Origin: Candidatus Nitrosocosmicus arcticus
GTDB taxonomy: Archaea > Thermoproteota > Nitrososphaeria > Nitrososphaerales > Nitrososphaeraceae
Direction: 5' to 3'
Assembly (NCBI RefSeq): GCF_007826885.1
Contig: NZ_ML675586.1
Location: 1-64,000, forward strand
DNA: 64,000 nucleotides
Position numbers and translations under genes: made by a program. The notes below the pieces were generated by a model. It made no database searches. It had not been told where the DNA came from and saw only the letters and a program-made list of their open reading frames with translations. Positions 1 to 64,000 of the stretch are shown here, in pieces (positions within the stretch are counted from its first letter, which is position 1; every line of letters starts with the position of its first letter).

Positions 1-9
1 TGTGTATTC

Positions 10-549
10 CTAATTTGTCTTGATTGATTTCCCATCTACCCATTTTTCATTGCCTTTTGATAGAATTTCTTTTTTCCAAATTGGCACCTCTTGTTTAATT
101 TTTGCTAGAATGTATTTGCAGGCCCTAAATGCATCGTTGCTATGAGGAGTTGAAAGTGCTATTATTACGCTGTTGTTGCCTAAGGCTAATTCACCTATTC
201 TGTGAACTATTCTAATTTTTTTTATTCCATACTTATCCATCGCCATTCTTTCAATATGTTTTATCTTATTTTCGGCCATTTTTGAATAGGATTCATAATA
301 CATTCTTTGTACTTTTCCATTTATTCCAAAGTTTCTTACTGAACCTACAAAAATTAAAGTTGCTCCAGAATGACCTTCATTGTCCGCCATCGAATTTATA
401 ACATCATTTACATCAATTTCTGATTCTGTTATTCTTTGCGATGATGAGGATGACCCAAGTGTGTCGTTATTATTCCTAAAATTAAGAGGCTCATTACTGG
501 AATTAGTTTCCAATTTATCGGTCCCTTCTTGTAAATCTCTACTACTCAA
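10..549 (-). CDS. moaE: MoaE, catalytic subunit of molybdopterin synthase
   Basis: Large subunit of molybdopterin synthase, which transfers sulfur from the MoaD C-terminus to precursor Z during molybdenum/tungsten cofactor synthesis in the cytoplasm. The family core starts near residue 43 (SEIDVNDVI) and shows GATLIFVGSVR, a YYESY strand, RIVHRIGEL, and a late lysine-bearing segment (IWKKEIL). The first ~40 residues are Ser/Asn-rich and lie outside the usual ~150-residue fold. The start is TTG; a GGAGG Shine-Dalgarno sequence lies in the 3' end of moaD, whose stop is 5 bases upstream, so the two are probably co-translated. The reading frame is complete, ending at 10-12. Confidence 0.95.
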   Translation of the reverse strand: MSSRDLQEGTDKLETNSSNEPLNFRNNNDTLGSSSSSQRITESEIDVNDVINSMADNEGHSGATLIFVGSVRNFGINGKVQRMYYESYSKMAENKIKHIERMAMDKYGIKKIRIVHRIGELALGNNSVIIALSTPHSNDAFRACKYILAKIKQEVPIWKKEILSKGNEKWVDGKSIKTN

Positions 550-554
550 TCAGC

Positions 555-827
555 CTACCCTCCAGAAATTGGTGGTAGGAGTGCTACTTCATCATCGTTT
601 TTTAGAATTGGGTTAGAGTTTGAATTGACAATGTGGTAATTGACAGAAATTTTTACGTTTTTTATATTTTTTATATTCGGATACCTGGTTAGTATAATTG
701 ATACAAGATCCTTTATCGAAGTATTTGTAGACAACTCCATTGTTTCCTGTTTTTTTCTAGTTGTTTCGTGTATTTGGGCAAAATAAAGGACCGTGACACG
801 AATCTTCGGCATCAACTGCGATGTCAT
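555..827 (-). CDS. moaD: MoaD, small sulfur-carrier subunit of molybdopterin synthase
   Basis: Ubiquitin-fold sulfur carrier that is adenylated and thiocarboxylated at its C-terminus and then donates sulfur within the MoaD-MoaE complex. The 90-residue protein has the expected beta-grasp pattern (IRVTVLYFAQIHE, a helix around SIKDLVSIIL, then DDEVALLPPISGG) and ends in the diagnostic Gly-Gly. A second Met at residue 6 (MPKIRV) is an alternative start. It is 5 bases upstream of moaE in the same direction. No moaA, moaB or moaC lies in the window. Confidence 0.94.
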   Translation of the reverse strand: MTSQLMPKIRVTVLYFAQIHETTRKKQETMELSTNTSIKDLVSIILTRYPNIKNIKNVKISVNYHIVNSNSNPILKNDDEVALLPPISGG

Positions 828-1140
828 ACATACATCTACTATTTAAAATGATAAGAACTATACGAATTGTCTGTGATCTTGATTTTGTGCATTAGACCCC
901 ACTTCAAATAAGTTATAAACCTCTAAAGCAGTATTTTAGCCAGAAACATTATCTTGATTTTCCAAATATCATTTTGCAGCATGTTTTGAACAGCAAATTG
1001 AAAAACAATATAGATAATCACTCGATAGATTGATAATAATATTCACTGGTTGTTCGAATAATTAAGAGATTTTGTATCGCAAGATGCACTATAAGTAAAA
1101 ATAGAAGACTCAAAGCAAATTAAAAAGGTAGATATAAAAT
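828..1140. other. Intergenic stretch, no gene seen
   Basis: About 310 bases of AT-rich sequence between moaD and a hypothetical gene, both on the minus strand. It should contain the moaD promoter. I see no RNA-like structure or open frame of note. Confidence 0.5.
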
Positions 1141-1554
1141 TCAAATTAAAAGCTTATCAATTTCCTTCTCGATCTCTTTTAAGATAAAATCTAGATCTTT
1201 TTTTAGATTATTTAGTTCTTCTATTGTAAGATTACTTAATTCTACACCTTTATAATAAAATCTCTGGGACCCAATTATAGAATCGGGTAAATCTATTTTG
1301 AAAAAAGGTCTTTCTTTTGTATCATTGGATGGTTTTACTTCTCTTTCATTGTTTATCTTTTTATTATTTTGAGAATCGAGTTTAGATTCAGCACTAGGAT
1401 CACGGGAATGAGAAAATATCTCGATCTCTGAAGAATAAGTAGAAATTTTGTTAAAATCAATATCAAGGGCTTGCTTTATTTCCGTTAGGATTTTTTGTCT
1501 TTGGTTATAGTTCTTGTTAATTTTTTTATTTATTCTATTTCGTAAATCTTTCAA
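1141..1554 (-). CDS. Hypothetical charged protein with C-terminal coiled coil
   Basis: I do not recognise this 137-residue protein. The N-terminal third is basic (KDLRNRINKKINKNYNQRQ), the middle is polar and low-complexity (DSQNNKKINNEREVKPSNDTKER), and a compact part near residues 85-105 contains FFKIDLP and SQRFYYKGVELSNL. The last 30 residues are a clear heptad-like helix (LTIEELNNLKKDLDFILKEI). There is no signal peptide, membrane segment or metal motif. It stands alone between moaD and the ABC transporter, same strand, with about 215 bases on the transporter side. Confidence 0.6.
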   Translation of the reverse strand: MKDLRNRINKKINKNYNQRQKILTEIKQALDIDFNKISTYSSEIEIFSHSRDPSAESKLDSQNNKKINNEREVKPSNDTKERPFFKIDLPDSIIGSQRFYYKGVELSNLTIEELNNLKKDLDFILKEIEKEIDKLLI

Positions 1555-1769
1555 CTACAAGGAAAATGATATTATCATTTTTTTATAAATCTTTAAATGA
1601 GAAGAAAAGGTTCCCTCACGCCTAAACAAGTTCCGTAACCCTCTTTTTTGATTTAGTTAGTAGTATTTGTCCTATTGATACATTTGTTTATTTAATTATC
1701 TTTGAATATTTTTGAAGTAAAAATTGTCTATCGTTAAAAAGTAACTTTAACAACTTCAATTATGATATT

Positions 1770-2867
1770 TTATTTACTTTTTTCTTCACGTACAATATGC
1801 GGAGCAGTAACCTTGAATATGGCGTATACAGATGCCCCATTCACGATCTTCAAATGTTCTTTAGATTCCCGGGTAATCCTGGACATTAAACTGACATTAT
1901 TAATAACTAAATGTATATTCAGTATGCCTGTTTTGATGTTAGCATCATCAATGGCAGCTACTTTTGTTTTAATTATGTTTCTTGCACTGGTGCGGACAAA
2001 ATCTACAGCCAAGATAATATCTTCAGGTTTTATTAGTACCCCTACAGTTGAACTAATTGGATAATCTCCCAGGATTTCAAATTTATGTTCTCCTACTTTG
2101 AAAGTAGTAATCCCATTTGTTGATTCAGTAACACAACCTTCCAGGTAATTATAGTCCTTTTGGAAAAACTCTGATATTGATGAGGTTGAGACGGATTGAT
2201 CATTTGGATAAGTTAGCATCGTTTTTAGGGTATCACTCTTTTTGATAATGCCTTCTTTTAGTACCGACACAGAATCAGCAAGTGCATATACATCATCTTC
2301 AAAATGCGTTACATATATTCCCAATACTCCCTCTTCCTTAAGTATTCGCCTAAGATCCTTTCTCAACTGAACTCGAGTTTTAATATCAAGATGAACAAGT
2401 GGTTCATCCATGAGCATTATTTTTGGTTTTGTTACAAGCATTCGTGCTAAGGATACTTTCTGCATCTCTCCACCGCTTAATCCAAGTATATTTCGGTCTA
2501 AAAGATGAGACAGTCCAAAGGATTCAACAAGTTTTTTAACCTTTAATTTATCATTATCCCTGTCACGTTTTCTAATACCAAATACAATATTCTCATAGAC
2601 ATTCAAATGTGGAAAGAGGCTCGGGTTTTGAAAAGAATATCCAATTCTTCTGGATTCAATAGGGATATTGGTTATATCGACATCATTGATGTAGATAGAC
2701 CCTTTGTCAGGTTTGGTCAATCCCACTATTAGATTCAGAAGAGTGGACTTGCCACTTCCTGTGGGGCCAATTAATACCATAATCGTGTTATCCTGTAATT
2801 TCAGATCAATTGGTCCTAGCGTGAATTTTAAAAATGACTTGATAACATTAATTATTTCTATGGTCAA
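1770..2867 (-). CDS. ABC transporter ATP-binding protein, molybdate/tungstate type
   Basis: ATPase of an import ABC transporter, probably for molybdate or tungstate (ModC/WtpC-like). The open frame reaches back to 2930, but I prefer the TTG at 2867: it removes a 50-base overlap with the permease, has GAGGGAG upstream, and places the family-like start (LTIEIINVIKSFLKFTLGPI) at the N-terminus. Walker A is GPTGSGKST, the Q-loop is YSFQNPSLFPHL, the signature is LSGGEMQKVSLAR, and Walker B is KIMLMDEP followed by an H-loop VTHFEDD. The last ~110 residues form a TOBE-like domain, typical of oxyanion importers. Substrate is inferred from that domain and the nearby moaDE; sulfate is the alternative. 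Confidence 0.88.
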   Translation of the reverse strand: MTIEIINVIKSFLKFTLGPIDLKLQDNTIMVLIGPTGSGKSTLLNLIVGLTKPDKGSIYINDVDITNIPIESRRIGYSFQNPSLFPHLNVYENIVFGIRKRDRDNDKLKVKKLVESFGLSHLLDRNILGLSGGEMQKVSLARMLVTKPKIMLMDEPLVHLDIKTRVQLRKDLRRILKEEGVLGIYVTHFEDDVYALADSVSVLKEGIIKKSDTLKTMLTYPNDQSVSTSSISEFFQKDYNYLEGCVTESTNGITTFKVGEHKFEILGDYPISSTVGVLIKPEDIILAVDFVRTSARNIIKTKVAAIDDANIKTGILNIHLVINNVSLMSRITRESKEHLKIVNGASVYAIFKVTAPHIVREEKSK

Positions 2868-2880
2868 CTGGATCGCTCCC

Positions 2881-3702
2881 TCATGATTCTCCAAAACTAA
2901 AGATTCTATTATTTTTTCTGGTATCACCACTTGATTTTTTCACAATTAAAGAATATACAATTATTAGAACTACTGATAGCAAAATAGACAAAATTATGCC
3001 CGGAATAGCTTGTGACAAACCTCCTATGGCATTATCTTCATATATCTGGATAGAAATGGTATGAGGATTATATGCTAACATCAGTGTCGCTCCTAATTCT
3101 CCAATTGCCCTTATCCACGTCATCATAATTCCCACCAAAATTCCTTTTTTTGCAAGTGGAATAGAAATTTTTATGAAAACTTCCCAATGCCTCTTTCCAA
3201 GAACTCGCGCAACATTTTCTAATGATTTATCTACCGAATCAAACGCAGCCATACTTGCAAGGATCATAAATGGAGAGGCAACATATGTTTGCGCTATGAT
3301 GATTCCTATTATTGATTGAGTAAACTCGATATTAGGAAACAGTCTGTCCAAAAATGATTGAGGATTAAACACTCCCAAAAGCAGAGCACCACTTGCTAGT
3401 GGTGGCAATACTAAAGGAATAACAATAATAACTTGTGCAACAGATCTGCCTGGGAATTTATATCTTGATAAGCAATATGCCAGTGGTATGCCAAATATTG
3501 CTATTAACCCCGTGGATATTGACGCAGTGCCTATGCTTAAAACAAATGCGTCAATGACATCAGGCCTTATCAGAGATTCTAGTAAGTTGCTAGGTTCAAC
3601 AAAAATAAAGATACCAGAGAGTGGATAAATAATATATGCTAAGGCAATTCCGGATAAAATACATATTACAAGTTTGAAGTTGATCAATCTAGTATTACTC
3701 AT
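2881..3702 (-). CDS. ABC transporter permease, molybdate/tungstate type
   Basis: Membrane subunit of the same importer (ModB/WtpB/CysT-like), 273 residues with about six hydrophobic segments. The EAA loop that docks on the ATPase is readable as VARVLGKRHWEVFIKISIPL, followed by the usual WIRAIGELGATLML segment. It is directly upstream of the ATPase gene, 13 bases apart if the ATPase starts at 2867. No periplasmic binding protein is encoded next to it; upstream of this gene lies about 450 bases without a gene. The binding protein must be elsewhere in the genome or the operon has lost it. Confidence 0.9.
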   Translation of the reverse strand: MSNTRLINFKLVICILSGIALAYIIYPLSGIFIFVEPSNLLESLIRPDVIDAFVLSIGTASISTGLIAIFGIPLAYCLSRYKFPGRSVAQVIIVIPLVLPPLASGALLLGVFNPQSFLDRLFPNIEFTQSIIGIIIAQTYVASPFMILASMAAFDSVDKSLENVARVLGKRHWEVFIKISIPLAKKGILVGIMMTWIRAIGELGATLMLAYNPHTISIQIYEDNAIGGLSQAIPGIILSILLSVVLIIVYSLIVKKSSGDTRKNNRIFSFGES

Positions 3703-4153
3703 AGATTTCTTCTTTGAAAAAACTAGTTACCCTGATTGCATATATTATTATCGTATCTCACAACCCTCTCAAAACTTACGATAAAACATCATCGAGTCAA
3801 CTTTCATTGAATTAATTCTGTATCCTCTTATAGTGCGTTTGAAGCTTTTACGGATTGATTGATCTTGCATAAATTGTCATCATATTTTAATCAAGATTTA
3901 AAATATCAGATCCTCTAAATGCCTACAGTTTAGGAATATGACAATAGTCAGTTATTACGGTTCTTTGTTAGAGCATTCATCATTTTTATCTTTCTTTTTT
4001 TTAATCAGGTCCACAAAAATAGGATAAAAATGGAAAAAGAGAGTAACTTTGTTGTTCAATTTTTATTTGTCTGTGTGGTGGATACTAATGCATTTACCCA
4101 TTGTAGACAGGTAATTTAGAAAAGATATCGATTCTAAATAACGTTAATCAATT
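3703..4153. other. Intergenic stretch, no gene seen
   Basis: About 450 AT-rich bases between the permease and the large HTH gene. It must hold the transporter promoter; I see no remnant of a substrate-binding protein or a structured RNA in it. Confidence 0.5.
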
Positions 4154-5944
4154 TCATCCTTTTAGGGCATTTAGAAGACTGATTTCCAATTCTAATTCAT
4201 CACAATGAATAGTTAGTTTTTCAATTTTTGAATAGAGGTTGCGTATGCTTTGTAATTCATTAATCATTAATTTCCAAGTTTTGTTTTTGATATTTTTGTT
4301 AGTGTTATTATTCATTCCAATGTTATTAGGTATATTTCCACTTTGAGACGAGGCATCATCTAGAAAGGTGCTATTTTGAAATGAAACTACTAGCTGACTC
4401 ATGTTTATGATATCTTCATTTGTTACGCCATTATTGGAAAGATACAGTAGTGAAGGAGCCACTAGGCTTTGGATTTGTAAATTTGATTTGTATTCTAGAA
4501 TTTCATCCTTCAATTCATCCATTGTTGATCTCAATTCTTTTATTTTGATTTCAAATCCTAGTTTACTGTCATACTGATCCTCAATATCGTTGAGAAATTT
4601 TGCGACGGCATTTTGGACCGGCACATGATTGGCTAATGAGATTTCAAAAATTGTATAATAGAGTTGTTTAAGCTTCTTGAGGCCAAAACCCATTGCGATA
4701 AGTTCCGAGTATATTTTCATAGTTTGCCTAGAGACATCAAGTTGACAATTAAAAGAGTCGATCTGTTTGAACAAGTTCTGGTGCACAGGAATATTCACAT
4801 CTATGTCATTTTGAATATGATCTCTTTCATGGCTCAACGATCGGATTTGTTTGTATTCGTTTATAATGTCAAGGAAATTATAATTGTATTTTTTAAAGTC
4901 TCTGATAATTGATGAAAAAACTATAATTTCATCATCTAAATTCATATTATGATTATCAGCCAAATTTTGTTTTAAGAAATTATACCACTCCAAATGAGTT
5001 AGAATGTTATTGTTTTTGTCAATTGTTTCTTTAAGATTGTTTTCTAGATTTATTTTTTTATTCTCTGCAAAAGATATTTCATCGTAGAGTGATTTCCGGT
5101 ATTGTTCCCGTTCTTTATGCTCTAGTTTGATTTGTTTGATATAATAAGAAACTTGCGAAATAAATGGGATTTCAATTGATACATTTTTTTCATTGGTTTG
5201 TTTCCTAGACGTATCACCTTTTACCTCATAGTTCTTTAGAATTACATCATTATTTTCCCGATTTTGAGCCCTTCTCAGATAAATTCTGTTAGCAAATTCA
5301 TCTTCTTTATCGGTGGATAAAGAAAGATCAGGTTCTTTCTTAATAATGGACAGGAATTCACATTCAAGAGAAGGATAAAAATCAGACAAATCTTTGATCC
5401 ATCTTATAAAATCGGAGGGTTTAATATTATATTTTTTACAGTTGTTGTATATGTCTTCTATAAAAAAGTGAAGTTCATTTTTTGTAGTTGTATCTTGATT
5501 TCTTCTTTTTGTTAATCCGGTGTCTTGAGATTTTAAGACCTCATAACCTTTTTTTCCTCCATCCCAGCCAATTGTTTCGTTTTTGATCTCTTCCAAAAGA
5601 TCTTGTCTAGGCGCAGAATCATTCCCATCCTCAAATTCATCATTGATACCGAATTCCTTTAAAATTTGAGCGAATCTAAATCCCTGAGCACATTCTTGAA
5701 TTGTCATGCCTGATTTGCGGACAATTATCGCAAATTCCCTTATTTCTTCAATTCCAGCACTCCCAAGGTTATCCTTCCACCGCTTGACCAAGTTGTATAC
5801 CGTGCCTTTGGATAGAGTAGTTTCTACGGCTATTTGATCAAGACTTTTACCGTCGCAATATTTTTGGAAAACTTTGGAATTGTTAAAAGATGCTACTTTT
5901 GTTGTCACATTAATTATGAAATTCTGGCCTAATAAAGTAGTCAT
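4154..5944 (-). CDS. Large protein with N-terminal HTH and long coiled coils
   Basis: A 596-residue protein of unknown function of a type common in soil Nitrososphaeria. Residues ~25-60 look like a helix-turn-helix (FQKYCDGKSLDQIAVETTLS then KGTVYNLVKRW). Residues ~60-100 form a second small helical unit (EEIREFAIIVRKSGMTIQEC). A polar linker follows, then a helical domain (~155-205, KYNIKPSDFIRWIKDL) and coiled-coil stretches from ~270 to the end, ending in a leucine-rich helix (LYSKIEKLTIHCDELELEIS). There is no signal peptide. The likely role is a DNA-binding scaffold or regulator. Its start codon overlaps the stop of a 28-codon leader frame and lies in a phased GTCA array (separate entries). 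Adding one A at the A6 run before the ATG would extend the protein upstream. Confidence 0.75.
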   Translation of the reverse strand: MTTLLGQNFIINVTTKVASFNNSKVFQKYCDGKSLDQIAVETTLSKGTVYNLVKRWKDNLGSAGIEEIREFAIIVRKSGMTIQECAQGFRFAQILKEFGINDEFEDGNDSAPRQDLLEEIKNETIGWDGGKKGYEVLKSQDTGLTKRRNQDTTTKNELHFFIEDIYNNCKKYNIKPSDFIRWIKDLSDFYPSLECEFLSIIKKEPDLSLSTDKEDEFANRIYLRRAQNRENNDVILKNYEVKGDTSRKQTNEKNVSIEIPFISQVSYYIKQIKLEHKEREQYRKSLYDEISFAENKKINLENNLKETIDKNNNILTHLEWYNFLKQNLADNHNMNLDDEIIVFSSIIRDFKKYNYNFLDIINEYKQIRSLSHERDHIQNDIDVNIPVHQNLFKQIDSFNCQLDVSRQTMKIYSELIAMGFGLKKLKQLYYTIFEISLANHVPVQNAVAKFLNDIEDQYDSKLGFEIKIKELRSTMDELKDEILEYKSNLQIQSLVAPSLLYLSNNGVTNEDIINMSQLVVSFQNSTFLDDASSQSGNIPNNIGMNNNTNKNIKNKTWKLMINELQSIRNLYSKIEKLTIHCDELELEISLLNALKG

Positions 5945-5996
5945 TTTTTAGTCATTTTGGTCATTATTCTGGTCAATAGGGTCATAAAAATAGTCA
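5914..5996. promoter_or_regulatory. Helically phased GTCA/TGAC array at a start codon
   Basis: Plus-strand GTCA occurs at 5914, 5940, 5951, 5960, 5972, 5981 and 5993. The last six steps are 11, 9, 12, 9 and 12 bases, so all six sit close to one face of the helix (mean 10.6 bases). The array covers the start region of the HTH gene, so self-regulation by cooperative binding is one reading; the coding explanation is given in the leader-ORF entry. Confidence 0.4.
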
Positions 5997-6027
5997 ATCT
6001 AGCAGTGATAAAAACAGGCCCCCCCAT
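5941..6027 (-). CDS. Possible 28-codon leader ORF overlapping the HTH gene start
   Basis: Reading the minus strand, an ATG at 6027 opens a 28-codon frame whose TGA overlaps the ATG of the large HTH gene (ATGA overlap). The peptide carries Leu-Thr or Met-Thr pairs spaced 4-3-4-3 residues apart (LTIFMTLLTRIMTKMTKK), which would form an amphipathic helix. If one A were missing from the A6 run at the junction, this would simply be the N-terminus of the downstream protein, and the 4-3-4 spacing would continue into MTT. It could be a leader peptide, a misassembled N-terminus, or chance reading through DNA-level repeats. Confidence 0.35.
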   Translation of the reverse strand: MGGPVFITARLTIFMTLLTRIMTKMTKK

Positions 6028-6164
6028 AGTATCAACGATCAAAAGCATTAGTCAAGATCTTTCAAACATCTATTTTAATCACAAAATTGGAGTCTGCATG
6101 GCCTCATCTAAGTATTTTAGTCTAAAAAGACTCTGGAAATGAGACAGTAAAGCGAATTTACAAT

Positions 6165-7835
6165 TTATTGTAAGTAGGGTTTAGCATGTATTTTTTTGCT
6201 CAATACGATAGACATGCCTATGGCAGCTATTGAAAACACCAGGGCGCTAAGAAATATTAGGTCGAAAGAGAAGGAGGAAGGTAATGATTCAGTATTTCCT
6301 TTTATGTTAATTAGCGACTGATTTGTTTGCATATACATTGCAGCCAAAGTCGGCCCAATTGATGACCCCACAATTCTCAGCATTGTACTAATCCCCATGG
6401 TTACACCCGTCAATTCTATAGGTGTAGCTAGTAGGGTGACGTTTACTGCCCCTACGGAAGCAAGGGAGAGGCCAGTGGATAATACTGCCAAGCCTATGGA
6501 GATTGAGAGCTCTGTTGAATGAAAGAATAACAACATGGAAAATCCGGTCGCTGTAAGAACAGTACCTAAAATTATTGGTTTTATCGATCCCAGTTTCGAA
6601 ATGATAAATCCAGAAGTTGGTCCAAATATTAAAAGGACTAGCGCGAAAGGCAATTGGATTTTACCGGTATTGACGGCGTTTTCCCCAAACCCAATAGGTT
6701 CTGGACTTTGTACTAGTATCGGAATAGTCTGAAAAACCATAAACATCGATAATCCTACTATCATAATGATCATATTTGAAAGCAAGATTGGTGGTCTCAA
6801 GAAAATTTTAAAATCAATTAATGGATATTTGATTCGCCTCTCCAAATAAACAAAAAAGAAGAGAGATGTTGCTCCAATTGCTAAAAATGGGGCAATTTGT
6901 TCCAAGGAAGAGTATGTACTAGTAGTAACATCACCAGAAAAATTGGATGCAGTTTCATCTGGAGATGTTTGCAAGTACGTCAAAGAGAGCAGGAAAGTAA
7001 CAATAGTAATTGCTAGTAGAATCGATCCGCTAATGTCTATTTGGGAATAAATCATTTGTTTCTTATTTGGAATTTTGTTTGTAGAATTATTCTGTAACTT
7101 TGTTCGTTGATTTTGTTTTTCAGTCTTCTCCTCAAGATTGTTATCATCTGAAACATGAATATATTTTCGGATCATTAGTAGCAACATTATAGAAATAGGA
7201 ATTATTGTAAAAAATGTCATCTTCCATCCAAATTCATGAATAATCAAAGCTCCGACTGATAATCCAATGACCGAACCTGCAGCAAACATCGAAGTAATGA
7301 TTCCGGTCGTGATGGAAATTCGTTCCCTTGGAAATTGATCTCGAATAATGCTAAATGCTATAGGGAACATCCCTAAGCCAATGCCCTGAATTGTTCTTGC
7401 TATTATCATGGTAAGAAAATCGCCCGCAAATCCTCCTAAAGAAACCCCGACAGTGTATATAGCCATGATAATTATCAAAATTTTCTTTCTTCCATAGATG
7501 TCAGACAGTTTACCTGCTATAGGGGTCATAACAGCTCCTGCTATCAAATAGGATGTCAAAATCCATGATGATAATCCATAAGAGACATCAAAATCATTGA
7601 TTAGAGTAGGAATTGCAGGTATCAACATTGTTTCTGCATACATCGCCATTGTGGCAAGACAACTAAGAATGATTAGTACTTTCCATGGTTGTGATACTTT
7701 GAGCAGACCTTTGAAATTAAAAGAGGATCCCTTTATTCTTTTAGATGTCAGTTTCTTTAACCCCCCCAATTTGTATTTTTTAATCCTTTTATCAATCTTA
7801 TAGATTAGTTTTTGCGGATGTATGTCGTTTCTCAA
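6165..7835 (-). CDS. MFS drug/proton antiporter, DHA2-like (14 TM)
   Basis: Major facilitator superfamily exporter of 556 residues in the cytoplasmic membrane. About 45 basic residues precede the first membrane segment (WKVLIILSCLATMAMYAETM). Motif A of the DHA family is present at residues 108-118 (GKLSDIYGRKK), and motif C-like glycine patterns follow (GVSLGGFAGD, GIGLGMFPIAF). A polar loop (~230-265) splits the halves, and 14 hydrophobic segments can be counted. Its start lies 38 bases inside the end of the upstream MarR gene, so the two are translationally coupled. Substrate is unknown; MarR partners usually control efflux of toxic aromatic or lipophilic compounds. Confidence 0.88.
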   Translation of the reverse strand: MRNDIHPQKLIYKIDKRIKKYKLGGLKKLTSKRIKGSSFNFKGLLKVSQPWKVLIILSCLATMAMYAETMLIPAIPTLINDFDVSYGLSSWILTSYLIAGAVMTPIAGKLSDIYGRKKILIIIMAIYTVGVSLGGFAGDFLTMIIARTIQGIGLGMFPIAFSIIRDQFPRERISITTGIITSMFAAGSVIGLSVGALIIHEFGWKMTFFTIIPISIMLLLMIRKYIHVSDDNNLEEKTEKQNQRTKLQNNSTNKIPNKKQMIYSQIDISGSILLAITIVTFLLSLTYLQTSPDETASNFSGDVTTSTYSSLEQIAPFLAIGATSLFFFVYLERRIKYPLIDFKIFLRPPILLSNMIIMIVGLSMFMVFQTIPILVQSPEPIGFGENAVNTGKIQLPFALVLLIFGPTSGFIISKLGSIKPIILGTVLTATGFSMLLFFHSTELSISIGLAVLSTGLSLASVGAVNVTLLATPIELTGVTMGISTMLRIVGSSIGPTLAAMYMQTNQSLINIKGNTESLPSSFSFDLIFLSALVFSIAAIGMSIVLSKKIHAKPYLQ

Positions 7836-8346
7836 TAATAATGTTCGATGTAGGTTGATTCATTAATTCTCGTTTTTGCTTGATTTCCTCTGAGCAATTT
7901 AAATTGAATTTATCCTGCAAATTAAGCCACATCTGGTCCAAAGTTTTTTTTGTTGTGGAAATATCCTCTTCAGAAATTTGACCGAGACATATTTTTTTTA
8001 TTTGAGATACACGATCTATTGTATCATCAAGTGAGCCGTGTGCCTTTTCGGTCAAGAAAATGCGATTTATTCTTCGATCCCTTGGATCGATTTTTCTATT
8101 TACAAATGCATCCTTTTCTAATTTATCGATTATTGGAATGAGGGTTGGCCCTTCTAAAGCTAATTTATCAGCTATTTCCTTCTGAGTTAAACCGGTAGCA
8201 TTATTTGCAAGTATTATTAGTACTTTCCACTGTCCAAAGGTAATACCAAAATTCTTACGCAATTCTTGGTCTATTACATAAATTAACGATTTGCCAATCC
8301 TGTTAATAATAAAACCAATGCTATTCTGGAAATCATACTTAATCAT
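7798..8346 (-). CDS. MarR-family transcriptional regulator
   Basis: Dimeric winged-helix regulator of 182 residues. The recognition part reads LTQKEIADKLALEGPTLIPI with the wing KDAFVNRKIDPRDRRINRIF, the MarR signature DxRDRR. N- and C-terminal helices (FIINRIGKSLIYVIDQELRK; EDISTTKKTLDQMW) would form the dimer interface. The last ~30 residues are polar and dispensable-looking. It overlaps and precedes the MFS exporter, a standard MarR-efflux arrangement, and probably represses both genes. A candidate operator lies 20-35 bases upstream of its start. Confidence 0.9.
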   Translation of the reverse strand: MIKYDFQNSIGFIINRIGKSLIYVIDQELRKNFGITFGQWKVLIILANNATGLTQKEIADKLALEGPTLIPIIDKLEKDAFVNRKIDPRDRRINRIFLTEKAHGSLDDTIDRVSQIKKICLGQISEEDISTTKKTLDQMWLNLQDKFNLNCSEEIKQKRELMNQPTSNIIIEKRHTSAKTNL

Positions 8347-8367
8347 ATTATACCCTAATAAGTAGTA

Positions 8368-8389
8368 TACTAATTAATAGTATTTAAAT
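8368..8389 (-). promoter_or_regulatory. marR-mfs promoter with inverted-repeat operator
   Basis: The inverted repeat TACTA-N5-TAGTA at 8368-8382 lies directly downstream of a TATA-like element (TTTAAATA on the minus strand, 8382-8389). A regulator bound there would block TBP/TFB or RNA polymerase at the marR gene. This is a typical place for MarR self-repression in archaea; binding is inferred. Confidence 0.45.
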
Positions 8390-8549
8390 GATTAAGTTAT
8401 AGAGATACATAGGTCAGTAATTGAATACATCCGGCCATTTCATCCAAAAATTAACACAAAAAAAGTATTAATGATACATACCATATGGCGATGGTCATCA
8501 TAGTAGTAGCAAATAATTCGAAATATTGCTTAGCTAAACATATGATCAA

Positions 8550-9674
8550 TTACGAGGGGGTGAGTTTTGACTGTTCATCCTTTAATTTGTGCTTTTTTGA
8601 AGATATCAAGCTTCTAAGTTTATGAATCCCAAATCCTGTTTTTGATGAAATAGCAATCTTGTCTATTGAATCGTCCATGTATTTCATTATTTCTTGTATT
8701 GTATCGGATTTGGTAGTCTCTACTTTGGTTAACACTATGTGTAATTTTGACTTGTCGATTTTGAGTTCTTCGAGAACCTTCCAACAACTAGAATACTTTA
8801 TACCAATATCCTCTAAATTCTCTGAACAATCTATCAAAAAGAAAATCAAATCGGCTTCAAGTGATTCTTCTAATGTAGATTTGAAAGCGTCTATCATGTA
8901 ATGCGGAAGCCTGCTAATAAAACCTACTGTATCCACAACCAAGACATCTTCATTGTCTTTATTGTCAATATTACCAGAATTGTCAAGTGATCTTGTGGTG
9001 GTTGATAGTGTTGTGAACAAATCAGCAGAAGTTTCTTTATTTTCCTTGGTAAGCAGATTAAAAAGGGTGGTTTTTCCTGAACTGGTATATCCAACAAGGG
9101 AAACGATGAACATTCCTTTTCTTAGTCTTTGCTTGCGATATTCGTGACGTTTGAGATTAGCATCTTTTAATTTTTCTTTGACGAACGACATCTGTCGTTT
9201 TAAATCACGAAATTGAACATCTACGATGTATTCGCCCATTCCTCCTTTTCCCACCCTCTCATTACTTTTACTCATGAGTTTTGCATTTTCTCTTACACGA
9301 GGCATCTTGTATTGAATCTCAGCTAATTGGATTTGCAGTTTGGCTTCATTCGTTGTCGCCCGAGAATAGAAAATATCAAGAATCAATCGCTCTCTATCAA
9401 TTAATGGAATTTTTATAAGTTCTTCTAAATTAAATATCTGTTTTGCACCTAAATGTTCATCAACAATTACTTTTTCTATATTACCTGCTTGTGAAACAAA
9501 TTGTTTTATTTCTTCAGCTTTGCCGAATCCCATACCATATTTGGCGCGGTTTAAGTACCTTTGAGTAAAAACCCTTACTACTTTATAATTTGGGATTGAT
9601 TCAACTAAACTTTTGGCCTCTTCTACTGCAAAATCTTGTGGATAAGTAACTAGGATTACATTAGCTTGATGCAA
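8550..9674 (-). CDS. hflX: HflX-type ribosome-associated GTPase
   Basis: HflX GTPase, a ribosome-splitting or rescue factor bound to the large subunit. The 374-residue protein has the HflX N-terminal domain (~1-105, with YGMGFGKAEEI and VDEHLGAKQIFNLE), then the glycine-rich linker MSKSNERVGKGGMGE and a helical hairpin (~155-185), then the G domain: G1 GYTSSGKTT at 195-203, switch region FTTLSTTTRSL, G3 DTVGF near 248. The G4 motif is TKVE where NKxD is usual, so guanine specificity may be looser. It is monocistronic, with ~200 bases to marR. Confidence 0.93.
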   Translation of the reverse strand: MHQANVILVTYPQDFAVEEAKSLVESIPNYKVVRVFTQRYLNRAKYGMGFGKAEEIKQFVSQAGNIEKVIVDEHLGAKQIFNLEELIKIPLIDRERLILDIFYSRATTNEAKLQIQLAEIQYKMPRVRENAKLMSKSNERVGKGGMGEYIVDVQFRDLKRQMSFVKEKLKDANLKRHEYRKQRLRKGMFIVSLVGYTSSGKTTLFNLLTKENKETSADLFTTLSTTTRSLDNSGNIDNKDNEDVLVVDTVGFISRLPHYMIDAFKSTLEESLEADLIFFLIDCSENLEDIGIKYSSCWKVLEELKIDKSKLHIVLTKVETTKSDTIQEIMKYMDDSIDKIAISSKTGFGIHKLRSLISSKKHKLKDEQSKLTPS

Positions 9675-10053
9675 ATTAATGACTTTCCCATATGATTACA
9701 CGATTCATAATTGTTATACAGGTTCTATTGGATAAATATATTTGGAAAGTCTAATAGGACATCTTTGCATTATTGAACACATAAGAATAAAATGAGAATT
9801 TATTGTTACTTTCTATGGGTCAGTAAGATTCAGGGCGGATTATTTCATTTTATTAAGATTCTGATTATAACTCACAGGATGTAGTCAAAGTAGAAAAAGG
9901 TAGAGGCAGATAGGTTCTATAAGTGATTAGTTTGAAAATCAATATTATATCTTATTTTGGAATAAAAGACATGAAATCGGTTTACGCATAAATAAAAATA
10001 TCATAACTATAATTTGAACTTAAATTAAGATAGTATAAGGTATTGACTATCCA
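9675..10053. other. Intergenic stretch, no gene seen
   Basis: About 380 AT-rich bases between hflX and a small winged-helix gene, holding the hflX promoter. No open frame or structured element stands out. Confidence 0.5.
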
Positions 10054-10329
10054 CTAGACACCTATTTCTGCTGCTAATTTCAACATCTTCTTACCTTCTT
10101 TTGTTAGCTTATTGTAAGTTCTATTCTTAACGATATTTCTTTCTACCAAACCCCGTTCTGAGGCTTTAAGCAGTAACTTGTGTCCATACCCGTATGCACC
10201 AAGTTTTTTCAACAAGTCTCTAGTAGAATATTCGTTCTCACCAATAGATTTGATCAATTTTACCAAAGCTCGTTCTTCTATCATTATTTTGATTAAGTTT
10301 GCATCCCGCATATCAGTAATGAAACACAT
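10054..10329 (-). CDS. Small winged-helix DNA-binding protein
   Basis: A 91-residue protein that is almost entirely a winged helix: VKLIKSIGENEYSTRDLLKK forms helices 1-2, GYGHKLLLKASERGLVER the recognition helix and turn, and NIVKNRTYNKLTKEGKKMLKL the wing and last helix. Proteins of this size and pattern are frequent in Nitrososphaeria as single-domain regulators. No effector domain is present and its targets are unknown. It is divergent from the secreted MBL-fold gene, with 350 bases between. Confidence 0.7.
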   Translation of the reverse strand: MCFITDMRDANLIKIMIEERALVKLIKSIGENEYSTRDLLKKLGAYGYGHKLLLKASERGLVERNIVKNRTYNKLTKEGKKMLKLAAEIGV

Positions 10330-10679
10330 TGGTTATTTATTAGTTACCTTTTGATGGCAACAAATACCTCATTTGGAGATGATCTCAGAACCACTAATGG
10401 CTACTATTCTCGATATAACACCAATCTCATTAAAAGGACACTCATAAATTTGGATATTTTGCATCATTTGCAATACATAAAAAGATGATGTGTGATTAGT
10501 TTTTGATTACAAGTATGTTTTCATACAGTATGATAAATCAATGAAAATCAAACCAAGTATTAAACCAAAACGTCACAATAAGATACACTATTAACGCGGT
10601 TTAAGAGGTTCCGGTTGTGCAAATCTTTATCCTCAATGATTAAAAAGCCTTTATACCCATTGAAATAATAATAAGTGAA
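10330..10679. other. Divergent intergenic region with promoter
   Basis: Holds promoters for the winged-helix gene (minus) and the MBL-fold gene (plus). On the plus strand a TATA-like TTTATAC near 10650 lies ~25 bases before the ATG at 10680, which suggests a leaderless transcript. Nothing else is evident. Confidence 0.4.
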
Positions 10680-11777
10680 ATGACCTTAAAGTTTTTAGAG
10701 AAAAATCTTTCCGTATTCTCTTTTATGACAATACTAAGTGCATTAATTCTATTACTCTCCAATTCACTGGTTCCCAACCAAACCTCAGCTATCACATTGG
10801 AAGAACAAGAAGGATTTCCAAAGTTGGTTCTAGTTTCTACATCAGCCGATAGTCAACAAGACTCAAACAATTCAATTTCAGTTAATGCTACTCAATTACC
10901 AGAAAAGGCCAAAGGACCTGCAATACCATCCAAGGGTTACTTAGTCGAGGAAATACGCGGTGGTCTTTATTGGGTTACTGACGGAGTTTATAATACCATA
11001 TTTCTTGTGAATGATGATGGTGTAATAGCTGTTGATGCACCACCTTCCCTAGGAGAAAATTATATCAAGGCTATTAGAGAAGTAACAGACAAGCCAATAA
11101 TATATGTGGTTTATAGTCATTCTCATATTGACCATATCGGAGCTGCTGGAAACATATTTCCAAATAACATCACAATTGTAGCTCAAGAAGAAACTGCCAA
11201 ATTATTAAAAATTGCAAATGATTCAAACCGACCCATTCCCACCATCACGTTTAAGGACAATTATAATCTGACTCTTGGTAATCAAACTCTAGAACTTGAC
11301 TATAAGGGTGTTAATCATGAACCTGGTAATATATACATTTATGCTCCAAATCAAAAGACGTTAATGCTTGTAGATGTTATATTTCCTGGCTGGGTTCCAT
11401 TCAAGGATCTGGCTATAACCACGAATGTTCCGGGTTTTGTGCAGGCTCATGATATAGTATCAAGTTACGATTTTGATACACTTGTTGGTGGTCACCTAAC
11501 TCGGCTAGGTACTGTAGAAGATGTGAACATTCAAAAGGATTTCATTGCCGACTTGGTCAATGCTTCAAAGGCAGCAAATAGTAAAATTAACTTTATGGAC
11601 TATGTATCAAAATATGGACTCACAAATCCATGGCTTACATTTTCTGAATACTCTGATGCAGTAACTAATGAATGCACCAATACAATGCTAGCCAAATGGA
11701 AAGATCGAGTAGGAGGAGCAGAGCAATTTACAGAAAGTCATTGTTGGACAATGACTGAAAGTCAGAGAGTCGATTGA
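10680..11777 (+). CDS. Exported metallo-beta-lactamase-fold hydrolase
   Basis: A 365-residue MBL-fold protein with an N-terminal hydrophobic signal or anchor (residues ~10-32). The zinc motif HxHxDH is at 147-152 (SHSHIDHIGAAG), with further ligand candidates in VNHEPGNIYIY and GGHLTRLG, so both metal sites look intact. The middle strand FLVNDDGVIAVDAPPS is characteristic of the family. It likely acts outside the membrane on an unknown ester or lactam-like substrate. The C-terminal ~70 residues (YVSKYGLTNPWLTFSEYSDA) resemble bacterial secreted MBL proteins of unknown function. It is monocistronic. Confidence 0.85.
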   Translation: MTLKFLEKNLSVFSFMTILSALILLLSNSLVPNQTSAITLEEQEGFPKLVLVSTSADSQQDSNNSISVNATQLPEKAKGPAIPSKGYLVEEIRGGLYWVTDGVYNTIFLVNDDGVIAVDAPPSLGENYIKAIREVTDKPIIYVVYSHSHIDHIGAAGNIFPNNITIVAQEETAKLLKIANDSNRPIPTITFKDNYNLTLGNQTLELDYKGVNHEPGNIYIYAPNQKTLMLVDVIFPGWVPFKDLAITTNVPGFVQAHDIVSSYDFDTLVGGHLTRLGTVEDVNIQKDFIADLVNASKAANSKINFMDYVSKYGLTNPWLTFSEYSDAVTNECTNTMLAKWKDRVGGAEQFTESHCWTMTESQRVD

Positions 11778-11977
11778 ATAGTATTATATTATTATTTTTT
11801 ATTAATTAATCGAACCACTCACTAATATTATAAAATATTTATAAATTTCTTAATAATTATTAAGAAAATTCACGATCATGTAGATTCGAGTTCTTTCGTA
11901 TCGTACCTAAACGATCTAGAATCTTATTTTATCAATTTTTACAAAAGAAACTTATGAAAACAAGTCACATCTAGCAG

Positions 11978-12247
11978 CTATTTCTCAACCCATTCATCGC
12001 CCTTTTTCTTATAATCTTTCTTCACAGCAGCCCACGCTACCTTATGTGCTACCCCTTCTACGTTCTCCTTTGCACCGCCTCTCCTTTTTTTTGGGTCCTC
12101 ATATTCCTTAAGCGCGCTAGCGTGAGCCTTCTTGAAAATATGCTGAGCATGCTCCGGCAGCTGATCTATTCTTTTCTCAGTTGCATCAGATAATTTGAGG
12201 TCGTCATCCTCTTTTTTCCTTTTGTCGCTTTCAGGCATTTCAATCAT
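11978..12247 (-). CDS. ChaB-domain protein
   Basis: An 89-residue ChaB-family protein. The diagnostic region starts at residue ~28 (DQLPEHAQHIFKKAHASALK) and ends with AHKVAWAAVKKDYKKKGDEW. The first ~25 residues are highly charged. ChaB was named as a cation transport regulator in E. coli, but its biochemical role is not settled. Base composition is visibly richer in GC than the surrounding genes, which may indicate import. It stands alone, convergent with the MBL-fold gene. Confidence 0.85.
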   Translation of the reverse strand: MIEMPESDKRKKEDDDLKLSDATEKRIDQLPEHAQHIFKKAHASALKEYEDPKKRRGGAKENVEGVAHKVAWAAVKKDYKKKGDEWVEK

Positions 12248-12525
12248 ACCTCAGCCGCAGTGATAATTTTGCGTGTGAAATTCGTGGTAATTAAATTTTG
12301 TTTCATTTGGCACCGATTCTCTGTAACTCTTTTCCGGGTCCATACATCGCAATTTTTCATGCAAAATTCTAATCAACATGTATTAAATACTTTGATCATT
12401 TTTCTGCATGAAAATAACAATAATTATTAGAAAATCAAGTTTGCAACCAGAATTTTGAATGTTGATAAAATAATCACACCATAGTATTAGACACTTAAGA
12501 CAATCTCCACACATAATCATTCGCT

Positions 12526-12547
12526 AAATGGTACAGCGTTACCATTT
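12526..12547. terminator. 8-bp perfect hairpin downstream of the small GYGCCG gene
   Basis: AAATGGTA and TACCATTT form an uninterrupted 8-bp stem around a 6-base loop, 38 bases beyond the stop codon of the 49-residue minus-strand gene. It could end that transcript or be a binding site. Confidence 0.35.
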
Positions 12548-12585
12548 TATTTAGATCAGACAATCTAAAAGAAAATAAAAGGAGA

Positions 12586-12735
12586 TTAATTTACCTCCAA
12601 TTCTTTTATTCTTTCTTCTACTCCTTGAACTTCTCTTTTTAAGTCCTGATGATACTCCCTCAATAATTGTATTTTCTCTTCTTTAGTTAGAAAACTCCTT
12701 CCAGTGTAACTTGATCCACAACAACCGTAACCCAT
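12586..12735 (-). CDS. Small Cys-containing helical protein (49 aa)
   Basis: A 49-residue gene. It starts with MGYGCCGSSYTGRSFLTKEE and continues as one amphipathic helix (IQLLREYHQDLKREVQGVEE) ending ELEVN. The GCCG start plus a FLTKEEKI-type helix matches a widespread group of tiny prokaryotic proteins of unknown function related to DUF5320-like sequences. Translation support is strong: GGAGGTG sits 6 bases before the ATG, one of the best Shine-Dalgarno sites in the window. A TATA-like ATATATAC stretch lies near 12785-12795. Function unknown; metal or Fe-S binding is possible. Confidence 0.75.
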   Translation of the reverse strand: MGYGCCGSSYTGRSFLTKEEKIQLLREYHQDLKREVQGVEERIKELEVN

Positions 12736-13451
12736 TATTTCACCTCCTCATCCATGCCATCGGACATACGATATATATTGAATGAGACGTATATATGTAT
12801 ATCGGATACCCAATATCATTTTTAGTGAAAGTATTAGGTAAGGGGTGGAGATGAAAGAACCGAAGGATGATAATGCCTTCGGCCTCTTTTTATTACTGTC
12901 AGAAATAAATAAATCCGTATTATCTGGCTACAAAATAGTAAAGGGGTAAAAACCATGATCAAAGAGACTATTGTGCTGCAATTACAATGTTTTGTGATTT
13001 GAGCATGTTAAAAGGGTAAACGATAGGGACACGATATCAACTATCTGCCCTAAGGAGTAACCTTTTTTAGAATATAACCAAAAGATTAATCTCAATTTGC
13101 TAACTGTAGTGTTAAATAGGAATTTAGTTAAGCAAATCGGTATTGAAAATCTGCATCCAAATCAATTAAAAGAGTGACACTCAATATACTTGTAAATTAG
13201 ATCGAAGGTGAGTATATTTTTATGTATTAATATCTAATTGAATAACCAACGAATTTATGTTATCCCTATGAACAGGATGTTATTGTAAAATATTAATCGG
13301 CACCACTATCAAGGAAATTATTTGGGCATAAAATTATAAATGTTGCAAGGATTTCAAACAGCTAAACTAAAATTCGCATAATACTAACGATAAATCATAC
13401 ATTCTTATTAATTTATGATATGTTTAAATCGAGCCATTTATCTATATAGCC
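12736..13451. other. 700-base gap with promoters, hairpins and a possible tiny ORF
   Basis: Contains the promoter of the 49-residue gene; a possible 32-codon plus-strand ORF at 12851-12949 (starts MKEPKDDNAFGLF); and a hairpin CCGAAGG/CCTTCGG at 12870-12892 followed by T-rich sequence. Near 13016-13072, GATAG/CTATC with flanking GGG/CCC is followed by AAGG-loop-CCTT and six T. The last two together resemble the 3' end of a small RNA transcribed on the plus strand. Confidence 0.35.
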
Positions 13452-13805
13452 ATGGATTATGATCAGATCTGTAAGAGTATTTTAGATATCGATCCAAAAG
13501 TTCGTTTTGCAGGCATTTGTGATGAAACCGGTGAAACAAAGTATGGTGGCATGAGAGATGGTAAATCCAGTCTACTATCGCCTCAAGAATCACAAAAATC
13601 TAATTTGCAAGCAGTGGGTAGGTGGGGACTTAGAAAATCGCTAACTAGTAAAACTGGAAAGGGGATATATGCGATGACAGAATATGAAAAATTGAAACGT
13701 ATAACTATTCCTTTGGACGATGATCATCTCCTTGTGGTAACTACCGAAGTTGAGGCAGATCACGGAAATATTATTAGCCATACTCTCAAGTTAGTTAACC
13801 AGTAA
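13452..13805 (+). CDS. Conserved thaumarchaeal small protein, DUF6659-like
   Basis: A 117-residue protein of a family found in many copies in Nitrososphaeria. The order DYDQICKSILDIDPKVRFAG, then YGGMRDGKSSLL, then a helix ending GRWGLRKSLTSKTGKGIYAM, then strand pairs KRITIPLDDDHLLVVTTEVE, suggests a roadblock/PAS-like alpha-beta sensor fold. I base the DUF6659 assignment on memory of the family pattern, so it is tentative. No membrane or signal segment. Function unknown; relatives sit near signalling genes, and the next gene here is a nucleotide cyclase 600 bases downstream. Confidence 0.7.
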   Translation: MDYDQICKSILDIDPKVRFAGICDETGETKYGGMRDGKSSLLSPQESQKSNLQAVGRWGLRKSLTSKTGKGIYAMTEYEKLKRITIPLDDDHLLVVTTEVEADHGNIISHTLKLVNQ

Positions 13806-14416
13806 AAAAAGGAATAATCTACTTTTTTAATACTGGGCAGATCCATTCCGAGATTAGCATAATAGATTTGAGTCAAGGTCGGTACAAAGATATGAGTATC
13901 ACGATAATCGTAACACTCTTCCAGTTGGACTAATCTGTTCATTGGTATAATAAAAAAATAGCTTTAACCTTTAATTTACTTTTATATAGGCCCATAACTG
14001 ACGAGTAGTCAGACGTGCACATAATACACACTTAAATTAGAATATCCTTTATGGGATTTAATTTACTTGTTCCATAAATCAATCTTGTATGTGACTTAAG
14101 TTAAACAGTTTTTTGTTGTTACTACAGTTATAATTGTTAGCATCTTTCCAAACTAATACTAGCTAATTATTCATGAATAAACATGAATTTTATGTGAAAA
14201 TCAATACTTTCCGAAATCAAAATTCAAATTTCTCAGAAGATCTTAACTTTGAAGTGCTCTTGAATATATTAAAAGATATAATTAGAACCGATTAGCGCAA
14301 TTGCAGTATGTGTCGACATCGACTTCTTGCCGAAAATGATTTCTATTAAGAGAAATTTGTCTAGAAAACGATGTATTCTATAAATCTTTTTAAAGCATTA
14401 TTTTGAATTTTACTCT
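13806..14416. other. 610-base intergenic stretch, no gene seen
   Basis: AT-rich. A short stem CTGAC/GTCAG lies at 13998-14012. No convincing coding frame; the minus-strand frame at 13760-13942 has no family resemblance and overlaps the upstream gene. Confidence 0.4.
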
Positions 14417-15241
14417 TTGAAGGAAGAGAATACGGACAAGGATAAGCACTTAAATAATGACAAACTGGATGAGGAAGATAGAAAGGTTCTAGAAGACATT
14501 ATCTATAAAAGGAATAATCTAATCGAACGGGAAACAGAAATTTTTGATCTAAAAACATTAGTCAATTTGAGACAAGATCGATTATGGGGAGCAATAAAAG
14601 AAAGGTATCGATACAATACATCTATAAAAAGAGGACAAGATTATTTGATAAGACATGTAGATTCGAAAGTATCATTAGTGATAATGTATGCTGATTTGGT
14701 CGGCTCCACGAAGATGAGCATGACTTTGCCAGTAGAAAAATTAGTGACGATCGTAAGAGCGTTTTCTCATGAAATGTCGTCAGCTATAGAAAGTCTTAAC
14801 GGGTATGTTCTAAAATATGCGGGTGATGCAGTCATTGCATTTTTTCCTTCAGGATTCAACAAGTATTTAACGTGTGATAACACATTCAGATGTGCTAAAT
14901 CTATGATTAACATTATTAAGGATGGTATCAATCCCATCTTAAGTAAACATGATTATCCGAATCTTTCTGTCAAAATTGGTATCGACGAGGGTGAAAACAT
15001 CGTCTTTCAATACGGTTATGATAAGAGCTCTCAAGTTGATATTCTGGGATACCCAATGAATGTAACTTCGAAAATCACGTCTATTACGTCACCCAATCGA
15101 ATATCTGTTGGAGAAAATGTTTATAAATTATTACATCCACAGATTCAAACTAGTTTTAAACAAGTCATTTTCGAGAATAATGATTGGAAATATATTGATA
15201 TCAAAACAGGTAATCCTTACAAGGTTTATACCTTAAAGTAA
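14417..15241 (+). CDS. Class III adenylate/guanylate cyclase-like protein
   Basis: Soluble 274-residue protein with a class III nucleotidyl cyclase domain from residue ~85. The metal-binding strand reads VIMYADLVGSTKMS and the second catalytic strand KYAGDAVIAFFPS, with both aspartates present. The N-terminal ~80 residues are charged and helical. The region that holds the transition-state residues (QVDILGYPMNVTSKITSITS) is recognisable: N and a later R/K-equivalent should be checked by alignment. Start is TTG at 14417. Product (cAMP or cGMP) cannot be told from sequence; second-messenger signalling in these archaea is poorly known. Confidence 0.85.
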   Translation: MKEENTDKDKHLNNDKLDEEDRKVLEDIIYKRNNLIERETEIFDLKTLVNLRQDRLWGAIKERYRYNTSIKRGQDYLIRHVDSKVSLVIMYADLVGSTKMSMTLPVEKLVTIVRAFSHEMSSAIESLNGYVLKYAGDAVIAFFPSGFNKYLTCDNTFRCAKSMINIIKDGINPILSKHDYPNLSVKIGIDEGENIVFQYGYDKSSQVDILGYPMNVTSKITSITSPNRISVGENVYKLLHPQIQTSFKQVIFENNDWKYIDIKTGNPYKVYTLK

Positions 15242-15439
15242 TTGGATATCGAAGTAATATCAATCGTATTCGATTTTATTCACACCCCTCTTCCCTGCGC
15301 ATATTCAAAAAATAACTGACATCGTCAAAATAACCCGAATCCAAACTTTATTTCATTATGGATCATAATTTACATAATCGGATAGTTTATCCAATACTAT
15401 CTAAATTGGTTCAACGATGTAGACATATGTTCTAATGTT

Positions 15440-15592
15440 TTGGGAAGCATAAGGAGGATCAGGGGCATTAGTCCTTATAAACAAGGATTAAAATGGTGTT
15501 CAGTTTGTAGAAAATTTCTTCAAAATGTAGATATTGTCATTGACTGTCCTTGTTGTGGAACTCAATTGCGCAAAAAACCAAGAATAAATTGA
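15440..15592 (+). CDS. Small zinc-ribbon protein (50 aa)
   Basis: The frame reads RRIRGISPYKQGLKWCSVCR followed by a linker and DCPCCGTQLRKKPRIN. Two CxxC knuckles (WCSVC and CPCC) about 20 residues apart make a rubredoxin-like zinc ribbon. The same arrangement is seen repeatedly in thaumarchaeal genomes as tiny proteins of unknown role. No ATG is in frame; the TTG at 15440 is the best start, giving 50 residues. An AGGAGG-like run inside the coding part is not its own ribosome site. Confidence 0.75.
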   Translation: MGSIRRIRGISPYKQGLKWCSVCRKFLQNVDIVIDCPCCGTQLRKKPRIN

Positions 15593-15846
15593 CACTATAA
15601 GTAATTATATAACGAGTTCCTATGAGTTAAAAGGATCGAGTAACTCTTGCAGCCTGTTCGATCTGATTAAAGAAATCAGAATTACTTATATTCGATGAGA
15701 AATGATTGTACCTAATTAACTAACTAGTTGAATATTAAACCCGAGTCAGATTATCCAATATGTACGGGTCATTTCACGTTAATTTGTAATCTATGCTTGA
15801 AAATACCGTGATTAATTAAAGCTCGGCAGTGACAGAAAAAATGGTG

Positions 15847-16572
15847 TTATTTGGCAGCTATTCTGGTTGTTTCATGAGGTTTAAATTTATGCCACATAAT
15901 CCCAAATATAGCACCTAGAACTAAATAGAACATAACCATTGTACCAAAAGTTACGGCTCTAAATGCGTTGACTAAATCCATTGGAGCAGTTATTTCATCA
16001 GGATTTGCTGGAAAAACTGCATAAATAGAAGCAACTAGGCCTAGATAAAATATAGGAATTATATATTTAATGTAACTAATCCTTCGTAACTTATACATGA
16101 GAATACTGATGCCCAAAGCTATTAACGCAGATGCCAGTTGATAGCCGGTGTATAAGCTACTTCTTAAGCCAATGGTTTCAGGATCACCTACAGCAGGTGG
16201 ATTTGCAGGATATTTGATAAATGGTACAATGTATAATGATAAACACATTATGGCGGCTAAAACAAGAGCTTTTTTCCTATCGTCAGATGATGGTAGATAC
16301 TTTCTCGATAGTACATAAACAATTCCTAAAATCGCACCATATGTTAGCCCTAAAATTGCACCTGCAGCAAAGGCTCCCTCTTTTTGCCACACCCTGTAAG
16401 AACTTAATTCATTAGAATCGACTACTTCACCGGTTGCAATGCGGTTATCCACCTCAATTCCAATTGCTTGATCTATAAATGGCTCGACAACAAAGTAGTT
16501 AACTCCTGCTAAAATTACTCCTGCTATAACACCAGATAAAAGAGATACAAAAATAAATGTTAAAGATTTCAA
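15847..16572 (-). CDS. cbtA: CbtA, predicted cobalt transporter subunit
   Basis: CbtA family membrane protein of 241 residues with about five to six hydrophobic segments, starting FIFVSLLSGVIAGVILAG. The family features YRVWQKEGAFAAGAILGLTY, the periplasmic-side PFIKYPANPPAVGDPETIG and the late AVFPANPDE are all present. CbtA works with CbtB in predicted cobalt uptake for cobalamin synthesis. It lies directly after cbtB with 42 bases between. Thaumarchaeota make cobalamin, so demand for cobalt is plausible. Confidence 0.93.
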   Translation of the reverse strand: MKSLTFIFVSLLSGVIAGVILAGVNYFVVEPFIDQAIGIEVDNRIATGEVVDSNELSSYRVWQKEGAFAAGAILGLTYGAILGIVYVLSRKYLPSSDDRKKALVLAAIMCLSLYIVPFIKYPANPPAVGDPETIGLRSSLYTGYQLASALIALGISILMYKLRRISYIKYIIPIFYLGLVASIYAVFPANPDEITAPMDLVNAFRAVTFGTMVMFYLVLGAIFGIMWHKFKPHETTRIAAK

Positions 16573-16614
16573 CTCTATAATCTACTTCACATATTGAATA
16601 CAAAAAGACAATTA

Positions 16615-16833
16615 TTAATGGCACGGGAATCCGGATGCATGTCTTATGTCATGAGTAAATTCATGAATCCACATTGTGTCAAATGCTTCAGTTCCCTGCA
16701 CAAGACTAAATAACTGGCCTTGATCGTATCCCACTACGTAAATGCTAAATACTGCAATAATGGCTAAAATTGCGATAGACATTTTTGGAATTCGATCTTT
16801 TTGTATTACTTTTTGATCGAGATAAAGACTCAC
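16615..16833 (-). CDS. cbtB: CbtB, predicted cobalt transporter subunit
   Basis: 72-residue single-span membrane protein (ILAIIAVFSIYVVGYDQGQ) with the histidine-rich CbtB tail WIHEFTHDIRHASGFPCH, thought to bind the metal before transfer to CbtA. The start is GTG at 16833. On the minus strand a TATA-like TTTATATATATC lies about 20-25 bases upstream, so the message is probably leaderless. Candidate operator TGGTTTATCCA is just upstream of that box. Confidence 0.93.
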   Translation of the reverse strand: MSLYLDQKVIQKDRIPKMSIAILAIIAVFSIYVVGYDQGQLFSLVQGTEAFDTMWIHEFTHDIRHASGFPCH

Positions 16834-16871
16834 AATCCTATACTTTTGACCGATATATATAAACGATTGTA

Positions 16872-17132
16872 TGGTTTATCCAACACAAAAGAGCCGATCA
16901 AAAAGAGGTATAGAGCCGTATGGCAGTTGAACAGGATAAGACAACATTATCATGTCAGGGGTATTTACGGTCTAAAGGTTAAGAATGCTCATCGTCCATC
17001 TTGTTTTCTGTTTCTGCGATATAGATTATTGAATGGCTCATCCAACACTCTATAATGAGGACTGTACAGGGAGTTAAATACAATAAAGTTCCACGGGAAG
17101 CTACAGAAATCTGAATTTTGATGGATAATCCA
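16872..17132. promoter_or_regulatory. Three TGGNTNATCCA elements upstream of cbtB
   Basis: TGGTTTATCCA at 16872-16882, TGGCTCATCCA at 17034-17044 and TGGATAATCCA at 17122-17132. The first two extend to the shared 16-mer ATGGYTYATCCAACAC. The pattern is an imperfect palindrome (TGGAT-A-ATCCA is nearly perfect). The first copy abuts the TATA box of cbtBA; the other two lie between cbtB and a divergent regulator gene that starts at 17296. They may be operators of that regulator. Confidence 0.45.
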
Positions 17133-17295
17133 ATATCATGTGTCACATTAGTCAAAATTTTTGATCCTAAATTATAAAACTTTATTTATAGACAGTAATT
17201 CGGATCCTAACTATCCAGCATCTGATTTTGACGCATTATGATACCGTATTAATAAACAGAAGCGAACATAAAAAAAGAGATAAAATTAAATTTGT

Positions 17296-17979
17296 ATGAT
17301 ACTAACTCATAACGTGCATCTTGTGGTCAATACCCTAAAATCTATATCTAGCAGATATGCACCTAGTAGGATTCTTTCTTTCAACTCTGCTCATGTATTC
17401 AAGACACTGCAGTTATTAAAAAGGGATGGGCACGTTAGTAGACTTTTGTTAATAAATGAGTTAGGTCTAGGGGAAGGCTCCATAAAGACTTTGATAAAGC
17501 ATCTTAAAATGGAAAAATTGATTATTACAACTCAAAAGGGAACGATTATGACTGAAAGGGGGGAAAAGATTTTTGAAGAGATGTCTCAATATATTTGCTC
17601 TGAAACACAAGTACCCAAAAGCTCGATATCAATTGCTGAATACAATCATGCCATTCTTTTAAGAAATCTGAAATTTGCTATTAAGCAAGGCGTTGAGCAA
17701 AGAGATGCAGCTATTAAAATGGGAGCAAAAGGAGCTACAACGCTTATGTATAATGATGGGAAATTTCTTATCCCGGGTTCTAAATTTAATGCACTAAAAG
17801 AAGAAAAAGCAATAGAGAAACTGTTAAAGGAAAATCTAAAGCCCATAGAAAACGATATAATTGTGATAGGAAGCGATGACAATAATTACATAACAGCCGA
17901 GTTTGCATCGAAATCAGCTGCACTTCAAACGCTCGAAAATCACGAAGATCATAAGGGATTAGAATTTATCATCAGATAA
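17296..17979 (+). CDS. Winged-helix regulator with DUF4443-like C-terminal domain
   Basis: 227-residue transcriptional regulator. The N-terminal ~95 residues form a winged helix (SAHVFKTLQLLKRDGHVSRL, then LGLGEGSIKTLIKHLKMEKL, then the wing IITTQKGTIMTERGEKIF). The C-terminal part (~115-227) has the DUF4443 pattern NLKFAIKQGVEQRDAAIKMG followed by AKGATTLMYNDGKFLIPG and a ligand-domain-like alpha-beta end. It is divergent from cbtBA with three repeated 11-mers between, so it is a good candidate for metal- or cobalamin-linked control of those genes; this link is inference. Confidence 0.8.
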   Translation: MILTHNVHLVVNTLKSISSRYAPSRILSFNSAHVFKTLQLLKRDGHVSRLLLINELGLGEGSIKTLIKHLKMEKLIITTQKGTIMTERGEKIFEEMSQYICSETQVPKSSISIAEYNHAILLRNLKFAIKQGVEQRDAAIKMGAKGATTLMYNDGKFLIPGSKFNALKEEKAIEKLLKENLKPIENDIIVIGSDDNNYITAEFASKSAALQTLENHEDHKGLEFIIR

Positions 17980-18161
17980 ATCAAATTATAATAATAAATA
18001 AACCAAAACAAGAATCAACTCACTCACATATAAGCAAGTTAAAAGGCCAATCATGATTAATAAGTAGACAACTAAATTGGAAACATAGCCTCAGATCTGT
18101 TCTTTCGTGGCGTGTATTTACATAGAATATATCGTGATTAATATTACCAATTCTTATTAAA

Positions 18162-18596
18162 GTGGGCTTTTTTACAACTTATATGAATGATCCTAAGGGA
18201 ACTACATTTGAAGAATTAGTAAAAGATGTAATTTTACTAGATGACGTTATGTTATCGATAAGAAGTGATGGTGCAATAGCAGAGGTCAGACTGGAAAAAG
18301 ACACTCCGTTTCGAATTAGGGAACTATGGGCCACTATAGGAGATGAAAAGGGGGCATGGCATGTTCACGTTAATATTCAAGAAGCAAAGGAGGCCAAGTT
18401 CATCATTGAATCAAGTGAAGACGGTCGAAAAAGGTATAGCATTAGATTCTTTAATTCCGAAAACAGATTAGTCTTACGTGTGAATTTTATGAAAATGTAT
18501 ACCGCAGGAAACGAGGTTATTAAGGAGAGTTTAACAAGATATGAAAATTTATTCTCAAAGTATGGAAAAAAAGAAACAATAGTGTTACATACCTGA
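18162..18596 (+). CDS. ChuX/HutX-like heme-utilisation-type protein
   Basis: 144-residue protein resembling the ChuX/HutX/HugZ heme-handling fold. The diagnostic stretch is GAWHVHVNIQEAKEAKFIIE followed by RKRYSIRFFNSENRLVLRVN, matching HVHVN...F...YSIRFF in that family. The N-terminal ~75 residues are helical and would pack on the strand pair. The start is GTG at 18162. It could bind heme or a related tetrapyrrole in the cytoplasm; it may instead be a structural relative with another ligand. It is monocistronic, between the regulator and a small stress-like protein. Confidence 0.65.
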   Translation: MGFFTTYMNDPKGTTFEELVKDVILLDDVMLSIRSDGAIAEVRLEKDTPFRIRELWATIGDEKGAWHVHVNIQEAKEAKFIIESSEDGRKRYSIRFFNSENRLVLRVNFMKMYTAGNEVIKESLTRYENLFSKYGKKETIVLHT

Positions 18597-18795
18597 TGTT
18601 ACCAGGACATCATTTTCCCCCTCAAAAAGCAAATTTAGTTGTTATGAAATTAGTTCACATATTCAGTAATTCGGATGATCTAAAATATTTATAAATACGG
18701 TGTTTAAAGTCTTTGTTAATGAGATTTTAAATACGAGTTTCAATTCCAAATATGCAAGGTAATGAAATGGTAAAGGATCGAATTTTTTAAAAAAT

Positions 18796-18993
18796 ATGGA
18801 GAACTACATTAAAAATACAAAAGCCGAGTCAGCATATTTTACTGTTTACGAAGGAGACAGAACAGCAATTTTTGTAATTGATGTTACCACTGCCGAACAA
18901 ATGCCGAAAGGTTGTGAACCCCTATTTATGTTAGGTGGGAAAGTGCATTGGAATATGGTAATGACCATTGATGATTTAAAGAAGGGATTGTAA
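18796..18993 (+). CDS. Short protein like the C-terminal two-thirds of a YCII/DUF3303-type family
   Basis: 65 residues: AESAYFTVYEGDRTAIFVID, then EQMPKGCEPLFMLGGKVHW, then VMTIDDLKKGL. This closely follows the last two-thirds of small stress-type ferredoxin-like proteins (PEAAYFT...FVFD...IP...EP.F...A.V...PVMT.EDL). Those are normally ~90-100 residues with an N-terminal strand and helix. Here the first ~25 residues are missing; a T6A6 tract directly precedes the ATG, with an ATG-led frame (ATGGTAAAGGATCG) just upstream in another phase. So it may be 5'-truncated by a frameshift. Confidence 0.6.
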   Translation: MENYIKNTKAESAYFTVYEGDRTAIFVIDVTTAEQMPKGCEPLFMLGGKVHWNMVMTIDDLKKGL

Positions 18994-19179
18994 AAAAAGT
19001 CATCAATTAGAAGGCCCATCATAAATGGAAAAGAATATGCATCCTTATTCCTCATAAGATTAGTTATCTTATTTGGCAATATTTGACAATATGGGTCCAT
19101 ATGTAAGAAATAGATGAACTCTAGGGAAAATTTGATATTGCGAGGTTTACAAATATTTATATCATCATATTGTTGAATA

Positions 19180-19674
19180 ATGGTCATGAATGCAAATAAT
19201 TCCAAGGCCTTATCACATGATTCAAATGATGAGGATAAATCATTTCAACAATATGATCTAGATGGTTTAGATTTTAAAATAGTATTATCAGGTAATAAAA
19301 CAGGAGGAAAATATTCATTGCTTGAAATACTATTCTCGGCAGAAAAAGAAAATGAAATACCTTTGCATCTGCACAGCAGAGAAACCCTGATAATATATAT
19401 CTTGGAAGGAAACTTTTCATTTAGATATGGTAATGAGAAAATAGTGGGAAATCAAGGGACGGTCCTAAAATTTGAAAAAGATATCCCACATTCTTATAAA
19501 AAAACAGGAAAAACTCCAGGGCGATTGTTAATCTTATTTATTCCGGCAGGCTTTGAAAATTTTTTTAAGGATGTAAGACTTAACCAAAGCAAAATGAAGT
19601 TGTCTGGCGAAGAGGATCCAGTATTATTACATGTGTTAGAAAAAAAATATGGTGGAAAATTTGTATTCGGATAA
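19180..19674 (+). CDS. Cupin-domain protein
   Basis: 164-residue single cupin. Motif 1 is PLHLHSRETLIIYILEGNFS (HxH, E) and motif 2 is LKFEKDIPHSYKKT (H), giving a complete three-His/one-Glu metal site. The N-terminal ~25 residues are polar and variable (SHDSNDEDKSFQQ). Single cupins of this type are quercetinase-, sugar- or hormone-binding-like; substrate cannot be told. A second Met at residue 3 is an alternative start. It is monocistronic with a nearby TATA-like sequence. Confidence 0.83.
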   Translation: MVMNANNSKALSHDSNDEDKSFQQYDLDGLDFKIVLSGNKTGGKYSLLEILFSAEKENEIPLHLHSRETLIIYILEGNFSFRYGNEKIVGNQGTVLKFEKDIPHSYKKTGKTPGRLLILFIPAGFENFFKDVRLNQSKMKLSGEEDPVLLHVLEKKYGGKFVFG

Positions 19675-20094
19675 GATATTTTATCGATTAGAAAGGGAAA
19701 TGTTTAATAGAAATTAAATATCGACAACAATAATTAGTTGATAGTATAGTCAAGAAACTATAGAAAAACGGTTTAATCGTTTTATCGATTCTTACAAGAT
19801 TTTAAAAACATACTCAACGATTCCGTCTAAAAATACATAGAATGAACTTTTTGATGTTTTCTCAAGTTAGGGCTCGCGAGTACTAGAAAAAATCTAAAAC
19901 TAACACGAAGAATAGTAGCTGACTCCTAGAAATTGATATGTAGAAAAAGGGAGAAAACTCAAAAAGTTATGCAAAATCAATAAATTCAACAGCATAAACA
20001 ACAAGGTATATTTTGATCTTTTATTTTTTGATATAGTTGTGAAAAGATTTTTCTATTTCATTGACACCGATTCGATAGAAAAGGAGGCAAATAA
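19675..20094. other. Intergenic stretch with ADH promoter region
   Basis: About 420 AT-rich bases. An AAAAGGAGG Shine-Dalgarno sequence ends 7 bases before the next ATG. Nothing else is visible. Confidence 0.45.
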
Positions 20095-21144
20095 ATGAAG
20101 GCTGCAGTTTTTCGCGAGCATGATAAAGACCCCGCGAAGGTTGTAAAAATAGAAGATATCGAAGTTCCAAAGTTAAAACCTGACGAGGTCTTGATAAAGG
20201 TCGAAGCAGCTTCATACAATTATAATGACCTGTGGGCGATCTGGGGGAGACCAATTAAGGTTCCAATGCCCCATATTTCGGGAACAGATATTTCCGGTAC
20301 AGTTGTAGAATCAGGTGAACAAGTTACCTCTCTTGTAAAGGGAGACAGAGTGGTATCTCATGGTAACCTAAGTTGCAGGATTTGTAGCATGTGTACATCA
20401 GGTAGAGAATATGATTGTGAAAAAAGACTAGTATGGGGTTTTCAAACTGGTCCACTATGGGGAGGATATTGTCAGTATGCCCATTTACCAGAAGTCAATG
20501 TAACAAAGATAAACGACAATATATCATTTGAAGACGCAGCAGCGATCTCCATGGTAGGAATGACTTCTTGGCACATGTTAGTTGATAGAGCTCGAATAAA
20601 ACCAGGGCAGACAGTTTTGATAATGGGTGGAACAAGTGGTGTAGGAATGGTAGGCATTCAAATTGCAAAATTATACGATTGCACCGTCATCGCTAGTGCA
20701 GGCAACCAACAGAAAATGGACAAATGTTTAGAACTTGGCGCTGATTTTGTTGTTAACCATAGACAAGAAGACTGGTATAAGAAAGTAAGAGACATGACCC
20801 AAAAAAAGGGAGTTGATATTGTATTTGAACACATAGGAAAAACAGTGTTTCCACAAGAGGTATCTCTGTTAAAAATGGGAGGGACGTTGGTATCTACAGG
20901 AGCTACTACAGGATATGATTCTACAATAGATCTGAGGTATCTTTTCTTTAGAGGAATAAACATAGTAGGTGCAACGCAGGGTAATAAAGCAGAACTCCAG
21001 GAGGTTTTATTCTGGACTTCAAAAAAGAAAATTAAACCATTGATAAACGCCGTATTGCCCTTTAATGAAATGGTAAAAGGACATTTGATGATGGCAAACG
21101 GTGATCAGATAGGTAAGACCATCACGACGCCACAAAAACTTTGA
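20095..21144 (+). CDS. Zinc-type MDR alcohol dehydrogenase/quinone oxidoreductase
   Basis: 349-residue medium-chain reductase. Structural-zinc cysteines CRICSMCTSGREYDC are present. The Rossmann motif is IMGGTSGVGMVGIQIAKLY, followed by the NADP(H) region ASAGNQQKMDKCLELGADFV. The catalytic-zinc site of true alcohol dehydrogenases is not obvious: the N-terminal segment is SYNYNDLWAIWG rather than CxSDxH, as in enoyl/crotonyl-type reductases. So an enoyl-thioester or quinone reductase is more likely than an alcohol dehydrogenase. It starts behind a strong Shine-Dalgarno sequence, which is rare in this window, suggesting a leadered transcript. Confidence 0.85.
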   Translation: MKAAVFREHDKDPAKVVKIEDIEVPKLKPDEVLIKVEAASYNYNDLWAIWGRPIKVPMPHISGTDISGTVVESGEQVTSLVKGDRVVSHGNLSCRICSMCTSGREYDCEKRLVWGFQTGPLWGGYCQYAHLPEVNVTKINDNISFEDAAAISMVGMTSWHMLVDRARIKPGQTVLIMGGTSGVGMVGIQIAKLYDCTVIASAGNQQKMDKCLELGADFVVNHRQEDWYKKVRDMTQKKGVDIVFEHIGKTVFPQEVSLLKMGGTLVSTGATTGYDSTIDLRYLFFRGINIVGATQGNKAELQEVLFWTSKKKIKPLINAVLPFNEMVKGHLMMANGDQIGKTITTPQKL

Positions 21145-21374
21145 ATTTAAGATTAAGGCATCAATCAATGGGGAAAAAGTAAAGAGATCAAAAATTTAAT
21201 GAGTGAGTAGATGGGACAAGTGCATTACAACTCTACCCTTTTATTAAAACGTCATGTACAACCAATAGGCTATTCATTATAGACAGAGTTATAGAGATAC
21301 TTTTTTTTACCAAAGAACCGAAATGAGTGATCATATCATTTTTATTTGAAGTTAGCTATCAAGTGCAGATAATA

Positions 21375-21986
21375 ATGGTTACGCTCAATAATGTTAGACT
21401 AGATCATGTAACATCCTTTGGAGATGCTGTATTTGCTTTTTCAATTACTTTCATAGCTATTTCCATTCAAATACCGACTTTGCCAAATAATCTCTCTGAA
21501 TTTGAAGTTGTTAACAAGATGCTTCAGCTTATCCCTCAGTTTGAAATGTATTTCACAAGTTTTGTTGTTATAGGAATTTTTTGGATAAAATATCATTTGA
21601 TTTTCAATAAGATAAAGGATTCACAAAGTGTGATGTTATGGCTTAACCTTATCCTATTGTTCTTTGTTACTTTGATATCATTCGGGACTTCAATGAGATT
21701 CGAAAATCAATACATCTCAACTTTTATCCTTTATGCACTCATCCTGACTGCTACTAGTAGTTTGCTTTCCCTAATATGGATCCACGCAACTAGATACAAT
21801 TTATTGACAGACGATGACATGACACAACGCCAGAAAAAATTATACATAATTCAAGGAATTATCCCTACTCTAATATTTGCTAGTTCTATTGGAATCGCGT
21901 TTATAAATTTGCAGCTTGCACAATATATGTGGATTTTAATTATTCCATCACAGATAATTTTTAAAAGAAGAACCCACTTAAATTAA
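21375..21986 (+). CDS. TMEM175-family potassium channel-like protein
   Basis: 204 residues with six hydrophobic segments, matching a single TMEM175 (DUF1211) repeat. Prokaryotic members form tetrameric K+-selective channels. The signature first helix reads RLDHVTSFGDAVFAFSIT; the family motif is RxxxFSD, here FGD. The open frame extends to 21327, but the ATG at 21375 begins close to the signature as in relatives and is preferred. It ends at IFKRRTHLN shortly after the sixth span, which is normal for the family. Confidence 0.85.
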   Translation: MVTLNNVRLDHVTSFGDAVFAFSITFIAISIQIPTLPNNLSEFEVVNKMLQLIPQFEMYFTSFVVIGIFWIKYHLIFNKIKDSQSVMLWLNLILLFFVTLISFGTSMRFENQYISTFILYALILTATSSLLSLIWIHATRYNLLTDDDMTQRQKKLYIIQGIIPTLIFASSIGIAFINLQLAQYMWILIIPSQIIFKRRTHLN

Positions 21987-22498
21987 TTCTAGTCAGATTC
22001 GAATTCATTCTTTTATTCAGTATTAGTAACTTCATTTAAAGACATGGGATTTGATACCGATCAGATCATTCCAAGTATGGTTGCTACTAGCATAGTTGGA
22101 ATGTATGGAGTTTACACTAGGATAATAAATGATATTTTGCATCGGAATTGAAATATAATAATTGGTTTAAGCTTTGATTTTTTTTCTTTTCGTAAATGCA
22201 TGAATGAGAGTTCTATATTTTGGTAAATATACTAGGAATAGTTTGCTAACCGGGTGTAAATACCTTTGAGAATTATTTACAATCATCCTGACATTCCTTA
22301 TCGTTTGACATTTTGTCGATATATTTGTTCCTGTATTTTTGATCCCTGTATGAAAACTTATCGATCCGCATGAGGAAGAAGGAGAGACTATTTGATAGCT
22401 AGTCTTGTTTGTTAATACTCCTTGAATTTTGAAACAGATTTTGTCGTAGGGTAATATTTACCACTAGAATATAAAAATAAAAATAAAATTGGGATTTA
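21987..22498. other. Intergenic stretch
   Basis: About 510 bases between convergent genes. Apart from the 35-codon frame at 22044 I see only AT-rich sequence. Confidence 0.4.
22044..22151 (+). CDS. Possible tiny membrane peptide (35 aa)
   Basis: Frame MGFDTDQIIPSMVATSIVGM continuing to a basic end (ILHRN). One predicted hydrophobic helix. It follows the TMEM175 gene by 57 bases on the same strand. No family is recognised; it could be a non-coding stretch or the remnant of another channel repeat. Confidence 0.25.
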   Translation: MGFDTDQIIPSMVATSIVGMYGVYTRIINDILHRN

Positions 22499-23029
22499 CT
22501 AGTAATCAACCACCGTAGTTTTATTCAACAAATTAGCCATTATGGCAGGGGATCCGATAATGGATCCAGCTATTATATCAGAATTATCATATCCTGCTAT
22601 TTTCAAGCATACTTCACAGATCACAACGTTTCCTCCATTATTTATAAAATCAGAAACATTTTTTGTCAAGGGTTCTAATCCCAGGTAATGATGAGGACTC
22701 TTTACGCCTATCTGCACACCCTCTATACTAAGCATCAACGTTACATTAAAACCCATTTTTAACATGGTTTGAGAATCCAAAATGGCAATAGTAGCCCTCC
22801 AGGGTTCATCACTGCTCAGATGGTAAACTAGTTTGGTTTTATTAACTTCTTGTGCAAATATAGAAGGCATAGAGAGTTTAGAAAAAGAATTCATATCGTT
22901 AAAAAAAATCACGCCAGTAGTTGTAAAAAAAGAGATCAGCAATCCAAAGATAAGAAGAATGGAAATAGATGAATTAAATTTGAATTTTATTGCACCTAGG
23001 TTGGTCTCAATCATATCACATATTATCAT
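22499..23029 (-). CDS. Membrane-anchored DsrE-family protein
   Basis: 176 residues. A hydrophobic signal-anchor lies at ~20-42 (SILLIFGLLISFFTTTGVIF). The DsrE-like domain follows: KTKLVYHLSSDEPWRATIAI, the central VTLMLSIEGVQIG, then NNGGNVVICEVCLKIAGYD. The CEVC pair sits where sulfur-carrying cysteines occur in the DsrE/DsrF/YchN fold. The role could be periplasmic-side sulfur or thiol handling. It is monocistronic; nearby genes give no pathway. Confidence 0.75.
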   Translation of the reverse strand: MIICDMIETNLGAIKFKFNSSISILLIFGLLISFFTTTGVIFFNDMNSFSKLSMPSIFAQEVNKTKLVYHLSSDEPWRATIAILDSQTMLKMGFNVTLMLSIEGVQIGVKSPHHYLGLEPLTKNVSDFINNGGNVVICEVCLKIAGYDNSDIIAGSIIGSPAIMANLLNKTTVVDY

Positions 23030-23375
23030 TTCAGGCGACTATTAATCTTTATAGTTTGAATTTGATAATTGTGAGGTTTTGAAATAGTTTCCACTTTTCT
23101 TAGTGGCGTCGTATATGCCTTATTTTAATTACCAGATTTTTCCACAGGTCATGAAAATAATTTGAACATCGACTGATAGTAAATCTAGTTTGAATTAGAT
23201 CAGTTAGTTCTGTTTCTGTTGCCGGATCTAAATGATTTACAGAATACAAAATAAATAATAAAGCAAGCAAATTATAATATCAATTACAAACCGATTCATT
23301 GCTTGATTACCTCTCTTCTGAATACTCTTGATTTTTATGAAAATTACAAGAAAATAAGATGATTCGTATTTACAC
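23030..23375. other. Intergenic stretch, no gene seen
   Basis: About 345 bases including the promoter of the DsrE gene and the 3' flank of the secreted-protein gene. No feature is supported. Confidence 0.45.
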
Positions 23376-23822
23376 CTATTGCTGAGCTGCGGCGTTGCTT
23401 CCTGTATTTTCTTGGCTTTGAACATTAATGTTGTTACCAGAACCTACTGTATCTCCACCTGATACTACTTGGCTGTTTTGGTTAGAGGATTGAGATTGGC
23501 TGATGCTTTGTTCTGGAGAGTTTCCACCCTGTCCACCTTGTGCTAATGCGTTGTTTCCACTGTTAAACTGGTGTTGGAAACTAAGGTTGTTGCATGAGAG
23601 GAAAGTTGTTCCACCAGAAGCACACTGTGCATTTTGGTTTGATGATTGTGATTGATCTATAGACTGTTTTGCTTTATTTTTCTTGTTTTGTGTGGCTAGA
23701 GCATCATCTACGTTGAGCATTGGACTGACAGTTAGGGCTAGTGCTACTACTATTGCAATTGATACGACAAAGAGTTTCTTGTTTGTGTTTTTGTTTTTGT
23801 TTTGAACATTTGTTTTATTCAT
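23376..23822 (-). CDS. Secreted Q/N/S-rich repeat protein, copy 1
   Basis: 148 residues: basic start (MNKTNVQNKNKNTNKK), signal peptide core LFVVSIAIVVALALTVSP, then a Gln/Asn/Ser-rich exported part. Two ~43-residue repeats begin SIDQSQSSNQNAQ and SISQSQSSNQNSQ and end GNNALAQG and GSNAAAQQ. Regularly spaced Q, N, A and G recall curlin-type amyloid repeats; that is a resemblance, not proof. Two cysteines (CASGG, LSCNN) lie in repeat 1 only. The DNA is identical by eye to copy 2 at 37013-37459 over 508 bases, differing only in the last few codons. Confidence 0.8.
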   Translation of the reverse strand: MNKTNVQNKNKNTNKKLFVVSIAIVVALALTVSPMLNVDDALATQNKKNKAKQSIDQSQSSNQNAQCASGGTTFLSCNNLSFQHQFNSGNNALAQGGQGGNSPEQSISQSQSSNQNSQVVSGGDTVGSGNNINVQSQENTGSNAAAQQ

Positions 23823-23899
23823 ATCATTGATACTATAGAAAAAATATATTGGGATTGCTAACCAACTGCAATAGTCTAATATTCTAGCAGTTTTAGAAT
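23392..23899 (-). repeat. 508-bp direct repeat, copy 1
   Basis: Covers all but the last codons of the secreted-protein gene plus 77 bases of promoter. I found no mismatch by eye with 37029-37536. Homology stops at ttttagaat on the promoter side, where copy 2 continues with sequence also found in a third, decayed copy near 40440. That makes copy 2 the older locus and copy 1 the derived one. Confidence 0.85.
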
Positions 23900-24072
23900 A
23901 ATCAATATTATTTGGATTTACAATTGGTAAGGGGTTATGTTTTTCATCCTATTTGATTCTAATGAAATAAAGCAGTAACAGATTACCAAATTACATGGTA
24001 CAATTTGTATCAACTTATAATCAAGAAAATAGGAGAATAAAAAGTATAATGCAGACATTCTTTTGAATAAGT

Positions 24073-24987
24073 ATGTCTGAGGGGCCCGAGGTTAAAATTG
24101 CTGCAGACAAAATATGGAATGCGCTATCTGGTAAAAGAATAATTAATAATATTTTGTATAATAAAATGGACAAGGGATTTGAAGATAAAATAATCGGGTC
24201 CTCCACCGAATATGTCAAAACCTTCGGAAAGAACATTATCATAAAATTTTCTTCTGGGGTTTATCTAAGGAATCATATGATGATGTGGGGAAAATGGCGA
24301 ATTTACGACAGGACCGAATATGAAAATGGGACTGCAAAATCACCACCACGTTCCTCCTATGGGAAAATAAAACATAAGAACACAGATAAAATTCAAGTTA
24401 AGAGAGATGAAGTAACAGATGTGAGAAAGGATTCTCGGACTAGATTAACCATTATCACTTTGGATAAAGTTTTGGTTCAGTTTAATGGCCCCATATTGCA
24501 ATTTTCATTGAATGATCCTGCAACTATGGAACCTATTGTATCATTGGGTCCTGATGCATTGAGTTCTAATTATAATGCAGACAAAGTAATGGATATCATA
24601 AAATCTAAATCTAGAAATACTGACATGATAATCTCAAACGCCTTATTAGATCAGAAAATAGTCAGTGGAATCGGGAACAAGTATAAATCAGAAATTTTGT
24701 TCTTAAATAAAATCTATCCTTTTGAAAAAGTGACAACAATCTCTAAGGATGAATTGAAGAAACTCGCAATGGATATACCCAGAATATTGAAATATGGTTA
24801 TGAAAATAGCGGTAAAACAAGAAAGCCTAAAGATAAAGAAAAGATCTCCTGGGATATCACTCATTGGGTATTTAGAAGATCTGGAAAACCTTGTTGGATA
24901 TGCGGGACCAAAATTGTATCAGAAAGAAAATTAACAGCAAGGCCAACTTTTTGGTGTCCTAATTGTCAACCAATCAATGTCCATTAA
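24073..24987 (+). CDS. Fpg/Nei-family DNA glycosylase-like protein with Ser at the catalytic N-terminus
   Basis: 304-residue member of the formamidopyrimidine-DNA glycosylase/endonuclease VIII family, base-excision repair of oxidised bases. The start is MSEGPEV; family enzymes start MPEGPE or MPELPE and use Pro as the nucleophile after Met removal. Glu at position 3 is kept. The H2TH part reads LLDQKIVSGIGNKYKSEILF, and the zinc finger is CWICG...FWCPNCQ. The middle (HMMMWGKWRIYD) is typical. The Pro-to-Ser change (CCT to TCT, one base) may alter chemistry. It is convergent with the DNA ligase, 63 bases apart. Confidence 0.88.
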   Translation: MSEGPEVKIAADKIWNALSGKRIINNILYNKMDKGFEDKIIGSSTEYVKTFGKNIIIKFSSGVYLRNHMMMWGKWRIYDRTEYENGTAKSPPRSSYGKIKHKNTDKIQVKRDEVTDVRKDSRTRLTIITLDKVLVQFNGPILQFSLNDPATMEPIVSLGPDALSSNYNADKVMDIIKSKSRNTDMIISNALLDQKIVSGIGNKYKSEILFLNKIYPFEKVTTISKDELKKLAMDIPRILKYGYENSGKTRKPKDKEKISWDITHWVFRRSGKPCWICGTKIVSERKLTARPTFWCPNCQPINVH

Positions 24988-25049
24988 TATTGGCAGTTAT
25001 AAGCGCAAGGTCTTTTTAATTATATGAGTTGGATCATGCAGCATTAAAA

Positions 25050-26897
25050 CTATTTTTTGTATTCATTTTTATTTTTTATATGGAATTGATTTTGGTATAT
25101 TGCTTCAATTTTTTCTAATTCATCAATGTCTTTTAATTCTTTGTCATATCTGATATTTTTTATTCTAGGAAAACGCAAAGCATATCCGCTGCTGTGTCGG
25201 TTGCTTTTTTGAACGATATCAAAGGAAACTTCTAGAACAATTTCGGGTTTTACAATAATCCGGCTACCTTCATTCCTTATTATAATTGACCTCAATTTCT
25301 CAGTCATATAATCAATCTCTTTATTGGAAAGACCTGAATAGGCCTTACCGATTATTTTAAGGTCACCAAAAACATTATTCCCGTTTTTCGATCCTACTTT
25401 ATCATCATCAAGATTAGTGGTGTAATCTTTTACTGCCAGAGTATAATCGGAGAGGGTCCCTGCTCGTTTTCCATGACCATATTCAGCAATTACTACCACC
25501 GCGTCAATTGTATCTAACTCCTCCTTCAATTTTATCCAATATTTTCCTCTTTTGCCAGGATAATATTGCGATAAAGGATCTTTAAGGACCAACCCCTCAT
25601 GTCCTTCATCTCTACTTTTTCGAAATCCATGTGTTATTTCATCTACGGATGAAACGAACTTACTTTGAGCAATAGAAATCACAGAGTCTTTAAACAGAAA
25701 ATTTGCCAATAATCTCTTTCTAGATTTAAGAGCATCTTTGATTACCTGTCTTTGATCATAGAACATTATGTCATATACAATATAACAAATCGGTATTTCA
25801 GATAAAATGCTGTTTGTCATGCTTTTTCGTCTCAATCGTTTTTGTAGTTCTTGAAATGGCAAGGGCTTATCATTTTTGAAAGCTATTAGTTCACCATCCA
25901 AAATGAAGTTTATATCGTCACGATCTATATCACTGACATCACTTTTATCAAGATATACATTACGCTTTTTTTGACTTGTTTTTACTTTTTTTATTCGTAC
26001 CTGCAAGGCAGAATTAGTTAATTCTGGAAATGCATATGAAATATCAGCAAGATTTCGAGAGTAAAGTTTGCAAACTTTACCGAATTTGTGCAGTTGTAAT
26101 CTAATACCATCATATTTATATTCACAAAGCAGTGACCTGTCAAAATATTTGACAATCTCTTCTGCAGTAAACATGACATCTGCCAACATAAAACTCAGGG
26201 AGACAAATGGCTTAATCGTTACAAAGTTCAAAGTATCTCTTTTCGACAATAAAGCTACATTTGCGATATCACCTGACATCAGCATTGCCTCCCGAACTCT
26301 TTTGATATCTTTTTCAAATGCTTTTGCAATGGCTATTTCCATAAGGCCATCGTAAGAACCTATACGCATTTCATTTGATATTATTTTTATAAGATACTTA
26401 GCCTCCAAAGGTGAACATCTCATAAGTAATCCTTTTAAGATATTTTTTTTATCGTTGTTTGACCGTGGACCTCCAAGATTTGCTATTTTTTTAAACCGAT
26501 CATATATTTCATTTAAAGTTAGTTTTTCTTCCAGAGTTTCTACGCTATTGAATAGTGTTACTAACTTTTTTTTAGAAATTGCATACTCGGCTATGCTACC
26601 CATATCACCGCGTTCTAAATGAATCCGCATAATATCGGTCTCATTTAATCTAGAGATTTCTAATAGAGACTGTAGTATTGTTCTAAACCCTACATTTAGA
26701 TTATGAATTGATCCCCTTGGGAAAATCTTTCCAGACAAAAATAGAACCGCAATAGGCAGAGAATCTTCACCCAAGCCTGAAATATATTGTACGATTAAAT
26801 CGACTTTTTTATTCTTGCTTGTCGTAATCCGTATTGACTCACATGTCTCAACCAATGTAGAAAAATAAGATCCTTTGTGGTGAATATCATTGGTCAC
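25050..26897 (-). CDS. lig: ATP-dependent DNA ligase, archaeal type
   Basis: 615 residues, the usual size for archaeal replicative ligases that seal Okazaki fragments. N-terminal DNA-binding domain ~1-225. The nucleotidyl-transferase motif I is EYKYDGIRLQ with Lys261; motif III-like LDGELIAF, motif IV EGLVLKDP, motif V YWIKLKEELDT follow, then the OB domain with EVSFDIVQKSNRHSSGYALR and RFPRIK. All key motifs look intact. A second ligase domain exists in LigD in this window, so this one is presumably the housekeeping enzyme. Confidence 0.95.
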   Translation of the reverse strand: MTNDIHHKGSYFSTLVETCESIRITTSKNKKVDLIVQYISGLGEDSLPIAVLFLSGKIFPRGSIHNLNVGFRTILQSLLEISRLNETDIMRIHLERGDMGSIAEYAISKKKLVTLFNSVETLEEKLTLNEIYDRFKKIANLGGPRSNNDKKNILKGLLMRCSPLEAKYLIKIISNEMRIGSYDGLMEIAIAKAFEKDIKRVREAMLMSGDIANVALLSKRDTLNFVTIKPFVSLSFMLADVMFTAEEIVKYFDRSLLCEYKYDGIRLQLHKFGKVCKLYSRNLADISYAFPELTNSALQVRIKKVKTSQKKRNVYLDKSDVSDIDRDDINFILDGELIAFKNDKPLPFQELQKRLRRKSMTNSILSEIPICYIVYDIMFYDQRQVIKDALKSRKRLLANFLFKDSVISIAQSKFVSSVDEITHGFRKSRDEGHEGLVLKDPLSQYYPGKRGKYWIKLKEELDTIDAVVVIAEYGHGKRAGTLSDYTLAVKDYTTNLDDDKVGSKNGNNVFGDLKIIGKAYSGLSNKEIDYMTEKLRSIIIRNEGSRIIVKPEIVLEVSFDIVQKSNRHSSGYALRFPRIKNIRYDKELKDIDELEKIEAIYQNQFHIKNKNEYKK

Positions 26898-26997
26898 GTC
26901 AATCTCCCCCCAATCAAGCGTATGGATAGAGAATGTTCAGAAACGTGAGTACACTTTAAGAAAAATGCCCATGGGTAGAATATGAAAGGACGAATAA

Positions 26998-27108
26998 GTA
27001 ACAAATGTAGTGGAATTTCTTGAATCCCCTAAGGCTAGTTACTTAGCAGGAAGCACCGTTATAGTTGATGGAGGAATGACCCTCTATCCCTCGTTTTCTC
27101 TCGATTAA
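26998..27108 (+). pseudogene. C-terminal remnant of a short-chain dehydrogenase
   Basis: The frame reads VVEFLESPKASYLAGSTVIV followed by DGGMTLYPSFSLD and a stop. This is the classic C-terminus of glucose-1-dehydrogenase-like SDR enzymes (FLAS..ASY..G..I.VDGGMTLYP). A TAA precedes it in frame and no Rossmann or YxxxK part is found upstream, so only ~36 codons remain. The fragment lies between the divergent-facing starts and ends of the DNA ligase and dienelactone hydrolase genes. Confidence 0.75.
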
Positions 27109-27186
27109 AATCATAATTCCACCCATATTTTAAGATTCTATGTGACAGAATGAAAGATGGAAGATGGTATTGTCTTATCAGTCCCA

Positions 27187-28071
27187 CTAGCCTTGTAAAT
27201 ATTTACCTAAAAAGTCTAGAGTTTTCTTCCATGCGTCTGCAGTTTCCTTGGGAGCGTAGTTGTCATTGGAGGGGTTTGCAAAGGCGTGTCCAACATTAGG
27301 ATAAATGTAAATTTCATTTGTAATTCCTGTATCGTTCAAGATCTTTTGGAATTGCTTTACAGAGTCTACTGAAATTGATTGATCTTTTTCTCCAAATATT
27401 CCTAAAACAGGCCATGTTATGTTTGATATGGCCTGAGTATCGTTTGTCAATCTACCATAATAAATTACTGTAGCAGCAAGTGGATTATCTGCGCTATTTA
27501 GAGACAATTCTAGGGACTGCTGTCCCCCAAAGCACCATCCCAATGATGCTATTTTAGACGCATTAACATTATCAAGGGAGCCTAAATAGGTTACTGCACC
27601 CTTAAGATTTTCCAAAGCAACATTCGGGTTTTCCCTTATCACAGAAGTTAATTCTCTTGATCGATTTTGATCGGTAGTTACTTCACCATTAAAAAGATCC
27701 ACAGCTAATACAACATACCCATTTTTAGCAAGGATATTGGCTGATTCCTTTATGTAATCATTCAAGCCTTTATTTTCATGAATCATTACTATAGCAGGTA
27801 GTTTTTTCTCTGTTGTACCACTTTGGTTTAGAGAAGGATAGACCAAATATCCCGAAGAGTTCCCAAAATAACTAACTGTTTTATTTTCTATTGATTGAAT
27901 ATTTGTACCAGTAGAAGAATTATTGTCACGAAAACTCACCAGAGTCATAGCAGATAACCCCGTATTTTGTTGAGCATGGATATTCGGCGTAGACGTCATC
28001 AAGCAGGAAGAAAATATAAAAATTGCGAGTAAAGAAATTATAGTAGATTTTTTCATTAAAAATAAAGACAC
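27187..28071 (-). CDS. Exported dienelactone hydrolase-family protein
   Basis: 294-residue alpha/beta hydrolase with a signal peptide (IISLLAIFIFSSCLMTSTPN; the Cys could be a lipobox). The DLH nucleophile elbow is LGWCFGGQQS (Cys), the acid is in GEKDQSISVD, and the His in NVGHAFANPS. The oxyanion region IVMIHENKGLNDYIKESA is as in the family. It hydrolyses lactone or ester bonds outside the membrane; true dienelactone substrate is unlikely in an ammonia oxidiser. It is monocistronic. Confidence 0.88.
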   Translation of the reverse strand: MSLFLMKKSTIISLLAIFIFSSCLMTSTPNIHAQQNTGLSAMTLVSFRDNNSSTGTNIQSIENKTVSYFGNSSGYLVYPSLNQSGTTEKKLPAIVMIHENKGLNDYIKESANILAKNGYVVLAVDLFNGEVTTDQNRSRELTSVIRENPNVALENLKGAVTYLGSLDNVNASKIASLGWCFGGQQSLELSLNSADNPLAATVIYYGRLTNDTQAISNITWPVLGIFGEKDQSISVDSVKQFQKILNDTGITNEIYIYPNVGHAFANPSNDNYAPKETADAWKKTLDFLGKYLQG

Positions 28072-28853
28072 TTTATTGCTTTTAACTATTTTGAAAATCT
28101 ATCAATGTTTGAATGAGGTTGGAAAAATCTAATCCCTATTTATCATGTGGATTGATTACAATCAATCAGATATCATAATCAACAAGGTGTCAAATAAAAA
28201 AGGGGTTTGGATTTAAACCCGAGGTAAATAAGAGCTTAAAGTCCCAAAACTGCAATGACATGAGCTGATCTGATATCAAATGTCTAAGCAGACTAACATG
28301 TCAACGATTACTTTAGTGTTTACATTTATCTCACCTAATAATTGTAATTATGCTGTTACACTCCAATCTTGAATTACTAAAAATACACCTGCAAAATCAG
28401 TTACCTTAGTTCTAATGGAAATATGGACAATTATTCGGACTAGTGCACTAAAGCCAAAGAAAAGTTTATTATTTATATAAATAGTTTAATTATTTTTTGT
28501 TAGAATATTACTGAATATCCTATTTATACTAGGTTAGAAAGATTTTATCTATACGGCTAAAGTGTTCACTGAATCCGTATAGTCCAATAGAAATGAGGAT
28601 TAGGGGTTTATTGCCATAGACAATAACCTCATTTCTTGGTCTCCATGATTAGTTACTTTGATTTCGAGATCACAAATGTATCCAACAAACAGGACTCAAA
28701 CAGGGAGCATTCTTCGTCGTTTTGGTTTTATTTTCTTCCTTAATTAATATTACTTGAATCATATGTGTGAGAATTATTGTAGAAGGTGTCAATTCTTTTA
28801 TGGTTTTTCTTGTCAGATAATATCTAAATAACATAAATCATTTATGAAGCATT
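28072..28853. other. 780-base intergenic stretch
   Basis: AT-rich, with several short inverted repeats but no convincing gene. A 23-codon plus-strand frame near 28677 is too short to support. Confidence 0.4.
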
Positions 28854-28988
28854 TCACTTGATTAGAAAAAAATCACCACTTTTTAGATATTTCATTTGGG
28901 CATCATCTCCTCCATCGATAGAAATCATATTCATATGTCCAATCAGCATTAGCATCAGTTCAAAAATAGGTCTTTGAGGAATCTCCAT
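28854..28988 (-). CDS. Possible 44-residue protein
   Basis: Minus-strand frame MEIPQRPIFELMLMLIGHMN, then MISIDGGDDAQMKYLKSGDF and FLIK. GAGAGG precedes the ATG. The sequence has a helix-rich, well-mixed composition unlike random AT-rich translation. I do not recognise a family. It is flanked on both sides by gene-free sequence. Confidence 0.45.
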   Translation of the reverse strand: MEIPQRPIFELMLMLIGHMNMISIDGGDDAQMKYLKSGDFFLIK

Positions 28989-29337
28989 CCTCTCGTTTTA
29001 GTCAGCATTATAAAGATATAAAGATGCTTCAAGGTCAGGTGTATGTATGCATGCAAGCAATTTTCCTTATCGTGTTTATTTGTATCGTGGAATACTATAG
29101 TACATTCTTCGAATGTACAAAAATCTACTTAAGCTTATTTTTCTATTATACATATGTCCCTATGAATTAAAATAGGACACAGATATTGTAAATGTACTGT
29201 ACTCATCATAATAAAGATAGTATCTATCTATTACTATCTTTATTATTATATAGGTCATTTGTAGTAGGCAGTAATTTATGAAATATTAATCAAAATGACT
29301 AGTGATTATATGTTTTTCTAGTATTGATATCTCATTC
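28989..29337. other. Intergenic stretch before the TPP enzyme
   Basis: About 350 bases with an imperfect palindrome ATAGATAC...TATTACTATC-like region at 29218-29245 and the promoter of the TPP enzyme. No gene is supported. Confidence 0.4.
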
Positions 29338-31230
29338 ATGAGTGAATATCACGGTATGCATACTGCAGAAATAATTGCAGAAGCCCTAATTGATTGGGAC
29401 GTAAAAGTTATTTTTGGCATTCCTGGAGATGGAATTAACAGTTTCATTGAAGCTTTACGCAAGCGACAAGATAAGATTAGGTTTGTTTTAACAAGACATG
29501 AAGAAGCGGCAGCATTCATGGCTTGTGCCTATGCAAAATATACTGGAAAGATCGGAGCTTGTGTAGCTACTTCAGGGCCAGGTGCTATTCACCTTCTAAA
29601 TGGGTTGTATGATGCCAAATTAGATGGTGCCCCTGTAATAGCTATTACAGGGAGAACCTATTCTGATTTAATAGGGTCGGGTTATCAGCAAGACATTCAT
29701 CAATTGGAATTGTTTGCCGATGTATCTGTATATAATAATATGATAATTGCTCCTGAACAGGCAGAGATGGCTGTAGATATTGCATGCAGAACAGCACTTT
29801 CCCAAAGAGGTGTAAGTCATCTGACAATCCCCATTGATATCCAAGAAAAAAAATTAGCAGGCGATTATTCAAAACATAAAGTACCTGGCCATACTTCCGA
29901 TTTCTATGTTAAGATCAATACTGAACCAGATAATCAGTTATTAAAAAAAGCTGCAGATATCATAAATTTGGGAAATAAGGTAGTAATTTTGACTGGTCAA
30001 GGGGCTCTGAATGCGGGAGAACAAGTAATACAAATCTCGGAAAAGATAAAAGCCCCTATTATCAAGGCATTATTGGGCAAAGCTGTTGTTCCTGATGAAC
30101 ACCTTAATTGTTTAGGGGGTATTGGAATGCTAGGTACTTCTCCTAGTGTAGAGGCAATGGATGAAGCAGATACGTTAATTATGATAGGAACATCATTTCC
30201 TTATATCGAATACCTTCCAAAACCGGGACAGGCTCGAGGAATTCAAATAGATATAAAGCCAGAAAGAATTGGATTACGATATCCGGTCGAAGTTGGCCTG
30301 GTAGGCGACTCTAACATAACACTCTTAAAATTACTTCATCTATTAGAGGAGAAACAAACTGAAAGTGTCCAATCGAATTTTCTGAAGTCTAAACAAGAGG
30401 AAATGAAAAAATGGAATGATCTACTGCTATCACAAAGCAATTCAGGGAAGAGTTTAGAGAGCATGAACAACGGCAAAAAAAATAATGATGGTAACGACAT
30501 CAACAAAAATCTTGTCAAACCTCAAGCAATTGCTTCAGCAGTATCTAGATTTCTAGATGACGAAGCTATAGTTTCTGTTGATAGTGGAACAAATACAATA
30601 TTTGCGGCTCGTTTCATAAAAATGAGAAAGGGCATGAAATTCTCTCTATCAGGAACACTCGCCTCTATGGCTTGTGGTCTACCTTATGCTATAGCAGCCA
30701 AGATTGCATATCCAGAAAGACAATCGGTAGCCTTTGTTGGTGATGGAGGATTTACAATGCTTATGGGGGAGTTTGCAACGGCGGTTCAATATAACCTTCC
30801 AATTAAAGTAATTATTCTCAAGAATAATGTCTTAGGAATGATCAGGTGGGAACAAATGGCCTTTTTAGGGAATCCAGAGTTTGGGGTAGAGTTTTCCCCC
30901 ATAGATTTTGCAAAATTTGCTGAAAACTGTGGAGGCAAAGGCTATAAAATAAGAGATCCAAACGAAATAGAACAAGTTATGGAATTAGCTATGACAAAAG
31001 ACAACGAAAAGCCTGTAATAGTAGAAGCGTATGTTGATCCATTTGAGCCACCAATGCCGCCAAAAATGGAACCAGAATTTGTTAAAAACATCGTCGAATC
31101 ATTTGCAAAAGGACAGCCTTATACAAAGAGAATAGGCCTAACCTTATTTAGAAATCAAATTAGCACTTCATTAAAAGATGTAAAAAACAAAGTAATAGAA
31201 ACTAGGAACATTATCCAAAAAAACGTCTAG
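29338..31230 (+). CDS. Thiamine-diphosphate enzyme, pyruvate oxidase/acetolactate synthase-like
   Basis: 631 residues with the three-domain POX/AHAS layout. N-terminal Pyr domain: VIFGIPGDGINSFIEAL with the catalytic Glu in LTRHEEAAAFMACAYAK. Middle FAD/adenine-type domain near 200-330 (VVILTGQGALNAG). PP domain ~400-570 with the ThDP motif GDGGFTMLMGEF...LKNN. The C-terminal PFEPPMPPKMEPEF is typical of pyruvate dehydrogenase (quinone)/oxidase-like proteins, and no AHAS small subunit gene is near. A GTG start at 29302 would add 12 poorly matching residues; the ATG at 29338 (MSEYHGMHTAEII) is preferred. Confidence 0.87.
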   Translation: MSEYHGMHTAEIIAEALIDWDVKVIFGIPGDGINSFIEALRKRQDKIRFVLTRHEEAAAFMACAYAKYTGKIGACVATSGPGAIHLLNGLYDAKLDGAPVIAITGRTYSDLIGSGYQQDIHQLELFADVSVYNNMIIAPEQAEMAVDIACRTALSQRGVSHLTIPIDIQEKKLAGDYSKHKVPGHTSDFYVKINTEPDNQLLKKAADIINLGNKVVILTGQGALNAGEQVIQISEKIKAPIIKALLGKAVVPDEHLNCLGGIGMLGTSPSVEAMDEADTLIMIGTSFPYIEYLPKPGQARGIQIDIKPERIGLRYPVEVGLVGDSNITLLKLLHLLEEKQTESVQSNFLKSKQEEMKKWNDLLLSQSNSGKSLESMNNGKKNNDGNDINKNLVKPQAIASAVSRFLDDEAIVSVDSGTNTIFAARFIKMRKGMKFSLSGTLASMACGLPYAIAAKIAYPERQSVAFVGDGGFTMLMGEFATAVQYNLPIKVIILKNNVLGMIRWEQMAFLGNPEFGVEFSPIDFAKFAENCGGKGYKIRDPNEIEQVMELAMTKDNEKPVIVEAYVDPFEPPMPPKMEPEFVKNIVESFAKGQPYTKRIGLTLFRNQISTSLKDVKNKVIETRNIIQKNV

Positions 31231-31576
31231 ATTTCAATTTTATTACTATTATTAACTTTGCATAGAAGGAAACATGATATATGTGGTTACTCTCATAGAG
31301 TTATTCAAGTTCATATCACGACTTACCGATCCTAACTTTAAACTTTAACTAAAATCTTCCAAAATGATTATCAAAAAGTCGACTCTTAATAAGGAATAGT
31401 TTATCGTCACGACAACTTACTTTGATATTTGTTTTACTTTTTTTGACGGGACTCTAGTGAGAATTCAGAGATAAAAAACTTCCTGTTTACTATATTTGTT
31501 TTTGTTTTTGAAAAATTTTTCCTAATATGGAGGTTACAATGATTAATTGTTCCTGATACATTTACTAAATTTGATA
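31231..31576. other. Intergenic stretch, no gene seen
   Basis: About 345 AT-rich bases between convergent units. No supported feature. Confidence 0.4.
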
Positions 31577-31760
31577 TTAGTATACTTTTTTAGAATCAGA
31601 ATAGATGGTTTCAAATTCTTTTAGTGCAGCAGACCAATTTTTAGCAAGTTCATCAAATGATTCTACAAACATATCGATTGGGTGATTCTTCGGGAAGATT
31701 TTGTATTTGTTCAAGTAGTTTTTGTTGTTCTTCATAAGTAAGGTCTTTGAGAACTTTCAT
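31577..31760 (-). pseudogene. Small helical protein gene with a one-base frameshift
   Basis: The minus-strand ATG at 31760 opens MKVLKDLTYEEQQKLLEQIQ then NLPEESPN and runs into TGA at 31653. In the +1 frame the sequence continues naturally as IDMFVESFDELAKNWSAALK then EFETIYSDSKKVY to TAA at 31577. Dropping one C from the CCC in TCACCCAATCG joins them (EESPIDMFVESF) into a ~60-residue helical protein. No family recognised. Confidence 0.6.
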
Positions 31761-32216
31761 CGCAAGTTTTACTGTAAATAAATTATTTTATAAAACCTAG
31801 TAAACATAATTATCATATATTGTTAATCTGTTTAAAGATCTCATCACATAACAGATTCGGTAAGTATTCAAGGATCAATCTATGATTCCATAAAAATTGA
31901 ATATCCATTATGAAAGAAATATTTATATGAATAGGAGTGGTTACTTATACGATCCAGTATTACTTGCCAGTGAGAACAATTAATATAACCAATGTGTATT
32001 TGGGGATGGGTGATTATTCATATTGATATTCAAGATCATTTCAGTCTTTGAGAAGATTATGATTTAATATTCTAAAATCCCAAATCTACTTCAAGAAAAA
32101 GAGTTCTTTTATACATCAACTACTAGGATTATTGATATTTGTCGGTAATTGTCATTAATTGTTAGCTAATATCTTCACATCATAAAATTTATTAAGATTA
32201 TCAATAAAAATAGCAA
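31761..32216. other. Intergenic stretch, no gene seen
   Basis: About 455 AT-rich bases between the divergent small gene and the double-cupin gene. It must contain two promoters. Confidence 0.4.
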
Positions 32217-33264
32217 ATGAACGATCAGAAATCTTCTTCTATCATTTTGATTTGGATGGGACAAAACCTCAGTTCTCTATGCCACATGGTAGTAGGACGG
32301 TAATGGATGCAGATAACTTTCCAGTCTTAAAAGGGATTGGAGCAGTCTTGCTTCGCCTAGAAAAAGGGGCGGTTCGTGAACCCCACTGGCATCCTAATGC
32401 ATCTGAGTTAAATTACTGTATTTCAGGAAAAGCTAAAATGACTATTTATAGTAATAATGCTCGTAAAGATACAATTATGATAAATCCTGGGCAACTGACT
32501 TTTGTGCCTACAGGATGCTGGCATGATATTGAAAATATTGGTGAAGCAGAGTTGAAAATAGTTATTGTTTATGATAACGAAAGGTTTGAAGATTTGGGGA
32601 TTTCGGGGTCGGTTGGGTCTTTACCCGTACGGATCTTGAATAGTATCTTTGGAATAAAATCCCCTGGATTATTTGATCAACTAGGTGACATATCATCTCA
32701 GGATGTAGTATTTGGTAATAAAGCAATTGATATTTCTAAAAGTAATAGTAACAACGAGATCGAAGCCTCAAATTCACATACTATGAATCTTAGTGGTACC
32801 ACTCCCCAGGTCCAAACTCCGGGCGGAACTGCTGTTTTGGGAAGTTTACCCTATTTCCAATACTCAAAGGCTTATCAGTATTTCTCCTGAATCTGAGGCC
32901 AAAAGGAATAGTGGAACCCCACACCCATCCCAATGCTGCAGAGTTGAACTATGTCATAGAAGGAAAAGTCCGATTTACCGTATATAGTCCTAACAAGGAT
33001 ATAGAGACATCCGAAATTGGCAAAGGTCAAGTCTTTTTTGTTCCTGCCGGATATTTTCATTATCTGGAGAATTCAGATGATGTAAATAGCGGTACTGTAG
33101 CTTCCTTTTTCGGTAATGAAAATCCAGAGTTTATAGGACTCGTTGGTGGCCTCAGCTCATATTCAGACGAGGTACTTGGAGCTGTATTTAATACAGACCA
33201 GAAATTCTTTAGTAATCTTCCACGTCTAGTGAAAAATGTGTTAATTGCTTCTGGTACCGATTAA
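32217..33264 (+). pseudogene. Double-cupin (oxalate decarboxylase-like) gene with frameshift
   Basis: Two cupin domains of an oxalate decarboxylase/bicupin type. Domain 1 (frame from TTG 32252): EPHWHPNASELNYCISGKA and CWHDIEN. Domain 2 (ATG-like frame from ~32870): VEPHTHPNAAELNYVIEGK and AGYFHYLEN. Each keeps the HxH...E...H manganese site. Domain 1 stops at TGA 32888, but one base added in GGCTT near 32870 gives SKALSVFLLNLRPKGIVEPH, joining the two. At the 5' end, ATG 32217 (MNDQKSS) is one base out of phase with FYHFDLDGTKPQF, a family-like start, at a TCTTCTTC run. So one or two single-base shifts break a ~345-residue gene. Confidence 0.8.
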
Positions 33265-33295
33265 GACCTCGTCGAAAAGGCCCAAGGAATTAAAC

Positions 33296-33326
33296 GATAA
33301 AAAATCTATTTTTTATCTTCGTTTTT
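33296..33326 (+). terminator. Terminator-like hairpin after the double cupin
   Basis: GATAAAAAAT and ATTTTTTATC form a 10-bp stem with a two-base loop, followed by TTCGTTTTTT. It lies 32 bases after the stop codon. Confidence 0.55.
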
Positions 33327-33727
33327 TAGTAATTTCTAATTTCAATCCTGATTACAATTGTATCTGATATCATCCACATGATATACTATTGAGGTACTTT
33401 AGGTGAATTTTGGGCCAAGTCCGGGGATATTAGAGATACATCAATTGAGTATTACTAAACAAAAATGCGAAGGCGGTCACTACTGTTGCCATTATATTTG
33501 GTTTAATTATCTCTAGTCAATCATATTGACATATCTAATTTGGTTGTTGCCAATAATCAAAAAAAATCCATTACAAGGATATATAGCAAGAAATACCATC
33601 CATCCATCCATCCATCCATAGCCCCCCTTTGGAATAAGCTGATATTTGAAACGAACAACTAAATTCTACTGGTATAGGTATATTATCAAGAAAGTATAAA
33701 CGACTACTTTTATCAATAGGATGTAAA
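33327..33727. other. Intergenic stretch with a CCAT microsatellite
   Basis: Six perfect CCAT units at 33596-33619 are followed by a C6 run. The rest is AT-rich sequence with the promoter of the SRPBCC gene. Confidence 0.6.
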
Positions 33728-34168
33728 TTGAAAGAAATTCTTACAGAGATTGATATTAATGCATCTGCTAGTAAGACATGGGAAGTACTAACAGATTTTA
33801 GGAACTTTCCACAATGGAACCCTTTCATCTGTCAAATAGATGGAACCCCGAATGTTGGCACAAAGCTCAAAATATATCTTCATACCTCAGGTGGAAAGAA
33901 TAGAACTTATCAACCAACAGTAACTAAGGTGGAATCAAATCGTGAGCTCCGTTGGTATGGAAAATCATTCATACCCGGATTTTTCAATGGGGAACATATT
34001 TTTATAATTGACTCCATGGAAACAAATCGCGTGCACTTTGTACATAAAGAAATCTTTACAGGGATTCTTGTAAGTGTCATAGGAAATAGTTTGGATAAAG
34101 ATATGTATCAGAGTTTTATAGAAATGAATGATGCATTAAAACAAAGGGTCGAACAGATGGCCATTTGA
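33728..34168 (+). CDS. SRPBCC-fold (polyketide cyclase/dehydrase-like) protein
   Basis: 146-residue START/Bet-v1-like protein. It shows the typical opening ILTEIDINASASKTWEVLTD, the loop FRNFPQWNPFICQIDG, the strand ELRWYGKSFIPGFFNGEH and a long C-terminal helix DMYQSFIEMNDALKQRVEQM. Such proteins bind hydrophobic ligands in a deep cavity; the ligand is unknown. The start is TTG at 33728. It stands alone and convergent to the VOC protein. Confidence 0.85.
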   Translation: MKEILTEIDINASASKTWEVLTDFRNFPQWNPFICQIDGTPNVGTKLKIYLHTSGGKNRTYQPTVTKVESNRELRWYGKSFIPGFFNGEHIFIIDSMETNRVHFVHKEIFTGILVSVIGNSLDKDMYQSFIEMNDALKQRVEQMAI

Positions 34169-34337
34169 CCGACGATTTGTTAATTTCAAACTTTATCCCC
34201 TATTAACTATAAACGTCAATCAATCAGTTTCCCCCTACTTTGGTTGTAAATCCTACAATGGTAACTATATTCAATTATTCTAAATTAAAGATAAAAAAGA
34301 AATAGAATTATCCAATATTTCATAGCCAAAATAGATG

Positions 34338-34877
34338 TTATGTTTTCTCATAAGCTTGAATTAAAGTTGGTATGTCGAGCTTTTGCATTTGAAGCATTGC
34401 TTTCATCACCCTTTGCGATTTTATAGGATCTTTGTCTTGTATCATTTTGGGTAGGACCGCAGGTACAATTTGCCAAGAAACTCCATATTTGTCCTTGAGC
34501 CAACCACATTGTTGTGCATTTTTGTCGCCATTTTCCGACAGTTTCTCCCAATAATAGTCCAGTTCTTTTTGAGTGTCGCAGAGCACTTGAAATGAAATGG
34601 CTTCGTTGAATTTGAACACTGGACCACCATTGAGAGCCACAAATTTTTGACTTTCTATTTCAAAATCTACCGTCATTACAGCACCTTCTTCCATTCCATG
34701 AATCTCGTATCCTTCTTTTCCATATCGGGTAACTTGATTGATTTTTGAGTTTTTAAAAACTGTGACATAAAAATTTGCGGCTTCCTCAGCTTGATTATCG
34801 AACCAAAGAAATGGAATAATTTTTTGTAGATGCCTTGGTTTCGCTTCACCTACTCTTGATATATTTGATTCATTCAT
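34338..34877 (-). CDS. PhnB/VOC-superfamily protein
   Basis: 179 residues of the PhnB-like (3-demethylubiquinone-9 methyltransferase-like) branch of the vicinal oxygen chelate superfamily. It has KIIPFLWFDNQAEEAANFYV, then SKINQVTRYG, then VMTVDFEIESQKFVALNGGP and the second half FQVLCDTQKELDYYWEKLSE with WLKDKYGVSWQIVP. The frame extends to 34922, but the ATG at 34877 lies ~25 bases behind a TTTTATATTTT box and begins the family-like sequence, so a leaderless start is preferred. Catalytic role unknown. Confidence 0.87.
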   Translation of the reverse strand: MNESNISRVGEAKPRHLQKIIPFLWFDNQAEEAANFYVTVFKNSKINQVTRYGKEGYEIHGMEEGAVMTVDFEIESQKFVALNGGPVFKFNEAISFQVLCDTQKELDYYWEKLSENGDKNAQQCGWLKDKYGVSWQIVPAVLPKMIQDKDPIKSQRVMKAMLQMQKLDIPTLIQAYEKT

Positions 34878-35233
34878 GAAGAAAGATACAATTTGAAAAT
34901 ATAAAAGTGTGCAAGGGATCAAAAGTATAGCAGTTACAATATATCAAAGATAAAAAAAAGAGGGGTTTTACTTGAATACAATTTGTCTTCGATAATAACG
35001 CAAGACTCGTTCTAAAAACATCGTCAAGGGATGGGAAAATATTCTTTTAAACCCGCAAACTAGCTAATTTTGCACCCAGCCTCTTCAACCTTATCTCAAT
35101 AAAACTGGACTATGTGGTTGATGATTTTTCTTTCATTCTAAAATTCGCATTCTATCTCCCAATTATGCTATATGACACTGAATTCATTTTCATTATAGTA
35201 AATAATTAATTAGCTTGATTGTGACTAATCTGT

Positions 35234-35536
35234 ATGTCTGACAACCCCATGCGGATGCGGGAATTTCTGGATAACAATTCGCCTTTTAGTTATTTTTTCT
35301 TTGAAGGTTTAACACATGAATTAATAATCGATTTTGACGAGGAGATACTAGTACTTCGTCCATCTAATGATGATAGAAAATCCCATCGTAATGAATTTGA
35401 AAAATCAGGTGGTAACCTTTTGTATCTTAATTTTTTGCATGATGCAAAAGAAAAGTCGATTACGATAACTGATCAAAATGGTATAGAGATTATTCACTTT
35501 AACTATCTCAGTTATTTTAAACATGCAAGGTTCTAA
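35234..35536 (+). CDS. Hypothetical 100-residue protein
   Basis: No family recognised. It starts MSDNPMRMREFLDNNSPFSY and has an alternating strand-loop composition (FEGLTHELIIDFDEEILVLR; EKSITITDQNGIEIIHFNYL). There is no signal peptide or metal motif. It stands alone between two minus-strand genes with 300 bases on each side. Confidence 0.55.
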   Translation: MSDNPMRMREFLDNNSPFSYFFFEGLTHELIIDFDEEILVLRPSNDDRKSHRNEFEKSGGNLLYLNFLHDAKEKSITITDQNGIEIIHFNYLSYFKHARF

Positions 35537-35867
35537 TCAATGTCCAACTATACCTATTGTACAAATCCATATGGTCGTCCTCACCCATAAGAAACCTGGT
35601 TCGCATGGTAGTATAATTTTACTACGTTGTGACTTTCGAATGTCGACTATTCATAGTCGAGAATTGACCATCCTATATATAACTCCGGAACAGAAAGAGC
35701 AAAATATTTACTTAGATAAACAGAATGGAAAAAATACACTTAGGTAACATATAGATTTTAAAAAATCATCAATATAGGTAAATATTTAGTATAAAGATAA
35801 TTTGATCAAACATTTCATAGTAGATAATATAAAAAACCTTCGAAAAATTTTATAAATAGGGTTTATC
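35537..35867. other. Intergenic stretch, no gene seen
   Basis: About 330 bases between convergent genes. A frame at 35523-35747 overlaps the upstream gene and looks random. Confidence 0.4.
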
Positions 35868-36764
35868 TCATAACAAGCCTGCGACTATGCATGATACAAA
35901 TTTTCTTGCAATAGAACCGCTAGAATCTAGATTTGGATTATAGATAGTGATGGTCATTCCAATCGCCTTTTGAGACGAAATGAGGATTTTTAGAATGTAA
36001 GATAGCTCGGAAAATTCTAACCCACCATTACCCAACCTATAATCGACCGCTGGCATTATTCTGTCGTTCAATACGTCAGCATCTAAATGAATCCAAAAAC
36101 CAGACAAATCCTCACTCGTTAGGAGATTTGAAACCGTCAGAGAGGCAGCCTTGATTATTCCTAAATTTCGTACATCAGAAAGATCCAATACCTGCATACC
36201 GGTATCTCTCACATTGTGACTTCCGTAACTCGTTGATTGTTCAGCATCACGATATCCAAAAACCACGATGTCATTTTCTAGCATAAGTGGTTTTAGACCG
36301 TCAATATTAGAAAGAATATCCGGTCCTCTGCCTGACACAAAAGCTAATTCCATATCAGCAACTTCTCCAGTGGTTGAGGCTTGAGGTTGATAAAAATCAG
36401 AATGCCCGTCAACAAAAAATAACCCATATCTTCCAATTCTTCTCAATCCTAAAAGGACGCCAATGAGGATGCTGCAATCGCCTCCTAATACAATCGGAAA
36501 ATTCTTTTTTTCCATTTCAATATTTACTATTTTAGAAAGGTCTTTTGAAAATAACGCAATAGAAGTACCATTCAACAAATGTGTGATAGGGTCTCGTGTT
36601 GGATCGTAATGCATTAATGGTTGAACACGGCCTGCAAAAGTTGCATTTAGTCTATCCATTAATCCTGCTTTCTTCAATGCTTCCGGAAGATCTTGTACAC
36701 CCGTATTTCGTAATCCAAGTATTGAAGGGGCATCAATTATTACATATCTTGGTCCTTCTACCAA
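35868..36764 (-). CDS. Arginase/agmatinase-family protein
   Basis: 298-residue ureohydrolase-fold protein. Motif 1 is VLGGDCSILIG (residues 93-102; usual GGDHS), motif 2 is FFVDGHSDF (usual DAHxD), and motif 3 is WIHLDADVLND (usual SxDxDxxDP). The first-motif His is Cys and the third lacks the final Pro, but the second His and Asp residues remain, so a dinuclear metal site is still conceivable. Close relatives with GGDCS exist in bacteria and archaea without assigned substrate. Agmatine, arginine or formimidoyl-glutamate hydrolysis would be guesses. Confidence 0.82.
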   Translation of the reverse strand: MVEGPRYVIIDAPSILGLRNTGVQDLPEALKKAGLMDRLNATFAGRVQPLMHYDPTRDPITHLLNGTSIALFSKDLSKIVNIEMEKKNFPIVLGGDCSILIGVLLGLRRIGRYGLFFVDGHSDFYQPQASTTGEVADMELAFVSGRGPDILSNIDGLKPLMLENDIVVFGYRDAEQSTSYGSHNVRDTGMQVLDLSDVRNLGIIKAASLTVSNLLTSEDLSGFWIHLDADVLNDRIMPAVDYRLGNGGLEFSELSYILKILISSQKAIGMTITIYNPNLDSSGSIARKFVSCIVAGLL

Positions 36765-37012
36765 CCTAGATCATAAACCACGAAGTTATTTTTTAGGTTA
36801 TGTATTGTTTTTGATCAAATAGGAACAGAACTAGTTTATGGTAAATCTTTGAGAAAAGATATGTCAACACATCTAAAGGAAAATTAATAAGAATTTTACA
36901 GAGTTGAGAGAAAATTCTCAGGGATATTAGATTTACAGACGTTCAATAGGATTACATCTGAGGCATCATATGACTAAATTGTGAAAAAATAGATGAAGAA
37001 GTAGTATTAGAT
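36765..37012. other. Short intergenic stretch
   Basis: About 250 bases, containing the arginase-family promoter and the 3' flank of secreted-protein copy 2. No further feature. Confidence 0.4.
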
Positions 37013-37459
37013 TTACCCTTGTGCTAATGCGTTGCTTCCTGTATTTTCTTGGCTTTGAACATTAATGTTGTTACCAGAACCTACTGTATCTCCACCTGAT
37101 ACTACTTGGCTGTTTTGGTTAGAGGATTGAGATTGGCTGATGCTTTGTTCTGGAGAGTTTCCACCCTGTCCACCTTGTGCTAATGCGTTGTTTCCACTGT
37201 TAAACTGGTGTTGGAAACTAAGGTTGTTGCATGAGAGGAAAGTTGTTCCACCAGAAGCACACTGTGCATTTTGGTTTGATGATTGTGATTGATCTATAGA
37301 CTGTTTTGCTTTATTTTTCTTGTTTTGTGTGGCTAGAGCATCATCTACGTTGAGCATTGGACTGACAGTTAGGGCTAGTGCTACTACTATTGCAATTGAT
37401 ACGACAAAGAGTTTCTTGTTTGTGTTTTTGTTTTTGTTTTGAACATTTGTTTTATTCAT
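37013..37459 (-). CDS. Secreted Q/N/S-rich repeat protein, copy 2
   Basis: Same 148-residue protein as copy 1 except for the end, GSNALAQG instead of GSNAAAQQ. The ALAQG end matches the end of internal repeat 1 (GNNALAQG), so this copy keeps the full repeat form. The open frame runs up to 37558, but the identical upstream region in copy 1 cannot be translated that way, so the ATG at 37459 is the start. A TATA-like element (ATATATTTTTTCTATAG on the minus strand) lies ~20-35 bases upstream. Export and a surface-fibre role are inference from the signal peptide and repeats. Confidence 0.82.
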   Translation of the reverse strand: MNKTNVQNKNKNTNKKLFVVSIAIVVALALTVSPMLNVDDALATQNKKNKAKQSIDQSQSSNQNAQCASGGTTFLSCNNLSFQHQFNSGNNALAQGGQGGNSPEQSISQSQSSNQNSQVVSGGDTVGSGNNINVQSQENTGSNALAQG

Positions 37460-37536
37460 ATCATTGATACTATAGAAAAAATATATTGGGATTGCTAACC
37501 AACTGCAATAGTCTAATATTCTAGCAGTTTTAGAAT
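37029..37536 (-). repeat. 508-bp direct repeat, copy 2
   Basis: Partner of 23392-23899, same orientation, 13.6 kb apart. Beyond 37536 the sequence TAGACTGGAAAGAG continues in a form also present next to the decayed third copy (40428-40440) but not next to copy 1. Confidence 0.85.
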
Positions 37537-37967
37537 TAGACTGGAAAGAGTATATCAACAGGCAGACAATGAATCAAATTTTTTAATTTGCGGACAATTT
37601 CTATAACTTAGATTGACAAATCATTGTCAAACAATTTTTTTGTTATGTGCTATTGCCATTCATAGAAATATAATTAATCTAATAGTTTTACACTAACCAA
37701 AATTAAGGAAAACACCAGAATATCGTGATGTTACACGCAGATACTAATAAAATATAATCTACAAATTATGTGCATTCATCAGATTCATGAGTTTCCCCCT
37801 CAAATTAATGAGTTACATGATATTCGGATTGTTCAGTCTTTAGACAAGAATATAGAGACAGTATCTCATTTTGCTTGATGACATGGATGTTTTATTTAAC
37901 TCATAGTTCGCTTTAATGGCATAATTCTTAATTTTCCAAAACTTTTAAGAAGCACAATGTCCCAAAA
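37537..37967. other. Intergenic stretch, no gene seen
   Basis: About 430 AT-rich bases between secreted-protein copy 2 and a small zinc protein. No other feature is supported. Confidence 0.4.
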
Positions 37968-38132
37968 ATGACCATGGTCAGAAATTTAATACCTACTTGT
38001 AGTAAATGTGGCAGCCTCGTTAGTGATCACATAGAACCAGAAGTAAAAAAAGAAGGCCTAATTAAAGAAGGAAAATATGTTGACAATGTTTGGGTTTGTA
38101 ATGAATGTCTAAAAATAAATAAAACATCTTAA
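37968..38132 (+). CDS. Small two-knuckle zinc protein (54 aa)
   Basis: Reads NLIPTCSKCGSLVSDHIEPE, then a Lys/Glu-rich linker, then VDNVWVCNECLKINKTS. CSKC and CNEC, ~37 residues apart, would bind one zinc. A second ATG at 37974 is an alternative start. No family assigned; such tiny zinc proteins are common in this group of archaea. Confidence 0.65.
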   Translation: MTMVRNLIPTCSKCGSLVSDHIEPEVKKEGLIKEGKYVDNVWVCNECLKINKTS

Positions 38133-38385
38133 TAGGAATACAAAATAACCGATATACTACAAAGTTTACCAGTCTAGTGTTCTTTATGTGGTTTACAGTT
38201 TTAGATACATAATATAGATAGCATGGTAATATTTGATTTGAATGGATTATGTTATTTGAAACACATGTGATAGATATATCAGGCCGGCATTAATTGCAGG
38301 ATGAAAATAAATAATTATATCATTGTACGAGGTCTTAAAAGAAAATCAAGTTAATGCATTTATACCAACGGATACAGCTTAGTCT

Positions 38386-38931
38386 TTGTACATACCAATG
38401 CCAATCCAAGAATCAACTAAAATTAGTAAAATAATGACCAAAAAACTCGAAACTGTCGGATCTTCCTCCTCTGCACAGGAGGTCGCCATAAGGATGAGGG
38501 ATAAACAGGTTAGTTCAATTGTAGTGATGGATGATAGATATGGCATACCTCTAGGAATTGTCACCGAGCGGGACCTTGCGAGAAAAGTATGTGTTACTGA
38601 CAAGAATAGTACTCAATTATTAGCAAGCCAAGTAATGTCATTTCCTCTTATCACTGTGAATGCGGATTCATCATCTTCAGATGCAGCAGATTTGATGTTA
38701 AAGAACAAGGTCAGACATTTACTCGTCGTATCTAAAGATTCCGATCAAAACATGGATAAAAATGAGGCGCTAGAAGATAAAGATCTCATAAAACCAGTCG
38801 GAATAATCACTGCAACGGATTTTATAAAATTTAGTGTAACCGCTGATACGGATTCGGATAAAGATGTAAATGAAGACAACAAAACCGAGAAAATTTTAGA
38901 ATATTATAGAAATGATTCAAATCATTCTTGA
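38386..38931 (+). CDS. Tandem CBS-domain protein
   Basis: 181-residue cytoplasmic protein with a CBS pair. CBS1: TKISKIMTKKLETVGSSSSA, SIVVMDDRYGIPLGIVTERD. CBS2: LASQVMSFPLITVNADSSSS, LLVVSKDSDQ...PVGIITATD. CBS pairs bind adenosine nucleotides such as AMP, ATP or SAM and act as energy sensors. There is no enzymatic partner domain; a charged insertion (DQNMDKNEALEDKD) splits CBS2 and the tail is acidic. It is probably a regulator of an unknown partner. Confidence 0.9.
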   Translation: MYIPMPIQESTKISKIMTKKLETVGSSSSAQEVAIRMRDKQVSSIVVMDDRYGIPLGIVTERDLARKVCVTDKNSTQLLASQVMSFPLITVNADSSSSDAADLMLKNKVRHLLVVSKDSDQNMDKNEALEDKDLIKPVGIITATDFIKFSVTADTDSDKDVNEDNKTEKILEYYRNDSNHS

Positions 38932-39037
38932 TCAAAACTGTTTAATGACTTATCGATTATAAGCAAACTGATTTATCAATTGAAGTCTGGTTACAATAAA
39001 CCAATAGATAGACTCAATTTCTTTTATATGTGATTAT

Positions 39038-39286
39038 TTGATAAACATGTCATTGTCTGGGAATAACAGAGACACTATCAAAATTGGATCCACAGTAAGA
39101 GTGATAAAAAAAAGTGACCAAAAGACAGGAAAGGTAAGTGAAGGAATAGTAAAGGAAATATTGACCAAATCCAAATTTCATCCGCATGGAATCAAAGTAA
39201 TTCTAGAAGATGGAATAATTGGTAGAGTTAAAGAGATAGTCAACGTATCAAATAATAAGGACATATCAAAAGAAAAACTCATCTAA
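39038..39286 (+). CDS. YwbE-like protein (DUF2196)
   Basis: 82-residue protein with the YwbE signature IKIGSTVRVIKKSDQKTGK, then SEGIVKEILTKSKFHPHGIK and VILEDGIIGRVKEIV. The fold is KOW-like beta barrel, so nucleic acid binding is plausible; function is not established. It follows the CBS gene by ~105 bases on the same strand. Confidence 0.88.
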   Translation: MINMSLSGNNRDTIKIGSTVRVIKKSDQKTGKVSEGIVKEILTKSKFHPHGIKVILEDGIIGRVKEIVNVSNNKDISKEKLI

Positions 39287-39629
39287 GAACAGGAAATTCT
39301 AATAGTTACTCCTCTTCGAAAAAAGTATATTCTGTATCGAGTTACCATTCTGTAAGCCCATCCCTTCATGAAAGTATTTTATTTTCTATATATGGTATAT
39401 ATTTCTTAAAATAGATTAATCCTACTAAAATAACAAGATGAAAAATATCGAAGTTTGACTTGTCCTGAATTTTTGGATTCCATAAATATGGCTATAGCAT
39501 AGTGAAGTGCTATAGGTACAACAAAATGTGGAATGAACACCAAATACATGCCGGCCACTAGATAGATAGATAATCCATCTTCATTGGAATCAGCTAATAG
39601 CTGTTCATGTTCTTTTTTTAGTTATTCAT

Positions 39630-40091
39630 TTATTTTTTCCCTTGTTCAATCTCTTTCAAATATTTTTCTAGCCTTTCTTTAATGGCTTCTTTCGAAATAA
39701 GGCTAAAAGGTGCAAAAGGTGTCTTTAGTCTTGCCTCCCGAGCCCATAAATCATACAATCTTTCCTTGATTTTATTTACATCACTATTTGTCTTTGATTC
39801 TTTTAAGACATTCATCAGAAATGATAAACCCTTAGAGGTAATAGACAAATGTGATTTAGAGAGGATGGCATCCTCATCAATATGAATGAGACCATCATGT
39901 TGCAAGTCCTCCAAGAGCTTCCACAATTCAAGGATTGTCGGATAGTCATAAACCAAACTTAACTTTAGCAATCGCCAAATGTCAATCAAAGTGAATGATT
40001 TAACCTCATCAGATTCTGATACCTTTTCGGTCGATTTTAAATATCCTAAGTGAAATAATACCCACATCCGGACGAATTCATAATTCTTCAT
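39630..40091 (-). CDS. Winged-helix-like protein of unknown function
   Basis: 153 residues. A helical N-terminal half (FTLIDIWRLLKLSLVYDYPT, ILELWKLLEDLQHDGLIHID) leads into a wing (ILSKSHLSITSKGLSFLMNV), as in winged-helix regulators. The C-terminal half is charged and helical (KERLEKYLKEIEQGKK). It may bind DNA; no close family is recognised. A run of short tandem GATA units (agatagatagata) lies downstream near 39560. Confidence 0.6.
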   Translation of the reverse strand: MKNYEFVRMWVLFHLGYLKSTEKVSESDEVKSFTLIDIWRLLKLSLVYDYPTILELWKLLEDLQHDGLIHIDEDAILSKSHLSITSKGLSFLMNVLKESKTNSDVNKIKERLYDLWAREARLKTPFAPFSLISKEAIKERLEKYLKEIEQGKK

Positions 40092-40162
40092 TTTTATAAA
40101 CTACACTACTTTCTATTCTACACTTTTTGTTCAAAAACTTTCCAAACTCATATGACTAGAAT

Positions 40163-40465
40163 TCAAAAAATCAAGAATGATGGCAGGGTTTTCATCAACA
40201 TCTTATTATGATTCGTTGTAAGTAGAGAATATAATATAGCTGTATTCTTTTGGAGTAGATTACTTAGAATAGACCTCTTTGTTTTTGTCATCATGGTCGT
40301 ACTCAATTCCATTGTTTTGGTTTTGGTTTTGAAAGTGAGTTTATTCATACCCTTGATATAATAGAAAAAATATATCGGGATTGCTACTTGATTTCAATAC
40401 TTAATATTCTAGCAGATTCAGGATTGGACTGGAAAGAGATATTTGACTAGGCATATAACAAAAGT
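40163..40465 (-). pseudogene. Decayed third copy of the Q/N/S-rich secreted-protein locus
   Basis: The region from ~40311 to 40465 aligns with the promoter and first codons of copies 1 and 2: the run TTTTGGTTTTGG, start region, ATAGAAAAAATATAT, GGGATTGCTA, TTAATATTCTAGCAG and GACTGGAAAGAG are shared with substitutions. The frame begins MNKLTFKTKTKT but loses the signal peptide core and all repeats. It resembles a truncated, mutated paralogue whose promoter region is better kept than its coding part. Confidence 0.65.
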
Positions 40466-40604
40466 TTTTTCAAATAATAGAAACAAGAGATTCAATTTAT
40501 TAACATGGAGAAAATAGTATCAATTTTAAGTTCATAGATTCAAGCTTTTTTAATTCAATTTGAATAGAAAACTTTTTTTCATTAAACTCTCATTTGTGTA
40601 TATG

Positions 40605-41657
40605 ACACTACCTGAAATTGACAGTTTATCGATTACATTATTAATGGATAATTATACTGACAGATTGTTACCATCATCTTTAATAGCAATTCGCCCTCCA
40701 ATGATGAAAAATGAACAATTTCTTCCTCCTCCTCCTCCTGTAGCAGAGCATGGTTTCTCATCTTTGATTAGAGTTGCATCTAATGACAACAGGGCATATC
40801 AAAACAAAGGCGAATCACTCAATGAAAACATAATTCTATTTGATTGTGGAACCAGCGAAAATGGTGTTGTATCTAATGCTGAAACATTAGGAATAAACTT
40901 CAATTCTATAAATTCTGTCATACTTAGTCACGGGCATTTCGATCACTTTACTGGCCTCCCAAACATCCTCAAAAGAATAGATAAACCCATCAGATTAATT
41001 TGCCATCCTGATGCCTTTTTGAGAAGATGGATAATATTCCCAAATGGCAAGGATAAGGCAAGAATGCCTTTTCTCGATAAAGAGGAATTACAAAGGCAAG
41101 GAGCAATTATAACTACAAAGAAAGACCCTAGTCTAATTTCTCAAGCCAGTATAGAAGAATACCAATATCGGTTAAACGGCAACACTATTGACAAATCAAT
41201 ACCTAAGTTACTGGTTACTGGCTGGATTCCAAGAACGACGACCTATGAAAAGGGTTTTCCATTGCAGTACAAGGAAGATCTTAATACAGGTAACCTTATT
41301 CCCGATCCTTTAGTAAATGACGATCAAGCTATTGTCGCGAATATCAAGAACAAAGGCTTAATAATTATTAGTGGTTGTGCACATGCGGGCATTATTAACA
41401 CAATTAGATACGCCAAATTGCTTACAGGAATTAACAAAATATATGCAGTCATAGGTGGTTTTCACCTGACTGGTGGAGGAATTTATGAGGATGCAATCGA
41501 ACCAACAATAACAGAGTTAAAAAAGATAGATCCAAGATATTTAATTCCTTGTCATTGCACGGGTTGGAAAGCTACAAACCGAATCATTCAAGAACTACCT
41601 GAAAAATTCCTACAACCAAGTACTTGTACTACCTTTACATTTGATTCAACCAATTAA
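40605..41657 (+). CDS. MBL-fold hydrolase, dihydropterin-type DhpS-like group
   Basis: 350 residues of the MBL superfamily. The metal motif is LSHGHFDHFTGLPN (HxHxDH), with SGCAHAGIINTIRYAK and VIGGFHLTGGG further on, as in the group named after 7,8-dihydropterin-6-methyl-4-(ribofuranosyl)aminobenzene 5'-phosphate synthase. The C-terminal CHCTGWKA is also typical. The frame opens at a TTG (40560), but the ATG at 40605 (MTLPEIDSLSITLLMDNYTD) fits family starts better. The real substrate is not known for most members. It is monocistronic. Confidence 0.85.
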   Translation, partial: TLPEIDSLSITLLMDNYTDRLLPSSLIAIRPPMMKNEQFLPPPPPVAEHGFSSLIRVASNDNRAYQNKGESLNENIILFDCGTSENGVVSNAETLGINFNSINSVILSHGHFDHFTGLPNILKRIDKPIRLICHPDAFLRRWIIFPNGKDKARMPFLDKEELQRQGAIITTKKDPSLISQASIEEYQYRLNGNTIDKSIPKLLVTGWIPRTTTYEKGFPLQYKEDLNTGNLIPDPLVNDDQAIVANIKNKGLIIISGCAHAGIINTIRYAKLLTGINKIYAVIGGFHLTGGGIYEDAIEPTITELKKIDPRYLIPCHCTGWKATNRIIQELPEKFLQPSTCTTFTFDSTN

Positions 41658-42132
41658 AGTAACCGTATTTGGTAAAGTATAAGAAAGTTTAACATGCATG
41701 CACGCAGGCCTACTCAGAAGTCACCTTTCATTTACAATGGTTAAGGCATTGCCAATATAACTAAAACTGCTTTTTATCAAATCTAAACAAATTTACAATA
41801 ATAAAAAAAGGTGAATGAATGAATAACAAATATTGACCATTTATCTCATCGTATCTCTGCTCGAACTAATTCTTGCTACAATCGACTTGCTTCTTCACGC
41901 AGACAATATTTGACTTACATACTACAATGCGAATCTTAAATATTTGAATTTGTTAAGATAACACTACTATAACTTTCTGTTTTATTGTAATGTACTATAA
42001 TGGCATACTTGTAGTCTGAGAATATTACGTGAACTACATCATTTATTTAAATACAGAAATAATAAAACGACAAGATTGAGCATAACATAATTCAAAATAT
42101 TTTTACATACAAGTCGAATATATAATCATTAT
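41658..42132. other. Intergenic stretch, no gene seen
   Basis: About 475 bases, AT-rich, with an ATGCATGCACGC stretch near 41695 and no supported gene. Confidence 0.4.
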
Positions 42133-42375
42133 ATGATCTTTGAATGCCCATCTGGACACATTTGCTTCAGTAAGGATGATCTAACCATTTGTGGATTGCG
42201 AGGATGCGATAAACATACAGATATGCTAAGCCCTGACGATATCAAATGGTTTTACAAAATAAATAAAAACGGACTTAGTATAACTAGGACTGACCTTCAC
42301 ATGATAATTGAAGATCCTAATATGCCAAAAGACGTAAAGAAACAAATACAAAAAATATTTACTAATATATCTTGA
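42133..42375 (+). CDS. Small Cys/His-containing hypothetical protein (80 aa)
   Basis: Starts MIFECPSGHICFSKDDLTIC and has Cys at 5, 11, 20 and 25 (FECPSGHIC, ICGLRGC), which could bind a metal. The second half is helical (VKKQIQKIFTNIS). No family recognised. A plausible TATA-like sequence (TTTACATAC) lies ~30 bases upstream, which supports expression. Confidence 0.55.
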   Translation: MIFECPSGHICFSKDDLTICGLRGCDKHTDMLSPDDIKWFYKINKNGLSITRTDLHMIIEDPNMPKDVKKQIQKIFTNIS

Positions 42376-42725
42376 CAGTTCATAACAAGAACCCGAAAAA
42401 ATTGAGAATGGGTAATTGACAACAAAAATGTAAAAGATCATCATTGTATATCCATCAATAACAACAGAATCACCTTGAGGCTTTAATTTTCATATTTACT
42501 TTGAAAATGACTTGAATTCTATAATATCGTGGTGTTACGCCTGTAGCCATATGATTCCACTCCATTATAAAATAAAATCAGGTAATCCCAGTTTTTTTCG
42601 CATATGATTTAAAGTAAAAATCACTATCAATTAGAAAATTAATAAAGATAAAGTTGAACTTTAATGTCAAATATCAAGATCAACCCATAATGCAGCGTGA
42701 TCCGAGGCTGCATCTTTGACTGTTT

Positions 42726-43775
42726 TTATTCAGGAAAATGGGGAAAAAGATTACCATTTTTTCCTCCCCAAACACCTCTTCTTTCAATTCCTCCCAGCTT
42801 AACTTTTTTGGCCAATTCGGGAGACATTAATATATAATCTAATTTTCCTGATTTTGTTCCATTACCATGGGTACCTGGTCTTCCACCTCCCACAAATTTT
42901 TCATGTTTCATAATGTCTAATAAATTGGAGTTATTACCAAGTAGAGTATGTAAAGGAGCACTGTCAGGAGTATCGTTTAAGTCTCCAATAATTGCAATAA
43001 AATCAAATTTTTTATTTAGCTCATCATAAATCGTTCTCACTTTTTTTGCTTGGCGGGTGCGTTTTCTGTCATTGTCTTGTTTAGCGCCAAAGCCTTTACT
43101 CTTAAAATGATTTACTAATAGGAACAGATCCTTCCCTGAAGGAGTAGTTAGATGATATTCTGCACAATCTCTACTAAATATCAATCCATCTTGATCAGTA
43201 TCATCTACATGACTAGTCATCGATCTTATATCAAATCCTTTTCTAGCGATGATACCAACATCTATACCACGTTCATCATTACCGTCTATAAGCATAGTAT
43301 GATCGTATGACTGTCCATTTATCTGTGGTATCACCATATCATTGAACCGCTTTAATGCAATCCTATTTTCAGCTTCAACTACACATAGAACATCTGCTTT
43401 TAATTCGTTAATAACTCTCGCAGTATTTTCAATGGCTAATTCTTTGATGCTGTCTTTTTTAAGTTCAAACCACCCTATCCAATCATCTCGCCCATTTACT
43501 GTGATGAGATAAACACCTTGTTGCTTTTTAACTAGCTTTTCTCTGACTTCTACAAGGCGAATGAATTTACTCTCACCTTTTGTTAGTAACCCATTATTTC
43601 GTTTCATTATTTGCAATATTTCCTTTTTGATTTGCTTCGAGTACATCTTATTTTGGATCAAATTGATTAAATCATCAAAATCCTTTAGGACTTTTTTACC
43701 ATCTTCCCATGATGGCAGATTCATTACCGAAGGCCTTTCAAACATATTTTCTACATTGAATGAGGCTAATCGCAT
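42726..43775 (-). CDS. Endonuclease/exonuclease/phosphatase-family protein, C-terminus cut by frameshift
   Basis: EEP-fold hydrolase (DNase I/exonuclease III-like), 349 residues from the ATG at 43775, which lies ~25 bases behind a TATTTATACT box. Motifs: LASFNVENMFERPSV, the acidic VLCVVEAENRIALKRF, the VNHFKSKGFGA strand and IIGDLNDTPDSA. The catalytic SDH motif is missing because the frame stops at FPHFPE-TAA. One frame over it continues IKTVKDAASDHAALWVDLDI to a TGA at 42667, an exact family ending. One extra A at GAATAAAA would restore it. So this is a shift of assembly or a very recent null. Confidence 0.85.
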   Translation of the reverse strand: MRLASFNVENMFERPSVMNLPSWEDGKKVLKDFDDLINLIQNKMYSKQIKKEILQIMKRNNGLLTKGESKFIRLVEVREKLVKKQQGVYLITVNGRDDWIGWFELKKDSIKELAIENTARVINELKADVLCVVEAENRIALKRFNDMVIPQINGQSYDHTMLIDGNDERGIDVGIIARKGFDIRSMTSHVDDTDQDGLIFSRDCAEYHLTTPSGKDLFLLVNHFKSKGFGAKQDNDRKRTRQAKKVRTIYDELNKKFDFIAIIGDLNDTPDSAPLHTLLGNNSNLLDIMKHEKFVGGGRPGTHGNGTKSGKLDYILMSPELAKKVKLGGIERRGVWGGKNGNLFPHFPE

Positions 43776-44271
43776 ATACCCATCTGTTAGGATTAAGATA
43801 GTATAAATACGTTTTATCACATTGCCAATAAGTGACAATTTCAAATTAATATATCAAATAAAATCACCATGTTTGAATGTAGAACAGAATGTAGAAAATA
43901 ATCCATCGTATGATGATTCACTCTTAGAATAGATGTATTTTTATAATTCCCCTACCTGAATAAAAACAATTAAACCAAGGTCCTTAGCCGAGACAACATC
44001 TTACAAGGTTGATCACGACCTCACCACACTTTCATTGTTCATTAATCAAGGACATATTAAACCAAAATGTGTAATTTCTTTTTGATTGATAATTTTTAGC
44101 ATCACTTCTGCTTGTTTGCCCGAAGATACAGTAGAAGAGACAAAACAGGAATAAACTAAGATAATTTAAGCTTTAAAACCTTGACTTAACCTTTTTGTAC
44201 GATTTTTTCACAATAATCTAACTGGTAAATATTTAACTAGGTATTTTAGTCTTTGATGAGATTCTATTCTG
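43776..44271. other. Divergent intergenic region, no further gene seen
   Basis: About 500 bases with the promoter of the EEP gene and of a small exported protein (TAAATATTTAACTAGG near 44226). Nothing else is supported. Confidence 0.4.
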
Positions 44272-44460
44272 ATGATACAATATGCAGTAATTTTGATAAT
44301 ATTGCCAATATTGATCTCGATGAATTCCTTCGGTTCTAATGGTCTCGACCTACAAAACATGTCTGAAGACATCAATTACTTGTTTAGTAATTTAACACCA
44401 GACAATCTCGGAGTCAAAGAGCATTCTAATCAGTCTTATAGTATTTCCAGCGCACAATAA
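44272..44460 (+). CDS. Possible small exported protein (62 aa)
   Basis: Hydrophobic N-terminus MIQYAVILIILPILISMNSF followed by a polar Asn/Ser-rich part ending SISSAQ. It looks like a signal peptide plus a short exported peptide. A TATA-like stretch lies ~30-40 bases upstream. No family; the reality of the gene rests on this pattern only. Confidence 0.45.
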   Translation: MIQYAVILIILPILISMNSFGSNGLDLQNMSEDINYLFSNLTPDNLGVKEHSNQSYSISSAQ

Positions 44461-44783
44461 GAACCTCATGAGTCTGGAATAAGTTCAGAGGACAATAATA
44501 TGACTTCATGACAAGAGACTTTAAGACAGATATAAAATATCAAAGAAGGTAAAGTTCGATATCAAAGATCAGTTTTATTTTATTTGTTTATAATTCATTT
44601 CTCGTGTTACCAAAAACACATCGTATTATACATCTGTTGACAGACCATATAATCATTAATCCTAATAAAAAAAAGAAAAAAAATTAACTTACTATCTTTT
44701 GTAAGAAAATACTAATTCAATGTAAAATGATAATTCATGTGTTGTTATAAATACCCAGAAAACCATGTTGTTTTAGATTATCT
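44461..44783. other. Intergenic stretch before Ku
   Basis: About 320 bases, AT-rich. Near 44730-44760 lies the presumed Ku promoter. No gene is supported. Confidence 0.4.
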
Positions 44784-45644
44784 TTGGGAACCAGAAGTGT
44801 ATGGAACGGCAGTATTTCATTTGGTTTAGTAAACATCCCAATAAAGTTATTTACAGTATCAGATAGCAGTAACGAATATTCGTTTAACCAGTTGGATGAA
44901 AAAGGACATAAAATTCAGTATAAAAGGTGGTGTCCAATAGAGGAGAAGGAAATTCCATATGAGGAGATAAAAAAAGGATACAAGATTACAAAGGACGAAT
45001 ACATAATCATAGAAAAAGAAGATCTTGATAAAATTAAAGCAGCAACTACTAAAACAATTGATATCAAAGAATTTACGGACATCAAAAATTTTGACACTAT
45101 TCTTATCGAAAAGAGTTATTATGTCTCCCCTTTTACAGATAAAACCGGTGGGAAAAGAAAAAGCAAACAAAAGGATAGCGTGGTATCTGCTTCCACCAAG
45201 GCCTATAGATTATTTGTTAATTCGCTAAAAGAAACAGAAAAAATCGCAATAGGAAAGGTCGTACTAAAAGATAGAGAACATCTGGTTGCCATTCGTCCTT
45301 ATCAAAGGGGTTTGATAATGCATCAACTAATGTATCAAGAAGAGATAACACCTATAGATGAAATAGATGGGATGCCGGGGTCTGAGTCTTCTGCATCTTC
45401 AGCACCTATAGATGAGAAAGAATTAGAACTTGGGAAAATGTTAATAGGAAACTTGACTAGTTCACAATTTGATCCGACACAGTATTCAGATGAATATTCA
45501 AAACAATTAGAAAAAATGGTAACTGCAAAATCTAAAGGAATCACCTACAAAACAGAAGAAAAAGAAGATTCATTGGATACTAGCAATAACCTAATAGAGG
45601 CCTTGAAAGCAAGTGTTCAAAGAAGCAAAACGGTCAAGAACTGA
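44784..45644 (+). CDS. ku: Ku homodimer protein of bacterial-type NHEJ
   Basis: 286-residue Ku, the DNA-end-binding ring that recruits LigD. The conserved opening is GTRSVWNGSISFGLVNIPIK, followed by RWCPIEEKEIPYEEIKKGYK, the core strand TILIEKSYYVSPF, and EKIAIGKVVLKDREHLVAIR plus the LIMHQLMYQEEI segment. The C-terminal tail (~60 residues) is lysine-rich as in bacterial Ku. The start is TTG at 44784. It is convergent with ligD, 117 bases apart. Ku is unusual in archaea, so transfer from bacteria at some point is the likely origin. Confidence 0.95.
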   Translation: MGTRSVWNGSISFGLVNIPIKLFTVSDSSNEYSFNQLDEKGHKIQYKRWCPIEEKEIPYEEIKKGYKITKDEYIIIEKEDLDKIKAATTKTIDIKEFTDIKNFDTILIEKSYYVSPFTDKTGGKRKSKQKDSVVSASTKAYRLFVNSLKETEKIAIGKVVLKDREHLVAIRPYQRGLIMHQLMYQEEITPIDEIDGMPGSESSASSAPIDEKELELGKMLIGNLTSSQFDPTQYSDEYSKQLEKMVTAKSKGITYKTEEKEDSLDTSNNLIEALKASVQRSKTVKN

Positions 45645-45761
45645 TACTAAATATATACAAGAAAATCTTTGACCGGTGTATATGCCTTAGAAGAATTTGG
45701 GTAATAAGATAACTTCTAAATGATGGTGGTTATGGACCTGACCCTGCAGTTTCTATTTTTC

Positions 45762-48755
45762 TTAAACTTTGAAATCTGAAATGCGTTCAAGTATTTCTTC
45801 AAGATTTTGTCTGTGTGATGAAATATCCTTCCAGGGATTTATCTTTCTTTTATAAAGGTCGGGTACTGTCATCATTATAAAATCAGTAGGTATAATGTCT
45901 ACTAGTTCTTCCCATTTTAGCGGAACTGAAACAGTGGCATCTTCTACTGGCCTGGTTGAAAAAATGGACGCTAGTGTTTTCCCAATAGAATTTTGATTAT
46001 AATCAAAAAACACTTTTCCTTTTCTATCCGTTGTTTTCCATTCTGTAGTAATTTTGCCAGGATTGCGTTTATTCAAGATTTGAGATATCACTCGGGCAAA
46101 TTCTCTCGTTTGTTTGTATGTGTACAAGTTCACTACTGGTAAGAATATGTGCAATCCTGTTTTTCCTGAAGTTTTTACATATGATTTAATATTCAATTCA
46201 TCAAAAATACCTTTCAAACCTAGAGCAACCTCCACAGTCGCTCTAAAAGCCGTTAAACTATACGCGGGTTCCTTTGATTCATTTTCATTATCAATATTTA
46301 TGTATGGGTCCAAGTCAAAAACTATAAAATCAGGATAATTTAAGCCACATTCTTCCGTTTCTATTACATCCATCTTATTGCATTGATTATAATCATTGAC
46401 CCTGCTATTCCATGGATGTATTTCGATACATCCCAAATTTACAAGCCATAGTAAAGTTTCCTTGTTATTGCATACAATATAGTTAATCTCATCACTATTT
46501 GATTCTGAATACACCTTGACTGTTCTAACATAGCAAGGTTTTTCATTTTTCCAATCTTTTTGATAAAACGCTTTTCCATATATTCCATCGGGGTATCTAC
46601 TAAGAGATATGGGCCGGTCTCGAAGGTAAGGTAAAAGATGTTCACTTATTTTATCATAGTATTCTATTAAATCCCCTTTTGTAATAGCTGGCCGATACTC
46701 TGTTGCGCTCCAAAATTCCTTTTTTAAATTGGAAAATTGTTGGTCAATTGCAGTTAGGTGATTATTACCGTTCTCATAATTGGTTATTTTCAAGTCACTA
46801 TCATCATCTTCATCTTTCTTTATTTTATCTGCAATCTTGGGTGAGCTCGTAAGACTTGAATTTTCAATGACACACTGGTGTGGCGGCTTGTCTTCTCTAA
46901 TTCTTAGAAATATAGGTGCCCGCATTATCATATTGTTTGTCCAATTGTTGAATTTCACTTCTAATACTGTCATGGGCCTTACCCATACCGTTTCCCTGTT
47001 AAGATATGGAATGCTATCAACAGGACAATAGGGAATTTCTAATTCTCTTAGTCTCTTATGAATTATAGAGAGACTTTCAAAACTAAATCCACTACCGGTA
47101 TGACCTATAAATCTCAATTTGTTAATGTTGGTGTTGGAATTGGCATTATTATTATTGGTATTAGTACGGGTATAGTTTAGAGTGTCATCTATTGCCGCCG
47201 CAAGTAAGAGAGATCCAAAATAATTTTTTCGGTTGCCCTCACCCCTTGTATAGCCTATCACTATACAATCCTGGGTTTTGATATTCTTTATTTTAAGCCA
47301 GTCTCTTGAGCGGATATCAGAATGATATTTGCTATTCCTATGTTTTCCAATTATCCCTTCCAAGTTCATCCTCCTTACTGTCTCAAAAACATCTATCCCG
47401 AATTCCTCAACAAAGTCAGATATCCTTATTTTTGAGTTCTCTTTCTTAATCAGGTCGACTAATATCTTTCTTCTTTCCGCAAATGGTAGCTGCATGAGGT
47501 TATTATTGTCCAAATATAAGATGTCAAACACGTAATAAACTGCAGGATAAAGTTCAGACAAAATTTCAATACTCTTTCTAGAGTCAATATTCATCCTTTT
47601 TTGATGATTTTGAAAATCGGGGTATCCCTCATTATCTAGAATAACAATTTCCCCATCCAATATAACAAAGTCTTTGAACATATCTTCTCTTAGAGCACTT
47701 TTAAGAGTGTTCTCAAGTTCAGGATAGCGTTGAGTAATAGTATCACCTCTACGTGATTTTATCGTGCAAGTTTTAGTTAGCCTGTCCACAAGGGTGATGG
47801 CCCTGACTCCATCCCACTTTATTTCAAATATCCAATCCTTATTGTTAAATGGTTTATCTGTAAGAGACGATAACATAGGTTTTATTCCTTCAAAGCACAT
47901 CTGTTTAAAGGATTGATTAGCAGGTGATAGATTAATAGCGTCAAGATTATGATCGCCCAAGGTATCTAGTGTATTTGGATTATTTGTGATCTCTGCAGAG
48001 TATTTTAAGTTACTGTTTTCAGCTTTCACATCTTTTTCCAGAGTCTTACTGGACTTGTAGTGCAGTAAATCCATATTTGTTTTTCCTGTTAGCACCGATT
48101 CAGGTCTACTTTCTGTTATATCTTTTACACCATTCTTGTCACTATTGTTTGAGCAGAGTGCAAAATCATCCTCTAATTTAATCAATAGCCACTGATTTTT
48201 AGTTCTAGTCTTCACTAAAGAAAATTTGCCTTTTAATTTCTGCCCATATAATACAAAGGTAATTTTTCCATATTTTTTTTCTAGCTCAGACACGTCTAAA
48301 ACTTCTGGTATTTCCCCTCGATGTTCTTTCGTAGGATATTTTGTTAAGGCATTTTTTTCCAAGCTGTATTCACCGATATCCCACACTATTACAGTTCCAG
48401 CACCGTAGTTTCCTTCAGGTATAACTCCTTCAAATGACAAGTAATCTACAGGGTGATCTTCGGTTTGTATTGCTAGTCTCTTTATGGATGGATCCAGCGA
48501 TGGTCCCTTAGGTATGGCCCAAGATAAGAGAACATTTTCCTTAATAGATTCTAATCTAAAATCATAATGTAGTCTTGTCGCTTCATGTTTTTGTATCACA
48601 AACCGAGGCCTTGATTTTGATGGATCATTATCCTCAATTGAGATGCATGCATCACCTATGGCTGTAAAACTTTCTTTATTCAGATTGTTATTTCCATTGG
48701 GCTCTGGAGAGGCCTTAAAATTTCTTTTCTTCTTGTATTCGTCTAACATGTCCAA
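45762..48755 (-). CDS. ligD: LigD: phosphoesterase, ligase and polymerase fusion for NHEJ
   Basis: 997-residue end-joining enzyme with domain order PE-ligase-polymerase, as in Pseudomonas LigD and unlike mycobacterial Pol-PE-Lig. PE domain ~50-200: FVIQKHEATRLHYDFRLE and FEGVIPEGNYGAGTVIVWD. Ligase ~285-625: motif I FEIKWDGVRAI (Lys313), LDGEIVILD, EGIIGKHRNSKY, WLKIK; a low-complexity N/T insert lies at ~530-545. Polymerase ~685-997: FDLDP at 813-817, KTSGKTGLHIFLPV, and VFFDYNQN. All active-site segments look intact. It resects or heals 3' ends, fills gaps and seals breaks with Ku. Confidence 0.95.
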   Translation of the reverse strand: MDMLDEYKKKRNFKASPEPNGNNNLNKESFTAIGDACISIEDNDPSKSRPRFVIQKHEATRLHYDFRLESIKENVLLSWAIPKGPSLDPSIKRLAIQTEDHPVDYLSFEGVIPEGNYGAGTVIVWDIGEYSLEKNALTKYPTKEHRGEIPEVLDVSELEKKYGKITFVLYGQKLKGKFSLVKTRTKNQWLLIKLEDDFALCSNNSDKNGVKDITESRPESVLTGKTNMDLLHYKSSKTLEKDVKAENSNLKYSAEITNNPNTLDTLGDHNLDAINLSPANQSFKQMCFEGIKPMLSSLTDKPFNNKDWIFEIKWDGVRAITLVDRLTKTCTIKSRRGDTITQRYPELENTLKSALREDMFKDFVILDGEIVILDNEGYPDFQNHQKRMNIDSRKSIEILSELYPAVYYVFDILYLDNNNLMQLPFAERRKILVDLIKKENSKIRISDFVEEFGIDVFETVRRMNLEGIIGKHRNSKYHSDIRSRDWLKIKNIKTQDCIVIGYTRGEGNRKNYFGSLLLAAAIDDTLNYTRTNTNNNNANSNTNINKLRFIGHTGSGFSFESLSIIHKRLRELEIPYCPVDSIPYLNRETVWVRPMTVLEVKFNNWTNNMIMRAPIFLRIREDKPPHQCVIENSSLTSSPKIADKIKKDEDDDSDLKITNYENGNNHLTAIDQQFSNLKKEFWSATEYRPAITKGDLIEYYDKISEHLLPYLRDRPISLSRYPDGIYGKAFYQKDWKNEKPCYVRTVKVYSESNSDEINYIVCNNKETLLWLVNLGCIEIHPWNSRVNDYNQCNKMDVIETEECGLNYPDFIVFDLDPYINIDNENESKEPAYSLTAFRATVEVALGLKGIFDELNIKSYVKTSGKTGLHIFLPVVNLYTYKQTREFARVISQILNKRNPGKITTEWKTTDRKGKVFFDYNQNSIGKTLASIFSTRPVEDATVSVPLKWEELVDIIPTDFIMMTVPDLYKRKINPWKDISSHRQNLEEILERISDFKV

Positions 48756-48910
48756 TTCATTGTAATCGAATATCCTTGAATTACCGGAAAACTGTAAATA
48801 AACATATAGTTACATTTTATAACTCATAAAGTTCGGATAAAAAATTTAAAAGTAGAAAAACTAAATTCCTACATCAGTTTAAAAAAGATGCGCGCCCTTT
48901 CGCAGATCAG

Positions 48911-49171
48911 CTATAAGGTTTTATTCTGATTGTTCAAGTTATTCATGTACAGACTGAAAAAAATAAAGCCGCCAAATCCTAAAAACATCATTCCTGCAAA
49001 CATAAAAAACAAAAGATAAAATGCACCCATTAACCAATAGATAGTTAAAATAAATCCCATAATCATAAAAAGGAAAGATAAACAGTATAAGGCAAACATT
49101 CCCAAGTTGCTTTTAAAATTGTCTCGTCTCCTCATGTTGTAGTTTACTCTTTTTCTTATGTTTATCATCAT
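48911..49171 (-). CDS. Small two-span membrane protein
   Basis: 86 residues: a basic N-terminus (RKRVNYNMRRRDNFKSN) and two hydrophobic helices (MFALYCLSFLFMIMGFILTI; FYLLFFMFAGMMFLGFGGFI). Phe/Met/Gly-rich spans. No family recognised. Met at residue 12 is an alternative start. It lies upstream of ligD with ~155 bases between. Confidence 0.6.
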   Translation of the reverse strand: MMINIRKRVNYNMRRRDNFKSNLGMFALYCLSFLFMIMGFILTIYWLMGAFYLLFFMFAGMMFLGFGGFIFFSLYMNNLNNQNKTL

Positions 49172-49285
49172 CTATTAACATTGCATCAATCGTAGACCGT
49201 AGAATAAATTATCCTTATTTATTAATGACAGAAAATTATGGATTCTTGCAAATCGGACATCTTCAAAATGAATGATAAAAGTTTG

Positions 49286-49710
49286 TTATTTTGATGAAAG
49301 TGCCGATCCGCACGAATTGCAATATTTCGAATCTGCAAGGTGTATAATTTTGTAATTTTCACATTTGATACTAAATCTATTTTCAAATTCCTTTTGAACT
49401 CTATCAGAAGCAATAGATTCTATGTTATTAGTAAATTCATCCATCATTGTTTTGCATATTGAGCCAAGAAAAATTGCTGCAAATGGATCAGCCGCTAGGT
49501 GATATTTACCCCCTCCTGTTTTTGTACATTTATTGAAATTTCAGCGAACTCTCCTTCATGAAGACCAAGATGTTTAGTTGAATAGAGTTTGTCAAGATTT
49601 GACTCTATCTTATGAAAGAAATAATATTCTTGAGGATAATTTTTCTTAAACCAATCGGTAAATTTTCGCCTTGATTCTTCACTAGGCATTTCATAATACA
49701 TCAGAAACAA
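49286..49710 (-). pseudogene. Zinc-ribbon protein gene split by a shift in a G run
   Basis: Upstream frame: MPSEESRRKFTDWFKKNYPQ to INVQKQEGVNIT, stop at 49495. Downstream frame (from the same place): GGKYHLAADPFAAIFLGSIC, then a helical part and LADSKYCNSCGSALSSK, stop at 49286. They meet at a G5 run on the minus strand (C5 at 49509-49513). One more G joins them as QKQEGGKYHLAADPFAAIF, giving a ~140-residue protein with a C-terminal CNSC half-knuckle (a partner C lies in IKCENY). No start codon exists for the downstream frame above its ATG ATG, which supports one broken gene. Confidence 0.7.
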
Positions 49711-49874
49711 AAATATTTAAAACGTCAACTTTTAGACCTCAATAATGGATATTTTTTTCAAGTAATAGTACGTTTTACAATATTATCCGATTAAATGCTT
49801 ATTTTCGATACTGTACAGGTCAATACAACTATAAATATAATAATTAGATTTTTACTGAAATTTTATAAAAAAAA

Positions 49875-49997
49875 TTAGGCAGCTATTGGCCTTTCTTCTG
49901 CCTTTTCAATGTCTGATTGTTGTCGAGATACCCTCTTTTCCTTCTCTACTGCTTTCTTTTGTTCTTCTTTCCAGAGTATTTCATGATCAAAGCACAT
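49875..49997 (-). CDS. Small charged helical protein (40 aa)
   Basis: Reads MCFDHEILWKEEQKKAVEKE then KRVSRQQSDIEKAEERPIAA. The composition suggests one long soluble helix. No family recognised; short proteins of this kind (MCFDHE-like start) occur in thaumarchaeal genomes as I recall, but I cannot confirm that here. Confidence 0.5.
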   Translation of the reverse strand: MCFDHEILWKEEQKKAVEKEKRVSRQQSDIEKAEERPIAA

Positions 49998-50172
49998 ACA
50001 TTATCTTAGGAAACATCATTTATATAATTAGGTATGAAAGAGAAAAATCAAAGTGATTTTAGTCTCAGTTAGTGGATAGAATTATTAAATCTATATTTTC
50101 CAAAACGAATTACAAATTTCACAAGTTCCAGACCCAGTATGATATAAAAGTTGCAATAGTATCAATATTTGT

Positions 50173-50520
50173 ATGGATATAAATTCAAAAGATCTACTAA
50201 TGATTAATTCTACTATCATTGGTGGATTCTTGATATTACTTACAATTTCATCATTTTCACCAGCCGAATTTCCCAATCGTTCATTATTTGTAACTATTGC
50301 GGTCGTAATTGTAATTATATTTTCAGTTGCCTGCTTCAATTATTTAAATGATAATGACAAAAGGGGAATAGTATTCTCTAAATTAGGATTTATATTAATA
50401 ATCTTATTTATGACGTTCATAGGATTAGTAAATGTGATTAATATTATAGATCCTACAATCTGGTCAGAAATACCTGGTGCCGCAAAAATAGCAACGAATA
50501 ACGGTACACTGAATAACTAA
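50173..50520 (+). CDS. Three-span membrane protein of unknown function
   Basis: 115 residues with three hydrophobic helices (STIIGGFLILLTISSF; LFVTIAVVIVIIFSVACFNY; GFILIILFMTFIGLVNVINI) and a polar tail. The first span is preceded by MDINSKDLLMIN. No catalytic or binding motif. It is convergent with the frameshifted histidine kinase. Confidence 0.6.
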   Translation: MDINSKDLLMINSTIIGGFLILLTISSFSPAEFPNRSLFVTIAVVIVIIFSVACFNYLNDNDKRGIVFSKLGFILIILFMTFIGLVNVINIIDPTIWSEIPGAAKIATNNGTLNN

Positions 50521-50611
50521 GATAGGATATTGACAGTCACAAATTTGACAATAGGGTTTGATGGGATTTGCATTCTTTTCCTCTTAGGTAATAGAATAAT
50601 TTTATATAGAT

Positions 50612-52799
50612 TCACACTATTGTTTTAGAAGGTAAATTCAACACTGGTAAACTAAAACTAAATATTGCCCCATTCTTCTTGTTATTGTCTGCCCGGATTT
50701 TACTTCCGTGCGCCTCGATAATTTTTCTAGAGATATACAAACCAAGTCCATTCCCATCTATCGACTTTGAAAACTTTGTAAATAAATTAGGGATCATTTT
50801 TGGATCTATTCCTTCTCCATTGTCTTCTATGGAGACTTTTATCTTTTGCTTCGTACCTTTTATCTTGATGGACTTTCTCTTCGGCTTTTCAATCTTTATT
50901 GAAATTCGACCTTCTTTTTTTATAGTTTTTTCTCGAAATAGATTTTATCGAATTATAAACTAAATTTGAAACTACTTGTTCAATCCTAGTTCTATCACCA
51001 ATCACAAAATATTTTTCACCAGAATTATTGAACTCAAATTTTATATTTGTCTTACTTTTTCTTAATAGATCTTCAAAATTTTTTATGGTGTTTGATATCG
51101 ACACGCTAAGATTAAACTTTTCCTTTTTTAAGCGAAAAAGATGGTCTTCAATACGTGAAACATCCAGAATGTTTTCAGTTAGGGTATTGAGTTTTTGCCC
51201 ACTTGTAATTACCGAATCAAGCAGTTCGATTTGTTTTTTGTCTTTGAGTTTACCTTTCACATATTCTGTTAGACCGATTATTGGTTGTATTGGACTTCTT
51301 AGTTCATGGGCAATTATATCAAGAAATTCTTTTTGTACTCTTTCATTGGATTGAAGTTGTTCATTAATTTTCTTTAAACTTTCAAACATCTCGGTCTGAT
51401 TCCACAAAGTCTCAAAAATGCCAGTGTAAGATAAAGCCGTAGATTCGCCATCAATAAAAGTAGCGACGCCTGAAGCATCAGGAACATTAGTTTTAGTATC
51501 ATCTTTTATTTTAAGTATGATGGTTTTTGTTCTGTCAATTATTGTAATTCTATTAAGAATTGGAAAATTAAATTGAGATGTCCTAAATTTAATTTCAGAG
51601 TATTTTGTTATTATTTGTTTTAAATGGTCTACCTTATGGCTATGTATTATCAGAATCTTCACTGTAACTCCTCTTGAAGCCAATTCATTTAATTTCTCTA
51701 AACCTCCTGAGTTAATTATCCGTAACAATCCGTTCACAGAGGGAAGTATTATCAAAATTTCTTTCTGAGCAGAAGAATATAATTTGTTAATTAGTCTTAT
51801 GGAGTCATCAGGGTTTGATATTATTTTTGCCTTAAAAAGATCCGTATCCATTAGTTCTTTTATTCTGTCTTTTGCTTCTACAGATTGTTCCCAAATGTTA
51901 TCGAATATTGTAGAAAAATGCTCCAAGTACAGTGGATCGTTACTAATGATTAGATTTGAAAACATTTCCCCGCCTATCATTTTTTCTGTTGTAGAAGCAA
52001 AACATTTATCGCTTATAACAAAATTAATGGACGGCCTATCGGATGTATGTTTTATTTTTATCCCGTCTTTTGTAAATAATTTAACTATATTGATATCGTT
52101 TTTGTCATTTATAGAAGTAATCCATTTGATACCGCTATGCTTTCCTTGTTGATGATCTCGTAGTATTTTCCTATTGATATCGAGGTAATATCTACGACTT
52201 AATTGCATACCACCAATGGTTGAACATGTACGCAGATAATTTGACTCTTTGATTATTTTATATATTTTATCGGCAATTTCTTCAGCACTTTCTAAAACCT
52301 CAGTTTTAATTGGTTCTATTCCATATTCAATTTCTCTGATTCTTTTGAATGCTGGCGTCGAGTGTCTCCAAAGAGTATCAAAAATATATTGGCCCTGTGC
52401 AACTACTTCGCCTACATTGCTGTAGATTACCTCGGTTAATGGCTGTGCTTCTTGAAGGACTGTCGTAGCCATATACTCAGATTCATTGATTGCAATCCCA
52501 CCCTTTAAGCCATCCAGATGCCGTAGTCCACTAACCAAATTTAATAATTCTTTACAATACGGGATATTTTCAGGAGTAACTTCGGTAATGCATCTAATTT
52601 TTCCACCCCGAGCTAAAATATCTTTGTAACCATTACAATAAGCGGGTAGCTTAACTACTATAGACGGAGCCTTATGGTCGAATGTAATATCCATTTTTAT
52701 TTTGGTATTTTGCATAAACCTAATCCCTCTATCTATAGCATTTTCTGACCCGTATAGAATTTCTGATTTTGAAGATTTGGTTTTATTTTTAGATATCAC
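50612..52799 (-). pseudogene. Histidine kinase with three sensor modules, frameshifted before the ATP lid
   Basis: The frame from 52799 encodes three tandem PLD-like sensor modules, each ending in an IFDxLW-type helix (QYIFDTLWRHS ~145, FSTIFDNIWEQS ~300, GIFETLWNQTE ~450). HisKA then follows with DIIAHELRSPIQPIIGL (~H490) and the N box VVSNLVYNSIKSISRK. At ~50915-50935 an A6/A7 region shifts the frame and translation ends at 50889. The next frame carries the rest: VSIEDNGEGIDPKMIPNLF, then NGLGLYISRKIIEAHG to 50612. Removing one A restores an ~728-residue kinase. It autophosphorylates on His and passes phosphate to a regulator. Confidence 0.85.
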
Positions 52800-53056
52800 T
52801 AATCAAAAGAATATTGTATTCAATCGATATAAAAACAATATTAAGTCTTGATTCTCATATTATTTTGAAAAGTTTAACAAGTGTTTGTTAATTCAAGTCT
52901 AATTAATTAACTAAAACGGCATTCATAATAAGGTATTTTCGTTTTACTATTGAGTATGAAAAAGTAACTTTCTATTTGTTACCGCTCTGTTACTTGGCTC
53001 AGATCAATGAACTTTGTTATTATTTTTATATACGACATCATTATTTATTATAATTA

Positions 53057-54766
53057 TTGACTATCTCTGAACAAACTACACTTCGTAATCGAAAAACTGA
53101 TTTGATATATAATATGGATACTGCAGTAAATTACGGAATTCGTTTTTTAGAGAATGTTAGGGAGAGATTGGACGTTTGTGTAGATAAAAACGGACCCTCT
53201 GTAATCATGAAATCTAATATTTATAAGAGTAATTATGTCAAAGCAAAAAATCGAGGCGCAAAAATTAGATTCGTTACAGAGATTACAAAAGATAATATCC
53301 AATACTGCAAAGAGCTAAGTGAGATTGTAAGTGAACTAAGACATCTTGATGGAATCAAAGGATCTGTATGTGTAAATGATTCGGAATTTTTAGGTATGAC
53401 AACATGGAGCGAAAGACAACTTTTGAGTCCTGTTATATACAGCACTGAACGAGAGGTAATAGAACAACAGCGATACATATTTGAAATGTTTTGGAAAAAG
53501 GCAGAACCCTTTACACAAAAACTAAAGGAAATAGAAGAGGGAATTGTTCCCGAAATTATGCAATCAAGGAATAGTCCTGTAGATATACAAAATAGAGTCT
53601 TAGACCTTTTAAAGTCTGCTGAATCTGAAATATTGATAATAATGTCTACATCTAACGCATTTCATAGACAGGCTAAATCCGGCTCTTTTCAGACATTGAA
53701 GGAATTAGGAGATTCTAAACCATGGATAAAGATTAAAATTCTAACCCCAAAGGATGATGAAATAGAGAAACTTATAATAATCCTAAATAAACCTAATTTT
53801 GCAGCTCGATTCATAGAACCATTATCTAAAGTATCAATTTTGGTAATAGATAGAAAACAATCTCTAGTTGCAGAAACTAAAGATGATACAAGGCAAATCA
53901 TAACAGAAGCTATAGGATTTGTAACTTATTCAAATAGTGCGCCTACAGTACTATCCTATGTAGCAATATTTGATAGTATTTGGAAACAAACAGAGATCTA
54001 TCAACAACTAAAAGAGGCACATGAAAAATTAAAAATCCATGACAAAATGCAAAAGGAATTCATAAACATAGTAGCCCACGATTTAAGAACACCTCTTACT
54101 CCCATTATTGGTTTAACAGAATATGTGCGGGATAAGACAAAAGATGTGCATCATATGGAATTACTTGACAGGGTAGTAAAAGATGCAAAGAAATTATCCT
54201 ATTTGAATGAAAAAATTTTGGATGTAACCAAGTTTGAAAGTAAATTATTTAAACCAAATAAAGAAGTTTTTAGCCTTAATGAATTGATAGTGAACGTTAT
54301 TAAAGAATTAGAACATATCTTGGATGATACAAAGAAAATAAAATTTGAATACCATTTTGATACTGAATATTTAGTGTATGCAGATAGTAGAAGGACAGGA
54401 CAAGTAATTTCTAATTTAATTGATAATTCTATTAAATCCATTTCAGAACAAGAGACCGGTAGAGGAGTAATATCAATAGATATTGAAAGGACAAATAATA
54501 CCATTACCACTGCCAGAGACGATTGTGATCCTCAATATATGGTTATTGTAATTATAAAAGACACAGGGATTGCGTTAGATAATGAGATATTACCAAGGTT
54601 GTTTACTAAATTTGCGACAAAATCTTTTCAGGGTACAGGACTGGGATTATACCTCTCAAAAAACATTATAGAAGCGCATGGAGGTAGAATCTGGGCTGAA
54701 AATAATAAAGATGGAATCGGGGCCACCGTTTCGTTTACTTTGCCATTAACAAATAAAGTAATTTAA
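53057..54766 (+). CDS. Histidine kinase with two PLD-like sensor modules
   Basis: 569-residue soluble kinase, divergent from and paralogous to the one at 50612-52799. Two sensor modules end in RYIFEMFWKKAEPF (~150) and AIFDSIWKQTEIY (~310). HisKA: FINIVAHDLRTPLTPIIGL (~H340); N box ISNLIDNSIKSI; G1 IIKDTGIALDNE; F/G2 FTKFATKSFQGTGLGLYLSK. All catalytic boxes are intact, although G1 has DTGIALD rather than DTGxGI. The start is TTG. No transmembrane segments, so the sensed signal is intracellular. Confidence 0.9.
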   Translation: MTISEQTTLRNRKTDLIYNMDTAVNYGIRFLENVRERLDVCVDKNGPSVIMKSNIYKSNYVKAKNRGAKIRFVTEITKDNIQYCKELSEIVSELRHLDGIKGSVCVNDSEFLGMTTWSERQLLSPVIYSTEREVIEQQRYIFEMFWKKAEPFTQKLKEIEEGIVPEIMQSRNSPVDIQNRVLDLLKSAESEILIIMSTSNAFHRQAKSGSFQTLKELGDSKPWIKIKILTPKDDEIEKLIIILNKPNFAARFIEPLSKVSILVIDRKQSLVAETKDDTRQIITEAIGFVTYSNSAPTVLSYVAIFDSIWKQTEIYQQLKEAHEKLKIHDKMQKEFINIVAHDLRTPLTPIIGLTEYVRDKTKDVHHMELLDRVVKDAKKLSYLNEKILDVTKFESKLFKPNKEVFSLNELIVNVIKELEHILDDTKKIKFEYHFDTEYLVYADSRRTGQVISNLIDNSIKSISEQETGRGVISIDIERTNNTITTARDDCDPQYMVIVIIKDTGIALDNEILPRLFTKFATKSFQGTGLGLYLSKNIIEAHGGRIWAENNKDGIGATVSFTLPLTNKVI

Positions 54767-55343
54767 AATAGTTCTTTGATTTATATACCTATTTGGAAGG
54801 AAGGTTTAGACATTAATGATTCTCGACGGCTTTACATCGAGAAATAATAAAACTTAACAAGTTATTATGATTAAACTGTAGTCTAGCGGTTTAAATTTGT
54901 CTGTAAATTCCTTGCAGCATCGTCATAAATTTATGTTTATGACCTTTAAGAAGACTTTCTAATTTTATGTAGAAACAAGGTTTTCTTTCAGAAGATGTAC
55001 AAATTATATGTATAAATATAAAATTATGCTCTATCACAATTATTATATATCATCATTGGCTGCAGATTGCCTTTGTTCCTTTTCTTTGTTGAAATTATGA
55101 CTTGGAGTTTAATTCTTTTTGTCATCCGCTGAACATTTAATGAATATATATTATATACTTTTGTATATATAATATAATTACATTTAGATGTATGATTTCT
55201 TTTTATGTAAAAATTAGATAATATTTAGTAAATTATTGATAAATACATATCAGTATAATGAGTCATCAATAATCATTTTATTCATCCATTTTTCTATTAA
55301 TTAGGGAAGTAAATGAAATACGAAAATTGGATAGGAATGTGAT
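54767..55343. other. 577-base gap with one inverted repeat
   Basis: Very AT-rich. TTCTCGA/TCGAGAA (7 bp, 10-base loop) at 54820-54843 lies 55 bases after the kinase stop and may be a terminator or binding site. A run TATATATAATATAATTAC lies near 55160. Confidence 0.45.
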
Positions 55344-55523
55344 ATGGGTGTCTTCCTCTTTAGAAATTCGATGAAGAATCTTATTGAATATGAATCAAGT
55401 CTTCCTGCACATTTTGGATTTGATCTAGTGGATATGCAGGGTATCATCAAAAGGACTTTGACAGATTACCACAAGATTCTAGCAAAAATAATAGATCAAC
55501 ATACAATTGCCATAAAATTATGA
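55344..55523 (+). CDS. Possible small protein (59 aa)
   Basis: Frame MGVFLFRNSMKNLIEYESSL, then PAHFGFDLVDMQGIIKRTLT and DYHKILAKIIDQHTIAIKL. Amino acid use is well mixed, unlike random AT-rich frames, and the second half is helical. No family is recognised. It sits between a kinase and the response regulator; it could be a trimmed remnant. Confidence 0.4.
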   Translation: MGVFLFRNSMKNLIEYESSLPAHFGFDLVDMQGIIKRTLTDYHKILAKIIDQHTIAIKL

Positions 55524-55613
55524 TTGATTGATTGGAGTGTACAATATTTTATATAGATTCCACCAAAAAGAACAATATAACTAAAGAAAGACTTTTCAGG
55601 CCTTATTATCAAA

Positions 55614-56003
55614 TCAAATTTTCCATGCGCCAATTATCATTTCTCTCAATTCAGAAAAACGAACGGGTTTTTGAATTAATCTATCAATTCGAGCCATCTT
55701 AAAATCCACGTTATCTTCTAAATCCCTTGTTTCAAAAGCAGTCATCAAGAAAATCTTAATGTTTGTATTTAGTTCCCTTATCTTTTTTGCGAGCTCAAGC
55801 CCATTCAAACTAGGCATCCTCAAATCAGTTATTATTAAAGAGTGCTTCTCCGATGTCTCTTTAAAATACTCTAAAGCCAAAACTGGATCTACAAACGATA
55901 TTGCATTATAACCTTCTTTGTTCAAAAATGTTTTAAATAGGGTTGCAAGTTCTATTTCGTCATCTACTACCATGACGGACCGAATAGCAGCAGAAGACAT
56001 CAT
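55614..56003 (-). CDS. Single-domain response regulator (CheY-like)
   Basis: 129-residue REC domain. Acidic pair in SVMVVDDEIELATLF, phospho-acceptor Asp in SLIITDLRMPSLNGLELA, the switch Thr in IFLMTAFETRD, and the Lys in RLIQKPVRFSELRE. No output domain, as is usual for archaeal stand-alone receivers. Likely partner of one of the two nearby kinases, though none is in the same operon. Two Met codons at the start are both possible. Confidence 0.9.
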   Translation of the reverse strand: MMSSAAIRSVMVVDDEIELATLFKTFLNKEGYNAISFVDPVLALEYFKETSEKHSLIITDLRMPSLNGLELAKKIRELNTNIKIFLMTAFETRDLEDNVDFKMARIDRLIQKPVRFSELREMIIGAWKI

Positions 56004-56224
56004 TAATTTATTTTCCTAAGATTCATATAACAATATCTACTGCAAAAGCTACTTTAGCTGCAATTCTTAGATTTTTTTGATATTTGATATCAATCCACCC
56101 CGTTCAAGCCATTAATTACGGCAAAGGAATCCAGGATTGGGAAGTAAATAAAGGGCAGGAAAGAAGATGTAGCAAGTAGGCCACCGATCAATTGTTATTT
56201 GGCTATTTAAGCAAGTAGAAAGGT

Positions 56225-56356
56225 ATGCAGGAAGTGGCCGGCATTAGAGAGCAACCACAGCAGCCAAAAAATGATTACAATCAAGGCGTCACACCTTTCA
56301 CGTATCTTGACAAATGCGAGTTTAATCTTCCACCTGAGCAAATATGCCCTATATAG
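56225..56356 (+). CDS. Possible 43-residue fragment, Gln/Pro-rich
   Basis: Reads MQEVAGIREQPQQPKNDYNQ, then GVTPFTYLDKCEFNLPPEQI and CPI. This is much more protein-like than the overlapping minus-strand frame (77 codons). It lacks a signal peptide and ends abruptly at a TAG; it may be a remnant of an exported protein. Confidence 0.3.
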   Translation: MQEVAGIREQPQQPKNDYNQGVTPFTYLDKCEFNLPPEQICPI

Positions 56357-56500
56357 TAGGACTTTAGTATTCAACGGTGTATCGCAATTTTTTCTCCTGC
56401 AGGACATGGATTGCTGATGCAAGAAGACAATCTCGGGCACCCCATGAAAAGAAGCTGTGAGAAATTAAATAAAAAAAAAGAGTCAGTATCTTGAGAAAAA

Positions 56501-56660
56501 TTAATCAGTATTTTCCATTAATAGTAAACTAAAAGTAAAAGTAGCACCCTTTCCAGCCTTTTTGTTAAAAGCATCTATGGAACCGCCATGAGCTTCTATT
56601 ATTCCTTTAGAGATAAACAAACCCAAACTACCCCTTTTCCGGAAAATGAATAGAATTTTT
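56501..56660 (-). pseudogene. Remnant of a histidine kinase ATPase domain
   Basis: The frame contains SLGLFISKGIIEAHGGSIDA then FNKKAGKGATFTFSLLLMEN, the G2 box and end of a HATPase domain, closely like the intact kinase (GLGLYLSKNIIEAHGG). Upstream (minus strand) no H box or G1 box is found; instead random-looking codons follow. So only the last ~50 codons of a kinase survive. Confidence 0.8.
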
Positions 56661-56756
56661 AAATTTACTAATTTCGAATTATATAACATGTAAAAGGAGA
56701 GAATATTCATATAAAAAAAGAGGTTTTAGGTTTTGGATAAACCTATCTTATGTAGC

Positions 56757-57281
56757 CTATTCTAGATTAGTGAATCCAGCATCTATCAAGCAGTTTATTA
56801 TAACAGTTGCAACTGCATCAGTAACACCAACGACTGGGGCTGTTATGGCTGCTCTTAATTCAGCTGCTGTAAGGTCATCTAATACGTCACATAGTATTGC
56901 ATTTGGAGAATTAACCGGGACGCCTAAGACAAATTTAAGATTACCTAATTGTGTTGCATCAAGAGTGCTAACAAGGCAGGCTATACCGTCTTCACAATCT
57001 GGTTCTGTTACTGGTGGTACTACGGCAGTATTGTTAGCAATTTCATTGTTATTATTTTGATTTGTATTAAGACATGCTATTGCTGCGCCAACACAACTAA
57101 AAAGACTGTCTGTATCAATGCTTCCGTCGTTAACATCGTTGGATTTTAATCCAAAATTGAATGCATTAGCATTGGTGGTAGTTGTCATACCTATAGCGGC
57201 TATCAATAGTGTTGCAATAACAGAAATAGCCATCAGTGGTTTTAGCGATTTTTTTATGGTGGGTGTATTTAATTTATTCAT
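56757..57281 (-). CDS. Secreted protein of unknown function
   Basis: 174 residues. The signal peptide LMAISVIATLLIAAIGMTTT ends near NANA. The mature part carries four or five cysteines (SCVGAAIAC, DCEDGIAC, ILCDVLDD, INCLIDAGF), so disulfides are likely outside the cell. An N-rich linker (NTNQNNNNEIANN) separates two parts. No enzyme motif; a cell-surface or structural role is plausible for this group. Upstream ~300 bases hold its promoter. Confidence 0.75.
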   Translation of the reverse strand: MNKLNTPTIKKSLKPLMAISVIATLLIAAIGMTTTTNANAFNFGLKSNDVNDGSIDTDSLFSCVGAAIACLNTNQNNNNEIANNTAVVPPVTEPDCEDGIACLVSTLDATQLGNLKFVLGVPVNSPNAILCDVLDDLTAAELRAAITAPVVGVTDAVATVIINCLIDAGFTNLE

Positions 57282-57588
57282 AAGTTGAATGTATAATAAA
57301 TATATATATTATAAGAAATACGGAATACAAACTCCTTAGATATTTACGAAGTAATACGATAGTATATGGTAACATAAAATATAACAGAAATTTTGTTACT
57401 CATCTTCTTTTGTTTTCTATAATTGGACGAATTGAGAGGTAGCATGCACTACATACAATCACATGCAATAACATACATTTTCATGATGCATAATAAATAT
57501 CTTATTGTTAAAAGTATGTTCGCTAAATTGAAATACAATTCAGATTTAAAGATTTGTTAATAAATTAAAATATTATTCAGTTCAATTT
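57282..57588. other. Intergenic stretch, no gene seen
   Basis: About 305 bases. CACTACATACAATCACATGC-like repeats of ACAT/CATG occur near 57445-57490. No gene or structure is supported. Confidence 0.4.
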
Positions 57589-58278
57589 CTACAGAAATCT
57601 TATAGTAGTGTCATTAATTGTAAAAGACCAAAATTGATCGTTTTCCTTATTATCATAATCTTTCGATCGAATATCAGCAATTCGAAGTGGTTCTGGAATC
57701 CATTCGCCTATCTTTGTTATTGATCTAACTACTCCTATTGAAGTAGATAGACTCACCTTGTGGCCTGTACTCACGTAAATTATTTTCTTTAGGTGTTCGT
57801 CTCTTTTTATGGAATAACCAAGAACCTCTTTATTATATTTAACAAAACCATTCTCTTGGACACTTCCGTATAACAAACTTTTTGCAACTCCAACAGTAGG
57901 AATATCTAAAGTTATGCCCATATAACACGCCAAACCACATCTTCTGGGGTGAAGTATTCCATGTCCATCAATAAGTAGAAGTTGAAAAGGTTTTTTAAGT
58001 AACTTTAAAGTCAGCAGAATTGGATTTGATTCTCTTAATATAAACAATCCAGGAATATAAGGGGATTCTATGTTACTTTTGCTTGTAACTACTTCTACGG
58101 TTTCCAAAGAATTGTATTTGACTATAACAGCCGAGCACTGCGCAATATTCTTTTTGTATGACACATCCACTCCACAGACAAATTCGATTTCGCTGTCAAA
58201 ATCATCTTTTATAATAACCTTTTTTGCAAGTTGTTTTTGCAACTCCCTTGCATTAACGTACAGATCGTTATTATCCAA
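57589..58278 (-). CDS. nfi: Endonuclease V
   Basis: 229-residue endonuclease V, which nicks DNA one base 3' of deaminated bases such as inosine. Motif I is CGVDVSYKK (Asp38), motif II PYIPGLFILRES (Glu), and motif III LLIDGHGILHPRRCGLACYM with Asp in IDGHG; then the TVGVAKS segment follows. All three acidic residues are present and the length fits. It is upstream of a decayed region and downstream of the secreted protein gene; no operon. Confidence 0.93.
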   Translation of the reverse strand: MDNNDLYVNARELQKQLAKKVIIKDDFDSEIEFVCGVDVSYKKNIAQCSAVIVKYNSLETVEVVTSKSNIESPYIPGLFILRESNPILLTLKLLKKPFQLLLIDGHGILHPRRCGLACYMGITLDIPTVGVAKSLLYGSVQENGFVKYNKEVLGYSIKRDEHLKKIIYVSTGHKVSLSTSIGVVRSITKIGEWIPEPLRIADIRSKDYDNKENDQFWSFTINDTTIRFL

Positions 58279-58724
58279 ATTAGACTTTTATGAGAATCTA
58301 TTTGTTTGCTCTATTAAAAGATTGCATACTATGACCTCCGAATAACTTTTTAATCAAATATTTCTATTATAGCCGCAATTTGGTCTGTATCCGTGGGGAT
58401 TGTATTCAAAATTGAATATGATCACTACCTATAGTAGATTGAAACTGGATAGAAATGATTAACTAACTCTGGAGAGCAGGCCACCGATCGTCTCATAGTA
58501 AACTCATATCGAATCAAAATTTTCTGCATACAATGTAACTATTCAAATGTCAAAGTAGCCAAAATAATTAGTGTATGATATAAAGCTAGTTACTATTTCT
58601 AGGCATTGCTACAATAATTAAGAAAAAAATTAATTGAGAAATAAAATTCAGAGAATTGTTTTATTGCACCGCATATCGTTTCTTCATTAAAACTATTCCA
58701 AAAGCCACATAAGATCTGAGAGAA
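58279..58724. other. Intergenic stretch holding repeat A
   Basis: About 445 bases between endonuclease V and the decayed gene. Apart from the repeat no feature is supported. Confidence 0.5.
58405..58462. repeat. 58-bp dispersed repeat, copy A
   Basis: 50 of 58 bases match 63217-63274 with no gaps (shared parts include AATATNATCAC, GGATAGAAATGATTAA). It lies 3' of a decayed secreted-protein gene on the minus strand, like its partner. AGGCCACCGATC at 58478-58489 is also present at 56178-56189. Confidence 0.75.
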
Positions 58725-59215
58725 TTAGGGCCTGATGCACCCTACACTCTTGGATAAAGCGATACTATTATTTAATACAGATAGAGAATCGCTTGAGGTA
58801 TTATTAAATAACGTTATACCATAAGAAACCCATTGATTATTAATCAGTCTTCCAATGTCTGAAGAGATCTAAGTGATATTTTGCCCATCCATGGTTTCAA
58901 TAATTCCAGTTCCTCTTCCTAGAAGAACATCATCGGATACATGGGCACTTAAATATGTTTGATTATTAGTTACATTCTCAAGACCATTTAATAATCCGTT
59001 CTCAAGATATTGTTGCTCCGTTATTAAATAGGGGATCAATTATACATTTTGGAACTCAAAAGCTTTTCCCCGTTCGCTGCATATAATGCATCAGATACGT
59101 TTAGAAAGTTCATTTCCTTATCCATTATACTCGCCTGACTATGCTATGCTTGAATATTAATGACAGATGGAATAAGAAGTAGACTTGCGATTAAAATAGA
59201 TACTCAATAATGATA
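58725..59215 (-). pseudogene. Decayed secreted-protein gene
   Basis: Minus-strand pieces in several frames fit one exported protein: a signal core SILIASLLLIPSVINIQA (59150-59205), then MDKEMNFLNVSDALYAANGE, then EQQYLENGLLNGLENVTNNQ and TYLSAHVSDDVLLGRGTGII, then after a TAG at 58869-58871 ISSDIGRLINNQWVSYGITL and FNNTSSDSLSVLNNSIALSK to a TAA at 58725. Stops and phase changes between pieces show loss of function. The family is unknown; the Asn/Ser-rich style matches other exported proteins here. Confidence 0.7.
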
Positions 59216-59389
59216 AACATTTCGACCGACAATTAGGTTTACCCTATTCAATGTATATATACTTGTTGATGGGAGTATTGTGCACCTACTCATCCATATT
59301 GTTAATGCAACGTTAATTATTACATTAAATTGATGCATAGAGTCTAAATAACTACTGACCTGGAGTTGACAGGCTATCAAAACCGCTTA

Positions 59390-59626
59390 TTAAAAATTGT
59401 CACTAATTGGCGTTCCATTATAAGATTTACAACTAGGGCATTGTAATATTATACCGCGATAATTATAAACCATTACATTTTCTGCTAAAACAAATCCACA
59501 ATACCCGCAAATGTGGGATTCTAATGTGATCCCTTTGAACAAAACATCCTTATCATCCATAGTAAAAATTGTCTTCGTCTCTGCGTTTGGTGGCGATATG
59601 ACATGAAGTTTAACTATTTTAGTCAT
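59390..59626 (-). CDS. Small zinc-ribbon protein (78 aa)
   Basis: Two knuckles: SHICGYCGFVLAENV and ILQCPSCKSYNG, ~20 residues apart, a classic zinc ribbon. The N-terminal ~30 residues are a strand-rich part (KIVKLHVISPPNAETKTIFT). No family is assigned; zinc ribbons of this size can bind nucleic acid or a partner protein. A conventional ATG start and no good ribosome site, so probably leaderless. Confidence 0.7.
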   Translation of the reverse strand: MTKIVKLHVISPPNAETKTIFTMDDKDVLFKGITLESHICGYCGFVLAENVMVYNYRGIILQCPSCKSYNGTPISDNF

Positions 59627-59976
59627 ATGACATTCATTTACATTATCGGATTTAAAACATCCCTATTTTTCTTATAAAGAAAGATAATTGAACAATACTA
59701 CTTCAATAATGAAAATCTATTCTGACAATTACTTCAGTAAAATTTTATATGCCCTTTTTTATGGAAAAGATTAATTTACAATTTCAGCAATCTTTGTTAA
59801 TAATTCACTCTGTCGATTTCTTTCCACATTTCTTACTACTTCTTTTAATAGAATAAATTCTGTCACCGTGCGAAAACTCAATTAACAAATCCAGATGTAA
59901 TGATTCAGCATTAGTCATTGTAATGAGAAAGATGATTATCTTTTGGGAAAGTTCTTCCGCATTAACTGAAAATGTT
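59627..59976. other. Intergenic stretch, no gene seen
   Basis: About 350 AT-rich bases. No supported feature besides the promoter of the zinc-ribbon gene. Confidence 0.4.
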
Positions 59977-60150
59977 TCAATGCTCAGGATGTTCTATTAT
60001 TTCTTCACTTTTCGGTTGTTCTGGTTGTTCTTCGTTTACCTCTTCTTTATCTTCGTCCTTTATTTTCTCTTTCTCATTTGAAATATCTTGATTAGGTCTG
60101 CATCCATTTGATATACTTGAATATAAAAGGTTAAGAACGATGCGGAATTA
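59977..60150 (-). pseudogene. Possible lipoprotein-like remnant without a start codon
   Basis: An open minus-strand frame reads IVLNLLYSSISNGCRPNQDI then acidic NEKEKIKDEDKEEVNEEQPE and QPKSEEIIEHPEH. The hydrophobic stretch ending ISNGC resembles a lipobox and the rest a charged spacer. No ATG, GTG or TTG precedes it in frame; a TAA comes first. The alternative ATG (MDADLIK...) is out of phase. May be a decayed or mis-sequenced gene. Confidence 0.35.
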
Positions 60151-60371
60151 ATTCCATCTCGGATCCGAATTATAACCAATAATTATATAATTAATTACTT
60201 TATTAGAAGGGTATTACATTTATTAAAATATATACATCATACCAAAACGACCAACGCGCAAAAATAACTTTTTTTATATCTGCTTTTACCATATAAATCC
60301 ACCTCATCTCGGATCAGGCGGTAGTTGAATAATAGTATAGTAATTAAATATAATCTTATTCTATAGTAAAC

Positions 60372-60674
60372 ATGATATCTGATGATGTTTCTCCAGAGGT
60401 GCGCCGATTAATCTATCTTGTTGTAATAGGTATGATTGAAAAGACAAAAAGGAATTTAAAGACTTCTATTAGCTTTAGTCAAGTTTACATGGAGGCATGT
60501 AAGATGGACACCAATAATAAATATGACTGTTCAAACTTAGAAATGCGTCAACATGTAAGAGATATCTTACTTAGAAACGGCTATATTTTTGTTAATCCCG
60601 ATGATGCAGAAGATGTATTTATTACGAAAAAAGCAATTGATCAATACGAATCGCTTCCCAAAGACAAATGGTAA
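60372..60674 (+). CDS. Hypothetical 100-residue protein, possibly helical regulator
   Basis: Reads SPEVRRLIYLVVIGMIEKTK, then SISFSQVYMEACKMDTNN, then LEMRQHVRDILLRNGYIFVN and EDVFITKKAIDQYESL. The helix-turn-helix-like middle (FSQVYMEACKM; MRQHVRDILL) and strand end suggest a winged helix, but I cannot name the family. No signal peptide. Monocistronic and divergent from the decayed lipoprotein-like frame. Confidence 0.55.
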   Translation: MISDDVSPEVRRLIYLVVIGMIEKTKRNLKTSISFSQVYMEACKMDTNNKYDCSNLEMRQHVRDILLRNGYIFVNPDDAEDVFITKKAIDQYESLPKDKW

Positions 60675-60898
60675 TTGTTATTACCTAATTTGCAAATACA
60701 GAATGACCGTATGGCAATGACCTCATTTGTGGTTTGATTAGACTCTCGAATTGAACTAATTCAACTATAACCTCAGAACAGGATTACTAGGCATGATGTA
60801 TGTATGATAAACCAAGTTGATAAGAAGGCATGACAAAGTTATCAGATTGCATTTCTAAAATTTTTTAATCCTGATTCTTTGACATTGGTATTCACACA

Positions 60899-61383
60899 TT
60901 ATATCTTTGAAACCCGATCATCCAGCAATTCAGAGAGTTTCGGTCCTATGAGATTTATTGATCGATATTCATCTACTAAAATAATTGCTCCATTACCCTC
61001 CAATCTTTTAAGTTCTTTTTTTAATGTTTGAAATGAATGCGATTTTTCTACTGATTTATTGGAGTTGATATGAGAATGTAATTCATCAATCGACCATGTT
61101 GCCTTTTCAGGTAATACCACCGTGCATAATTTGTAGAGTTCGTGTACAATATTGTTATTATGAACAGGATCCAATTTTATACATTTACCTTCTTCATATA
61201 GACGATCTCTTTTTTCTGCCTCATAGTGCTTGATTAATGTTCTGAATCGATCAAAATATTGTCGTCTTTTGTTTTACTTTTATCTTTGCTACCATATTTT
61301 TGGGTACCACCCCCATCTATCATTTTTTGCCTTTCTAATTCATTGTCAGAAACTATTTTCTTATTTTTATTGCTCTCTTGCAT
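60899..61383 (-). pseudogene. Winged-helix-like gene with a frameshift in an A run
   Basis: The ATG at 61383 opens MQESNKNKKIVSDNELERQK and continues to an early TAA at 61234. In the next frame the sequence reads KRRQYFDRFRTLIKHYEAEK, then LYEEGKCIKLDPVHNNNIVH and on to the C-terminus DDRVSKI at 60899. They meet at ACAAAAGACG (61267-61275): one more A joins SKTKRRQYFDRF. The joined ~160-residue protein has a C-terminal winged-helix-like part (ATWSIDELHSHINSN; TLKKELKRLEGNGAIILVDE). The separate 91-codon frame would need a TTG start in mid-protein. Confidence 0.7.
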
Positions 61384-61946
61384 CTATCTTATCTATAGTT
61401 AATAGATTATCATTTTATATTAGGTACGTCATATTTATGGCTGAGGCGTTTGTCAGACACATATAAAGTGTGTTAAATTAGAAGTCAATAATACAGATGA
61501 AGAGATAATTATCTTCGCGAAAGCTTAAAGCGTTTATCGAATTCAATAAATGCAATTTCTAAATCTCTGTTGTTAAAAAGATTATCGCATATATTCGAAA
61601 GAGAATTCTTGTACACAAAATTCATGGCTCCCATGATCGTGAGAAGTGCTTTAATATTATTTGATGTAGTCCAATCAGTTTGGCTGTTTTACCAATTAAT
61701 TTTCCCCTTTATAAAAATATAATTCCTTGTCCAGCTAAAATAACAATTTTATTATTTCTTGATTAATTATTTTATTGCTTATTATCCTTGGAATAATTTC
61801 AAACGTTATCAAATAATAGTACTAAATGATTGTAATAACTTCCTCTTTTCTATCGAATAACTTTCAATTGCTATATCTGAGCGATAAATTTATCAGTAAC
61901 TTATTATGTTCTTATACCAGTTAAATAATATCATGAACATTACAAT
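61384..61946. other. 560-base gap, no gene seen
   Basis: AT-rich. It holds promoters for the divergent winged-helix gene and the small exported protein. A plus-strand frame at 61230-61466 is only the shadow of the broken minus-strand gene. Confidence 0.4.
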
Positions 61947-62213
61947 TTGAAAAAAATGATGAAAATTCTAGTTATTGCAAATTTTGTACTGTCATTTATT
62001 TTGACATCCTCATTAGTAAGCAATTCATTAGACCAAGTGGCATTGGCACAGGACTTGTCCGCTATTAAAGATGAAGCGACAAAGTTATTGACAGGAAATG
62101 AAAATAGTCAAAGAACAGATAATAATTCAGCATCAACAACAGATAATTCTACCTCATCGGACTCATCTCTAACGCAAAAAGCAACCGATGTATTAGGTGG
62201 ATTATTAAAATAG
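61947..62213 (+). CDS. Small secreted Ser/Thr/Asn-rich protein
   Basis: 88 residues: signal peptide ILVIANFVLSFILTSSLVSN ending near ALAQ, then a helix (DLSAIKDEATKLLTGN), a Ser/Thr/Asn-rich linker and an amphipathic end TQKATDVLGGLLK. The repeated ATKLLTG/ATDVLGG pattern at both ends of the linker suggests two short helices. A TTG at 61947 or ATGs at 61956/61959 could start it. Surface or extracellular location is likely; function unknown. Confidence 0.65.
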   Translation: MKKMMKILVIANFVLSFILTSSLVSNSLDQVALAQDLSAIKDEATKLLTGNENSQRTDNNSASTTDNSTSSDSSLTQKATDVLGGLLK

Positions 62214-62445
62214 AGTATAAGAAGAAAATCTAGTAGTGATTTTCCTTTTTGATCTTAATTCATTATTTTTGTTGTCAATATTATTTCGTATTCTATCATT
62301 TTCGACTACAACATGTTATTCGTAGAATTCATCAAAAAGACATTGCTGCACCAGTAAAGATTACTTCCTTGTAGTAAAGGTCTCTATAATAAAATAAATA
62401 TCAGATGAAATACAAAGTTCTACGCTATTTAGCATAAAATAAGAA

Positions 62446-63018
62446 TTATTGTATTTCTGTCATTTCAAATGAGTCAATCATATTCTGAATAACATGTAAT
62501 GAATCGTCAAATTCTTTAGTAGTTCCACCATAAGTTAATACGTAAACCACATTATCTGCTATAGTCCAAATTTGCAAGTTTTTTAGATCTACACCTTCGA
62601 AAGTATATGTATATACTATTTGGTGTGCTGGATATCCAGATAGTGTAGAATTAGTAGACTCAATTAGAGTAAAGTTAGGAAATTGGCTTTCCAACATACT
62701 TAGAGATGAATTGCTATATTCCTCTAAAGTAAGGTTTGAAAGAAGGACTTCTGTAGTAACAGAGATGGATTCGGGGGCTTCATCAGACACTGATAATCTT
62801 GGCGATATAAAGGATAAACTTTCTTCTTTAATCCAATCAGATGGATATTCTAATGTAAATCCCAGGTTGGGATTATCATATATTAATGATTCATTCATTC
62901 CATTTTCACCATCATCTATTTGAGCCATAGATACAGGTATAGACCCCATTAACCCAAAAGATAGCGCAATAGACAAGACATACAAAACAGATGTTCTTTT
63001 TTTAGTCGTTATTTTCAT
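62446..63018 (-). CDS. Secreted PsbP-like domain protein
   Basis: 190 residues with a signal peptide (SVLYVLSIALSFGLMGSIPV) and a PsbP/DcrB-like domain: IYDNPNLGFTLEYPSDWIKE, ESISVTTEVLLSNLTLEEYS, then SGYPAHQIVYTYTF and VYVLTYGGTTKEFDDSLHVI followed by MIDSFEM. Such proteins are common in exported sets of Nitrososphaeria. The role is unknown; the fold can serve in surface or envelope-associated binding. Several N-glycosylation-like NxS/T sites fit an extracellular protein. Confidence 0.8.
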   Translation of the reverse strand: MKITTKKRTSVLYVLSIALSFGLMGSIPVSMAQIDDGENGMNESLIYDNPNLGFTLEYPSDWIKEESLSFISPRLSVSDEAPESISVTTEVLLSNLTLEEYSNSSLSMLESQFPNFTLIESTNSTLSGYPAHQIVYTYTFEGVDLKNLQIWTIADNVVYVLTYGGTTKEFDDSLHVIQNMIDSFEMTEIQ

Positions 63019-63418
63019 ACTAGTTATTGAATATTTGTTATGTATTAAGAATATAATGATTTGTTTACTAATTTAAGATGGAAAAAAACCAGAATACTTT
63101 GCAAGTTGCTTATTTTGCATAAAAACATGGCTGACTGACATGAATATTCAGTTAATTGAGTTCCAATCAGGGCCGATACAAGATTTGGAGTTATTGTGAG
63201 ATATCTGTGGTCATGATTCAATGTTGAATATAATCACGACCTACAGTAGTATGAAACGGGATAGAAATGATTAATGGATATTGTGATGGCAAACACCAGG
63301 CCTAAATGAGGTATACGATATCAAGTAATAAAACCCAAAAAATAAGTTGACGGTTTTATTTCGATATCTTATCAAATCATAAGGTCTCCTTCATCTTATT
63401 CTTGATATAAATAGTGGA
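63019..63418. other. Intergenic stretch holding repeat B
   Basis: About 400 bases between two minus-strand secreted-protein genes. Besides the repeat and the PsbP-like promoter no feature is supported. Confidence 0.5.
63217..63274. repeat. 58-bp dispersed repeat, copy B
   Basis: Partner of 58405-58462 (50 of 58 identical, ungapped). It lies ~145 bases beyond the 3' end of the secreted gene at 63419. The shared 3' location suggests a duplicated downstream flank or a small mobile remnant. Confidence 0.75.
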
Positions 63419-64000
63419 TCAACTATTGTTGTTGCTATCCTCTGAGTTGTCGTCACTTGGAGAATCGGTACTATCAGTTGGAGAATCTTCATCTTGTTCA
63501 TTTTGTTCTGCCCTTTCTGGCTCTTCACATTCCGAAAGATCTCCGCCAGATGATCCAGGTTCGTCGTTGCAATTATCGCTGGTGGAAAATGAATTACCAT
63601 TTTCGCCAGTCACCTCTTCTTCAGAAGGGTTAATGCTATCACCGTTATTATCTTGGTCAGTAGTACTAGTGTTGTTATTACCATTGATCTCCTCTAAACT
63701 GGTAGCATTTTCTTCTCCACTAGTTTCATTTGTATTATCGTTAAAGATTACTTCAAAATTCTTTGTTTCTGTTTCTGAATTATAACCATTTGCCTCTGCT
63801 TCGATTATTACCTCAAATGTTCCCTTATTTGATGCCTTTCCAATTGTCCAGGTGTGTTCAACTTTACCATTAGCATCAGTAGTTCTGTTGTCGAAGCTCC
63901 CATCATTATCAAAACTATTTGAGGCATATCTAACCATTCCGTCAACTCCTGCTCCGGCTATCCCTTCATCAGTGTCCGAGTCAGTAATTGTCACCTCAAC
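63419..64000 (-). CDS. Partial surface protein with Ig-like domain and acidic low-complexity tail
   Basis: The C-terminal ~193 residues of a larger protein; the frame stays open to the right edge, so the N-terminus is outside. The visible part starts with a Big/Ig-like strand pattern (TITDSDTDEGIAGAGVDGMV, TTDANGKVEHTWTIGKASNK, GTFEVIIEAEANGYNSETET), as in bacterial and archaeal adhesins. The last ~115 residues are Asp/Glu/Ser/Asn-rich. Internal ATGs are not the start. A cell-surface role is likely. Confidence 0.7.
   Translation of the reverse strand, partial: VEVTITDSDTDEGIAGAGVDGMVRYASNSFDNDGSFDNRTTDANGKVEHTWTIGKASNKGTFEVIIEAEANGYNSETETKNFEVIFNDNTNETSGEENATSLEEINGNNNTSTTDQDNNGDSINPSEEEVTGENGNSFSTSDNCNDEPGSSGGDLSECEEPERAEQNEQDEDSPTDSTDSPSDDNSEDSNNNS

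Follow-up and report, generated by a model that had tools for sequence, protein, structure and literature searches.

Two genes for a secreted-looking, Q/N/S-rich protein of 148 aa lie in the window, the 64,000-nucleotide stretch of Candidatus Nitrosocosmicus arcticus DNA analysed here, and the question they raise is how two separate genes have come to share one sequence from the promoter region almost to the stop codon. We compared the genome of this archaeon (G000) with 14 related genomes (the other G numbers). The genes, their shared tract, their private tails and their upstream signals are as follows.

23376–23822, minus strand: open reading frame of the 148-aa protein at the 23-kb slot, with 0 Pfam or NCBIfam matches at curated cut-offs
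37013–37459, minus strand: gene of the 148-aa protein at the 37-kb slot, read from MNKTNV
23392–23899, minus strand: homogenised tract, copy A, comprising the promoter region and all except the last codons
37029–37536, minus strand: homogenised tract, copy B, with 388 of 398 positions matching the G014 sequence at that slot
23376–23391, minus strand: slot-specific tail, AAAQQ and stop, shared with G014 and G011 at this slot; G013 and G012 have ALAQS there
37013–37028, minus strand: slot-specific tail, ALAQG and stop, again shared with G014 and G011 at this slot
23839–23850, minus strand: TATA-like box, putative in function, 17–28 bases upstream of the ATG and identical in the 37-kb copy
23875–23898, minus strand: conserved upstream element, TTCTA-N7-TAGAA plus ATATTAGA
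37512–37535, minus strand: the matching upstream element of the 37-kb copy

Pairwise alignment of copies A and B gives 508 of 508 identities with 0 gaps, and with 300 bp of flank added on each side the identity ends exactly at the 508-bp borders. The tract spans from 77 bases upstream of the ATG to the fifth-last codon and contains no difference, silent sites included, so that the two proteins differ only in their last codons (AAAQQ versus ALAQG), as the original prediction had it. Consistent with this, a comparison of the full genes gives a dS of 0.043, contributed by the tail codons. The tract is the sole direct repeat of at least 60 bp found in the window using exact 20-base seeds, which excludes chance. 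Two details of the earlier description require correction. The listed 181-aa reading frame (37013–37558) is the 148-aa protein lengthened as far as a TTG that lies further upstream than the promoter element, and the surrounding genes are not "otherwise decayed", as 6 of the 7 adjoining reading frames scanned pass the Pfam cut-off. The upstream element has 2 sites in the window, against a mean of 0.00 in shuffles, and 8 sites in G000, against 0 for the reversed control. Judged from sequence, the position of the TATA-like box would suggest a leaderless mRNA.

The two genes occupy old chromosomal slots, marked by the following features.

22499–23029, minus strand: DsrE-like gene (Pfam PF02635, E 4.3e-5) at one border of the 23-kb slot, with matches in 11 of 15 genomes
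24073–24987, plus strand: Fpg/Nei-type DNA glycosylase gene (Pfam H2TH and Fapy_DNA_glyco) at the other border, matched in 10 of the 15 genomes, with some of the matches broken
35868–36764, minus strand: arginase-family gene (Pfam PF00491) at the border of the 37-kb slot, with close matches in G014, G013, G012 and G011
40313–40424, minus strand: relic of a further copy, consisting of its decayed promoter and start, matching tract bases 395–508 at 80% and also present on the syntenic G014 contig C240

Between the DsrE-like and Fpg/Nei-type genes, a family gene is present in 9 of 14 congeners, including one decayed copy (G009). Both flanks match in G013, G012 and G007; both are present but split over two contigs in G011; one flank matches in G014, G002 and G006; and two genes of G003 match one flank each. 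No empty 23-kb slot was seen among the 14 congeners, synteny there being established for the 9 occupied ones only. At the 37-kb slot, 4 of the 14 carry a family gene, with both flanks in G013 and G012 and on contig ends in G014 and G011. Both slots are thus common to these four genomes, indicating that the duplication predates the species split. The proposal that the 37-kb locus is ancestral is wrong as stated, because the 23-kb slot is already occupied in relatives and is shared more widely. The 37-kb copy and the relic do resemble each other in their flanks, which was the basis of that proposal, but the likeness is short: it extends about 20–35 bp past the tract, is visible via G014 contig C240, and fits an old local duplication.

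Same-slot orthologues of G000 and G013 or G012 differ at 57–63 of 494–503 sites, whereas the G000 paralogues differ at 0 of 508. Set beside the age of the slots, this contrast supports ongoing gene conversion, one of the two origins initially suggested. The contrast is weaker in G012 and G013, where the 23- and 37-kb paralogues are 96.2% and 96.8% identical and the orthologues 94.8% and 94.0%. Counted by sequence column, 38 follow lineage and 0 follow slot, a result that is partly built in because G000 contributes two identical copies. The signal is weak when G012 is set against G013, with 3 lineage-fixed columns, 6 following the 23-kb slot and 1 following the 38-kb slot.

In a tree of the family, whose rows were taken from among the matches listed in a search of the genomes, these copies group by species. 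Specifically, the G000 copies at 23 and 37 kb cluster together, those of G013 do likewise, and those of G012 cluster with its 38-kb copy. The tree omits 5 of 51 rows as decayed, offset or duplicate (G003_L100, G005_L102, G002_L093, G006_L083 and G011_L085). AU tests reject a 37-kb-slot clade (p 1.77e-39) and a 23-kb-slot clade (p 1.25e-9), the latter on 5 of the 6 rows so labelled because the omitted G006_L083 is a 23-kb-slot row, and with two one-flank G003 rows labelled otherwise. Same-genome clusters appear for G000, G003, G005, G007, G012 and G013, of which only G000, G012 and G013 have slot orthology by both flanks. There are exceptions: the C2:17-kb copies of G000 and G014 cluster by slot (100/100), G012_L077 and G013_L089 do so weakly, and at the 23-kb slot the genes of G007 and G002 fall away from the other copies of the same genome. 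Signs of such overwriting between copies are also seen in related species. In single-contig G005, L066 equals L067 in the tract at a distance of 1.35 Mb and L067 and L068 are 99.4% identical; in the single-contig genomes G013 and G007, L059 and L060 are 98.1% and L081a and L081b 97.4% identical.

We conclude that two old paralogues have very probably been equalised by ectopic gene conversion, as part of concerted evolution across the family. Paralogues at fixed chromosomal slots would have been made identical by interlocus conversion with no crossing-over, homologous recombination overwriting the 508-bp block of one gene, from the promoter to the fifth-last codon, with that of the other. Copying would halt where inter-slot homology runs out, and each slot would for that reason retain its own flanks and last codons. 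The machinery was presumably recombinational repair, with a non-crossover outcome. As to direction, transfer from 37 to 23 kb is weakly favoured: the 37-kb gene may have been the donor of the last conversion, since G014 has at its 37-kb slot a sequence close to the G000 tract (10 of 398 sites differ; upstream, 3 of 102). This preference is tentative because the corresponding part of the G014 23-kb slot is unassembled. A donor outside the two slots is conceivable.

The last codons follow the slot in G000, G014 and G011. In G011, moreover, the 55 bp before the tail (as far as contig C380 reaches) are identical across both slots and carry 5 differences from G000, so the tract border recurs in a second lineage. 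Tails are not slot-bound in G013, G012, G007 and G002.

A mobile promoter-plus-ORF cassette, spreading to new slots as identical copies, is a rival explanation. In its favour, the shared block begins 71–84 bases upstream of the ATG in 16 of 19 same-genome pairs (at least 93% identical, among the pairs listed). Family slots also vary between species, as at the following position.

13006–13327, no strand: position where collinear G013 carries a further copy (the G013 38-kb slot) and G000 has none

We nevertheless consider a cassette improbable, as it leaves the slot-bound tails in three genomes unexplained, the window contains no inverted repeat of at least 60 bp, and a Pfam scan of 9 proteins found no transposase. 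Nor was a clean empty site seen, either in the matches listed for the flanks of two further G013 copies (8 genomes, the places not all aligned) or for the G013 38-kb copy (one flank searched in 3 genomes). The gap in G000 is too diverged for a visible junction, and the G011 contig at the 38-kb slot stops before the gene. The flank search for the further G013 copies points to rearranged flanks.

Another rival is an assembly artefact, in which two near-identical but different copies were collapsed to one consensus or contigs misjoined. SPAdes can merge near-identical copies, and several draft contigs of G014 and G011 terminate in a family gene. The exact identity of the G000 copies may partly be such an effect. 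As a full explanation it is quite unlikely, because each copy has its own tail and is embedded in flanks whose synteny holds in relatives, and because the single-contig genomes likewise contain near-identical copies within one genome. If G000 is Ca. N. arcticus Kfb, the assembly details given in PMC6657660 bear on both sides: a short-read SPAdes assembly, with an insert size of 900 bp that exceeds the repeat.

The other origin initially suggested, a very recent duplication that placed a copy of the 37-kb locus at 23 kb, would account for sharp identity between unrelated flanks and for the short likeness to the relic, but is very unlikely in view of the family genes already held at 23 kb by relatives, with both flanks in G013, G012 and G007 and with an AAAQQ tail in G014 and G011. 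No inserted block shows up when the slot is aligned with its counterparts in G013 and G012, and insertion into an empty 23-kb target is refuted by the occupied slot in relatives. Strong purifying selection on the nucleotide sequence can be dismissed as the cause of identity, since the protein is constrained (dN/dS 0.12–0.15 for the G000 genes versus G013 orthologues) but orthologues differ at 11.5–12.5% of tract sites, with dS 0.45–0.48.

The gene is thus under purifying selection at the protein level, and most of the family copies read have their own start and an open frame. NCBIfam matches to the 148-aa protein all lie far below the cut-off, a PDB sequence search with a 12-row family alignment gave 0 matches at E up to 1, and the AlphaFold2 model from that alignment (mean pLDDT 40.4, pTM 0.15) is unusable. 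Curli-type amyloid repeats are likewise secreted and Q/N/S/G-rich with G-N-x-A-x-A-Q-like spacing; unlike them, the Nitrosocosmicus protein gave no listed hit to the Pfam Curlin repeat at E values up to 1. Antigenic-variation cassettes also involve gene conversion among secreted-protein paralogues, but here most copies read are open frames with a start of their own, and the pattern is one of homogenisation under purifying selection.

Recurrent concerted evolution of prokaryotic duplicates, defined by at least 5 species, has been described for tuf and for archaeal mtrA, mtmB/C, mtbB and others, and the seven archaeal genes are all from methanogens in the portions of PMC6053082 used here. As in those cases, for which gene conversion is named as driver, separate-locus paralogues are closer than orthologues, at silent sites too and in several species. 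Unlike them, the present case involves a secreted repeat-like protein of an ammonia-oxidising genus; the tract takes in the promoter and, in three genomes, leaves each slot its private last codons, and slot orthology covers fewer species. The portions used of PMC8223754 and PMC11276520 describe archaeal non-reciprocal copying that equalises sequences in polyploid Haloferax volcanii, there between chromosome copies and here between different loci. Our literature searches found no work on gene conversion in Nitrosocosmicus and, judged by title, none on such a case of concerted evolution in Thaumarchaeota and none on this family under amyloid in ammonia-oxidizing archaea. Gene conversion is a known process; the family, concentrated in the genus Nitrosocosmicus and matching no named protein family, appears to be undescribed.

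The locus lets ectopic gene conversion be read from natural sequence in ammonia-oxidising archaea. The two borders can be seen, comparison is possible across several species and slots, and the secreted-protein family concerned is constrained and without any Pfam or NCBIfam model. It also warns that family copy numbers from Nitrosocosmicus drafts are unreliable, because contigs end in family genes and near-identical copies may merge. The protein is a putative secreted surface or matrix protein, probably useful in several copies. More tentatively, and with considerable doubt, frequent conversion could keep the genus-centred family uniform in each species by acting on the expression unit as a whole, from regulatory element and promoter to signal peptide and repeats, with slots keeping private last codons and the copies forming a dosage reservoir for this protein. 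If so, a species-specific version of the surface or matrix protein would sweep through the slots.

The two minus-strand copies of the tract, each lying in a slot set by its flanking genes, and a decayed copy of the same gene family are located as follows.

23392–23899, minus strand, tract copy in the 23-kb slot (between DsrE-like and Fpg/Nei-type genes)
37029–37536, minus strand, tract copy in the 37-kb slot
40313–40424, relic, a decayed family copy

Pairwise alignment with 300-bp flanks included at either end shows that the tract copies are identical at 508 of 508 positions, as the original prediction had read by eye. Both ends are abrupt, with identity ending exactly there despite the flank offered. 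On the minus strand the tract opens 77 bases ahead of the ATG and closes at the fifth-last codon of the gene for a 148-aa protein, which comprises an N-terminal stretch that we read as hydrophobic and signal-peptide-like (helix predicted at residues 4–30, low-confidence model), followed by two Q/N/S-rich halves alignable to each other. No further direct repeat of at least 60 bp was found in the window with exact 20-base seeds.

Ectopic gene conversion between the 23- and 37-kb copies is the best account of this identity, whereas the other reading in the original prediction, a very recent copy, fails at 23 kb because the slot is already occupied in congeners. Specifically, a family gene lies between both flanks in G013, G012 and G007, and next to one matching flank in G002, G006 and, with two different genes, G003; the slot falls on contig ends in G011 (both flanks, C97 and C287) and G014 (one flank, C249); and a decayed family gene lies beside the Fpg gene in G009 (L166, 3540–3700, C21). 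Counting the last, the slot is occupied in 9 of 14 congeners. Alignment with G013 and G012 reveals no inserted block at this slot, and sequence is conserved on either side of the gene; the 23-kb copy therefore did not originate by insertion into an empty site. The 37-kb slot is occupied in 4 of 14 congeners, with both flanks matching in G013 and G012, on two contigs in G014 (C143, C240) and on one in G011 (C380). Contig 1 of G013 is broadly collinear with the window over both slots, with gaps. On G009 C21, the equivalent of window 19996–21144 replaces the DsrE-like gene on the other side of the decayed copy. Three draft relatives carry the Fpg/Nei-type gene in broken or fragmentary form (G012 C123:14989–15898, G001 C315 and G008 C105), and G004, G005, G006, G010 and G014 contain no match to it.

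Orthologues differ from the window's genome, G000, at 60/503 (G013) and 63/503 (G012) sites in the 23-kb slot and at 61/502 and 57/494 sites, respectively, in the 37-kb slot. The two G000 copies differ at 0/508, the single difference in their count being the first base beyond the tract. At the divergence from G014 (13/500 sites), the chance of 0 differences in 508 is 1.5e-6, assuming independent sites, and the last G000 conversion is probably younger than the G014 split. In the comparison of G000 with G013 and G012, 38 columns distinguish the lineages consistently in both slots and none is slot-fixed, a zero that is nearly forced by the identical G000 copies and carries little weight alone. 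Identity between the 23- and 37-kb copies is 96.2% within G013 and 96.8% within G012, and the G012/G013 orthologues are 94.8% and 94.0% identical. Across three slots of these two genomes, 3 columns are lineage-fixed and the columns that track a slot number 6 (23 kb), 1 (38 kb) and 0 (37 kb), indicating that homogenisation is partial there.

In a tree of 46 of the 51 family rows, with slot labels set beforehand from the flanks, the G013 copies from the 23-, 37- and 38-kb slots, together with one from a 17-kb slot, form one group, the G012 23-, 37- and 38-kb copies form a separate group, and the two G000 copies cluster with the G014 37-kb copy. Constraints uniting the 23-kb-slot rows (p-AU 1.25e-9) or the 37-kb-slot rows (p-AU 1.77e-39) are rejected. 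Same-genome clusters hold 6/7 G003, 3/5 G005 and 3/7 G007 rows. The C2:17-kb-slot copies of G000 and G014 cluster by slot (100/100), as do G012_L077 and G013_L089, weakly, and in both G007 and G002 the 23-kb-slot gene is separated from the genome's other copies; these placements count against a general by-species rule.

In such a conversion, a break or stalled fork would arise in one copy, repair would be templated by the other, and copying would proceed through the shared sequence and halt at the end of homology. Crossing-over between direct repeats 13.6 kb apart would delete the intervening DNA, which is still present, including a DNA ligase gene, and its retention fits a non-crossover outcome. 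The 37-kb copy may have been the donor. Duplicated prokaryotic genes are already known to evolve in concert, and the seven archaeal cases surveyed are all from methanogens (available text of PMC6053082). Our literature search found no paper combining Nitrosocosmicus with gene conversion; the process is known, and neither this example nor its gene family seems to have been described in the literature searched.

The last codons lie outside the tract and differ as predicted, the G000 genes ending AAAQQ* (23 kb) and ALAQG* (37 kb). G011 and G014 carry the same tails in the same slots. In G011, the 55 bases preceding the tail, the whole length offered by the shorter contig, are identical between slots and differ from G000 at 5 sites; in two lineages, all readable sequence up to the same base is thus common to both slots, and the last codons are private. 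The G014 23-kb-slot contig starts 9 bases ahead of the tail, which is consistent with, though no proof of, a repeat break there. Elsewhere, the 23-kb-slot gene ends ALAQS* in G013, like its 37-kb gene, continues beyond ALAQS in G012, and ends ALGQS in G007, ALAQS in G002 and AAAQQ plus two residues in G006. Slot-specific tails are not general across the genus, and overwriting may have extended to the tail in the G012/G013 line.

Other genomes carry near-identical copies too. In G005, a single-contig genome, L066 and L067 lie 1.35 Mb apart yet show no difference in the tract and share ~970 bp upstream (99.5%), and L067 and L068 share 531 bp (99.4%); pairs in G013 and G007 share 538 bp (98.1%) and 567 bp (97.4%). 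Among the same-genome pairs listed, the shared block starts 71–84 bases before the ATG in 16 of 19 and at 109, ~970 and 366 in the other three. Two copies in L185 (G011 C88, 707–1208 and 15448–15949) share 4.8 kb of identical sequence on a 22-kb draft contig, reflecting either a recent duplication of a large segment or an artefact of assembly.

The nearest named relatives of G000 are mostly Ca. Nitrosocosmicus MAGs, with one labelled Nitrosopumilus. Family matches were found in 17 of 61 genomes searched: all 15 of the genus (G000 among them), one other of the same taxonomic family and one of the same order. Besides the two-repeat form, the gene family includes long several-repeat forms, as seen in L177 (G000 C14:38997–40070), with matches at 180-bp spacing. 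The G000 assembly has 22 contigs, 2,644,860 bases and 98.28% completeness; the available text of PMC6657660 describes the Ca. N. arcticus Kfb assembly as 22 scaffolds, 98% and 2.7 Mb (Illumina and IonTorrent, SPAdes). With near-identical copies, draft contigs are expected to break inside family genes; contigs starting or ending in them include G014 C143, C249 and C240 and G011 C97, C287, C380, C83 and C52. Copy counts of the family in draft genomes are unreliable.

Each tract opens with an upstream element, which has 8 sites in G000 (up to 3 mismatches) versus 0 for the reversed element: five before family genes, one at the relic and two near other secreted-looking genes. It occurs in 12 of 15 genus genomes, the single G004 match equalling its control count. 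Outside family genes (L103, G000 C2:166108; L104, C9:88280), it precedes the gene for a secreted-looking protein of 84 aa (95% over 63 bp) and lies close to a secreted-looking ORF of 384 aa, a hint of a small regulon or of a promoter history in common. Broken family copies are present in G012 (L101), G005 (L102) and G014 (L064). For the tract genes, dN/dS is 0.12–0.15 (dS 0.45–0.48) against G013 and 0.42, from few changes only, against G014; the genes look constrained and working.

What the first reader, a model, noticed from the sequence alone, without database searches (positions are those of the whole stretch)
44784..48755. Complete bacterial-type NHEJ pair (Ku and PE-Lig-Pol LigD) in an archaeon
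Ku and a full three-domain LigD lie tail to tail, with active-site motifs intact in PE, ligase and polymerase domains. Bacterial-type NHEJ is known in few archaea (Methanocella paludicola is the established example, with separate proteins). A single-chain LigD with Pseudomonas-like domain order points to acquisition as a unit and may help soil desiccation survival.
Basis: partly seen in the sequence, partly recalled or inferred. Interest (0 to 1): 0.65.

Follow-up and report, generated by a model that had tools for sequence, protein, structure and literature searches.

The report
Known bacterial-type NHEJ pair in Nitrosocosmicus
This soil ammonia-oxidizing archaeon carries an intact bacterial-type kit for rejoining broken DNA (the proteins Ku and LigD); the kit is real and probably works, but it was already reported for this archaeal group in 2020, so it is an expected find.

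Summary
Ku (44784-45644, +) and a 997-aa LigD (45762-48755, -) lie tail to tail, 117 bp apart. LigD has the order PE-LIG-POL, with intact active-site motifs. The genome is of Ca. Nitrosocosmicus type (98% complete, 0.65% contaminated). The pair and its flanks recur in a single-contig relative, so contamination is excluded.

The claimed rarity is out of date. Abby et al. 2020 (PMC7554672) reported a complete NHEJ complex gained from bacteria by the ancestor of Nitrososphaerales, and PMC11936186 lists Ku of three Nitrosocosmicus species. In 70 family genomes I find Ku in 40, LigD in 42 and both in 35.

Each protein forms a single Nitrososphaeraceae clade. LigD is closer to Bacteroidota and Gemmatimonadota LigD than to Pseudomonas LigD; the Ku donor is unresolved. 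Two details I did not see in the papers I read: a close relative has lost exactly this 4.2-kb pair, leaving a clean empty site, and other families of the phylum carry NHEJ as separate Pol, Ku and Lig(-PE) genes. The desiccation role is untested. Already known; interest low.

The parts
44784..45644 (+). Ku, 286 aa, TTG start (no in-frame ATG upstream without a stop)
   Evidence: TIGR02772 235 bits, Pfam Ku; PDB Ku hits by sequence and fold
45645..45761 (.). 117-bp gap between the convergent genes; no terminator-like stem found
45762..48755 (-). LigD, 997 aa, PE-LIG-POL; likely true start is the ATG at 48749
   Evidence: TIGR02776 452.6 bits; motifs
48168..48623 (-). LigD PE domain, residues 45-196
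   Evidence: TIGR02777, Pfam LigD_N; PDB 3n9b, 5dmp
46869..47879 (-). LigD ligase domain, residues 293-629
   Evidence: TIGR02779, Pfam DNA_ligase_A_M and A_C
45831..46682 (-). LigD polymerase domain, residues 692-975
   Evidence: Pfam LigD_Prim-Pol 256 bits

Best explanation
This is a standard two-component prokaryotic NHEJ system. A Ku homodimer threads onto double-strand break ends, bridges them and recruits LigD. LigD's PE domain makes 3' ends ligatable, POL fills gaps, LIG seals the break. Shown here: the genes, domain order, intact motifs, co-occurrence of the two genes across the family, and long retention in one archaeal clade. Inferred: expression, interaction and end joining itself. 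The system most likely entered the ancestor of Nitrososphaeraceae once, LigD from a bacterium, then was inherited with repeated loss and relocation.
For: Full-length family matches over curated cut-offs. Intact PE, LIG and POL motifs and a Ku tail NNLIEALKASVQRSK aligned with the bacterial LigD-contact tail (PMC9638933). Ku and LigD co-occur in the family: 35 both, 5 and 7 single, 23 neither, Fisher p = 6e-8 (not corrected for kinship). Single clades for Ku (100/99) and LigD (SH-aLRT 100). Same locus in single-contig G049.
Against: No activity, expression or interaction data. The presence is patchy: G007, G056, G079 and G083, single-contig family members, have neither gene, and G197 has lost the pair, so it is dispensable. 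The Ku donor is unresolved. Bacterial sampling was from plasmids only.
Confidence: 0.9

Rival explanations
1. LigD and Ku act mainly apart, LigD in gap filling or excision repair and Ku in end protection, with no concerted end joining.
For: Seven family genomes show LigD without Ku and five Ku without LigD. Some genera keep the genes apart. Roles of bacterial LigD-like enzymes in excision repair are published (PMC4770248, seen, abstract only).
Against: Most of the single-gene genomes are drafts, so absences may be gaps. Co-occurrence is strong and the pair is adjacent in all Nitrosocosmicus loci that hold both on one contig. The Ku LigD-contact tail is kept.
Confidence: 0.07
2. The pair is on a bacterial contaminant contig and not in an archaeal genome.
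For: The proteins are bacterial in type.
Against: 139,679-bp contig in a genome with 0.65% contamination; pair and flanks collinear with single-contig G049; nearest sequences are all Nitrososphaeraceae.
Confidence: 0.005
3. Ku and LigD came from different donors and were joined in the archaeon, LigD from a Bacteroidota-like bacterium and Ku from an archaeal pool.
For: LigD is beside Bacteroidota (SH-aLRT 90), Ku beside other archaeal Ku (90/91).
Against: A placement of Ku with Gemmatirosa and Burkholderiales Ku is not rejected (p-AU 0.35); no Bacteroidota Ku was in the sample; long branches meet.
Confidence: 0.3

Closest known systems
NHEJ complex of Nitrososphaerales (Abby et al. 2020, PMC7554672; Ku of Nitrosocosmicus species listed in PMC11936186)
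   Same: Same lineage, same system, bacterial origin proposed
   Different: Nothing essential; this is another genome of the same group. The text read does not give domain order, gene order or loss events.
Bacterial Ku plus three-domain LigD (Pseudomonas, Agrobacterium, Bacteroidota)
   Same: Ku plus one LigD chain; order PE-LIG-POL as in Pseudomonas (Pseudomonas order from my own knowledge and the plasmid-borne P. aeruginosa LigD)
   Different: Archaeal host; about 30% identity to Pseudomonas LigD and 35% to Bacteroidota LigD; longer linkers and an Asn-rich insert in the ligase domain
Methanocella paludicola NHEJ (PMC4797286)
   Same: Archaeal; Ku with PE, LIG and POL activities
   Different: Methanocella has separate proteins, here one chain
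Separate-gene NHEJ clusters in families f18, f20, f40 and f72 of the same phylum
   Same: Archaeal; Ku, POL and LIG
   Different: POL and LIG are separate genes around Ku (LIG fused to PE in f18, f20 and f40); the LIG tree sets them apart from Nitrososphaeraceae LigD

Membership tests
Bacterial-type Ku (TIGR02772) | Full-length match above the curated cut-off | tested here: met
   235 bits against 150, profile 1-259/259
Bacterial-type Ku (TIGR02772) | Ku fold | tested here: met
   Moderate model (pLDDT 63) matches B. subtilis and mycobacterial Ku, Foldseek E 2.6e-19 and below 1e-14; TM-scores only 0.36-0.41, so the overall shape is not well modelled
Bacterial-type Ku (TIGR02772) | Conserved minimal C-terminal tail that contacts LigD | tested here: met
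   NNLIEALKASVQRSK aligned with bacterial tails; sequence only
LigD (TIGR02776, conventional three-domain) | PE, LIG and POL in one chain | tested here: met
   one open frame of 997 aa
LigD (TIGR02776, conventional three-domain) | Catalytic residues of all three domains | tested here: met
   H57, H63, D65, R67, H101, Y105 (PE); K313 (LIG); D814, D816, D918 (POL) (PE roles in PMC8656161)
Two-component prokaryotic NHEJ | Ku and LigD in the same genome, as one system | tested here: met
   Adjacent genes; one Ku and one LigD in G000
Two-component prokaryotic NHEJ | Ku-stimulated end joining | not testable with these tools
   Needs purified proteins or a cell assay

The most novel reading that the evidence does not exclude
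One archaeal phylum holds two NHEJ architectures with different histories: a single-chain LigD of bacterial, Bacteroidota-like descent in Nitrososphaeraceae, and separate Pol, Ku and Lig(-PE) genes in other families. In Nitrosocosmicus the single-chain system can be lost precisely in one step between close relatives.
Probability: 0.6. Interest if true: 0.35.

Novelty: already known. Interest (0 to 1): 0.2.

Why it matters
It confirms at sequence level that soil ammonia-oxidizing archaea carry an intact bacterial-type end-joining kit. Close relatives with and without the genes would make the role of NHEJ in archaeal stress survival testable. The separate-gene systems in other families suggest that archaeal NHEJ is less rare than reviews state.

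Tried and rejected
Contamination: rejected by synteny with a single-contig genome. Inactivation: no broken motif, no internal stop. Mobile element: no integrase or transposase among the flanking genes scanned, no flanking repeat beyond short chance-like matches, no tRNA. Second DNA ligase (25050-26897) as an NHEJ partner: co-occurrence not significant (25 of 33 genomes with it have Ku or LigD, against 22 of 37 without; p = 0.20). Pseudomonas-like origin by sequence: rejected by trees. Ku donor: unresolved. Single-sequence structure prediction of Ku was useless (pLDDT 33). Rfam and tRNA scans of the window found nothing.

Full report
What is there. Ku is at 44784-45644 on + and LigD at 45762-48755 on -, tail to tail, 117 bp apart. 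Ku matches TIGR02772 over its whole length at 235 bits against a cut-off of 150. LigD matches PE, LIG and POL families in that order, and TIGR02776 at 452.6 bits against 373.2. Sequence search of the PDB finds bacterial Ku, and PE, LIG and POL domains of solved NHEJ proteins. Ku begins with TTG, since the only upstream ATG in that frame (44766) is followed by a stop; LigD probably starts at the ATG at 48749. A TATA-like stretch (TTATAAATA, near 44749) lies about 35 bp before the Ku start; this is inspection only.

Active sites. An alignment of 49 LigD proteins shows intact PE residues (H57, H63, D65, R67, H101, Y105, matching P. aeruginosa H42, H48, D50, R52, H84, Y88), the adenylation lysine K313 and the other ligase motifs, and three polymerase aspartates, D814, D816, D918 (PE residue roles from PMC8656161; ligase and polymerase roles from general knowledge of these families). 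Ku ends in NNLIEALKASVQRSK, aligned with the bacterial tail that contacts LigD (PMC9638933). A model of Ku from 20 archaeal sequences is of moderate quality (pLDDT 63) and its best fold matches are bacterial and then eukaryotic Ku.

Where it is. Nearest loci are Ca. Nitrosocosmicus metagenome bins. The assembly G000 has 22 contigs, 98.28% completeness and 0.65% contamination, and the window is the start of a 139,679-bp contig. Single-contig relative G049 has the same pair in the same place with the same neighbours. Contamination is excluded.

How common. In 250 genomes of the order, Ku occurs in 40, all in family f1. In the 70 genomes of that family, LigD occurs in 42, both in 35, Ku alone in 5, LigD alone in 7, neither in 23. 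Many family genomes are drafts, so some single-gene cases are probably gaps. Among single-contig genomes of the family, G041 and G049 have both, while G007, G056, G079 and G083 have neither.

History. Ku from 20 Nitrososphaeraceae forms one clade (100/99). LigD from 36 forms one clade (SH-aLRT 100), beside two Bacteroidota LigDs (90) and then Gemmatirosa, apart from proteobacterial LigDs including Pseudomonas. POL and LIG domain trees also give one clade; in the LIG tree it groups with bacterial single-chain LigD (89) and not with the separate archaeal ligases. Long branches and plasmid-only bacterial sampling limit this. In the Ku tree the clade lies beside other archaeal Ku (90/91), but a tree placing it with Gemmatirosa and Burkholderiales Ku is not rejected (p-AU 0.35). 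So one gain in the family ancestor is well supported, a bacterial source of LigD is likely, and acquisition of both genes together is not shown.

Arrangement. The convergent order is kept in all Nitrosocosmicus loci that hold both genes on one contig and in four of five g4 loci; g3 has the genes on the same strand and in g5 they are apart or on different contigs. Flanking genes are shared with G049 but not with most other species of the genus, so the pair has moved or its surroundings were rearranged.

A precise loss. In G197, about 93-96% identical to G049 around this locus, the flanks are contiguous and 4.2 kb holding only Ku and LigD is missing. The window, about 82% identical to both, has the pair at this site, so absence in G197 is best read as a loss. 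An imperfect repeat of about 20 bp (ATTCG...GATCC) lies at the two edges in G049 and once in G197, as expected of a deletion between short repeats. G197 is a draft, 84% complete; no Ku or LigD match was found elsewhere in it.

What is known. PMC7554672 (2020) states that the ancestor of Nitrososphaerales acquired a complete NHEJ complex from bacteria, with a full archaeal complex described before only from Methanocella paludicola. PMC11936186 lists Ku of Ca. N. exaquare, arcticus and oleophilus. PMC13006922 (2026) notes NHEJ components in arctic clades. The finding is therefore already known for this lineage.

Other archaeal NHEJ. This resembles the Methanocella operon (PMC4797286).

Mechanism. 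The best reading is ordinary Ku-LigD end joining; steps beyond sequence are inferred. The desiccation role is a hypothesis without evidence here.

Noticed in passing
G197:C44 (L182) against L183 6955-11200 and window 43886-48883: Clean empty site: exactly Ku and LigD missing between syntenic flanks, with an imperfect 20-bp repeat at the junction; a precise recent loss.
   Followed up: yes
L130-L150 (families f18, f20, f40, f72): Separate Pol, Ku and Lig(-PE) genes side by side in 21 of 398 genomes of the phylum, unlike the single-chain LigD here.
   Followed up: partly
window 24073-26897: Convergent pair of an Fpg/Nei-like glycosylase and a second, LigB-like ATP-dependent DNA ligase (besides the one on C7); in G098 it sits beside Ku-LigD. 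Its co-occurrence with NHEJ is not significant (p = 0.20).
   Followed up: partly
window 45132-45185: Lys/Arg-rich insert of about 18 residues in Ku (FTDKTGGKRKSKQKDSVV), present in all Nitrosocosmicus Ku read, shorter in g3, absent elsewhere; it might add DNA contacts.
   Followed up: partly
window 50889-52799: Histidine kinase with a HisKA match but no ATPase domain match and almost no counterpart at this place in G049: perhaps a truncated kinase. The genome has about 48 matches to the neighbouring kinase.
   Followed up: no
L001, L008: Public bins titled 'Nitrosopumilus sp.' (MGR_bin297, MGR_bin428) carry Nitrosocosmicus-type Ku, 97% and 64% identical, so their titles are probably wrong.
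   Followed up: no
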